The position numbers were made by a program, and so were the translations under genes. From the NCBI GenBank assembly GCA_017882285.1, contig JADGPS010000033.1, positions 1 to 35,466 of the forward strand: 35,466 bases of DNA. The letters run 5' to 3'. This document shows, piece after piece, positions 1-35,466 of this stretch. Within the stretch, counting starts at the first letter, position 1. Every line of letters starts with the position of its first letter. Below the pieces are notes generated by a model. The model was not told the DNA's origin. It did not search any database and saw only the letters and a list, made by a program, of their open reading frames with translations. The stretch is from Paludibacter sp. Its GTDB lineage: Bacteria > Bacteroidota > Bacteroidia > Bacteroidales > Paludibacteraceae.

Positions 1-77
1 TTTTTTAATCCGCTTACAAATTCAATTTACACTACTGAATTTTCCAATAATCCCTTTTGACTTGAATTTGTGCATGG

Positions 78-85
78 CAAAAGTA
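78..85 (-). promoter_or_regulatory. Candidate leftward -7 promoter box
   Basis: The minus strand reads TACTTTTGC, which fits the Bacteroidetes sigma-factor -7 consensus TAnnTTTG. No clear -33 TTTG lies about 19 bp upstream. It would drive a gene leaving the left edge of the window. The short reading frame starting at 75 on the minus strand stops within the window, so no gene start is called here. Confidence 0.35.
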
Positions 86-444
86 ATGAAATTTATTTAA
101 AATATTGTAAGTAGCGGAATACAATTCCTTATAATACAAGAAGGTGGGATAAAAAAATCCAACCAACCAGCTCAACCATTTTCTCATTTTATTAATGACA
201 TATCAATGCGGACGGACTTTTGCTCCGGACAACATACTGTTTTGAAAAATAAATCTTTTGGTTGCAATTATTTTGTCTTGTAAAATCATTGTTTTACACT
301 AAAATTTCCAAACTAAACCCTTTCTCTCTTTTTGGGGTCGGAGGCGGTCAAAACCTTTAATATAACATAATATACTGTAATTTCGATTAACAACCCTTTT
401 TTAATTAGATTATATCAACTTGGTTTTCTGCAATTTAGAAGAAA

Positions 445-462
445 TGCAACCCCGGGATTGCA
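445..462. repeat. 18-bp dyad upstream of nuoA
   Basis: TGCAACCCCGGGATTGCA is symmetric apart from one pair: TGCAA/TTGCA arms around CCCGGG. It is strikingly GC-rich inside an AT-rich leader and lies about 50 bp before the putative promoter and 113 bp before the nuoA start. It could be an operator, or a relative of the REP-like element CAACCCCGGAGGGGTTG at 1589-1605. The sequence does not decide between these. Confidence 0.4.
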
Positions 463-510
463 ATAAGTGGCACGAAGGCTTCGAACCGGTTTTTTACCAA
501 AAATAATTCG

Positions 511-538
511 TTGAATAGAAAAATTTGTCGTTCCTTTG
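511..538 (+). promoter_or_regulatory. Weak candidate nuo promoter
   Basis: TTG at 511-513 and TTCCTTTG at 531-538 are separated by 17 bp and resemble the Bacteroidetes -33/-7 pair with one mismatch in the -7 box. Transcription would start near 545, about 30 nt before the nuoA ATG. It is the best candidate in the region but is not a strong match. Confidence 0.3.
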
Positions 539-575
539 CAACCGTTTTTTAGGCAAACAAAATTTATTCATATCT

Positions 576-929
576 ATGAGCAGTTTATCTCTTTTCCTTA
601 CCGTATTCCTCACCGGAATCATATTGGTAATTGCCGGATTAGGCATAGCCATTCTCTTAGCACCACATTCATTCAATCTTCAAAAAGGCGAACCTTATGA
701 GTGTGGTATTCCGACACACGGAACGTCGTGGATGCAGTTTAAAGCCGGTTATTACCTGTATGCTATTCTGTATTTGATGTTCGATGTGGAAACCATTTTC
801 CTGTTTCCCTGGTCGACTATTGTTCGTGATTTGGGATTTGTAGGATTGTACAGTATTTTGTTTTTCATCGTGATTCTTGGGTTGGGACTTGCCTATGCCT
901 GGAAGAAAAATGTATTAAAATGGGAATAG
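576..929 (+). CDS. nuoA: NADH-quinone oxidoreductase subunit A
   Basis: This is the small membrane subunit of respiratory complex I, at the junction of the membrane arm and the quinone-binding module. The 117-residue product has three hydrophobic segments (about 5-29, 56-79 and 86-108). It also has the conserved loop motif PYECGIP with Cys43, and the FDVE motif near residues 69-72, both family hallmarks. The frame stays open upstream to a TTG at 525, but the ATG at 576 gives the normal family N-terminus and is preferred. It is the first gene of the nuo operon and overlaps nuoB by 10 bp, which suggests translational coupling. Confidence 0.95.
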
Positions 930-1483
930 AAAATATCAATATAAAAGGAATTCCTACGGAAGAATTCAACGACAATGAGTATCTTGAAAACTACATTAAA
1001 GAACTGGAAGCCAATGGTGTAAATGTTGTTTTGAGTAAACTGGATGATTTAATCAACTGGGGTCGTTCTAACTCGGTTTGGCCGTTGATTTTCGCTACAA
1101 GTTGTTGTGGTATTGAGTTTATGGCTGCTGCAGCCGCTCATCACGATATTGCCCGCTTTGGTATGGAAGTTACGCGTAACAGTCCTCGTCAGGCCGATTT
1201 AATGATAGTTGCCGGAACTATGGTTCACAAAATGGCTCCGCTTATCCGTCGTGTATACGACCAAATGGCTGAACCTAAATATGTATTGGCCATGGGTGCC
1301 TGTGCTATCTCGGGTGGTCCGTTTGTCAATTCATACCATGTGGTCAACGGTGTTGACCAGATTATTCCGGTGGATGTGTATGTTCCGGGTTGTCCTCCAC
1401 GCCCGGAATCGTTGTTTTATGGCTTGATGCAATTGCAGCGTAAGATTAAGGTAGAACAATTTCTGGGAAATAAACAAAGATAG
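920..1483 (+). CDS. nuoB: NADH-quinone oxidoreductase subunit B
   Basis: NuoB is the peripheral subunit that carries the terminal 4Fe-4S cluster N2, which passes electrons to quinone. The four ligands are visible: tandem Cys62-Cys63 in SCCGIEF, Cys129 in GACAISGG and Cys159 in PGCPPRPE. At 187 residues it has a typical length, with about 40 poorly conserved residues before the core. The ATG lies inside the last codons of nuoA. The stop codon TAG at 1481-1483 is also the first unit of a heptamer repeat tract, so the repeat begins exactly at the gene end. Confidence 0.97.
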
Positions 1484-1515
1484 TTGATAGTTTATAGTTG
1501 GTAGTTTATAGTTCA
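1481..1515 (+). repeat. Five tandem TAGTTNN heptamers
   Basis: Five perfectly phased 7-mers follow one another: TAGTTGA, TAGTTTA, TAGTTGG, TAGTTTA, TAGTTCA. The first unit contains the nuoB stop codon. A second five-copy tract of the same family lies at 3295-3329 after nuoCD. Confidence 0.85.
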
Positions 1516-1520
1516 GAAAA

Positions 1521-1605
1521 CAACCACAAAGTGGTTGAATATGAATAACCCTCAGTGAAACTGGGGGATGAAAAGACCCAACAAACCACAACCCCGGAGG
1601 GGTTG
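1521..1605. repeat. Three consecutive REP-like hairpins
   Basis: Three short hairpins follow one another in the nuoB-nuoCD spacer. First, CAACCAC/GTGGTTG with loop AAA (1521-1537). Second, CCCTCAGT/ACTGGGGG with loop GAA and one G.T wobble (1549-1567). Third, CAACCCC/GGGGTTG with loop GGA (1589-1605). The first and third share the CAACC...GGTTG frame. This resembles REP-type intergenic elements and may block mRNA decay between cistrons. No transposase lies nearby. Confidence 0.75.
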
Positions 1606-1620
1606 AACATAGGAAAGTTA

Positions 1621-1659
1621 GACATTGGATTTAGACTTAAAGAAAGACATTCGACATAT
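1621..1659 (+). repeat. GACATNN heptamer tract before nuoCD
   Basis: Degenerate 7-mers GACATTG, GACTTAA, GACATTC and GACATAT lie in the 40 nt before nuoCD, with short interruptions. The last ends 5 nt before the start codon. Related units (GACATAA, GACTTTA, GACTAAA) precede nuoJ. Confidence 0.55.
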
Positions 1660-1664
1660 ATATA

Positions 1665-3293
1665 ATGGAAAAAATAAAAGAGTTAATACTTACAACTGTA
1701 CCAGAGGCTGTTATTGAACAAAAGCAAAAGCTGACAGTAACAGTTACTTACGACAAGTTGCATCTGTTGGCAAAAACGCTGAAAGAGAATGCAGCATTGC
1801 CTTTTGACACGCTGGTATTTTTAATTGGTATGGACCGTGGAGAAGAACTGGGTGTAAACTATCTGCTTTCTCCGTCTAGCGATCTTTCGAAAGAAATCGT
1901 TTTGAAAACGGGAACCACCGACCGCGAAAATCCTTTGTTGTATTCCGTTACCGACTTGTTTGAAACAGCACACTACAACGAACGTGAAGTGTTTGCATTA
2001 TTCGGAATCCGTTTTATCAACAATCCGGATATGCGCAAGTTCTTTCTGAACGGCGATTGGGTTGGTTATCCATTCCGTAAAGACTACGATACAAATCCCG
2101 AACTGAATCCGCTTTCGATCGAAAGTAAAGATATTATTGACATTGCACCACGTATTATGGAAGTTGATGGCAAACTGGTTGAAGAAGAAGTCAACATCTT
2201 TGGAGAAGACGATTATATTATCAATATAGGTCCGCAACACCCTGCCACACACGGAGTAATGCATTTCCGCACATCTTTGGATGGAGAAATTGTGAAGAAA
2301 ATTGATATACACAGCGGTTATATCCACCGTGGCATTGAAAAACTAAGCGAAGCTCTTACTTATCCACAAATTCTTCACTTTACCGACCGTCTGGATTACC
2401 TTTCTGCAAACATTAACCGTCACGGGTTGTGTATGTGTGTGGAAAAAGCCACCGAAATTGAAGTTCCGGAACGGGCACAATATATCCGTACCATTATGGA
2501 TGAATTGAACCGCATGGATTCACACTTATTGGCATGGGCATGCCAAACTAATGACCTTGGTGCAACAACCGCCTTTATCTACGGTATGCGTGAACGTGAA
2601 ATTATCCTTGATATTTTCGAAAAAACCTGCGGCGGACGTTTGATTATCAATCAAAACGTGATTGGTGGCGTGATGTTCGATATTTATGCCGATTTCCAGA
2701 AAGACGTGAAAGCGTTCATTATCTATATGCGCGATAAACTAAAAGAATACGACCGTTTCTTCTCGCACAACGTGATTGCTTTGGGTCGTATGATTGGAAT
2801 TGGTAATCTTTCTAAAGAAGATACCATCAGCTATGCTGTAACAGGTCCTGCCGGACGTGGTTCAGGTTGGTCTTGCGATATTCGTAAACATATTCCTTAC
2901 GCACTTTACGATAAAGTGGATTTCAAAGAAGTAATCCGTACAGAAGGTGATTCGTATGCACGTTACCTGAACCGTTTGGATGAAATTGAACAATCGCTTC
3001 ATATTATAGAACAATTGATTGACAATATTCCTGAAGGTGATATTTGTGCCAAAACAAAAGCTATTATACGTCTTCCTGAAGGTGAATTTTATTCACGCGT
3101 TGAAGCTTGCCGAGGTGAATTTGGTGTATTTATCGAAAGCCGTGGAGACAAATTCCCATACCGTTTGAAATTCCGTTCACCTTCTATGGCACTTGTATCG
3201 GCAATGCCGTTGATCTGTAAAAACGAGAAATTATCTGACTTTATCGGTATTGGTGGTTCTATGGACTATGTAATTCCTGATATTGACAGATAA
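1665..3293 (+). CDS. nuoCD: NADH-quinone oxidoreductase subunit C/D fusion
   Basis: This 542-residue protein fuses the 30-kDa (NuoC) and 49-kDa (NuoD) subunits, which together form the quinone-reducing core of complex I. NuoC occupies about 1-160. Its signature region, including GIRF, DWVGYPFRKD and EREVF, is at 107-141. A position that is usually Asp in the NuoC signature (Y-D-L/M-F-G) is Ala111 here. NuoD starts near residue 185, with GPQHPATHG at 189-197, the quinone-site histidine loop, and ends in the family-typical acidic DIDR. The fusion is common in Bacteroidota and enterobacteria. The next gene is nuoH, so nuoE, nuoF and nuoG are missing from their usual place. Confidence 0.96.
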   Translation: MEKIKELILTTVPEAVIEQKQKLTVTVTYDKLHLLAKTLKENAALPFDTLVFLIGMDRGEELGVNYLLSPSSDLSKEIVLKTGTTDRENPLLYSVTDLFETAHYNEREVFALFGIRFINNPDMRKFFLNGDWVGYPFRKDYDTNPELNPLSIESKDIIDIAPRIMEVDGKLVEEEVNIFGEDDYIINIGPQHPATHGVMHFRTSLDGEIVKKIDIHSGYIHRGIEKLSEALTYPQILHFTDRLDYLSANINRHGLCMCVEKATEIEVPERAQYIRTIMDELNRMDSHLLAWACQTNDLGATTAFIYGMREREIILDIFEKTCGGRLIINQNVIGGVMFDIYADFQKDVKAFIIYMRDKLKEYDRFFSHNVIALGRMIGIGNLSKEDTISYAVTGPAGRGSGWSCDIRKHIPYALYDKVDFKEVIRTEGDSYARYLNRLDEIEQSLHIIEQLIDNIPEGDICAKTKAIIRLPEGEFYSRVEACRGEFGVFIESRGDKFPYRLKFRSPSMALVSAMPLICKNEKLSDFIGIGGSMDYVIPDIDR

Positions 3294-3294
3294 T

Positions 3295-3329
3295 TAGTCG
3301 GTAGTTTATAGTTGGTAGTCGGTAGTTGC
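3295..3329 (+). repeat. Five tandem TAGTYNN heptamers
   Basis: Five phased 7-mers follow nuoCD: TAGTCGG, TAGTTTA, TAGTTGG, TAGTCGG, TAGTTGC. This is the same family and the same copy number as the tract at 1481-1515, although the units are in a different order. Confidence 0.85.
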
Positions 3330-3344
3330 CTCCTGCATTATTAA

Positions 3345-3380
3345 AATTCGTGTAATTCGTTTTAATTCGAGAAATTCGTA
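3345..3380 (+). repeat. Four AATTCGNNN repeats before nuoH
   Basis: Four copies of AATTCG begin at 3345, 3354, 3364 and 3373, a spacing of 9, 10 and 9 nt. The tract ends 5 nt before the nuoH ATG. A two-unit relative (AATTTGTAA, AATTCGTAT) lies at 26009-26026 before ugd. Confidence 0.75.
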
Positions 3381-3385
3381 CATAT

Positions 3386-4507
3386 ATGATATTAAATTAT
3401 TCGCAACCTTTAGAAATTACAAACCTGACAAGCTGGTTAGACACTACACTAAGAAGCAGTATGTCGGAGTTTTGGGTATTATTGATTGAATTTGTTTTGG
3501 TTGGCGTTGTTTTGTTGGCTGCTTATGCGGTAATTGCTTTGATTCTTATTTATGCCGAACGTAAGATCACCGCCTTCTTTCAGGCACGTTACGGACCGAA
3601 CCGCGTTGGTAAATGGGGGCTATTGCAGAGTGTTGCCGACATGATTAAGATTTTGTTGAAAGAAATAATAAAGATCAATCGTTCGGATCGTTTCTTATTC
3701 TTTGCAGCTCCGGTCTTTATGATTGTGGCTTCGATGCTTACATTTGGAGCAATTCCTTTCGGGAAAGGACTTAACGCTATCGATTTTAATATCGGCGTAT
3801 TGTATGTAACAGCCGTTTCTTCATTGGGAATTATTGGTGTGTTATTAGCAGGTTGGTCAAGTAACAATAAATACTCCATGATTGGTGCTATGCGAAGCGG
3901 TGCCCAATTCGTAAGTTACGAACTTTCTGCCGGATTTGCTTTGATGACAATCGTTGTATTGGCAGGAACCATGCAATTCTCGACCATGATTGAAGGTCAA
4001 CGGTATTGCTGGAATTTATTCAACGGACATATCTCTTCCATGATTGCTTTTATAATCTATTTAATTTCCGGCCATGCCGAAACAAACCGTGGTCCTTTCG
4101 ACTTACCGGAAGCAGAATCGGAATTAACTGCCGGTTACCACACAGAATACTCGGGACTTCAATTCGGTTTCTACTACTTAGCCGAATACCTGAATATGTT
4201 TATCATTGCGTCTATAGCTACAACTGTATTTTTAGGTGGTTATATGCCAATTCAGGTTCATGGTTGGGATGCATTCAACGGCATTATGGCTATGATTCCT
4301 ACCTATGTTTGGTTCTTCGGAAAAACAGCCGTTTTAATCTTCTTGAGTTTATGGGTTCGTTGGTCATTCCCACGTTTACGCATCGACCAGTTATTGAATC
4401 TGGAATGGAAATACCTATTGCCAATCAACTTAGTAAACATTGTATTGATGGTAATTTTAGTATTGACAGGATTGACATTGACAGACTTATTTCCGGGATT
4501 GTTTTAA
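3386..4507 (+). CDS. nuoH: NADH-quinone oxidoreductase subunit H
   Basis: NuoH is the membrane subunit that forms the quinone-access chamber between the peripheral and membrane arms. At 373 residues it has about eight hydrophobic segments. It also has the conserved motifs [20 protein letters not shown] (near 56-75) and [20 protein letters not shown] in the third cytoplasmic loop, whose acidic residues couple quinone reduction to proton movement. The ATG follows the AATTCG repeat tract directly. Length and motifs are normal for the family. Confidence 0.96.
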
Positions 4508-4546
4508 AATGTCCCCTAACCCCCTGAAATGGAACTAAAAGAAAGC

Positions 4547-4575
4547 AATTGTAAATTGTAAATGATTAAATTGTA
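4547..4575 (+). repeat. AATTGTA repeat tract before nuoI
   Basis: Units AATTGTA, AATTGTA, AATGATTA and AATTGTA run with 7, 7, 8 and 7 nt periods and end 10 nt before the nuoI ATG. The 18 nt at 4554-4571 occur in exact inverted orientation at 6085-6102 before nuoL. Just upstream, 4513-4525 carries CCCCTAACCCCCT, a fragment resembling the nuoL-nuoM elements. Confidence 0.8.
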
Positions 4576-4585
4576 AATAAAAAAG

Positions 4586-5104
4586 ATGAGTTCAGTATTA
4601 AAATATTTTTCAGGCTTATTTACCGGCATCAGGTCATTGCTTACAGGGATGGGTGAAACCTGGAAAGAGTTGTGGACAAAAAAAGTAACACAACAATACC
4701 CGGAAAACAGAGACACGTTGGTTATTTCAGATCGTTTCCGTTGCGAGCTAACCATGCCACACGACGAAAACAACGAACATGCCTGTACGGCTTGCGGTAT
4801 TTGTCAAATAAATTGTCCGAACGGAACAATTGTTGTGACACCAAAGATGATAGAAACCGAAGATGGTAAACAGAAAAAAATTCTAGATACACACAAATGG
4901 GACTTGGGAATGTGTACATTTTGCAATCTTTGTGTAATTACCTGTCCTTCGAATGCTCTCAAATTTGAAAACACATTCGAAAATGCAGTATTTAACCGTG
5001 AAAAACTCAAACAACAATTGAATCACGAAGGTTCAAAAATGAGAGAGAAAAAGAAAGAACCGGTTGCTCCAAAAGTAGAAGAAAAAGAAACCCCAAACGC
5101 TTAA
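4586..5104 (+). CDS. nuoI: NADH-quinone oxidoreductase subunit I
   Basis: NuoI is the ferredoxin-like subunit holding 4Fe-4S clusters N6a and N6b on the path to N2. Both binding motifs are complete: Cys67-70-73-77 and Cys110-113-116-120, each CxxCxxCxxxCP. The 172-residue protein ends in a charged Lys/Glu tail (about 148-172) that does not look conserved. With NuoE, F and G missing, NuoI is the most exposed Fe-S subunit in the operon and the likely entry point for electrons from an external donor. That role is inferred. Confidence 0.95.
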   Translation: MSSVLKYFSGLFTGIRSLLTGMGETWKELWTKKVTQQYPENRDTLVISDRFRCELTMPHDENNEHACTACGICQINCPNGTIVVTPKMIETEDGKQKKILDTHKWDLGMCTFCNLCVITCPSNALKFENTFENAVFNREKLKQQLNHEGSKMREKKKEPVAPKVEEKETPNA

Positions 5105-5135
5105 TTTTAGAATTACAAAAGACGTAAAAACTCTT

Positions 5136-5156
5136 GACATAAGACTTTAGACTAAA
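5136..5156 (+). repeat. Three GACNTAA-type heptamers before nuoJ
   Basis: GACATAA, GACTTTA and GACTAAA are three phased 7-mers ending 7 nt before the nuoJ ATG. An isolated GACGTAA lies at 5121-5127. The units resemble the GACATNN tract before nuoCD. Confidence 0.6.
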
Positions 5157-5163
5157 AAAAAAT

Positions 5164-5667
5164 ATGGCACAACAAATTATATTTTTCGTATTAGCGGCAA
5201 TTATAGCCATCTTTTCGATTCTGGCAGTGACTGCAAAACAAATTATTCGCTCTGCTACCTATCTGTTGTTTGTATTATTGGCCACAGCCGGTTTATACCT
5301 GTTGTTGGGTTACAATTATTTATTTGCTGTTCAAATTGCAGTGTATGCAGGTGGAGTAATGGTGTTGTTTATTTTTGCAATTTTACTGACAAACCGTCCG
5401 GGTGAAAACGTAAAAACAGAATTAGCTGTCCGCCGGGTGGCTGCAGGTGCAACTGCTTTAGTCGGTTTAGCTTTCTGCGGACATGTTATTTATTGGAATA
5501 TCAAAAAGGTTTCAGAATTGGCTGTTCAGGCTGATATTACTCCGCAACAGTTGGGTCATTCCATGTTGGGAACCGACAAATACCAGTATTTATTACCTTT
5601 CGAAGTTATCAGTATTTTACTGTTAGCTTGTATTGTGGGTGCTATTATGATTGCAAGAAAACGATAA
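5164..5667 (+). CDS. nuoJ: NADH-quinone oxidoreductase subunit J
   Basis: NuoJ is a five-helix membrane subunit next to the quinone chamber whose third helix takes part in conformational coupling. The 167-residue product is almost wholly hydrophobic. It carries the family signature AVYAGGVMVLFIFAILLT in the third helix (about 59-76) and an early TYLLFVLLATAGLYLLLG segment. It ends in a short basic tail. Position between nuoI and nuoK is canonical. Confidence 0.94.
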   Translation: MAQQIIFFVLAAIIAIFSILAVTAKQIIRSATYLLFVLLATAGLYLLLGYNYLFAVQIAVYAGGVMVLFIFAILLTNRPGENVKTELAVRRVAAGATALVGLAFCGHVIYWNIKKVSELAVQADITPQQLGHSMLGTDKYQYLLPFEVISILLLACIVGAIMIARKR

Positions 5668-5673
5668 TGTGAT

Positions 5674-5721
5674 AGTAAACAAGTAGACAAGTTAACGAAT
5701 AAACAACTAAACGAATCAACA
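5674..5721 (+). repeat. Six tandem octamers (ANTNNACR) before nuoK
   Basis: Six phased 8-mers: AGTAAACA, AGTAGACA, AGTTAACG, AATAAACA, ACTAAACG, AATCAACA. The consensus is ANTNNACR. The tract ends 9 nt before the nuoK ATG. The same family fills the nuoM-nuoN spacer (nine units) and the lolA-like/trxB spacer (three units). Confidence 0.85.
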
Positions 5722-5730
5722 ATAAAATAT

Positions 5731-6072
5731 ATGAGTGATTTATTAACTAATTTATTATCAGGACCGGTGCCTATTGAAGCATACTTAGGTGTAAGTCTGA
5801 TTATGTTCTTTGCCGGAGTATATGGCTTTTTATCGCGCAAAAGCATGCTGATGATTCTGATTTCTATCGAACTTATGCTTAATGCTGCCGATATCAACTT
5901 TGTGGTTTTCAACCGCTATTTGTTTCCGGGACATTTGGAAGGTTTTTACTTTGCATTATTCACCATTGCCATTGCGGCGTGTGAAACTGCTGTTGCTATT
6001 GCGATTATTATTAATATCTATCGCAATCTGACAAGCGTGGAAGTAGGCAACTTAGACCAAATGAAAGAATAA
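5731..6072 (+). CDS. nuoK: NADH-quinone oxidoreductase subunit K
   Basis: NuoK is the MrpC-like membrane subunit that forms part of a proton channel. The 113 residues contain three transmembrane helices. The two buried glutamates that are functionally important in this family appear in SIELMLNA (helix 2) and CETAVAIAI (helix 3). An N-terminal stretch of about 10 residues precedes the usual start point. The position between nuoJ and nuoL is standard. Confidence 0.95.
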   Translation: MSDLLTNLLSGPVPIEAYLGVSLIMFFAGVYGFLSRKSMLMILISIELMLNAADINFVVFNRYLFPGHLEGFYFALFTIAIAACETAVAIAIIINIYRNLTSVEVGNLDQMKE

Positions 6073-6076
6073 AAAA

Positions 6077-6112
6077 CATTGACCATTTAATCATTTACAA
6101 TTGACAGTCAAC
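6077..6112 (+). repeat. CATTTAC/AATTGAC repeat tract before nuoL
   Basis: Units CATTGAC, CATTTAAT, CATTTAC, AATTGAC and AGTCAAC run with 7-8 nt periods and end 8 nt before the nuoL ATG. The segment 6085-6102 is an exact reverse complement of 4554-4571 before nuoI. Confidence 0.7.
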
Positions 6113-6120
6113 AAATTATT

Positions 6121-8022
6121 ATGCAATATACATTATTGATTTTAGTACTTCCGCTTCTTAGTTTCATTGTGTTGGGACTGGTGGATTCGAAATGGAAGCC
6201 CAAGGTTGCCGGAACAATAGGAACAGTGGTTTTAGGTATCATCACTGCACTTTCGTATTTCGCAGCATGGGAATATTTTTCCATGCACAGAATTGCGGGT
6301 GTTTATGAAAAAATAATTCCTTTCAATATCGAATGGCTGCGTTTCACTGACTATTTACATATCAATTTAGGTATCTTACTCGATCCTATTTCGGTGATGA
6401 TGTTGGTAGTAATTACTACGGTATCATTTATGGTAAACATTTACAGTCTTGGATACATGGTGAACGAAAAAGGATTTGAACGCTATTATGCTTTCTTATC
6501 GCTCTTTACTTTCTCCATGCTGGGACTGGTTGTTGCTACCAATATCTTCCAAATGTATATTTTTTGGGAATTAGTGGGTGTTTCGTCATACTTATTAATT
6601 GGATTCTATTATACAAAACCGTCAGCAGTTGCCGCTGCCAAAAAAGCGTTTATCGTTACCCGTTTTGCCGATTTAGGCTTTTTGATTGGTATTCTCGTTC
6701 TTTCGTTCTATACCAAAACTTTCGATTTCGGTATCCTGACTTCGGGTGATACAAGCGTTTTTGCAAGCACAGTCGGAGCATCTTTTATGGGAATTTCGGT
6801 TATGAGTTGGGCATTGGGACTGATATTTATCGGTGGTGCCGGTAAATCAGCCATGTTCCCTTTACAAATCTGGTTACCAGACGCAATGGAAGGTCCAACA
6901 CCGGTTTCTGCTTTGATTCATGCTGCAACCATGGTAGTTGCCGGTGTATTTTTAGTGGCTCGACTGTTTCCACTTTATGTTGTTTATTCACCGGAAGTAT
7001 TACACGGAATTGCTTATGTTGGTGCTTTCACTTCTCTGTTCGCGGCAATTATTGCTTGTGTACAAACCGATATTAAACGCGTACTTGCTTTTTCTACCAT
7101 ATCACAAATTGGTTTTATGATGGTTGGTCTAGGTGTTTCGGGTAATGGTGGTCATGAAGGAGTAGGTTACATGGCTTCTATGTTCCACTTGTTCACACAT
7201 GCCATGTTCAAAGCTTTGTTATTCCTTGGAGCCGGTTCGGTTATTCACGCTGTTCGCAGCAACGAAATGAGCCACATGGGTGGACTTCGGAAATATATGC
7301 CAATCACGAACATTACTTTTCTTATTGCATGTCTGGCAATTGCCGGTATTCCCCCCTTCTCCGGATTTTTCAGTAAGGACGAAATACTTTCGGCCTGTTA
7401 TGAATTCAGCCCATACATGGGTGCAACCATGACTTTCATTGCTGGTCTGACTGCTTTCTATATGTTCCGTTTGTATTTCAATATCTTCTGGGGTAAAGAA
7501 CACAAACATCAGCACACCCCACACGAATCTCCATTTGCCATGGCATTGCCGCTTGTTTTTCTCGCAACTGTAACCGTTTTAGCAGGCTGGATTCCTTTTG
7601 GTCATTTTGTTACCAGCGATCGTGCCAATTATGATATTCATTTAGATTTTACTGTTGCAACCATAAGCGTATTAATTGCAGTATGTTCAATTACTTTGGC
7701 AATAATCATGTACCGCAAAGAAAGTAAAGTTCCAAAAAGACTGGCAACTACTTTTTCCGGTTTACACAAAGCAGCAACCAATCGTTTCTATATCGACGAA
7801 GTATATATATTCATTACCAAGAAAATTATTTTCAATAATATATCACTTCCTTTAGCCTGGTTCGACCGTCATGTGATTGACGCTACTATGAACGGCATGG
7901 CAGGTACCACGCAATGGGTATCGGTTAAAATTAAAGGATTCCAATCTGGTCAGGTACAACAATATGCGTATGTATTCCTGTTGGGAACATTGATTATCAC
8001 TGCATTGGTACTAATTTTTTAG
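6121..8022 (+). CDS. nuoL: NADH-quinone oxidoreductase subunit L
   Basis: NuoL is the distal antiporter-like proton-pumping subunit with the long lateral helix. The 633-residue product has the expected 14-16 hydrophobic helices. It has the conserved helix-5 glutamate in FWELVGVSSYLLIGFYY, the broken-helix segment GKSAMFPLQIWLPDAMEGPT followed by ALIHAATMV, and GIPPFSGFFSKDEIL. A C-terminal amphipathic segment and final hydrophobic helix (about 612-632) fit the lateral helix and its anchor. Intact and of normal length. Confidence 0.97.
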   Translation: MQYTLLILVLPLLSFIVLGLVDSKWKPKVAGTIGTVVLGIITALSYFAAWEYFSMHRIAGVYEKIIPFNIEWLRFTDYLHINLGILLDPISVMMLVVITTVSFMVNIYSLGYMVNEKGFERYYAFLSLFTFSMLGLVVATNIFQMYIFWELVGVSSYLLIGFYYTKPSAVAAAKKAFIVTRFADLGFLIGILVLSFYTKTFDFGILTSGDTSVFASTVGASFMGISVMSWALGLIFIGGAGKSAMFPLQIWLPDAMEGPTPVSALIHAATMVVAGVFLVARLFPLYVVYSPEVLHGIAYVGAFTSLFAAIIACVQTDIKRVLAFSTISQIGFMMVGLGVSGNGGHEGVGYMASMFHLFTHAMFKALLFLGAGSVIHAVRSNEMSHMGGLRKYMPITNITFLIACLAIAGIPPFSGFFSKDEILSACYEFSPYMGATMTFIAGLTAFYMFRLYFNIFWGKEHKHQHTPHESPFAMALPLVFLATVTVLAGWIPFGHFVTSDRANYDIHLDFTVATISVLIAVCSITLAIIMYRKESKVPKRLATTFSGLHKAATNRFYIDEVYIFITKKIIFNNISLPLAWFDRHVIDATMNGMAGTTQWVSVKIKGFQSGQVQQYAYVFLLGTLIITALVLIF

Positions 8023-8106
8023 ACCCCTAACCCCTAAAGGGGATAAGAATTGGTGGTTAAAACAAAACAATACTAACATCTCAACTCCCCTTTAGGGGAT
8101 GGGGGT
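8023..8106. repeat. Inverted pair of CCCCTAAAGGGG elements, nuoL-nuoM spacer
   Basis: ACCCCTAACCCCTAAAGGGGA (8023-8043) and its near reverse complement (8086-8106) flank 42 nt of spacer, with three mismatches over 21 nt. Each copy also contains its own palindrome, CCCCTAAAGGGG or CCCCTTTAGGGG. The pair could fold into one long stem or two small hairpins. The right-hand copy contains an in-frame ATG (8099) that would add seven residues to NuoM. I treat that ATG as part of the repeat. Confidence 0.75.
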
Positions 8107-8119
8107 AATTTTATATTAT

Positions 8120-9601
8120 ATGAACTTTTTATCCTTATTCGTTCTCATTCCGGTTTTAATGATGTTGGGCTTGTTCGTCTCGAACAGTCGTAAGCAAATT
8201 CAATTCATCACAGCCACGGGAGCATCGCTTTTACTTATTCTATCGGGTATCATCACCTATATGTACCTCACCGAACGAGCAGCAGGAAATGTAGCAGAAA
8301 TGCTTTTTACTGCCGATACCGTTTGGTATGCTCCTTTCAATATCCACTATTCGGTTGGCGTTGATGGTATATCGGTAGCCATGTTGATCCTGTCGTCTAT
8401 CATAGTTTTCACTGGAGTTTTTGCTTCGTGGAAAATTGATCCGCTTCCGAAAGAGTTCTTTTTATGGTATAGCTTATTATCGATCGGTGTTTACGGATTC
8501 TTTATCTCAACCGATTTGTTTACCATGTTTATGTACTATGAAATTGCCCTGATTCCAATGTACTTGTTGATTGGTATCTGGGGAACAGGTAGAAAAGAAT
8601 ATTCTGCCATGAAACTGACATTAATGTTGATGGGCGGTTCGGCACTATTATTAGTTGGTATTTTAGGAATATATTATACTTCAGGTGCAACCAGCATGAA
8701 TTTACTGGAAATTGCCAAAATGAAGATTCCACTAACAGCACAATATTATTTTTTTCCACTAACATTTCTGGGATTTGGTGTATTAGGAGCTTTGTTTCCT
8801 TTCCATACATGGTCTCCCGACGGTCATGCCTCCGCACCTACTGCGGTTTCGATGTTACACGCAGGTGTATTGATGAAACTGGGAGGTTACGGTTGTTTCC
8901 GTGTAGCCATGTATTTAATGCCTCAGGCTGCTCACGAAATGGCATGGTTTTTCTTAATCTTAACCGGTATCAGTGTGGTATACGGAGCATTTGCTGCTAT
9001 TCATCAAACCGACTTGAAATATATCAATGCTTATTCTTCGGTTAGCCACTGTGGATTGGTACTTTTTGCCATTCTGATGATGAACGAAACTGCAGCCACA
9101 GGTGCCATATTACAAATGCTTTCGCATGGTTTAATGACAGCCTTATTCTTTGCTTTGATTGGAATGATTTACGGACGGACTCATACACGACTAATTACTG
9201 AGATGGGTGGATTGATGAAAGTTCTTCCGTTTTTGGGTGTTAGTTATGTAATTGCCGGTTTGGCTTCGTTGGGATTACCCGGATTAAGTGGTTTTGTTGC
9301 TGAAATGACCATTTTCTTTGGTTCATTCCAACATACTGATACTTTCCATAGGGTAATGACAATTATAGCTTGTATGTCGATTGTTATTACGGCCGTATAT
9401 ATTTTGCGTGTAGTTGGGAAGATTTTATTTGGAGCAATACAAGATGCACATCATGAGCATTTGACCGATGCTACCTGGTTCGAACGGATTTCAGTTGTTA
9501 CTTTGATTATTGCCATTGTTGCTATTGGTTCTGCACCATTCTGGATTTCAGGCATGATTCACGAAAGTGTTATTCCAGTAATTAGTCATTTAGCAAAATA
9601 A
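8120..9601 (+). CDS. nuoM: NADH-quinone oxidoreductase subunit M
   Basis: NuoM is the central antiporter-like proton-pumping subunit. The 493-residue product has about 14 hydrophobic helices. The family residues are present: the helix-5 glutamate in YYEIALIPMYLLIGIWG, the broken-helix motif FPFHTWSPDGHASAPTAVS followed by MLHAGVLMKLGGYG, and GLPGLSGFVAE. I chose the ATG at 8120 because it gives a normal hydrophobic N-terminus (MNFLSLF). The upstream in-frame ATG at 8099 lies inside an intergenic repeat. Confidence 0.95.
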   Translation: MNFLSLFVLIPVLMMLGLFVSNSRKQIQFITATGASLLLILSGIITYMYLTERAAGNVAEMLFTADTVWYAPFNIHYSVGVDGISVAMLILSSIIVFTGVFASWKIDPLPKEFFLWYSLLSIGVYGFFISTDLFTMFMYYEIALIPMYLLIGIWGTGRKEYSAMKLTLMLMGGSALLLVGILGIYYTSGATSMNLLEIAKMKIPLTAQYYFFPLTFLGFGVLGALFPFHTWSPDGHASAPTAVSMLHAGVLMKLGGYGCFRVAMYLMPQAAHEMAWFFLILTGISVVYGAFAAIHQTDLKYINAYSSVSHCGLVLFAILMMNETAATGAILQMLSHGLMTALFFALIGMIYGRTHTRLITEMGGLMKVLPFLGVSYVIAGLASLGLPGLSGFVAEMTIFFGSFQHTDTFHRVMTIIACMSIVITAVYILRVVGKILFGAIQDAHHEHLTDATWFERISVVTLIIAIVAIGSAPFWISGMIHESVIPVISHLAK

Positions 9602-9614
9602 AAGCAGACAAGAA

Positions 9615-9686
9615 AGTAGACAAATTGACGTGTAAACGAGTTCACAACTTACCGATTCAACAATTAAACGAATAAACAATTCAACA
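9615..9686 (+). repeat. Nine tandem octamers (ANTNNACR) before nuoN
   Basis: Nine phased 8-mers run without a break: AGTAGACA, AATTGACG, TGTAAACG, AGTTCACA, ACTTACCG, ATTCAACA, ATTAAACG, AATAAACA, ATTCAACA. Another unit, AGCAGACA, lies four bases out of phase at 9603-9610. The tract ends 4 nt before the nuoN ATG. Confidence 0.88.
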
Positions 9687-9690
9687 AGAT

Positions 9691-11112
9691 ATGGATTATA
9701 GTAGTTTTTTACAAATGCGCGAGGAGTTCTCACTGTTGGCAGTGATGGTCTTCCTTTTAGTTTACGATATATTTGCGGGTGAAAAAGGATTGAAATATTT
9801 TCAACCGGTGGCATTGGTATTATTGACAGTTCATACCGTGTTGAATTGCATGCCACGCGATGCATTTGAAGTTGCAGGTGGTATGTATCAATATGTTCCC
9901 ATGCAGACTTATGTGAAGAGTATTTTGAATATTGGAACAATCATTGTTTTACTGCAAGCTCATAAATTTCTGAACGAAGATGCCAACCGCATTAAACGTG
10001 GTGAATTCTATTTCCTGACCCTATCAACTTTGTTGGGAATGTATTTCATGATTTCGTCGGGCAACTTCCTGATGTTCTTTATCGGACTCGAAACTGCTTC
10101 CATTCCAATGGCTACGCTGGTTGCTTTTGATAAATACAACCGCAAATCAGCCGAAGCCGGTGCCAAGTACATTCTTTCTGCTGTATTCGCTTCAAGTATT
10201 TCGGTATTCGGTATGTCGTTGATCTACGGTTCAACCGGAACATTATACTTTACCGATCTTGCAACATTAATTACCGGAACGCCACTTCAAATCATGGCAT
10301 TTGTGTTCTTCTCGGTAGGTTTATTCTTCAAAATATCATTGGTTCCTTTCCACCTTTGGACTCCTGATGTGTACGAAGGCTCACAAACAAACATTACTTC
10401 GTATCTTTCGGTTATCTCTAAAGGTGCGGCCGTATTTGTTTTATTTACCTTGTTGATAAAAGTTTTTGGTAACCTCGTTACACAATGGCAACCTATTTTA
10501 TACGGACTTGCCGTGGTAAGCATCACCGTAGCTAACGTGTTTGCCATTCGTCAACAAAACCTGAAACGTTTTCTGGCTTTCTCATCTATCTCACAAGCAG
10601 GTTATATTCTCCTGGCAATCATTAGCGGTTCGGCGATGGGAATGGCTTCGTTGGTATATTACGTGTTGGTGTATATGTTCTCCAATTTAGCTGCATTCGG
10701 TGTTCTTTCGGTAATTGAAAATCGTACAGGGAAAGTTCAAATGAGCGATTACAATGGTTTATATCAAACTAATCCACGTCTCAGCTTTGTAATGATGCTG
10801 GCATTGTTCTCGTTGGCAGGTATTCCACCTTTTGCCGGGTTCTTTAGTAAATTCTTTGTGTTTTCGGCAGCAGCTGCTCAGGGATATTACGTGTTGGTAT
10901 TTATTGCCTTATTAAATACCATCTTATCTTTGTATTACTACCTGTTGGTTATTAAAGCCATGTTTCTGAACAAAAGCGAAAATCCGATTGAAAACATAAA
11001 AAGCGATTTTCCTGTAAGAATAAGCTTAGTGGTTTGTACACTGGGTATTTTACTGGTTGGCCTGTTCAGCACTATTTACAATCAGATTGCAGTGCTTAGT
11101 TTTGGAATGTAA
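9691..11112 (+). CDS. nuoN: NADH-quinone oxidoreductase subunit N
   Basis: NuoN is the third antiporter-like membrane subunit, next to NuoK. The 473-residue product shows about 14 hydrophobic helices. It has [15 protein letters not shown] with the helix-5 glutamate, the broken-helix region [20 protein letters not shown], and [14 protein letters not shown]. It is the last gene of the nuo operon. A strong hairpin terminator begins 27 nt after its stop codon. Confidence 0.96.
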
Positions 11113-11139
11113 AACAGAATTTACCGTAAATAAACTAAC

Positions 11140-11172
11140 ACCCGATATAACATTTGCTTATATCGGGTTTTT
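11140..11172 (+). terminator. Intrinsic terminator of the nuo operon
   Basis: A perfect 11-bp stem, ACCCGATATAA (11140-11150) with TTATATCGGGT (11158-11168), encloses a 7-nt loop. It continues into a run of five T residues at 11168-11172. It lies 27 nt after the nuoN stop and closes the operon. Confidence 0.88.
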
Positions 11173-11248
11173 AGTAATTACCGAATAATAATCTGAAAAC
11201 TGAAAAAAGATATATGAGATATGTACATAATTTCACTAAAAAAATATG

Positions 11249-11293
11249 TAATTTTGCCACTTAAATGATATTGTTGCAATTAGTCTATCTTTG
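11249..11293 (+). promoter_or_regulatory. Candidate kup promoter boxes
   Basis: Two perfect matches to the Bacteroidetes -7 box TAnnTTTG occur: TAATTTTG at 11249-11256 and TATCTTTG at 11286-11293. Neither has a strong -33 TTTG at the expected distance. The downstream box would start transcription near 11300, leaving a leader of about 170 nt. Confidence 0.45.
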
Positions 11294-11473
11294 TTGTGTT
11301 AGGTTAATTTATTATTTTATTAAGGTACCAAATAACAACTTTCAGAAAACCTTAAAATATTTATAAATAATAATCTTTCCGCAATTCAATAATTAGAGCA
11401 GAATGATTTAAAATTAATATAATGCTGGTTTATTGTCTTTTGAAATAGCAATGTAAATTAGAATACGAAAAAA

Positions 11474-13429
11474 ATGGAAATTAATAATAAAGGAACTCAT
11501 CTGACGAATTACAGCTTTATTGGTGTAATTGTCACATTAGGAATTGTTTACGGAGATATCGGGACATCTCCACTTTATGTTATGAAAGCAATTCTTAATG
11601 CCAATAGAAATATTGATACTAACTATATTATCGGAGCCATTTCCTGCATTATCTGGACATTAACATTGCAAACTACAGTAAAGTATATTTTAATCACTTT
11701 AAGAGCAGATAATAATGGAGAAGGTGGAATTTTAGCTTTGTATGCTTTAATACGTAAAAACAAAAAGAAATGGCTTTATGCAATTGCAATTATTGGTGCC
11801 AGTACTTTAATCGCTGATGGTATCATAACTCCGGCAATTACGGTTGTTTCTGCAATTGAAGGATTGAGAGGGATTAATCCTGATACTCCAGTTGTACCAA
11901 TAAGTATTATTATTATTTCAGTTTTGTTTTTCATTCAACAATTTGGCACTAAAGCGATTGGAAAATCATTTGGACCGATTATGGTTCTTTGGTTCACTAT
12001 GTTAGGTGTGTTGGGATTCCTTCAAATTTTCAATTTTACAGCTATTTTAAAAGCCTTTAATCCATATTATGCAATTGCACTGTTAGTAAACTATCCTAAT
12101 TGGTTTTTGATTCTAGGAGCAGTTTTTTTATGTACAACAGGGGCTGAAGCACTTTATTCTGATTTAGGGCATTGCGGAATCGTAAATATTAGGATAAGTT
12201 GGATTTTTGTAAAAACAATGCTGATATTAAACTACTTAGGACAAGGAGCATGGATTTTGACACACCTAAATAATTTAAATGAAACCACGAATCCATTTTA
12301 TGCGATAATGCCGGAAGGGTTTCTGTTTTTTGGAATAATGCTTGCAACAGCAGCGGCTGTCATTGCCAGTCAAGCACTCATAAGTGGTTCATTTACAATT
12401 TTCAGCGAAGCAATGAATTTAAATTTTTGGCCACGTCAAAAAATAAAATATCCTACACAAGTTAAAGGGCAATTATATATTCCTTTCGTTAACTCATTTT
12501 TATTCGTTTTTTGTGTAATTATGGTTCTTTTCTTCCAAAATTCAAGTAATATGGAAGCAGCTTATGGTTTATCTATTACTATTACTATGTTGATGACTAC
12601 AATATTGCTTGCATTTTATCTTAAAACTCAGAAAGTTAAGACTGTTTTTATTGTTCCGTTCATAATAGTTTTTTTAACTATAGAATTGTCATTTTTCACG
12701 GCTAATATGTTTAAATTCTTGCACGGAGGTTGGGTTACAATTTTTATTGCCACAACAATTGGTTTTGTAATGCTCGTTTGGTTTAATGCACGAAAAATAA
12801 AAAATAAACACATGCAGTTTCTTAAGATTAAGTCTTTTTTTAAGATTTTATCAGACATAAAGCATGATGAATTAATTCCAAAGTATTCAACTAATTTAGT
12901 ATATTTGAGTAAAGCTAATTTGGAGTCAGAAATTGAAGGTAAAATAATGTTCTCAATCATCAATAAACAGCCAAAACGTGCAGATCATTACTGGATTTTG
13001 CATATTGATCACTTAGATAATCCAACAACATTTGAATATACTTTTGAACAACTGATACCCGATACATTATTTCGTGTTAACTTAAGATTGGGTTTTAGGA
13101 TTCAACCCCTGATAAATCTATATTTTAGACAAATTGTAGAAGAATTGGTTAAAAGTAAAGAATTTGACCTCACCAGTAAATATCCTTCTTTACAAAAAAA
13201 TCATATTCCGGGCGATTTCAGATTTATTATTATCCACCGGGTTTACAATTATGAACACTCTTTTAAATTTAAAGAAAAAGTCACCATGAATTTATATAAT
13301 CTCATCAAGACATTAGGTATCAGTGATATAAAATCTTTCGGATTAGACACGAGCAACGTTATGATTGAAACTGTACCATTAGTCGTTAAATCAGAATATA
13401 AAAATAGAATCAAGAGAGTGAAAATGTAA
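11474..13429 (+). CDS. kup: Low-affinity potassium transport system protein Kup
   Basis: This is a KUP/HAK/KT-family potassium uptake permease (K+/H+ symport in characterised members) of the inner membrane. The 651-residue product begins with the family signature GIVYGDIGTSPLYVMKA in the first helix (about 24-40). It also has DNNGEGGILALYALIR and GTGAEALYSDLGHCG-type motifs (here CTTGAEALYSDLGHCG). About 12 hydrophobic helices fill residues 1-440, followed by a hydrophilic cytoplasmic domain to the end. It is somewhat longer than E. coli Kup. It is AT-richer by eye than the nuo genes and is transcribed alone, between two terminators. Confidence 0.95.
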   Translation: MEINNKGTHLTNYSFIGVIVTLGIVYGDIGTSPLYVMKAILNANRNIDTNYIIGAISCIIWTLTLQTTVKYILITLRADNNGEGGILALYALIRKNKKKWLYAIAIIGASTLIADGIITPAITVVSAIEGLRGINPDTPVVPISIIIISVLFFIQQFGTKAIGKSFGPIMVLWFTMLGVLGFLQIFNFTAILKAFNPYYAIALLVNYPNWFLILGAVFLCTTGAEALYSDLGHCGIVNIRISWIFVKTMLILNYLGQGAWILTHLNNLNETTNPFYAIMPEGFLFFGIMLATAAAVIASQALISGSFTIFSEAMNLNFWPRQKIKYPTQVKGQLYIPFVNSFLFVFCVIMVLFFQNSSNMEAAYGLSITITMLMTTILLAFYLKTQKVKTVFIVPFIIVFLTIELSFFTANMFKFLHGGWVTIFIATTIGFVMLVWFNARKIKNKHMQFLKIKSFFKILSDIKHDELIPKYSTNLVYLSKANLESEIEGKIMFSIINKQPKRADHYWILHIDHLDNPTTFEYTFEQLIPDTLFRVNLRLGFRIQPLINLYFRQIVEELVKSKEFDLTSKYPSLQKNHIPGDFRFIIIHRVYNYEHSFKFKEKVTMNLYNLIKTLGISDIKSFGLDTSNVMIETVPLVVKSEYKNRIKRVKM

Positions 13430-13458
13430 TAGGATTTATAATTCGAAAAAGAATAAAA

Positions 13459-13498
13459 AAAAGAGACTGCCTCAAATTATTCTGAGGCAGTCTCTTTT
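13459..13498. terminator. Bidirectional terminator between kup and rng
   Basis: A perfect 16-bp stem, AAAAGAGACTGCCTCA (13459-13474) with its complement (13483-13498), encloses an 8-nt loop. The arms start with A and end with T runs on both strands. It lies 29 nt after the kup stop and 11 nt after the rng stop, so it serves both convergent genes. Confidence 0.9.
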
Positions 13499-13509
13499 AA
13501 TATTAATAG

Positions 13510-15084
13510 TTACGATATCTTTTCTATTTCTTCTTGTAGGTCAATTTCATTTCCCTTTTTGTCGTAAAATTTGTATTGTAAAAAACCTAGTTTTTGCGAG
13601 GCTATAACTTTACATCCTTTTCCGAATTTTCGTTTCCACTGCCACTTCATCGAGATTAAACCTTTAGAGATAAAGGCATCTACGTAGGGATGAACCTGCA
13701 ATGTAAACTCTTTAATTAGTAATTTGTTAACCAAAAAATCAATTTTACTTTCCAATTGGTCGGTAAACAGAATCGATGGTTTGGTTCGTCCGTTGCCATA
13801 GCAAGTCGGACAGGTTTCTTCAATATCAATATGAATCACGGGCCGGACACGTTGTCGTGTCATTTGCAATAAACCGAATTTACTCAAAGGCAAAATATTG
13901 TGTTTGGCTCTGTCGTTGACCATATTTTCACGCATTCTGTCGAAGAGTTTCTGTCGGTTTTCAGTCTCGTGCATATCAATAAAATCTACCACGATAATGC
14001 CCCCCATATCGCGCAATCGGAGTTGACGGGCTATTTCGTCTGCAGCTGCCATATTTACATCCAAGGCATTGTCTTCTTGTCCATTTCCTGCTTTAGAACG
14101 ATTACCGCTGTTAACGTCAACAACATGCAGAGCTTCGGTGTGTTCTATAATCAGATAAGCACCGTTTTTAAACGATACGGTTTTACCAAAAGCTGATTTG
14201 ATTTGTTTGGTTATACCAAAGCTATCGTAAATCGGGGCTTCATCCTGATATAGTTTTACAATGTCTTTTCGATCTGGTGCAATTAGTTCTACGTAATCAC
14301 GTACTTCGGTATAAACCGCCGGATCGTTGATATGAATATGCTTAAAACTTGGGCTGAATAAATCTCTAATTATTCCTACCGTGCGACCTAATTCTTCTAA
14401 AATAAGCGAAACTCCTTTCGTTTGTTGTGTTTTGGCGATAGCTTCTTCCCAGCGTTTTCCCAAAATTTTCAACTCATTATCGAGTTCAGCTACTTTTTTC
14501 TCTTCGGCAACTGTTCGGACAATAACCCCAAAACCCTTTGGTTTAATGCTCTGAATCAATTGTTTGAGACGTTGTCGTTCTTCTTCCGTTTTTATTTTTT
14601 GCGAAACCGACACTTTGTCGGCAAAGGGAATCAGAACTAAAAACCGTCCGGCTATAGAAATTTCGGCTGTCAATCGGGGACCTTTGGTTGAGATAGGCTC
14701 TTTGGTCACTTGTACCAAAATATCCTGTCCCGGTTTTAGAATGTCATTGATTGAACCGTTTTTTTCTATTTCCGGTTGCAGTTTTGTTTTTTGAATAGCA
14801 GGCGTCTTTTTACGGTCGCTCAGCGCCTGCGTTGTAAATTGAGTAAGGGTGTTGAAATTGGAACCTAAATCAAGATAATGTAGAAAAGCGTCTTTTTCGT
14901 AACCAACGTCCACAAAGGCTGCATTTAAACCGGGCATTATTTTTTTTACCCTTCCCAAGTAGATATTTCCCACGGCGAACTGTTCTTCGCGTCCTTCCTG
15001 GTTAAGTTCTACAAGGCGTTTGTCTTCGAGCAGCGCAATAGAAATTTCAGATGGTTTAACATCTACTACTAGTTCGCTATTCAC
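13510..15084 (-). CDS. rng: Ribonuclease G/E family endoribonuclease
   Basis: This single-strand-specific endoribonuclease acts in rRNA processing and mRNA decay. The 524-residue protein has an N-terminal S1-like domain (about 35-145). The catalytic DNase-I-like region has the metal-binding aspartates Asp323 in VVDVNSG and Asp367 in VVDFIDM. A zinc-link CPTC (Cys425, Cys428) is followed by YGNGR. It lacks the long C-terminal scaffold of RNase E, so RNase G is the better name. Residues 84-112 form a low-complexity insert in the S1 region. It lies downstream of HU and a small basic protein, but a terminator-like hairpin separates it from them. Confidence 0.93.
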   Translation of the reverse strand: MNSELVVDVKPSEISIALLEDKRLVELNQEGREEQFAVGNIYLGRVKKIMPGLNAAFVDVGYEKDAFLHYLDLGSNFNTLTQFTTQALSDRKKTPAIQKTKLQPEIEKNGSINDILKPGQDILVQVTKEPISTKGPRLTAEISIAGRFLVLIPFADKVSVSQKIKTEEERQRLKQLIQSIKPKGFGVIVRTVAEEKKVAELDNELKILGKRWEEAIAKTQQTKGVSLILEELGRTVGIIRDLFSPSFKHIHINDPAVYTEVRDYVELIAPDRKDIVKLYQDEAPIYDSFGITKQIKSAFGKTVSFKNGAYLIIEHTEALHVVDVNSGNRSKAGNGQEDNALDVNMAAADEIARQLRLRDMGGIIVVDFIDMHETENRQKLFDRMRENMVNDRAKHNILPLSKFGLLQMTRQRVRPVIHIDIEETCPTCYGNGRTKPSILFTDQLESKIDFLVNKLLIKEFTLQVHPYVDAFISKGLISMKWQWKRKFGKGCKVIASQKLGFLQYKFYDKKGNEIDLQEEIEKIS

Positions 15085-15120
15085 TTTTTATTATTTTTGA
15101 TTGGGTTTGTTTTAATAAAC

Positions 15121-15166
15121 AAAAAAACAAACTTAAAGCCAAGATATTTGCTTATAAGTTTGTTTT
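15121..15166 (-). terminator. Terminator or attenuator upstream of rng
   Basis: On the minus strand a perfect 12-bp stem, AAAACAAACTTA / TAAGTTTGTTTT, with a 19-nt loop runs into seven T residues. It follows the small basic protein gene by about 30 nt and precedes the rng ATG by 37 nt. No -7 box is visible between it and rng, so rng expression may depend on readthrough. This is an inference. Confidence 0.65.
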
Positions 15167-15196
15167 CTTTGACTTTAAAGATAAAGACCTTAAGAC

Positions 15197-15286
15197 TTAT
15201 TTCTTTTTATGTCTATTTTTTCTTAGTCTTTTTTTACGCTTATGCGTTGACATTTTATGTCTTTTTCTTTTTTTACCGCTTGGCAT
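15197..15286 (-). CDS. 29-aa basic AURKAIP1/COX24 (mS38-like) protein
   Basis: A complete reading frame of 30 codons runs from ATG at 15286 to TAA at 15197. Its product starts MPSGKKRKRHKMSTHKRKKR and is mostly Lys and Arg. It matches my memory of the tiny Bacteroidota protein annotated as AURKAIP1/COX24-domain, related to the C-terminus of mitochondrial ribosomal protein mS38. It is probably a ribosome-associated protein that binds rRNA. It lies 26 nt after HU on the same strand, and this HU - small protein - RNase G order is one I associate with Bacteroidota genomes. The sequence strongly supports a real gene despite its size. Confidence 0.85.
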   Translation of the reverse strand: MPSGKKRKRHKMSTHKRKKRLRKNRHKKK

Positions 15287-15312
15287 CTGAATAAATTTGT
15301 TTTATGAGAAAA

Positions 15313-15585
15313 TTATTTTACTACGCTCACGAAAGTTTTAGCTGGTTTGAACGAAGGAATGTTGTGAGCAGGAATAATGATTGTTGTGTTTTTAGAAATG
15401 TTACGAGCAGTTTTTTCAGCACGTTGTTTGATAACAAAGCTGCCAAAACCTCTTAAATACACGTTGTCATTTTTAGAAAGAGAAACTTTTACAGTTTCCA
15501 TAAAAGCTTCTACAGTTGTTAATACAGTGACTTTGTCAATGCCTGTATTTTTAGCAATTTCGTTTACGATGTCTGCCTTAGTCAT
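15313..15585 (-). CDS. HU-family DNA-binding protein
   Basis: This 90-residue nucleoid protein bends and compacts DNA as a dimer. It has the helical N-terminus starting MTKADIVNEIAKNTG, the core GFGSFVIKQRAEKTARN leading into the DNA-binding beta arm, and the IPAHNIPSFKPAKT region with the intercalating proline context. Length is exactly that of HU/IHF proteins. It is the first gene of a leftward group with the 29-aa basic protein. A good -7 box (TATATTTG) lies 65 bp upstream of its start. Confidence 0.93.
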   Translation of the reverse strand: MTKADIVNEIAKNTGIDKVTVLTTVEAFMETVKVSLSKNDNVYLRGFGSFVIKQRAEKTARNISKNTTIIIPAHNIPSFKPAKTFVSVVK

Positions 15586-15649
15586 TTTAGTAATTTTTTA
15601 TAAGTTAGTTAATTGAAGAATGATTCCTTTTTTTTATTCAAACGAACTG

Positions 15650-15657
15650 CAAATATA
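15650..15657 (-). promoter_or_regulatory. Candidate HU promoter -7 box
   Basis: The minus strand reads TATATTTGC, a perfect TAnnTTTG match. It predicts a transcript starting near 15643 with a leader of about 58 nt. The nearest TTG upstream is 23 bp away, farther than usual, so the -33 element is uncertain. Confidence 0.5.
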
Positions 15658-15718
15658 TTGCTTTTATTCTGATTAAAAAACAATTGCAGTCTTTTTTTTT
15701 TCAAAAAAGTTGATTTTA

Positions 15719-16822
15719 TTATTTTTTATCACCTTTTTCATTCAATAATTTCTCCATTTCGGGAATACTCAGATTTTTGCCTATTATTTTACCGCTTTTA
15801 TCAATCAGAACCGTACTTGGAATTGAATTTACTGCATAAGCTCTGGAACCTTCACACTTCCTCCCTTTTAAATCAGATACCAGTTTCCATTCAATTTTAT
15901 TGGTAGAAACTGCTCCGATCCATGCTTCTTTACTGTCATCGAGTGAAACTCCTAATATTTCCAGTTTTGTTCCTTTATATTTTGCATAAAATGCTTGAAG
16001 TTCCGGCAAAAATTGCATACAAGTACCACACCAAGAAGCCCAAAAATCAACTAAAACATAATCGGTTTTTCCAACCAAGTCCGACAAAGCCAATGTCCCG
16101 CCAGTTAAAGTCGGTAGTTTAAAATCGGTAAACTGTTGTCCGACTGCAACTTTCTTTTCAACTTCCATATCAGCCATTATTTCCTGAATTCGTTTTACAT
16201 TTTTTGTTTCTGCATTCATCAAACCAATAATTGCTTCCTTTTCAGCAAGGTTCATTCCATAAAACGAATTCATGAATACATGAGTACCAACCAACGTATT
16301 CACATGCTCAGTCGAGAATTTTTTGTCAATGCTCACTTCTTCCTGGTTTAGTTTGTCCATTTCCTTGGCAAACGCCATTTCCTGTTCAGGGGTTTTCACA
16401 CTGTCTTTATGAGTTTTATTAAAAGTTTCTACTTTCATATTGAATGCGTTTTTCTCATCCTGATAAATCTGAAACACATTATTTTGCTCAGTTCCTTTAA
16501 AAACCATAAATCCGGTAGTATCAATTACAACTGTTATTTTACCGTTTTCAAGTATAAATGCCTGACGGACTTTATTATTAGTCGGATAAACATAAGCAAG
16601 ATAAGCGATTTTAGCGGTATCAGCTATACCTTTAAAACTGAATTTACCGTTTTCAATAACTGCACTATCCAACACTATCCATTCGCGATTAACGCGTTCT
16701 TTAATAAAAATGGATTTTCCATTCAACGCTTTATTATCAACTGTACCGTTAATTGTAAAGTCTGAATTTTTACAAGACCACACGCAAAGCGCTACAAATA
16801 AAATCAATAGGATTTTTTTCAT
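15719..16822 (-). CDS. TlpA-like thiol-disulfide oxidoreductase lipoprotein
   Basis: This is a 367-residue lipoprotein with signal peptide and lipobox ending at Cys17 (VWSC). It has an N-terminal beta-rich domain of the DUF4369 type (about 20-110), a helical linker, and a C-terminal TlpA/AhpC-type thioredoxin domain (about 225-362). The active site is WCGTC (Cys265, Cys268). Thr replaces the Pro usual before the second cysteine in WCGPC or WCxPC motifs. The cis-proline loop NSIPSTVLID is present. It probably acts on protein disulfides in the periplasm or at the cell surface. Substrate is unknown. It is transcribed alone, divergently from mutY. Confidence 0.88.
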   Translation of the reverse strand: MKKILLILFVALCVWSCKNSDFTINGTVDNKALNGKSIFIKERVNREWIVLDSAVIENGKFSFKGIADTAKIAYLAYVYPTNNKVRQAFILENGKITVVIDTTGFMVFKGTEQNNVFQIYQDEKNAFNMKVETFNKTHKDSVKTPEQEMAFAKEMDKLNQEEVSIDKKFSTEHVNTLVGTHVFMNSFYGMNLAEKEAIIGLMNAETKNVKRIQEIMADMEVEKKVAVGQQFTDFKLPTLTGGTLALSDLVGKTDYVLVDFWASWCGTCMQFLPELQAFYAKYKGTKLEILGVSLDDSKEAWIGAVSTNKIEWKLVSDLKGRKCEGSRAYAVNSIPSTVLIDKSGKIIGKNLSIPEMEKLLNEKGDKK

Positions 16823-16852
16823 AATATTATTGGTGTTTTAATGAATTGAATT

Positions 16853-16882
16853 TTGGAGGTTGGGTTGAAGAGCTTACCTTTG
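16853..16882 (+). promoter_or_regulatory. mutY promoter
   Basis: TTTG at 16853-16856 and TACCTTTG at 16875-16882 are separated by 18 bp, a near-ideal Bacteroidetes -33/-7 pair. Transcription would start near 16889, about 65 nt before the mutY ATG. It is the best promoter in the window. Confidence 0.7.
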
Positions 16883-16886
16883 CCTG

Positions 16887-16919
16887 CAAAGATGCGAATA
16901 ATTTCATTATTAAGCAATT
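16887..16919 (-). promoter_or_regulatory. Candidate promoter of the TlpA-like gene
   Basis: On the minus strand ATTG (16916-16919) and CATCTTTG (16887-16894, one mismatch to TAnnTTTG) are spaced 21 bp. The box nearly touches the divergent mutY promoter, so the two genes probably share a compact control region. Confidence 0.4.
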
Positions 16920-16953
16920 AATAATTGGTATTTTTATACAAAATTTAATTTAA

Positions 16954-18036
16954 ATGGAAAATCCAAACACATATATATACATTTCCAACATTCTAACGAG
17001 CTGGTATCAGGCAAATAAACGCGATTTACCATGGCGTAGTATTTCCGATCCGTATAAAATATGGATTTCAGAAATTATTCTCCAACAAACCCGAGTGAAT
17101 CAGGGATTAGATTATTACCTGAGATTTGTTGAGCGATTTTCGGGTGTCAAGGAACTGGCGGAAGCAAATGAAGATGAAGTGCTCAAATACTGGCAGGGAT
17201 TGGGTTATTATTCGCGTGCCCGAAATTTACATAAAGCATCACTTCAAATTTCAACAAAATTTGAAGGTAATTTTCCTCAAAACCATAGCGCTGTGCTTCA
17301 ACTTTCAGGAATTGGCGATTATACGGCAGCTGCCATCTGTTCATTTGCCTATAATCAACCTTATGCCGTAGTTGATGGAAATGTATATCGGGTCTTATCT
17401 CGATTATTCGGAATAGAAACCCCGATTGACAGTAGTAAAGGGAAAAAGGAATTTGCAGAAATTGCACAGCATTTACTTCCGAAAAGTGAATCCGGATTAC
17501 ATAACCAAGCCATTATGGAATTTGGAGCATTACAGTGTATCCCTGCTTCACCTGATTGTAATAATTGTCCGTTAAAGTCAGTATGTCAGGCATTTGAATT
17601 AAATCTGGTTACTATTTTGCCGATAAAATTACAGAAAACAAAAGTTTCCAACCGTTATTTCAATTATCTTTTTATCAAATACAATGACGAAACTTTTTTG
17701 CAAAAAAGAATTGCTAAAGATGTTTGGCAGAATTTATATGAATTTCCTTTAATTGAATCTGATCAATTAGTTGAAATAACGGATTTAATTGAATCAGAAA
17801 AATTTAAAAATCTTTTTCAAGGAATTAGTCAGGTTGAAATTATAAAAAAATCAAACCCGATGAAACATATTCTGACTCATCGGGTGATTTTTGCTCAATT
17901 TATAACTGTAACTGTTTCAGAATTAAACAATAAACTCCAAAAATTAGTTCAAATTCCATTGAATGAAATCGACAGGTTTGCAGTTTCAAGATTAATGGAA
18001 TTATTTCTTGAAAGCTTGATTAAATCTAATTCTTAG
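16954..18036 (+). CDS. mutY: A/G-specific adenine glycosylase
   Basis: MutY removes adenine mispaired with 8-oxoguanine. The 360-residue protein has LPWR and SEIILQQTRV with catalytic Glu40, the helix-hairpin-helix LSGIGDYTAAAI (117-128), and catalytic Asp141 in VVDGNVYRVLSR. The 4Fe-4S ligands are Cys195, Cys202, Cys205 and Cys211 in the C-x6-C-x2-C-x5-C pattern. The C-terminal half is the NUDIX-like 8-oxoG recognition domain, including HILTHRVIF. It is complete and of normal length. Its last 11 bp overlap the end of the convergent thioredoxin gene. Confidence 0.97.
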   Translation: MENPNTYIYISNILTSWYQANKRDLPWRSISDPYKIWISEIILQQTRVNQGLDYYLRFVERFSGVKELAEANEDEVLKYWQGLGYYSRARNLHKASLQISTKFEGNFPQNHSAVLQLSGIGDYTAAAICSFAYNQPYAVVDGNVYRVLSRLFGIETPIDSSKGKKEFAEIAQHLLPKSESGLHNQAIMEFGALQCIPASPDCNNCPLKSVCQAFELNLVTILPIKLQKTKVSNRYFNYLFIKYNDETFLQKRIAKDVWQNLYEFPLIESDQLVEITDLIESEKFKNLFQGISQVEIIKKSNPMKHILTHRVIFAQFITVTVSELNNKLQKLVQIPLNEIDRFAVSRLMELFLESLIKSNS

Positions 18037-18463
18037 TGAAAAAATACTTCATTACCATTTTCTCAAGATCTACATATTCCTGATATCCCAATTCCGTTTT
18101 ATAACCGGTCGTGCTTCCGATAAAAACTAAGGTCGGCATTGCATTCACATTAAAACGCCGAGCTAATTCAGGTTCTTTATCCACGTCAATTTCATATATT
18201 ATCAATTTCCCGTTATACTTTTCCTGAATGGCTTGGAGATGGGGTGCCAACATTTTACAAGGTTTACACCACGTGGCATAGAAATCCAAAATGATAGGTG
18301 TTTTACCCACCCTTTTAAACGTTTTGTCCGTATCAAAATTCCAAACTTTTTGTTTAAAGCTCTTCAAATTTAATTCTACAATTTCCACTTTCGCAGGTTT
18401 TTGTGCCACAGCCACATAACTTGCTATGAAACAAAACAGTAACAGTTGAATTGTCTTTTTCAT
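18026..18463 (-). CDS. Periplasmic thioredoxin-family protein
   Basis: This 145-residue secreted thioredoxin has a signal peptide of about 20 residues (to VAVA-Q), the active site TWCKPCK (Cys66, Cys69), and the cis-Pro loop NAMPTLVF. The CKPC motif and thioredoxin fold without insertions fit a DsbD- or TlpA-dependent reductase role in the periplasm. The fold and location are clear, but the substrate is not. Its ATG overlaps the stop codon of the upstream lipoprotein gene by 4 bp (ATGA), which points to translational coupling. Its 3' end overlaps mutY by 11 bp. Confidence 0.9.
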   Translation of the reverse strand: MKKTIQLLLFCFIASYVAVAQKPAKVEIVELNLKSFKQKVWNFDTDKTFKRVGKTPIILDFYATWCKPCKMLAPHLQAIQEKYNGKLIIYEIDVDKEPELARRFNVNAMPTLVFIGSTTGYKTELGYQEYVDLEKMVMKYFFTKN

Positions 18464-19308
18464 TTTCCTGATTTTATTTTATTTTTACTTCTGTTTATTT
18501 GTTCTATTCTAAAACTCGCTTTCTTTATTTCTTTTTGAAGTTGCACTACATCTTTCTTCACTTTCCACAAATGATAGGTTTCGACAATCGCTTTTCTATC
18601 TGCATCTGACAAATAATAAATGTAAGACTTTTTCCCATGTAAAGTTACCTTAATTTGTTTAGCGGTGGATTGGGTTATAAATGCTATAACACCTTTGTCT
18701 GCTTGATTTTTAAATGTTACTGCTTCGAAATGTAAACTGCCATCGTCGAAACCGTGATAATTCGGATCTGAAGAACTTATCGTATCAGTGTGTGCAAATA
18801 AATCATTTGAAGACACTTCAATTGAACCATGCTCTATTTTCCCGCCACAATAATTGCTAATCAAATAAAAATCAGCATTTTCATCCACGTACGTTTTCAA
18901 GTAAGTTCGATTGGCATTGTTTTCAGTTTGTTGTGTTTTATAAACGTAATTGCCTATTTCCTGGTATTTTTCGTTTTTTTCAAATCGGAAATTCTTTTGA
19001 ATTGAATCCATTTCATGAATTTTTCCGGGCAAAATACTGTCGCAATAAACCTGTGAACGGGCACTTTCGCGCCGAATTATAGTATCTTCCAACGCTGCTG
19101 CAATTCTACGTTTTTCCACTAGCATTGGAAAGCGTTTATGAATGCTGTCAATTTCAATTTTGGCGGAGTTTAATGAATTCTGATCAATTAACATCTGAAT
19201 ATCTGCAAGAAGTTTATCTGCCTGTTTTTCTTGTGCATGACGAGAATCACACGAAAACAGACTTATCGCTAAAATTAAATTAAAAGTTATTTTTAAAATT
19301 TTATTCAT
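18460..19308 (-). CDS. Lipoprotein of unknown function
   Basis: This 282-residue protein has a signal peptide and lipobox ending at Cys20 (LFSC). After it, residues 25-60 look like a helical hairpin (DSIHKRFP), as in TPR-like Bacteroidetes lipoproteins. A middle beta-rich region (about 115-235) contains a YCGGKIEHGS segment, and the C-terminus (about 240-282) is a Lys/Glu-rich helix likely to form a coiled coil. I do not recognise a named family. Coupling by a 4-bp overlap to a periplasmic thioredoxin suggests a shared envelope role. The two internal cysteines (near residues 88 and 154) could be its substrate site, which is speculation. Confidence 0.8.
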   Translation of the reverse strand: MNKILKITFNLILAISLFSCDSRHAQEKQADKLLADIQMLIDQNSLNSAKIEIDSIHKRFPMLVEKRRIAAALEDTIIRRESARSQVYCDSILPGKIHEMDSIQKNFRFEKNEKYQEIGNYVYKTQQTENNANRTYLKTYVDENADFYLISNYCGGKIEHGSIEVSSNDLFAHTDTISSSDPNYHGFDDGSLHFEAVTFKNQADKGVIAFITQSTAKQIKVTLHGKKSYIYYLSDADRKAIVETYHLWKVKKDVVQLQKEIKKASFRIEQINRSKNKIKSGK

Positions 19309-19405
19309 TTTGTTTTTCTAAAAATAGGATTAAAATTGATTTCAAGTATAATTTCAAATTTAAACTCACAAAACGGTTTTATAGTATTAATTTCATATCA
19401 TTTTG

Positions 19406-19437
19406 CAAATTTACTTCAAATATTCAGAAATACCAAT
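19406..19437 (-). promoter_or_regulatory. Candidate promoter of lipoprotein-thioredoxin operon
   Basis: On the minus strand ATTG (19434-19437) and TAAATTTG (19406-19413) are spaced 20 bp, a good -33/-7 pair for Bacteroidetes. Transcription would start near 19399, about 90 nt before the lipoprotein start codon. Confidence 0.5.
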
Positions 19438-19595
19438 AAATATAGAATTTTGGAATTCAAAAGTATTTTTAGTTATGAAAAATATAAATAATCTCAAGTA
19501 ACTTTATTAAAATATTTAAAAAAGTGAAATTTAAAAAAAACACATGATTTTGAAAGCAATTTTATTAACTCAATGTATATATACTATATTTTGCT

Positions 19596-19603
19596 TATCT
19601 TTG
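19596..19603 (+). promoter_or_regulatory. Candidate promoter of the polysaccharide export operon
   Basis: TATCTTTG is a perfect TAnnTTTG -7 box. It predicts a start near 19610 and a leader of about 22 nt before the first export gene. No good -33 TTTG is visible at 18-20 bp, only AATG. Confidence 0.5.
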
Positions 19604-19631
19604 TTTCAAATTTCTCAAAAAATTCCTACCA

Positions 19632-20432
19632 ATGCGAATCTCAATTTATAGGTTATTATTCCTTTTGATGTTAGTTATACAGTTGACTTCATGTATCACT
19701 ACATATCAAACAAATTATTTACAAACTCAAAAAAAAATTACTTCTACCTATAATGATACATTTTCTTATCAGGATTACCGATTAAAAGAAGGTGACAGAC
19801 TATATGTTCAGGTTTATTCTACTGATGATAAAACAAATATACTTTTTAACGGATCGACGAATTCCGGATCTCAAATTATGTCAAATTCCAATGGGTCAAA
19901 TGACAACTTAGATTTATATTCTTATTTGGTTCAAACTAATGGCAGCATTACTTTTCCAATAGTTGGAGAAATCTATGTTAAAAACAAAACGATACGCAAA
20001 ACTAAGGAAATAATTGAAAATGCTATTAAGCCAATTCTAAAAATAAATTCTGTTGATGTTCGTATGGTTGGACGAACTTTTAGTATAATTGGATCAGGTA
20101 AATCAGGTCGTTTCTCATTTCCTAGAGAAAAGGTTAATATTTATCAGGCATTAGCAATGGCCGGTGATTTAGGATTATACACCGACCGAAGTAAAATAAA
20201 GATTTTACGTGCTACTGAAAAAGGGAACGTTATAAAAACATTTGATGTTAGAAACGTAAATATAATTAATTCAGAATTTTATTACCTTGAGCCGGATGAT
20301 ATTATTTTCCTTCAACCATTAAATCAACAATTTTTCAGGGCTACTACCTTTTGGACAACCCTTTCCACAGTCATCACAACTGTTTCGCTTGGAGTCGGTA
20401 TATATTCTTTAATTATGCCTCGTCCTAAATAG
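19632..20432 (+). CDS. Wza-like polysaccharide export lipoprotein (first copy)
   Basis: This 266-residue outer-membrane lipoprotein has its lipobox at Cys21 (QLTSC). It has the Poly_export domain starting at DYRLKEGDRLYVQVYS (about 49-64) and an SLBB-like region with GRTFSIIGSGKSG and IYQALAMAGDLG. A C-terminal hydrophobic helix (about 240-262) could cross the outer membrane. Such proteins form the ring through which capsule or exopolysaccharide leaves the cell, in partnership with a Wzc-type co-polymerase. That partner is encoded two genes downstream. It opens the cluster and has its own candidate promoter. Confidence 0.9.
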   Translation: MRISIYRLLFLLMLVIQLTSCITTYQTNYLQTQKKITSTYNDTFSYQDYRLKEGDRLYVQVYSTDDKTNILFNGSTNSGSQIMSNSNGSNDNLDLYSYLVQTNGSITFPIVGEIYVKNKTIRKTKEIIENAIKPILKINSVDVRMVGRTFSIIGSGKSGRFSFPREKVNIYQALAMAGDLGLYTDRSKIKILRATEKGNVIKTFDVRNVNIINSEFYYLEPDDIIFLQPLNQQFFRATTFWTTLSTVITTVSLGVGIYSLIMPRPK

Positions 20433-20479
20433 TCTGAAATTATATAAAATTTCTGTTATAATCTGTTTATTAATGATTT

Positions 20480-21223
20480 ATGAAAAATATAATTAGAATA
20501 TTTGTACTTTTTATAGTGTTAATTTCACTATCATCGTGTTATAATTATAAAAGTTTACAATTATTACAAGAAGAACACTCATCACCGGTTTATAACAAAT
20601 CAAATTACTCCGACTATCGAATTCAGGTAAATGATGAAATAATATATCGACTCATCACTTCGGATGAGACCATTTCGAAATTGATTTCGCCTCAAACCGG
20701 CGGATCAAGTCAAAATATGATGTCTTATCGGGTATATAAAGATAGTACAATTGATTTACCTTTTATTTCGCATATACCGATTGCCGGACTTACAATATCT
20801 GAAGCTACAAAAGTAATTGAAAATCGATTTAAAGAAATAATTCCTGATGCCGTAGTTAAATTGAGCCTTTCCAATAAAACATTTACAATTTTCGGAGATG
20901 CTGGTTCCGGTATTTTCCCAATTTACAAGGAAAAGTTGACTATTTTTCAAGCATTGTCAATGTCAGGTGATTTTAATGAAACGAGTGATAGAAAGCATAT
21001 TCGAATTATTCGAGACACTGAAAAAGGAACTCAGATTTTGGAATTTGACATTCGACCAAAAAGCATTATAGACTCAAAATATTATTACATTTATCCGAAT
21101 GATATTATTTATATTCAACGTGATTTTTCGAGTTTCTACAAAGTTAATAGTTATTCGGCTCTTTTAGGAGTATTCTCTTTTTCATTGTCTTTATTATTTA
21201 GCGTTTTAACGTATACAAAATAA
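20480..21223 (+). CDS. Wza-like polysaccharide export lipoprotein (second copy)
   Basis: This 247-residue lipoprotein (lipobox Cys20, LSSC) is a tandem paralogue of the preceding gene. It has the same layout: SDYRIQVNDEIIYRL at about 43-57, KTFTIFGDAGSG, IFQALSMSGDFN and DTEKGTQILEFDIR, then a hydrophobic C-terminal helix (about 224-243). The two align along their whole length but have diverged well beyond recent duplication. The pair could form a mixed ring or serve alternative glycans. The gene lies 47 bp after its paralogue and 49 bp before the Wzc-like gene. Confidence 0.88.
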   Translation: MKNIIRIFVLFIVLISLSSCYNYKSLQLLQEEHSSPVYNKSNYSDYRIQVNDEIIYRLITSDETISKLISPQTGGSSQNMMSYRVYKDSTIDLPFISHIPIAGLTISEATKVIENRFKEIIPDAVVKLSLSNKTFTIFGDAGSGIFPIYKEKLTIFQALSMSGDFNETSDRKHIRIIRDTEKGTQILEFDIRPKSIIDSKYYYIYPNDIIYIQRDFSSFYKVNSYSALLGVFSFSLSLLFSVLTYTK

Positions 21224-21272
21224 AAGAAATTAAAAAATAGATTTATTATCTGATTTAAAATAAAGAGAAAAC

Positions 21273-23675
21273 ATGGAACAAAATAATCATGAGAAAAATC
21301 CATTTTTAGAAGAGGAAGAATCAAGTTTTGATATCATGGAATGGCTGTCCTACTTTCTTCATCATTGGTATTTATTTGTTATTGGTGTTATTTTATCGTT
21401 AGGATTAGCCTATTTAGAAAACAGAACTTGGCTGCCTTCTTTTCAGACTGCAGGCACAGTGATGATTGAAGAAAACAGGGTAATTCCGAATGGATCTCAG
21501 GCACTTATGCAAGGGTTTGGTGTTGATGCAGGATTTAGGAATGTGAATAATCAAGTTATTATGTTTGGGTCTTATGACCTTGTTTGTAAGGTAGTTGACA
21601 GCATTCCATTTCTAAAAGTTGATTATATTACAAAAGGTAATTTTAAATCACATAATTTATATAAAACTTCACCTATTATTATACAATCTGATTATGTCTC
21701 GCCCGAAGCATTTGATTTGCTTTTTAAAATAAGATTACATTCTAATGGTACTTATACGATTACAATTGAAGATAATAAATTTTATAGTAGTTTAAAATTA
21801 AATGGTCGATATAACCAACCAATTCAACACAACTTGTTTTTTATCACGGTAAAAAATGCAAACAAATATATGGGGAATATGGAAATGTTTTTTCAATTCC
21901 GTTCAAGAGAGTCTTTAGTTTCAGATTTTTCTTCCCGTCTAAATTTAGGATTTGTTACAGAAGGATCATCTGTGTTGCAAATTTCATTAGTTAGTGAAAC
22001 CCCTGATCGTGATATTGATTTCATTAACAAACTGTGTGAAATGTTCTTGGCTGATAATCTGGATAGAAAAAATGATGCAGCTAATAAAACTATTAAATTT
22101 ATTAATGAACAATTAGGAATTGTATCAAAATCTTTAGTCTTATCTGAAGGTGAGATGACTACTTTCAGACAAAGTAATAAAATAGTCGATGTTTCGAGTC
22201 ACACCAGCGAATTACTGGGTAAAGCTACCAAATTTGATGCTCAACAAGCAGACCTAAAACTACGCGAAACGTATTTGAATTATTTAACTAAATATCTCAA
22301 AACAAATTTGGCTGATGGAGCCATAATTGCTCCATCCAGTTTGGGTCTAAATGAGCCGTTATTAATGGCTGTTGTTCAACAAATCAATGAATTATATAAT
22401 CTTCGTTCGGAAGTGACCGAAAAAAACATGTATTATGCTAAATACACCAAGCAAATTGAAAATGCCAAGTTGACAGTTTTGGAAGTGACTAAGAATATGC
22501 GTGCAGCACTCGATATTGAAAAAAATGATTTTTATAAACGATTATCTGTTGTAAATAAGGAGATAGATGAGTTACCGAAAAAAGAATTGGAAATGATTGC
22601 CATCGAACGTAAATATAAAATGGATGATAATTATTATACTTTCTTTCTTCAAAAACGTGCTGAGTCGGAAATTTTACAAGCATCCAATACTCCTGATAAT
22701 AATATTCTGGATAAAGCAAGAGTTTTATCCGTTACAAATTCTAATAAAAAATCAAAAACAACGCTTTTGTTTCTGCTTTTTGGCGTTTTGATACCAGCAA
22801 TTATTATCGTCGTTAAAGAATTGTCAAACAATACAATACGTTCGACAAAAGATATTGAGAAAAATTCAGTATTCCCCTTAATTGGTATTATTGGTCATAC
22901 AAAAAGTGATGAACCTCTTTTAGTTGCAAAAAATCCACGTTCAGCATTTGCAGAAATGTTCCGGGTAATTCGAACACGAATTGAATTTATCGTTCAGCGA
23001 AAAACTAATATTGTATCATTGATAACTTCCACTGAATCAGGAGATGGTAAAACCTATTTTTCTATTAATCTGGCTTCCATTTATTCAATGACAAGTAAAA
23101 AGACTATTTTAGTTGACATGGATATCAGAAAACCAACAATTAATCAACGATTTAACATTAATCAATCAAATGGCGTCACAAATTACTTAGTTGGTCAATG
23201 TACGCTTGATGAAGCAATTATTCAATTACCAAAAGTTGATTTTGACATTTTACCTTCCGGTTCTATTCCACCAAATCCGGGTGAATTAATCAGATCTGAA
23301 AAATTAATTGAAATGTTTCAAGAATTACGTAGACGGTATGACTATATTATTATTGACTCAAGTCCAATTGGTATAGTAACCGATGCATATTCATTAGCAT
23401 ACTTATCTGATGTGAATTTATTTATTGTCCGTAACGAAAAAACAAGTAAGACTTTCTTCAAAAAATTAAGTGCTCAATTAAAACAGGATAATATACCAAA
23501 ATTATACACAATATTCAACGACGTGTTGAATGATGGTGGCAGAAGCTCGAAATATAATCGTTACAAATATAATTATAACTATGGATATAATTATGGTTAT
23601 GGCTATTACGGAAAAAGGAAAAAGGAAAAAACAGATAAGTATTTTCAATACTATGAAAATAATTCTGATCTGTAA
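21273..23675 (+). CDS. Wzc-type co-polymerase and tyrosine autokinase
   Basis: This inner-membrane protein of 800 residues controls polysaccharide chain length and export. It has a Wzz-type N-terminus with a first transmembrane helix near 32-48, a large periplasmic coiled-coil region (about 270-480) and a second helix near 496-514. A cytoplasmic BY-kinase domain follows: Walker A SGDGKT (Lys593), Walker A' VDMD (Asp615, Asp617) and Walker B IIID (Asp695). The C-terminal tail has 13 tyrosines in about 42 residues, the autophosphorylation cluster typical of these kinases. It pairs with the two Wza-like lipoproteins immediately upstream. Confidence 0.93.
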   Translation: MEQNNHEKNPFLEEEESSFDIMEWLSYFLHHWYLFVIGVILSLGLAYLENRTWLPSFQTAGTVMIEENRVIPNGSQALMQGFGVDAGFRNVNNQVIMFGSYDLVCKVVDSIPFLKVDYITKGNFKSHNLYKTSPIIIQSDYVSPEAFDLLFKIRLHSNGTYTITIEDNKFYSSLKLNGRYNQPIQHNLFFITVKNANKYMGNMEMFFQFRSRESLVSDFSSRLNLGFVTEGSSVLQISLVSETPDRDIDFINKLCEMFLADNLDRKNDAANKTIKFINEQLGIVSKSLVLSEGEMTTFRQSNKIVDVSSHTSELLGKATKFDAQQADLKLRETYLNYLTKYLKTNLADGAIIAPSSLGLNEPLLMAVVQQINELYNLRSEVTEKNMYYAKYTKQIENAKLTVLEVTKNMRAALDIEKNDFYKRLSVVNKEIDELPKKELEMIAIERKYKMDDNYYTFFLQKRAESEILQASNTPDNNILDKARVLSVTNSNKKSKTTLLFLLFGVLIPAIIIVVKELSNNTIRSTKDIEKNSVFPLIGIIGHTKSDEPLLVAKNPRSAFAEMFRVIRTRIEFIVQRKTNIVSLITSTESGDGKTYFSINLASIYSMTSKKTILVDMDIRKPTINQRFNINQSNGVTNYLVGQCTLDEAIIQLPKVDFDILPSGSIPPNPGELIRSEKLIEMFQELRRRYDYIIIDSSPIGIVTDAYSLAYLSDVNLFIVRNEKTSKTFFKKLSAQLKQDNIPKLYTIFNDVLNDGGRSSKYNRYKYNYNYGYNYGYGYYGKRKKEKTDKYFQYYENNSDL

Positions 23676-23744
23676 GAATTAGAAGGATTTATAAAAAATG
23701 TTATCAAATTTTAATTGAAAAAACAATTTATTTCATACCTAAAA

Positions 23745-24893
23745 ATGAAAAAAGTAGCTTTAATTACTGGAATAACCGGACAAGATGGTGCATATTTAGC
23801 CGAGCTGTTATTGAAAAAAGACTATATTGTACATGGGTTGAAACGTCGTTCATCGCTTTTTAATACCGATCGTATCGATCATTTGTATCAAGACCCGCAT
23901 GTTGACAACAGAAATTTTGTATTGCATTACGGAGATATGACTGACTCGATGAATATCACCCGAATTATTCAAGAAACTCAACCTGATGAAATATACAATT
24001 TGGCTGCAATGAGTCACGTAAAAGTAAGTTTCGACACGCCCGAATATACAGCTAATGCTGACGGTATTGGTACTTTGCGCTTACTCGAAGCAGTACGTTT
24101 GCTCAATTTAACTAATAAAACGCGTATTTACCAGGCTTCTACTTCTGAATTATACGGATTGGTTCAAGAAGTCCCACAAAAAGAAACTACTCCATTCTAT
24201 CCACGTTCGCCTTATGCTGTGGCTAAAATGTATGCTTACTGGATTACCGTAAATTATCGCGAAGCTTACGGTCTTCATGCCAGTAACGGAATTTTGTTCA
24301 ACCACGAATCACCATTAAGAGGGGAAACCTTTGTAACCCGCAAAATTACACGTGCTGCTGCCCGTATTGCTATGGGTATGCAAAGCAAATTGTTTTTAGG
24401 CAATCTTTCGTCGAAACGTGACTGGGGGCATGCAAAAGACTATGTGCGTGCCATGTACTTAATTTTACAACAAGACGAGCCAAGCGATTATGTAATTGCA
24501 ACAGGAGTTACAACTGAAGTGCGTGAATTTGTGCGTATGGCATTTTCCGAAATTGGTCTTTATATTGACTTTAAAGGTGATGGTATTGATGAGAAAGGTT
24601 ATATAGGAAGAATTGACGAAGCATTATTTACACAACATGTTGGTGCTGAGTTTTTGGAAAATGTTCGTGCTATAAAAGCTCCGATAGTGGAAGTTGATGC
24701 CAACTATTTCCGACCAACAGAAGTGGATTTATTAATTGGTGATGCCACAAAATCACGTACCAGACTGAACTGGATACCTGAATACGATCTGAAAGCCCTG
24801 GTAGAAGATATGATGCGATCGGACGTTAAACTCATGAAAAAAGAAACCTATCTGAAAGAGGGTGGTTTCAGGGTGCTGAATTATTTCGAATAA
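23745..24893 (+). CDS. gmd: GDP-mannose 4,6-dehydratase
   Basis: Gmd converts GDP-D-mannose to GDP-4-keto-6-deoxy-D-mannose, the first step to GDP-L-fucose. The 382-residue short-chain dehydrogenase has the nucleotide-binding TGITGQDG (8-15), the catalytic STSE (132-135), and the Tyr157-x3-Lys161 pair in [23 protein letters not shown] is the family substrate loop. The frame is open upstream from a TTG at 23715, but the ATG at 23745 gives the normal N-terminus and is used. The next gene encodes the following enzyme of the pathway. Confidence 0.96.
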
Positions 24894-24938
24894 ATTACTC
24901 AGGAGACAAGCATTTTTGTCTCTGACATTATAATAATC

Positions 24939-26000
24939 ATGGATAAAAATGCTAAAATATACATTGCGGGTCATCTCGGGATGGTTGGATCAGCAATAAA
25001 ACGTAATCTTGAATTAAAAGGCTTTACAAATTTTGTAACACGCTCATTAGAAGATCTTGATTTGCTTAAAGAACAAGATGTTGCAAAGTTTTTCAGGGAA
25101 GAAAAACCTGAATATGTAGTTCTTGCTGCTGCAAAAGTAGGTGGTATTATTGCAAATATGACCTATCGTGCTCAGTTTATTTACGAAAACCTCATGATTC
25201 AGAATCATGTGATTCATCAAAGTTATGTTCACGGCGTAAAAAAGCTTCTATTTCTCGGTTCATCCTGCATTTATCCTCGATTGGCAGACCAACCTATTCA
25301 TGAGGATGCTTTACTTACAGGAGTTCTTGAAGATACAAACGAACCTTATGCCATAGCTAAAATTGCGGGTATCAAAATGTGTGAAGCCTATCATGCGCAA
25401 TATGGTTGCAATTTTATTTCCATCATGCCAACCAATTTGTATGGGCAAAATGACAATTATGATTTGGAAAAATCACATGTTTTGCCGGCTTTAATCCGTA
25501 AAATGTATCTAGGAAAATGCTTAATTGAAAGTGATTGGACTAAATTACGTGCCGATTTGAATAAACGCCCGATTGAAGGGGTAAACGGTTCATATAGCGA
25601 TGATGTAATCCTTCAGTTACTTAATAAATATGGCATTTCTCAAACCAATGAAGAAGTTTCCGTTACTCTTTGGGGAACCGGTTTACCTATGCGCGAGTTT
25701 TTGCATGTAGATGATATGGCCGATTCAAGCGTGTTCCTCTTGTTGAACTATGATGCACCCGATACCATGCCATCCCATGTAAATGCCGGTTGTGGAGTTG
25801 ATCAAACAATTAAAGAATTATCTGAAATTGTTCGAAAAACTGTCGATTATAAAGGAAATATTGTCTGGGACAGCACTAAACCGGATGGAACTCCGCGTAA
25901 ATTACTCGATGTATCAAAACTCAACAGTTTGGGTTGGAAACCATCAATAACGTTGGAAGAAGGAATTCGTAGAGTAGTCTCCGTTTATGTGAACGAATAA
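24939..26000 (+). CDS. fcl: GDP-L-fucose synthase
   Basis: This is the epimerase/reductase that converts the Gmd product to GDP-L-fucose with NADPH. The 353-residue protein has the Rossmann motif GHLGMVGSAI (11-20), SSCIYP with the active-site Cys110, and Tyr137-x3-Lys141 in EPYAIAK. It is about 30 residues longer than E. coli Fcl because of an insertion near residues 195-235, rich in charged residues, before the VTLWGTG strand. I believe the long form is common in Bacteroidota. It is 45 bp downstream of gmd. Bacteroides species use GDP-fucose for capsule and for protein O-glycans. Confidence 0.95.
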   Translation: MDKNAKIYIAGHLGMVGSAIKRNLELKGFTNFVTRSLEDLDLLKEQDVAKFFREEKPEYVVLAAAKVGGIIANMTYRAQFIYENLMIQNHVIHQSYVHGVKKLLFLGSSCIYPRLADQPIHEDALLTGVLEDTNEPYAIAKIAGIKMCEAYHAQYGCNFISIMPTNLYGQNDNYDLEKSHVLPALIRKMYLGKCLIESDWTKLRADLNKRPIEGVNGSYSDDVILQLLNKYGISQTNEEVSVTLWGTGLPMREFLHVDDMADSSVFLLLNYDAPDTMPSHVNAGCGVDQTIKELSEIVRKTVDYKGNIVWDSTKPDGTPRKLLDVSKLNSLGWKPSITLEEGIRRVVSVYVNE

Positions 26001-26033
26001 TTTGGTTTAATTTGTAAAATTCGTATATTAAAA

Positions 26034-27377
26034 ATGAAAATAGCAATCGTTGGAACCGGTTATGTCGGTTTAGTTTCTGGAACTTGTTTTGCTGAAATGG
26101 GAGTAGATGTCACTTGTATCGACATTGATGAAAAAAAAATTGAAAATCTGAAAAAAGGGATTATCCCCATTTACGAACCAGGTCTGGAAGATATGGTTTT
26201 GAGGAATGAAAAGGCAGAACGTTTACATTTTACTTCAAAACTTTCCGATATTCTAAACGACGTTCAGGTTGTATTTAGTGCAGTGGGGACACCTCCTGAT
26301 GCTGACGGTAGCGCCGATTTGAAATATGTGCTGGAAGTTGCTCGGACTATCGGGCAAAACATGCAACAGTATGTTTTGTTGGTAACAAAGAGCACTGTTC
26401 CGGTTGGAACAGCTGCTTTAGTAAGACAAACTATTCAAACCGAATTGGATAAACGTGGCGTTTCCATTGAGTTTGACGTTGCATCTAATCCTGAATTTCT
26501 GAAAGAAGGTGATGCTATCAAGGATTTTATGAGTCCCGATCGTGTGGTGGTAGGCGTGGAAAGCGAAAGAGCCAAAGAGCTTATCACCAAACTTTATCGT
26601 CCGTTTCTATTGAATAATTTCCGTGTTATTTTCATGGATATTCTTTCTGCCGAAATGACCAAATATGCTGCCAATGCGATGTTGGCAACGCGTATCAGCT
26701 TTATGAATGATATGGCTAATTTGTGCGAATTGGTAGGTGCCGACATAAATATGGTTAGAAAAGGCATTGGTTCGGATCAAAGAATTGGAGGCAAATTCTT
26801 GTATGCAGGTTGCGGTTATGGAGGTTCTTGCTTCCCGAAAGATGTAAAAGCATTGATACAAACTGCCGACCAAAACGGATACGAATTAAGGGTTTTAAAA
26901 GCAGTGGAAGAAGTAAATGTTTCCCAAAAGCAAGTATTACTTCATAAGTTAGAGAAACATTTTAATGGAAATATTAGTAACAAAACGATCTCTATTTGGG
27001 GATTATCATTCAAACCAAATACCGATGATATGCGTGAAGCTCCTTCGTTGGTATTGATTGAAAAACTTTTAAAGGCAGGTTGTAATGTACGTGTTTTCGA
27101 TCCCGTTGCCATGCACGAAGCAAAAAAAATAATTCATTCCAAAATGGCTTCATTAATCAAATCAGATTCTTCGAATATCTATTTTGCAAATGATATTTAC
27201 GATGCTGTGCTGGATGCCGATGCAATGTTACTTGTTACCGAATGGAAAGAATTCCGTATGCCAAGTTGGGGTGTTGTGAAAAAATCAATGAAAGGTCCTT
27301 TGATTCTTGATGGAAGAAATATATACGACAAGAATGAAATGAAAGAACTTGGTTTTGTGTATGAACCAATAGGATAA
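26034..27377 (+). CDS. ugd: UDP-glucose 6-dehydrogenase
   Basis: This enzyme oxidises UDP-glucose to UDP-glucuronate in two NAD-dependent steps. The 447-residue protein has the N-terminal GTGYVGLVSG (7-16), VTKSTVPVG (118-125), SNPEFLKEG (151-159), EMTKYAANA (207-215), and the catalytic Cys266 in GYGGSCFPKD. GDP-mannose dehydrogenase is a relative, but the spacing and the overall length fit UDP-glucose dehydrogenase better. It supplies an acidic sugar to the cluster. Confidence 0.93.
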   Translation: MKIAIVGTGYVGLVSGTCFAEMGVDVTCIDIDEKKIENLKKGIIPIYEPGLEDMVLRNEKAERLHFTSKLSDILNDVQVVFSAVGTPPDADGSADLKYVLEVARTIGQNMQQYVLLVTKSTVPVGTAALVRQTIQTELDKRGVSIEFDVASNPEFLKEGDAIKDFMSPDRVVVGVESERAKELITKLYRPFLLNNFRVIFMDILSAEMTKYAANAMLATRISFMNDMANLCELVGADINMVRKGIGSDQRIGGKFLYAGCGYGGSCFPKDVKALIQTADQNGYELRVLKAVEEVNVSQKQVLLHKLEKHFNGNISNKTISIWGLSFKPNTDDMREAPSLVLIEKLLKAGCNVRVFDPVAMHEAKKIIHSKMASLIKSDSSNIYFANDIYDAVLDADAMLLVTEWKEFRMPSWGVVKKSMKGPLILDGRNIYDKNEMKELGFVYEPIG

Positions 27378-27465
27378 TTTCCAATATAACGAACTGAAAT
27401 ACAATACTAAAAATTTTACAAATATTATTTTTTTTGGACTGTAATAAAAAACAATTTAATAAAGG

Positions 27466-28917
27466 ATGAGAAAGCGCATATTACTTTTAACAATTACATT
27501 AATATACAGTAATTTTTATATTAATGCGAAAGGAGCAACTGATTCAAATTCAGCAAAAACGGCAAAGCAGTATACAACATCTGAAGCCGAGAATTTAAGA
27601 CTATCATACGTGGGAGAACTCCAATTTGTTAGTTATGAACAGCCTATTGAAATAGGAACAAGTATCTGTATCAATCAAAACAAGAAATTCCAAACTATAT
27701 TGGGAATTGGAGGAGCTTTGACAGATGCATCCGCAGAAACTTTTTTCAAAATGCCTGTCTCAAAACAAAAAGATTTCATGAAATCGTATTATAATCCGAT
27801 TGGTGGAATTGGTTATACATTGGCAAGAACGTCAATTAATAGTTGTGATTTTTCGAGTGAAAGTTACACTTACGTCGCTGATAAAGATGTTGCGTTGAAA
27901 ACATTTAATATTAGCCACGATTTAAAATATCGCGTTCCGTTCATAAAAAAAGCGATTGATGAAGCTGGTGGAAAATTAGTTATATATGCTAGCCCCTGGA
28001 GTCCTCCGGCATGGATGAAAGACAACAACGATATGTTGCATGGTGGAAAATTATTACGGGAATATAATCAAACCTGGGCAAATTATTTTGTTAAGTTTAT
28101 TCAGGAATATGAAAAAAACGGTATTCCTATTTGGGGCTTAACAGTACAAAATGAGCCTATGGCAATACAAACTTGGGAATCATGTTTTTATTCTGCTATT
28201 GAAGAAAAGAATTTTGTAAAATTTTTTTTAGGACCAACCCTTCATAAATCAGGAATGGGAAACAAAAAAATTATTGTCTGGGATCATAATCGCGATTTGA
28301 TGTTCCAACGTGCAAACGATACTTACATTGATAAAGAAGCCGCAAAATATATATGGGGTGTTGGTTTTCACTGGTACGAAGACTGGAGTACCGGAATACA
28401 ACAATTCGAGAATGTTCAACGGGTAAATGAAGCTTTTCCTGATAAAAACCTCCTGTTTACGGAAGGATGTATTGGTAATTTCAAATTAAATAAAATCAAC
28501 GATTGGAGTCATGGAGAACATTACGGTCGGTCAATGATTAATGATTTTAATAATGGAACAGTTGGTTGGACTGATTGGAATATATTGCTGGATGAACAAG
28601 GTGGACCAAATCATGTACATAATTTCTGTTTTGCTCCGGTTCACTATAACACAAAAACAGATGAATTGATTTATACCAATGAATTTTACTATATTGGTCA
28701 TTTTTCAAAATTCATAAAACCGGGAGCCAGACGAATTTCGGTCGCTTCAAACAGAAGTTATTTGTTGACTACAGCTTTTCAAAATGTGGACGGAAAGATT
28801 GCGGTTGTTGTCATGAATCAGGGAGACAGTGATGAAACGTTCTTAATTTGGATGGACGGGAAATCCACTAAATCAACAGTCCCCGAAAGGTCAATTTCTA
28901 CATTCGTTATTGAGTAA
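27466..28917 (+). CDS. Secreted GH30-family glycoside hydrolase
   Basis: This 483-residue protein has an N-terminal signal peptide (about 1-22, no lipobox). The GH30 (beta/alpha)8 domain contains GIGGALTDASAETF (80-93), GYTLARTSINSCDFS, and YASPWSPPAWM (174-184). The acid/base Glu230 lies in TVQNEP and the nucleophile Glu333 in LLFTEG. A C-terminal beta domain follows. Family members include glucosylceramidases and beta-1,6-glucanases. The specificity cannot be read from the sequence. As the last gene of the export cluster it may trim or recycle the exported glycan, which is inference from position. Confidence 0.9.
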   Translation: MRKRILLLTITLIYSNFYINAKGATDSNSAKTAKQYTTSEAENLRLSYVGELQFVSYEQPIEIGTSICINQNKKFQTILGIGGALTDASAETFFKMPVSKQKDFMKSYYNPIGGIGYTLARTSINSCDFSSESYTYVADKDVALKTFNISHDLKYRVPFIKKAIDEAGGKLVIYASPWSPPAWMKDNNDMLHGGKLLREYNQTWANYFVKFIQEYEKNGIPIWGLTVQNEPMAIQTWESCFYSAIEEKNFVKFFLGPTLHKSGMGNKKIIVWDHNRDLMFQRANDTYIDKEAAKYIWGVGFHWYEDWSTGIQQFENVQRVNEAFPDKNLLFTEGCIGNFKLNKINDWSHGEHYGRSMINDFNNGTVGWTDWNILLDEQGGPNHVHNFCFAPVHYNTKTDELIYTNEFYYIGHFSKFIKPGARRISVASNRSYLLTTAFQNVDGKIAVVVMNQGDSDETFLIWMDGKSTKSTVPERSISTFVIE

Positions 28918-28941
28918 ATAATTTAGAAGGCTGGTTTTAAA

Positions 28942-28969
28942 AAAGGGAAGTATTTTAATACTTCCCTTT
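28942..28969. terminator. Bidirectional terminator overlapping the end of rarA
   Basis: A perfect 13-bp stem, AAAGGGAAGTATT (28942-28954) with AATACTTCCCTTT (28957-28969), has a loop of only two paired-off bases, so the real loop is wider. On the minus strand it is followed by further T residues (six in all). It ends the rightward export cluster and the leftward rarA. One arm encodes the last residues of RarA (KGKY and stop). Confidence 0.85.
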
Positions 28970-30223
28970 CCATAATATTCTTAACCATTCTCCCAATTTG
29001 CTTTCAGCGGGGTTGTTTTGTACTTTCCATATACGCTCTTTTGTAAGTTCATCCGGCATAAATTGTTGATCAACAAAATGGTTCGGAAAATCGTGCGAGT
29101 ATTTATAATTCTTGCCGTAGTTCAAATCCTTCATTAGTTTGGTGGGTGAATTGCGTAAATGAAGCGGTACAGGCAGGTTTCCGGTACGTTCCACAAGAGC
29201 CTGTGCATCCTCAATAGCCAGATAAGCCGAATTACTTTTTGGCGAAGAAGCCAGATAAACAGCAGTTTCAGAGAGTATAATGCGTCCTTCTGGCCAACCG
29301 ATTTTCTGCAAGGCATCAAAACAAGCATTGGCCAGTAATAATGCATTGGGATTAGCCAGACCAATATCTTCAGCTGCCGATATTAACATCCGCCGGGCAA
29401 TAAACTTTGGGTCTTCACCACCAGCAACCATACGTGCCAACCAATAAACAGCTGCATCGGGATCGCTGCCACGGATGGATTTGATAAATGCGGAAATAAT
29501 ATCGTAGTGCATCTCGCCATCCTTGTCGTAGGCCATCGGATTTTGTTGCAGACGTTCGGTAACCACTTCGTTAGTGAAATGTACAGTTCCTTCTGGTTCC
29601 GCAGCTACAACCAGTTCCAGAATGTTGAGCAGTTTACGGGCATCTCCACCGGAAAATCGCAATAAAGCTTCGGTTTCATCCAGCACTATTTCACGGGTTT
29701 TCAATTCAACATCAGTCTTGATGGCACGTTCAGCCAGTTCCAACAGGTCATTGTTATCGAGCGGTTTAAGCACATATACCTGACAGCGGGAGAGGAGCGG
29801 AGTGATAACTTCAAACGAAGGATTTTCAGTAGTAGCACCAATCAGCGTTACTGTTCCATTTTCCACAGCTCCAAGCAACGAATCCTGTTGCGATTTACTG
29901 AAACGATGAATTTCGTCAATAAACAAAATTGGATTACCGCTTTGAGTGAAAATACGATTGGATTTGGATTTTTCTATTACTTCACGAACATCTTTAACCC
30001 CTGAACTAACGGCACTCAACGTATAAAACGGACGATCAAGCTTGTTGGCAATAATCTTTGCCAACGTGGTTTTGCCTACTCCCGGCGGTCCCCAAAGGAT
30101 AAACGAAGCAATGCGACCCGATTCAATCATCTGACGCAAGATGGCATTATCACCTACCAGATGTTTTTGTCCGATAAATTGATCGAGGGTTTGTGGGCGG
30201 AGACGTTCGGCTAAAGGAGGCAT
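28955..30223 (-). CDS. rarA: Replication-associated recombination protein A (RarA/MgsA)
   Basis: RarA is a clamp-loader-like AAA+ ATPase that acts at stalled replication forks. The 422-residue protein begins MPPLAERLRP, as is usual for the family. It has Walker A GPPGVGKT (45-52), Walker B LFIDEIHR (Asp103-Glu104), sensor 1 GATTENPS and the arginine finger in LLSRCQ (Arg146). The C-terminal tetramerisation region contains HLRNSPTKLMKDLNYGKNYKY and ends normally. It is read towards the export cluster and shares a terminator with it. Confidence 0.96.
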   Translation of the reverse strand: MPPLAERLRPQTLDQFIGQKHLVGDNAILRQMIESGRIASFILWGPPGVGKTTLAKIIANKLDRPFYTLSAVSSGVKDVREVIEKSKSNRIFTQSGNPILFIDEIHRFSKSQQDSLLGAVENGTVTLIGATTENPSFEVITPLLSRCQVYVLKPLDNNDLLELAERAIKTDVELKTREIVLDETEALLRFSGGDARKLLNILELVVAAEPEGTVHFTNEVVTERLQQNPMAYDKDGEMHYDIISAFIKSIRGSDPDAAVYWLARMVAGGEDPKFIARRMLISAAEDIGLANPNALLLANACFDALQKIGWPEGRIILSETAVYLASSPKSNSAYLAIEDAQALVERTGNLPVPLHLRNSPTKLMKDLNYGKNYKYSHDFPNHFVDQQFMPDELTKERIWKVQNNPAESKLGEWLRILWKGKY

Positions 30224-30247
30224 GGGATTCGGGATATTTTACTCTGA

Positions 30248-30255
30248 CAAATGTA
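30248..30255 (-). promoter_or_regulatory. Candidate rarA promoter -7 box
   Basis: The minus strand reads TACATTTG, a perfect TAnnTTTG match, placing the transcript start about 18 nt before the rarA ATG. No clear -33 TTTG is seen. The box suggests rarA is transcribed separately from nth, 107 bp upstream. Confidence 0.45.
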
Positions 30256-30330
30256 TGAATAAAAAGCTAATTACTACTTTAATTTATATTCCTTCAGGTG
30301 AAAATTTCGTTTTTTTCAGAAAATTCGAAA

Positions 30331-30972
30331 TTAAATTGAACGAGTAGAATAATAACGGCACCATTTTTTCAATCCACATTCCTCGCATTTTGGTTTACGT
30401 GCCACACAAATATATCGTCCATGTAGTATTAACCAATGATGTGCCTTTGGAATCAATTCCGGTGGAATGTATTTTATTAGTTCAAGTTCCGTTTGGAGCG
30501 GATTTTTAGAATTGGTTGTGAGTCCCAATCGCTCCGAAATGCGAAAAACATGCGTATCAACCGCCATTGCCGGCTTATCAAAAATAACCGAAGCAATCAC
30601 GTTGGCAGTTTTCCGTCCCACGCCTGGTAAAGTTTGCAGTTTATCCACATCATCGGGCACAATGCCATCAAAATCGGTCATTAGTTTTTGTGCCATTCCC
30701 ACCAAATGCTTCGCTTTATTGTTTGGATAAGACACCGAACGAATATATTCGAAAATTACTTCTGGAGTTACGGCAGCCATTGCTTCAGGAGTTGGGAAAT
30801 CGACCAACAAAGAAGGTGTAATCATATTCACACGCTTATCTGTACATTGCGCTGATAGAATTACCGCTACCAACAATCCAAAAGGATCATCGTAATGCAA
30901 TTCTGTTTCAGCAACTGGCACATTTTCAGTAAACCAGGCAATAATGTTGTCGTATCGTTGTTTTGTAGTCAT
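30331..30972 (-). CDS. nth: Endonuclease III
   Basis: This DNA glycosylase/AP lyase removes oxidised pyrimidines. The 213-residue protein has the helix-hairpin-helix LPGVGRKTANVI with catalytic Lys121, and catalytic Asp139 in AVDTHVFR. The 4Fe-4S cluster ligands are Cys189, Cys196, Cys199 and Cys205 (C-x6-C-x2-C-x5-C). Lys121 marks it as a bifunctional Nth rather than a MutY relative. It is the second base-excision enzyme in the window. It is divergent from ftsK. Confidence 0.96.
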   Translation of the reverse strand: MTTKQRYDNIIAWFTENVPVAETELHYDDPFGLLVAVILSAQCTDKRVNMITPSLLVDFPTPEAMAAVTPEVIFEYIRSVSYPNNKAKHLVGMAQKLMTDFDGIVPDDVDKLQTLPGVGRKTANVIASVIFDKPAMAVDTHVFRISERLGLTTNSKNPLQTELELIKYIPPELIPKAHHWLILHGRYICVARKPKCEECGLKKWCRYYSTRSI

Positions 30973-31020
30973 ATTCTCTTAAGGGCAACATTAAGTAGTT
31001 GCCGGAAATAATATTCATTT

Positions 31021-31080
31021 TATTTTTGTGCAAAATTATAGTAAAAAATGATTTTTCACGTTCCTTTTTTGCTATTTTTG
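31021..31080 (+). promoter_or_regulatory. Candidate ftsK promoter boxes
   Basis: TATTTTTG occurs at 31021-31028 and again, followed by C, at 31073-31080. Both are perfect -7 box matches. The second gives a leader of about 94 nt that includes the AATTNNN repeat tract. Neither has a strong -33 element. Confidence 0.4.
31031..31038 (-). promoter_or_regulatory. Candidate nth promoter -7 box
   Basis: The minus strand reads TAATTTTGC, a perfect TAnnTTTG match, about 60 bp before the nth ATG. The -33 element is not clear. It lies within 50 bp of the divergent ftsK candidates. Confidence 0.4.
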
Positions 31081-31140
31081 CAAATTAAAATTGCATACCG
31101 GATATCTCAAATAAAGAATTGAACAACAAAAGTCTAATTT

Positions 31141-31175
31141 AATTGTGAATTTTGAATTCATAATTATGAATTGAT
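31141..31175 (+). repeat. Five tandem AATTNNN heptamers before ftsK
   Basis: AATTGTG, AATTTTG, AATTCAT, AATTATG and AATTGAT are five phased 7-mers ending 5 nt before the ftsK ATG. A partial unit (AATTTA) precedes them. Units two to five create a perfect 18-bp palindrome, AATTCATAATTATGAATT, at 31155-31172. Confidence 0.85.
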
Positions 31176-31180
31176 AATAC

Positions 31181-33655
31181 ATGGCACCTAAAAAACCGAT
31201 TAAGACTATTCCAAAGCCCGAACCTCGCCCGGAACAAAAGTCCGAACGTAAGGATAAGAAACAAACCACAAAATCAAACAATGTCGGTTTGGGTAAAAAG
31301 TTGATGAATTTTATAGCTGATGAACGCACCCGATTTATAGTTGGAATTGCTGTTTTAATTAGCGTGGTATTTTTATTAATATCATTCATCTCTTATTTCT
31401 TCTTTGCTTATATCGATCAAAGTAAAATGGATCTTTCGTGGCACGAATTGCAACTTATTCGATCCGATATTCAAAACTGGGGATCAGTTTTAGGTGCTGT
31501 TCTAGCCGATTCACTTATCAGACATGGTTTTGGAATAGCCTCATTTGCCATGTTGTATTTCGGAACCGTATTTGGATTACGTTTAATGAAAGTGCGCATT
31601 GCATCACTTTGGAAAGCCTTTTTTCATGCTAGTTTTTGGTTAGTTTGGCTATCTGTTATGCTTGGTTATGTCTTAATCCCTTTTTATAATGATTATACTT
31701 TTTCATTCTCTCCGGGAGGAGAACAAGGCGATGAAACGAGCAAATGGTTGATTTCGTACGTCGGTATGTCCGGAACTTTGATGATTCTGATAGGTACTTT
31801 TTTAATTTATGCTATCGCTTCCTGGAAAGCTACTATTCCGTTCCTGAAACGAATATTCTCCCGCAAATCGAAAGATGCTCAGATTGCCGAACCTGAATTT
31901 TATATTAACAATGAGTTGGACGAACCAACAGTAGCTGTTGGAACTGAAATAATTCCGGAAGATTGGATTGTAAAAGGAAATGAAAATGATGAAGAATTGA
32001 TAATTGAAACGAACGAAATAGATGAAGTTCCTTTTGAAATTGAACAACCCGAAGAAAATGAAGAAAGCAAAGCGGTTGATGCTGAGGACTCCGGAATTAC
32101 TGATAATGATAATGAAGATCCATTTTACAATGTAGCCAAGTTAGGCAAATATGATCCGACACTCGATTTATCGCACTATAATCCGCCGACACTTGACTTG
32201 CTGAAAGTATACGGAACTGACAACGAAACTCAAATTGACATGGTGGAACAAAATGCGAACAAAGATCGCATTATCAAAACTTTGCAAAACTACGGTATCG
32301 AAATTGAAACTATCAAAGCAACGGTGGGACCAACCATTACGCTGTACGAAATTGTACCGAAAGCCGGTGTGCGCATTTCCAAAATCAGAAATCTGGAATA
32401 TGATATTATGCTCAGTCTGGCAGCAACAGGAATTCGAATTATCGCACCAATTCCGGGCAAAGGAACCATTGGTATCGAAGTACCAAATATTGATCCGCAA
32501 GTGGTTTCAATGCATTCGATTATTGCTTCCAAAAAATTTCAGGAATCGAAATTTGAGCTGCCGGTAGCATTTGGCCGGACAATCACCAATGAAATTTTCA
32601 TGCTGGACTTAACCAAAATGCCTCACTTGCTCATTGCCGGTGCTACAGGTCAGGGAAAATCGGTTGGACTGAATGCTATTATCACTTCTTTACTCTATAA
32701 AAAACATCCATCGCAATTAAAATTGGTTCTGGTCGACCCGAAAAAGGTAGAATTCAATATTTATGGTGATATTGAAAAGCATTTTTTAGCCAAATTACCC
32801 GACGGCGAAGATGCTATTATTACCGATACCAGCAAAGTGGTGGAAACGTTGAATTCGCTGACTAAAGAAATGGACGACCGCTACGATTTGCTTAAAAAAG
32901 CGCATGTGCGTAATCTCAAAGAATATAACGAGAAATTTACCATTCGTCATCTGAATCCTGATAAAGGGCATCGATTCTTACCTTATATCGTGGTGATTGT
33001 GGATGAGTTCGGTGACTTGATTATGACAGCAGGCAAAGAAGTTGAAATGCCTATAGCACGAATTGCACAATTGGCGCGAGCGGTTGGAATTCACATGGTT
33101 ATTGCTACTCAACGCCCTTCGGTTAACATCATTACCGGTGTGATTAAAGCCAATTTCCCTGCTCGTGTGGCTTTCAAAGTTTCGTCTATGATTGACTCAC
33201 GCACCATTCTCGATTCTCCGGGTGCTAATCAGTTAGTAGGTCGGGGAGATATGTTGTTTTCGCAGGGAAATGATTTGATTCGCGTGCAATGCGCCTTTGT
33301 GGATACGCCCGAAGTGGAAAATATTGTGCATCATATCAGTAAGCAACAAGCTTATCCAACGGCTTTTTATCTTCCTGAATATACCCGACCTGAAGGAGAT
33401 GGAATTGATTCAAGTTCAGTTGATATGACAAAACGCGATCCGCTTTTCGAAGAAGCTGCGCATCTGATTGTGGCTAACCAACAAGGTTCAACGTCGTTGA
33501 TTCAACGTAAATTCTCCATCGGTTACAACCGTGCAGGTCGCATTGTCGATCAATTGGAAGTAGCAGGCATTATCGGACCTTTTGAAGGCAGTAAAGCCCG
33601 TCAGGTATTGGTTATGGACGATTATCATTTGCAGCAGATTTTGAAACATTTGTAG
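31181..33655 (+). CDS. ftsK: DNA translocase FtsK
   Basis: FtsK is the septal DNA pump that clears chromosome termini during division. The 824-residue protein has a basic N-terminus, four hydrophobic segments (about 53-220), and an acidic linker (about 240-310). The RecA-like motor has Walker A GATGQGKS (487-494), DPKKVEF and Walker B IVDEFGDL (Asp608-Glu609). The C-terminal winged-helix gamma domain (about 755-824) reads KOPS-type sequences and activates Xer. The short linker is usual outside proteobacteria. It is followed by a LolA-like gene and trxB on the same strand. Confidence 0.97.
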   Translation: MAPKKPIKTIPKPEPRPEQKSERKDKKQTTKSNNVGLGKKLMNFIADERTRFIVGIAVLISVVFLLISFISYFFFAYIDQSKMDLSWHELQLIRSDIQNWGSVLGAVLADSLIRHGFGIASFAMLYFGTVFGLRLMKVRIASLWKAFFHASFWLVWLSVMLGYVLIPFYNDYTFSFSPGGEQGDETSKWLISYVGMSGTLMILIGTFLIYAIASWKATIPFLKRIFSRKSKDAQIAEPEFYINNELDEPTVAVGTEIIPEDWIVKGNENDEELIIETNEIDEVPFEIEQPEENEESKAVDAEDSGITDNDNEDPFYNVAKLGKYDPTLDLSHYNPPTLDLLKVYGTDNETQIDMVEQNANKDRIIKTLQNYGIEIETIKATVGPTITLYEIVPKAGVRISKIRNLEYDIMLSLAATGIRIIAPIPGKGTIGIEVPNIDPQVVSMHSIIASKKFQESKFELPVAFGRTITNEIFMLDLTKMPHLLIAGATGQGKSVGLNAIITSLLYKKHPSQLKLVLVDPKKVEFNIYGDIEKHFLAKLPDGEDAIITDTSKVVETLNSLTKEMDDRYDLLKKAHVRNLKEYNEKFTIRHLNPDKGHRFLPYIVVIVDEFGDLIMTAGKEVEMPIARIAQLARAVGIHMVIATQRPSVNIITGVIKANFPARVAFKVSSMIDSRTILDSPGANQLVGRGDMLFSQGNDLIRVQCAFVDTPEVENIVHHISKQQAYPTAFYLPEYTRPEGDGIDSSSVDMTKRDPLFEEAAHLIVANQQGSTSLIQRKFSIGYNRAGRIVDQLEVAGIIGPFEGSKARQVLVMDDYHLQQILKHL

Positions 33656-33697
33656 ACAGTAATCAGTTTTTCGATTGTACAATAAAACATCTATATT

Positions 33698-34339
33698 ATG
33701 TTCAAAAAAATAAGTTATTCATTTGCCATTTTATTTCTTTCCTTCCAAAGCCTTTCTGCACAAAGTAATGCGCAAGCCGAAAAAATTCTAAGCAACATAC
33801 TTACTGACGCTAAAACCAATGCCATTAAAACCAGTTTTAAATTATCAATTAGTGACAAAAACAATCCACAGGCTCAGTTTTCCACCGGAACTTTCACGAT
33901 AAAAGGAAGCAAATTTGTTTTGGAAATGGATGAAATGAAAGTTTGGTTTGACGGTAAAACGCAATGGGCTTACGTTCAAAAAAACAATGAAGTATCGATT
34001 ACCGAACCTTCTGAAAAGGAATTGTCTGAAACAAACCCAATGGCCATTTTGTCAGGCTTTAAGACCAAATGTACGATTCGCTTTTCAACCAAACTAAAAT
34101 CATCTCAAAATCATAACATAGAAATGCTTCCTAAACTGAAGAATCAAGATATTACTAAAATTGAAGTTCAAGTGAACAAAAACAGCGGAAACCTGTTCTC
34201 TATCAAATTAATCAACAAAAATGGAAATTCTTCGATTCTGACCTTAAGCAATTTTCAGAAAGATTTAAAAGTGTCTGATAATAATTTTATTTTCAACTCC
34301 GAAAAATATAAAGGTTTAACAATAAATGATTTACGCTAG
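33698..34339 (+). CDS. LolA-like outer-membrane lipoprotein carrier protein
   Basis: This 213-residue secreted protein has a signal peptide cleaved near SLSA-Q (residue 21). The remaining beta-rich sequence, with the FTIKGSKFVLEMDEMKVWFDGKTQWAYV run of strands, fits the LolA half-barrel that carries lipoproteins across the periplasm. The position directly after ftsK is a frequent arrangement in bacteria, including Bacteroidota, and supports the call. Divergence from proteobacterial LolA is high, so the exact ligand is not certain. Confidence 0.82.
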   Translation: MFKKISYSFAILFLSFQSLSAQSNAQAEKILSNILTDAKTNAIKTSFKLSISDKNNPQAQFSTGTFTIKGSKFVLEMDEMKVWFDGKTQWAYVQKNNEVSITEPSEKELSETNPMAILSGFKTKCTIRFSTKLKSSQNHNIEMLPKLKNQDITKIEVQVNKNSGNLFSIKLINKNGNSSILTLSNFQKDLKVSDNNFIFNSEKYKGLTINDLR

Positions 34340-34340
34340 T

Positions 34341-34364
34341 AATAGACCAATTAACTAATCAACG
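34341..34364 (+). repeat. Three octamers (ANTNNACN) before trxB
   Basis: AATAGACC, AATTAACT and AATCAACG are three phased 8-mers that start two bases after the LolA-like stop codon and end 11 nt before the trxB ATG. AATCAACG differs by one base from a unit in the nuoJ-nuoK tract. Confidence 0.7.
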
Positions 34365-34375
34365 AAATATTATCA

Positions 34376-35317
34376 ATGAACGAAAAAGTACGTTGTCTTA
34401 TAATAGGCTCTGGACCGGCAGGATACACAGCAGCAATCTATGCTTCCCGCGCCAATCTTTCACCCGTTTTGTACGAAGGTATGCAACCCGGTGGACAATT
34501 AACCACCACCAATGAAGTAGAAAATTTTCCGGGTTACCCATCTGGAATTACCGGAACTGAAATGATGGAAGATCTTCGCAAACAAGCCGAACGATTTGGA
34601 ACCGATATTCGTTTTGGAATGGCAACAGCAACCGATTTATCGTCAGCTCCATATAAAGTAACCATCGATGGTGAGAAAATCATTGAAGCAGATGCCATCA
34701 TTATTTCAACCGGTGCAACTGCAAAATATCTCGGTTTGCCCGACGAACAAAAATATGCCGGATCAGGCGTTTCAGCATGTGCAACTTGCGACGGTTTCTT
34801 TTATCGTAAAATGACAGTTGCTGTTGTTGGCGGTGGCGACACAGCTTGCGAAGAAGCTACTTATCTGGCCGGACTGGCAAGCAAAGTGTATCTGATTGTA
34901 CGCAAACCTTTCTTGCGTGCTTCAAAAATCATGCAAGAGCGTGTTTTAGGAAATCCAAAAATTGAAGTTCTTTTCGAACACGAAACATTGGGTTTAACCG
35001 GTGACAAAGTTGTTCAGGGAGCTAATCTGGTAAAACGTCGCGGACAATCTGACGAAGCGCAAGTTCATATCGATATTGACGGATTCTTTCTGGCTATCGG
35101 TCATACACCAAACTCCGATATCTTTAAACCGTGGTTAGAAACTGACGAAATCGGTTATATCAAAACCATTCCTGGAACGCCACGTACCAATGTACCCGGT
35201 GTATTTGCCTCGGGCGATGTGACCGATCCACATTACAAACAAGCCATTACCGCAGCCGGAACCGGTTGTCAGGCTGCCATCGAAGCCGAACGGTATTTGT
35301 CGGAAAAGGGATTGTAA
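34376..35317 (+). CDS. trxB: Thioredoxin-disulfide reductase
   Basis: TrxB is a cytoplasmic flavoenzyme that reduces thioredoxin with NADPH. The 313-residue protein has the FAD-binding GSGPAGYTAAIYA (11-23), the redox motif Cys135-Ala-Thr-Cys138 in ACATCDGFF, the NADPH-binding GGGDTACEEA, and the FAD motif FASGDVTD. The usual HRR phosphate-binding segment is replaced by VRKPFLRAS, which keeps two basic residues. It would supply reducing power for the periplasmic thioredoxins of the window through a membrane relay, but no DsbD gene is present here. Confidence 0.96.
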   Translation: MNEKVRCLIIGSGPAGYTAAIYASRANLSPVLYEGMQPGGQLTTTNEVENFPGYPSGITGTEMMEDLRKQAERFGTDIRFGMATATDLSSAPYKVTIDGEKIIEADAIIISTGATAKYLGLPDEQKYAGSGVSACATCDGFFYRKMTVAVVGGGDTACEEATYLAGLASKVYLIVRKPFLRASKIMQERVLGNPKIEVLFEHETLGLTGDKVVQGANLVKRRGQSDEAQVHIDIDGFFLAIGHTPNSDIFKPWLETDEIGYIKTIPGTPRTNVPGVFASGDVTDPHYKQAITAAGTGCQAAIEAERYLSEKGL

Positions 35318-35354
35318 TACCGATTGCACAAATAATATAGTCCAATCTCGACCC

Positions 35355-35369
35355 TGCCTGCCGCAGGCA
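35355..35369. repeat. Short GC-rich palindrome TGCCTGCCGCAGGCA
   Basis: TGCCTGC and GCAGGCA flank a single central C. The arms cannot close a stable hairpin loop without fraying. Strings of this kind recur in Bacteroidota intergenic DNA in my memory, and nothing similar occurs elsewhere in the window. Confidence 0.5.
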
Positions 35370-35421
35370 AGTTCGTCTTATTGTACTATTTATTTGTATG
35401 CATCGGCATTAACAACAGTAA

Positions 35422-35453
35422 ACGTATAAAACAGTTTGGACTGTTTTATACGT
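35422..35453. repeat. Perfect 14-bp hairpin downstream of trxB
   Basis: ACGTATAAAACAGT (35422-35435) pairs perfectly with ACTGTTTTATACGT (35440-35453) around the loop TTGG. There is no T run on either side, so it is not a classic intrinsic terminator. It may still end the trxB transcript or be a protein-binding site for the next gene, which lies outside the window. Confidence 0.65.
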
Positions 35454-35466
35454 ACAATTGGTATAA

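Follow-up and report, generated by a model that had tools for sequence, protein, structure and literature searches.

The window analyzed here, a 35,466-nt stretch of a Paludibacter sp. contig (assembly GCA_017882285.1, JADGPS010000033.1), carries nuoA, B, CD, H, I, J, K, L, M, and N, together with ftsK and a gene for a pyridine nucleotide-disulphide oxidoreductase, which fits trxB; these names, assigned in an earlier sequence-only reading, hold. That reading had proposed that degenerate tandem tracts run up to the start codons of most nuo genes and of ftsK and trxB, each ending 4–11 nt before the ATG. Gaps were tested for their best period of 7, 8, or 9 against 500 dinucleotide shuffles per gap, and P values, uncorrected for the number of gaps, are given for the whole gap and for its last 60 nt. 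By the latter measure, five of the nine proposed start-side tracts fall below P =.05 (nuoH, nuoK, nuoN, ftsK, and trxB), that of nuoI is borderline, and those of nuoCD, nuoJ, and nuoL lie within chance when taken singly.

The strongest tracts of the nuoCD and nuoH gaps lie instead on the stop-codon side and had been missed. A heptamer array of TAGTTNA runs from the nuoB stop codon (1484..1513, here and throughout on the forward strand; period 7, score 10.5, P =.002) in a gap with P =.002 overall and.27 in its last 60 nt, and a TAGTYGG/TAGTTTA heptamer array follows nuoCD (3302..3326; score 10.5, P =.004; gap.004 whole,.022 last 60 nt). The start sides of these gaps hold a weak GACATNN repeat before nuoCD (1646..1657; score 5.0; last 60 nt P =.27, within chance when taken by itself) and an array of the 9-nt unit AATTCGNNN before nuoH (3345..3379; core of period 9; last 60 nt P =.022). 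The start-side stretch before nuoH is nearly identical in congener G134, whereas the upstream half of the gap differs. An AATTGTA heptamer array precedes nuoI (4547..4578, core 4547–4563; P =.026 whole,.050 last 60 nt), and relatives have an array in the same place with drifted words. The GACNTNA heptamer repeat before nuoJ is weak alone (5136..5153; score 6.0, P =.23 and.22), and similar words occur in relatives L023 and L025. Before nuoK stands an octamer array with AAC every 8 nt (5674..5720; score 11.5, P =.008 and.004). In relative L022 the same gap carries two arrays, a TAGT heptamer following the stop codon and an octamer preceding the start codon; its reading as an inverted pair was withdrawn, the two words being different.

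Farther downstream, a weak CATTTA repeat precedes nuoL (6084..6097; period 8, P =.096 by both measures), and an octamer array of ATTCAACA/ATTAAACG precedes nuoN (9655..9687; score 10.0, P =.006 by both), with an array of the same kind, in a gap of the same length (89 nt), in G134. The gap between nuoL and nuoM holds an inverted pair, its left arm built on a CCCCTAA heptamer (8023..8042; tandem part P =.016, arm score 13) and its right arm at 8087..8106; measured to 8098, this gap has P =.016 overall and.51 in its last 60 nt. Because ATG 8099 sits inside the right arm, the in-frame ATG 8120 is the more likely start of nuoM, judging from sequence, frame, and the leaders of relatives. Elsewhere, an AATTNTG heptamer array lies before ftsK in a gap to an opposite-strand gene (31141..31158; score 8.5, P =.048 and.020), and an octamer repeat of AACYAATY lies before the trxB-like gene (34346..34366; score 5.5; lolA–trxB gap P =.074 and.046). 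The gene cluster at 19.3–28.9 kb, with gaps of 33–88 nt, has no significant tract. Within the window, the proposed spacing of 4–11 nt is too neat, since the core matches before nuoH, nuoI, nuoL, and ftsK stop 22–25 nt short of the ATG, the nearer units having decayed.

The tracts are nevertheless real and general across the genome. In 1.165 Mb of Paludibacter sp., 7/8-nt tracts occur in 43 of 247 same-strand gaps of 40–150 nt, compared with 0.7 in shuffles; about one in six short same-strand gaps thus carries imperfect 7- or 8-base repeats. Period 7 is found in 42 of 69 tracts and period 8 in 27, and other periods contribute little; of the unit lengths originally described (7, 8, and 9–10 nt), 7 and 8 extend genome-wide, whereas 9 appears only in a few arrays. 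Matches to five unit words number 125 in non-coding and 18 in coding sequence. It is conceivable that such tracts arise by chance or as an artifact, produced either by the low complexity of A/T-rich gaps or by the gene caller, and the three window tracts within chance would fit this. That reading is already contradicted, however, and we regard it as extremely improbable: lag 7 has a z of 18.4 against dinucleotide and column-preserving shuffles, the bias toward starts holds with unambiguous starts only, the signal is replicated in a one-contig congener genome and in the nuo neighborhoods of relatives, and E. coli has tracts in 0 of 75 gaps. The periodicity likewise vanishes in shuffled sequence of matched composition, where its recurrence would have counted against the initial observation. 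A wide draw of 20 genomes from the class, with few gaps, gave a weak signal (2 of 64 with tracts versus 0.8 expected; lag 7 z 3.1). Among further samples, a 7-specific signal is absent from G021, G040, and G110; G047 shows it, at a lag 7 z of 4.5 and with one tract in 15 gaps, one of its three stretches overlapping the 20-genome draw.

Tract ends prefer start codons, as had been anticipated, both across the genome and in relatives. In Paludibacter sp., an unambiguous ATG lies no more than 12 nt from 42 of the 83 tract ends (22.9 expected), and in relatives the count is 25 of 51 (14.1 expected). The narrower placement at 4–11 nt before an unambiguous ATG is found for 24 of 83 ends versus 13.0 ± 3.1; an earlier, smaller subset of 69 tracts, part of the 83-tract set, gave a non-significant 16 versus 10.6 ± 2.8. 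This is a preference and not the constant placement first described, as stop edges also carry tracts. Among start-side stretches, 38 of 237 in gaps of 60–150 nt and 10 of 210 in longer gaps hold a tract, compared with 24 of 237 stop edges, 1 of 172 mid-gap stretches, 9 of 146 ends of convergent gaps, and 6 of 200 ends of divergent gaps. The idea that only operon gaps hold tracts is weakened by the convergent and divergent examples, although edges there carry tracts at a lower rate.

Three further features go beyond the sequence-only reading: word dialects, the polarity of several word families, and inverted pairs. Unit families do differ, as it had noted: the 69 tracts yield 51 consensus units, although some of these are closely similar. 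The unit words are genome dialects. The same nuo gaps carry different words in different relatives, words are amplified in some congeners only, and one octamer pattern has 414 overlapping matches in one congener and none in 8 of 20 genomes. Two window arrays, TAGTTNA at the nuoB stop and AACYAATY before trxB, belong to these word families. These dialects point to a process that places one short word in many gaps of one genome but not of its neighbor. It is possible, though we consider it unlikely, that dispersed REP- or MITE-type elements insert into the gaps as whole hairpins with tandem arms, of which single arrays would be the surviving arm. The genome-specific word numbers suit such elements, as does the orientation of words with respect to the closest gene (CCCCTAA, 2 pointing towards it and 28 away; ACTAYMR, 10:1; AAGA, 2:11; octamer, 19:2), and, with tandem words counted, 16-mers common to at least three gaps number 122, versus 3 in a single shuffle. 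Inverted pairs also accompany tandem tracts (13 of 31 versus 50 of 272). Against this, 50 of 63 tract-bearing gaps lack a partner arm, the loops of 12 wide pairs do not resemble one single element, and octamer arrays, oriented 16:0 at starts, are mixed at stop edges (3:2), so that the polarity of this word is fixed at starts only. REPs are mobilized by a REP-associated tyrosine transposase. Y1_Tnp domains occur in six of seven genomes, with domains and octamer matches per genome of 10/414, 6/300, 6/0, 5/23, 4/13, 2/0, and 0/0; they follow the octamer numbers only loosely, which counts against the dispersal postulated in our preferred explanation below.

Inverted arms are specific to their gaps: at a score of at least 12 they occur in 17 of 130 gaps of 100–200 nt, compared with 0.5 after shuffling and 1.4 after cross-pairing. 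They might terminate transcription of the upstream gene or serve as stability stems in its RNA, since the gaps in which they lie contain the 3' end of a gene; convergent gaps have them in 41 of 80 cases versus 0.3 at any loop length, and divergent gaps in 0 of 75 at a score of at least 12, not above chance. We judge such a 3'-end role improbable. It would explain the inverted subset only, leaving the many tract-bearing gaps without a partner arm, and in same-strand gaps 30 of the 64 right arms come to within 25 nt of the gene that follows. Mismatches inside 44 arms, moreover, comprise 18 G-U and 28 A-C, where base composition predicts a ratio of.93 (an earlier count over 65 arms, flanks included, gave 117 and 159). 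Hairpins in sense RNA were accordingly rejected as the force behind the arms; the lack of G-U excess is as expected if the pairing is made in DNA. Loops in same-strand gaps span 3–152 nt, with 28 of 64 pairs at 10 nt or less and 28 at 20 nt or more.

Start-codon choice in Bacteroidota occurs largely without Shine-Dalgarno pairing, and a dedicated role in translation is possible for the array leaders. The leaders are G-poor (.06 versus.10) and contain 0.15 ATG each versus 0.48 when shuffled, the corresponding values for other leaders being 0.28 and 0.51. They fold weakly, but not more weakly than their own shuffles. Where both orthologous leaders have arrays, their likeness is 10.09, versus 6.57 for non-orthologous array leaders; for leaders without arrays, the values are 5.68 and 4.84. 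Over 31 species pairs, array-leader likeness is 9.43 versus 6.10, and higher in 21. This conservation, the start-codon bias in two data sets, and the enrichment in short same-strand gaps could indicate a dedicated initiation element, each unit serving in a multi-site landing pad for a protein with an OB fold or an RRM, which would deliver ribosomes to the internal genes of operons or park them there. Candidates would be ribosomal protein bS1, a cold-shock protein, or an Rbp-type RRM protein; the genome has one RRM and three cold-shock domain matches, and the part of a Flavobacterium study consulted describes adenines at −12/−13 and a proposal involving bS1 (PMC6847099). We consider such an element a minority possibility. 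Its words vary between genomes and gaps, stop edges and convergent gaps also carry tracts, and leaders around ribosomal protein L2 have none, most gaps there being shorter than array-bearing ones. No unit position locked to the ATG was seen in array leaders, and position profiles of 59 such leaders, judged by eye, showed no register with adenines at −3, −6, −12, and −13. The idea that the period serves to place stop codons in all three frames was rejected, such stops being enriched equally on both strands (69 tracts versus shuffles: sense.43 versus.17, antisense.48 versus.22); any period not divisible by three gives such enrichment.

Heptamer arrays have precedents. Cyanobacterial STRR are degenerate heptamer arrays in gaps with lineage-specific words, and by this description they share with most of our tracts (42 of 69) a heptamer unit in non-coding DNA; to our knowledge, their definition does not extend to start-codon bias, octamers, or inverted pairing. 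The nearest precedent, as far as the consulted part of the source goes, is the TAACTGA direct repeat of marine Beggiatoaceae, also found in small numbers in Cyanobacteria and Bacteroidetes, with two sets in Paludibacter propionicigenes (MacGregor 2015, PMC4679880). In one Beggiatoaceae genome most sets lie just before start codons, which contradicts the earlier belief that heptamer repeats elsewhere are not tied to them. Both systems have gap heptamers mostly ending a few nucleotides from the start, at the Shine-Dalgarno position, a closeness that here recurs in the genome and its relatives. There, however, a single exact word prevails and related ones are uncommon, whereas here genome-specific 7/8-nt words are many, some with fixed polarity and inverted pairs; an exact TAACTGA doublet occurs 0 times in the 1.165 Mb, and 0.4 Mb of G134 has one. 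Xanthomonas and Nostoc likewise have abundant heptameric simple repeats, but their word is described, in the section consulted, as quadruplex-forming (PMC4692102), unlike the A/T-rich, G-poor tracts here. REPs, given as 20–40 bp dispersed extragenic palindromes in the portion available (PMC3733652), share dispersal, palindromy, and extragenic location, but the arms here are tandem arrays with widely varying loops. Among the titles and abstract openings surveyed in open-licence literature, none concerned multi-word 7/8-nt arrays before Bacteroidota genes.

We give about an even chance to the explanation that arrays are generated and dispersed as DNA, are tolerated, and are in part retained in leaders that do without a Shine-Dalgarno site. 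The tracts belong to a genome-wide class of degenerate 7/8-nt (few 9-nt) arrays at gene edges, chiefly in gaps of 30–150 nt between same-strand genes. A word may arise by slippage, be copied into an opposite arm by hairpin-templated synthesis, and reach other gaps by some dispersal process, after which units would homogenize and decay. Because leaders in Bacteroidota can dispense with a Shine-Dalgarno site, arrays could persist in operon gaps, and surviving words would supply the A-rich, G-poor, AUG-free, weakly folded stretch that a leader may require; some array leaders might then be kept by selection. Their role would be permissive rather than specific. Pure tolerance would account neither for the excess of start edges over stop edges nor for the greater likeness of array-bearing orthologous leaders, and convergent gaps, which should be freer, have fewer tracts. 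The stop-edge and convergent tracts, the tract-free L2 leaders, the folding of array leaders no more weakly than their shuffles, and the missing ATG register are evidence against a translational role.

It is also conceivable, though quite unlikely in our estimation, that a genome-specific RNA-binding protein recognizes regularly spaced 7/8-nt words upstream of internal genes, with word and reader changing together between species. If this were true, operon leaders would form a repeat code without a Shine-Dalgarno site, each genome having its own initiation dialect. Leaders whose word changes but whose 7/8-nt rhythm persists are natural variants with which the requirements of a leader can be tested, and they bear on how Bacteroidota pick start codons without Shine-Dalgarno pairing.

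The window corresponds to contig 21 in an assembly of 143 contigs and 3.18 Mb, and the nearest named relatives of its NuoL are Bacteroidales, several of them labelled Paludibacter. We examined nuoABCDHIJKLMN, a potassium transporter gene, ftsK, a LolA-like gene and a TrxB-like oxidoreductase gene, and several nuo gaps carry visible tandem repeats. The sequence-only reading had placed tracts on the start side of nine gaps; tested gap by gap, five of these are significant and one is borderline, but three are not significant, and before nuoCD and nuoH the strongest tracts stand at the stop side. The mechanical ORF start of nuoM, at 8099, falls within a repeat arm (8087-8106), and judging from the leaders of relatives the gene probably begins at the in-frame ATG at 8120. 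Besides its tandem arrays, the nuoB-nuoCD gap contains, at 1520-1615, palindromic pieces of another kind around CCACAACCCCGGAGGGGTTG. At 115-204 lies a dispersed element, about 90 bp long, to which seven other sites of the genome are partial matches (73-90% identity). Unlike nuo, a cluster at 19309-28917 (UDP-sugar dehydrogenase, AAA_31 ATPase domain) shows no significant array in its gaps, which measure 33-88 nt.

The periodicity extends across the genome. In a sample of 1.165 Mb (about 37% of this draft genome, including a masked stretch of 2504 N), a home-made caller based on coding potential gave 895 genes, and the gaps were sorted by type. Same-strand gaps of 30-150 nt exceed dinucleotide shuffles at lag 7 (z 8.1, 14.9 and 10.8 for the three bins of gap length) and lag 8 (z 4.7, 6.4 and 8.0), with echoes at lags 14, 15, 21 and 28 in some bins and no excess at lags 5, 6, 9 or 10; gaps of 10-30 nt (n=91) show no excess at lags 7 and 8, and lag 4 has a smaller excess in most gap classes. 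A column-preserving shuffle gives z 18.4 for lag 7 and 14.0 for lag 8. Of 247 gaps measuring 40-150 nt, 43 contain a tract of period 7 or 8 scoring at least 10 (0.7 expected); periods 9 and 10 account for three gaps each (0.3 expected each), and periods 5 and 6 for none of the 247. Under two alternative mismatch costs, and counting unambiguous starts alone, periods 7 and 8 appear in 12-33 of 304 gaps (0-0.7 expected), and periods 5, 6, 9 and 10 in 0-3 (0-1.0 expected).

Placement was compared with random positions within the same gaps (3000 trials) for 83 tracts from this genome and G134, a one-contig congener genome, with only first in-frame ATGs admitted, which retained 834 of the 893 same-strand gaps. 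Of the 83 tracts, 42 end no more than 12 nt from the start codon, against 22.9±3.4 expected, and no trial reached 42; an earlier, smaller set from this genome alone gave 32 of 69 (18.8±3.1). The narrower spacing of 4-11 nt claimed for most nuo genes is found in 24 of 83 (13.0±3.1, matched in 2 of 3000 trials), but in the earlier own-genome set it was non-significant (16 of 69). In nuo neighbourhoods of relatives, where called ATG starts were used whether first in-frame or not, 25 of 51 ends fall within 12 nt (14.1±2.7) and 14 within 4-11 nt (7.5±2.4). The same tests show no clear bias at stop edges. Counted at score 10 in the 60 nt at each edge in both genomes, start-side tracts occur in 38/237 gaps of 60-150 nt, 10/210 of 150-500 nt and 6/200 divergent ends (Fisher P 1.9e-7), and stop-side tracts in 24/237, 3/210 and, for convergent ends, 9/146; the middle of long gaps holds 1/172. 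Unambiguous starts give 32/215 for the shorter gaps vs 10/188 for the longer (P.0017).

In 400 kb of G134, tracts occupy 15/96 same-strand gaps of 25-150 nt, 3/53 of 150-400 nt, 1/29 convergent and 0/22 divergent gaps. Among nuo neighbourhoods, grouped by record titles, the lag 7 excess is marked in Paludibacter-like genomes (z 13.9; tracts in 17/82 gaps), Proteiniphilum with Dysgonomonadaceae (8.7; 6/26) and Odoribacter/Butyricimonas (8.2; 3/36; mean G+C.52), weaker in the remaining relatives (6.5; 10/120) and in Bacteroidaceae (2.7; 0/29), and not 7-specific in Rikenellaceae (2.6; 0/34). Outside the order the samples taken are weak: a draw from 20 class genomes has tracts in 2/64 gaps, and among four larger samples only one genome, G047, shows the lag 7 signal. 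Escherichia coli K-12 has tracts in 0/75 gaps; separately, lag 9 is in excess (z 8.8) across the 16 convergent gaps of four E. coli stretches.

The same nuo gaps carry arrays in relatives, but the unit words differ. Between nuoJ and nuoK this genome has one octamer array, stretch L022 a TAGT heptamer array and after it an octamer array, L070 an inverted AGTTTGA/TCAAACN pair, and G134 an ACTACC type; before nuoI, the AATNGTA rhythm is kept while words drift (own, L022, L025, L030, L031, L070). The octamer pattern, whose matches overlap within arrays and so do not count sites, has 414 matches in genus member G123 (contamination 7), 300 in G127, 23 in this genome and none in 8 of 20 genus genomes (backward control 55, 26 and 4 in the first three); 5 of 119 class genomes have it, this one included. 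Equally patchy are ACTAYMR (11 of 20 genus genomes; G127 53, own 42; control 0-1 per genome) and TCAAACN (2 of 20; G123 51; control 7 in G123 and 9 in G122). Local slippage alone would hardly account for a word that recurs in many gaps of a single genome. The polarity of words with respect to the nearest gene was counted in the own sample, five more own stretches (four chosen for octamer matches) and G134, both arms of a gap entering separately, which makes P values somewhat too small. Towards:away, CCCCTAA gives 2:28 and ACTAYMR 10:1, each alike at starts and stops; AAGA gives 2:11, the octamer 19:2 (starts 16:0, stops 3:2), and AATTGTA a non-significant 6:3.

Array leaders (n=59) have a G fraction of.06 in their last 20 nt vs.10 without arrays (n=244) and a folding energy of -2.61 vs -3.59 kcal/mol (sample of 80), though both kinds equal their own shuffles in folding. 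ATG occurs 0.15 times per 40 nt in array leaders (0.48 shuffled) and 0.28 in others (0.51), in agreement with the AUG avoidance described for the phylum (PMC6847099). Across orthologous nuo gaps of 15 species (256 pairs), the last 30 nt score 7.38 vs 5.05 for non-orthologous pairs, and the first 30 nt 3.84 vs 3.54. Where both orthologues have arrays, leaders score 10.09 vs 6.57 for non-orthologous array leaders (8.67 vs 6.72 without nuoH-nuoI), and pairs without arrays 5.68 vs 4.84. Array presence itself is only marginally shared (100/373 vs a permuted 89.6±4.9, reached in 52 of 1000 permutations). All these comparisons draw on related species, whose pairs are not independent. Around ribosomal protein L2, itself located, with neighbouring gene names inferred, leaders are alike in this genome and G134; score 10 tracts occur there in one gap of G134, upstream of the leader, and none of this genome, most gaps being shorter than 40 nt, too short for arrays to be expected anyway. 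Shine-Dalgarno sites are mostly missing in the phylum. Two leaders resemble them: TAGGAGGAAAGAAG, identical in both genomes in this ribosomal protein region, and TTAAGAAGGAGGAAAAAGT, before the ninth called gene of stretch L155, one base apart from G134. An extended Shine-Dalgarno site at rpsU is described for many Flavobacteriales (PMC9976891).

Some gaps of this genome hold complementary arms in their two halves (score at least 12): 11/166 gaps of 40-100 nt (0.4 shuffled, 1.0 cross-paired), 17/130 of 100-200 nt (0.5, 1.4), 5/101 of 200-500 nt (0.6, 0.5) and 11/55 convergent gaps (0, 0), with 0/75 divergent (0.7, 1.1). Some are of the G+C-rich CCCCTAA kind. Positions in 44 arms comprise 854 Watson-Crick, 18 G-U, 28 A-C and 52 other, the G-U:A-C ratio expected from composition being.93. 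A Y1 transposase domain at G000:C142:36100-36444 has an internal stop codon; the genome's four other matches have none.

S1, cold-shock or Csr-type proteins have been proposed by MacGregor for TAACTGA repeats (PMC4679880), and RbpB, an RRM protein of B. thetaiotaomicron, is described as a global RNA binder (PMC11697453), in a paper whose text lacks the words "tandem" and "intercistronic". This genome has one match to an RRM domain and three to cold-shock domains, which shows only that candidate proteins exist. The position at gene edges, the bias to starts and the conservation of leaders argue for some use in initiation, while the many words, the lack of visible register, the stop-edge and convergent tracts, the DNA-like pairing and the genome-wide dialects argue that arrays are made and spread at the DNA level. 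Weighing the two, we favour arrays born as DNA repeats, tolerated and sometimes kept by leaders, over a dedicated element.
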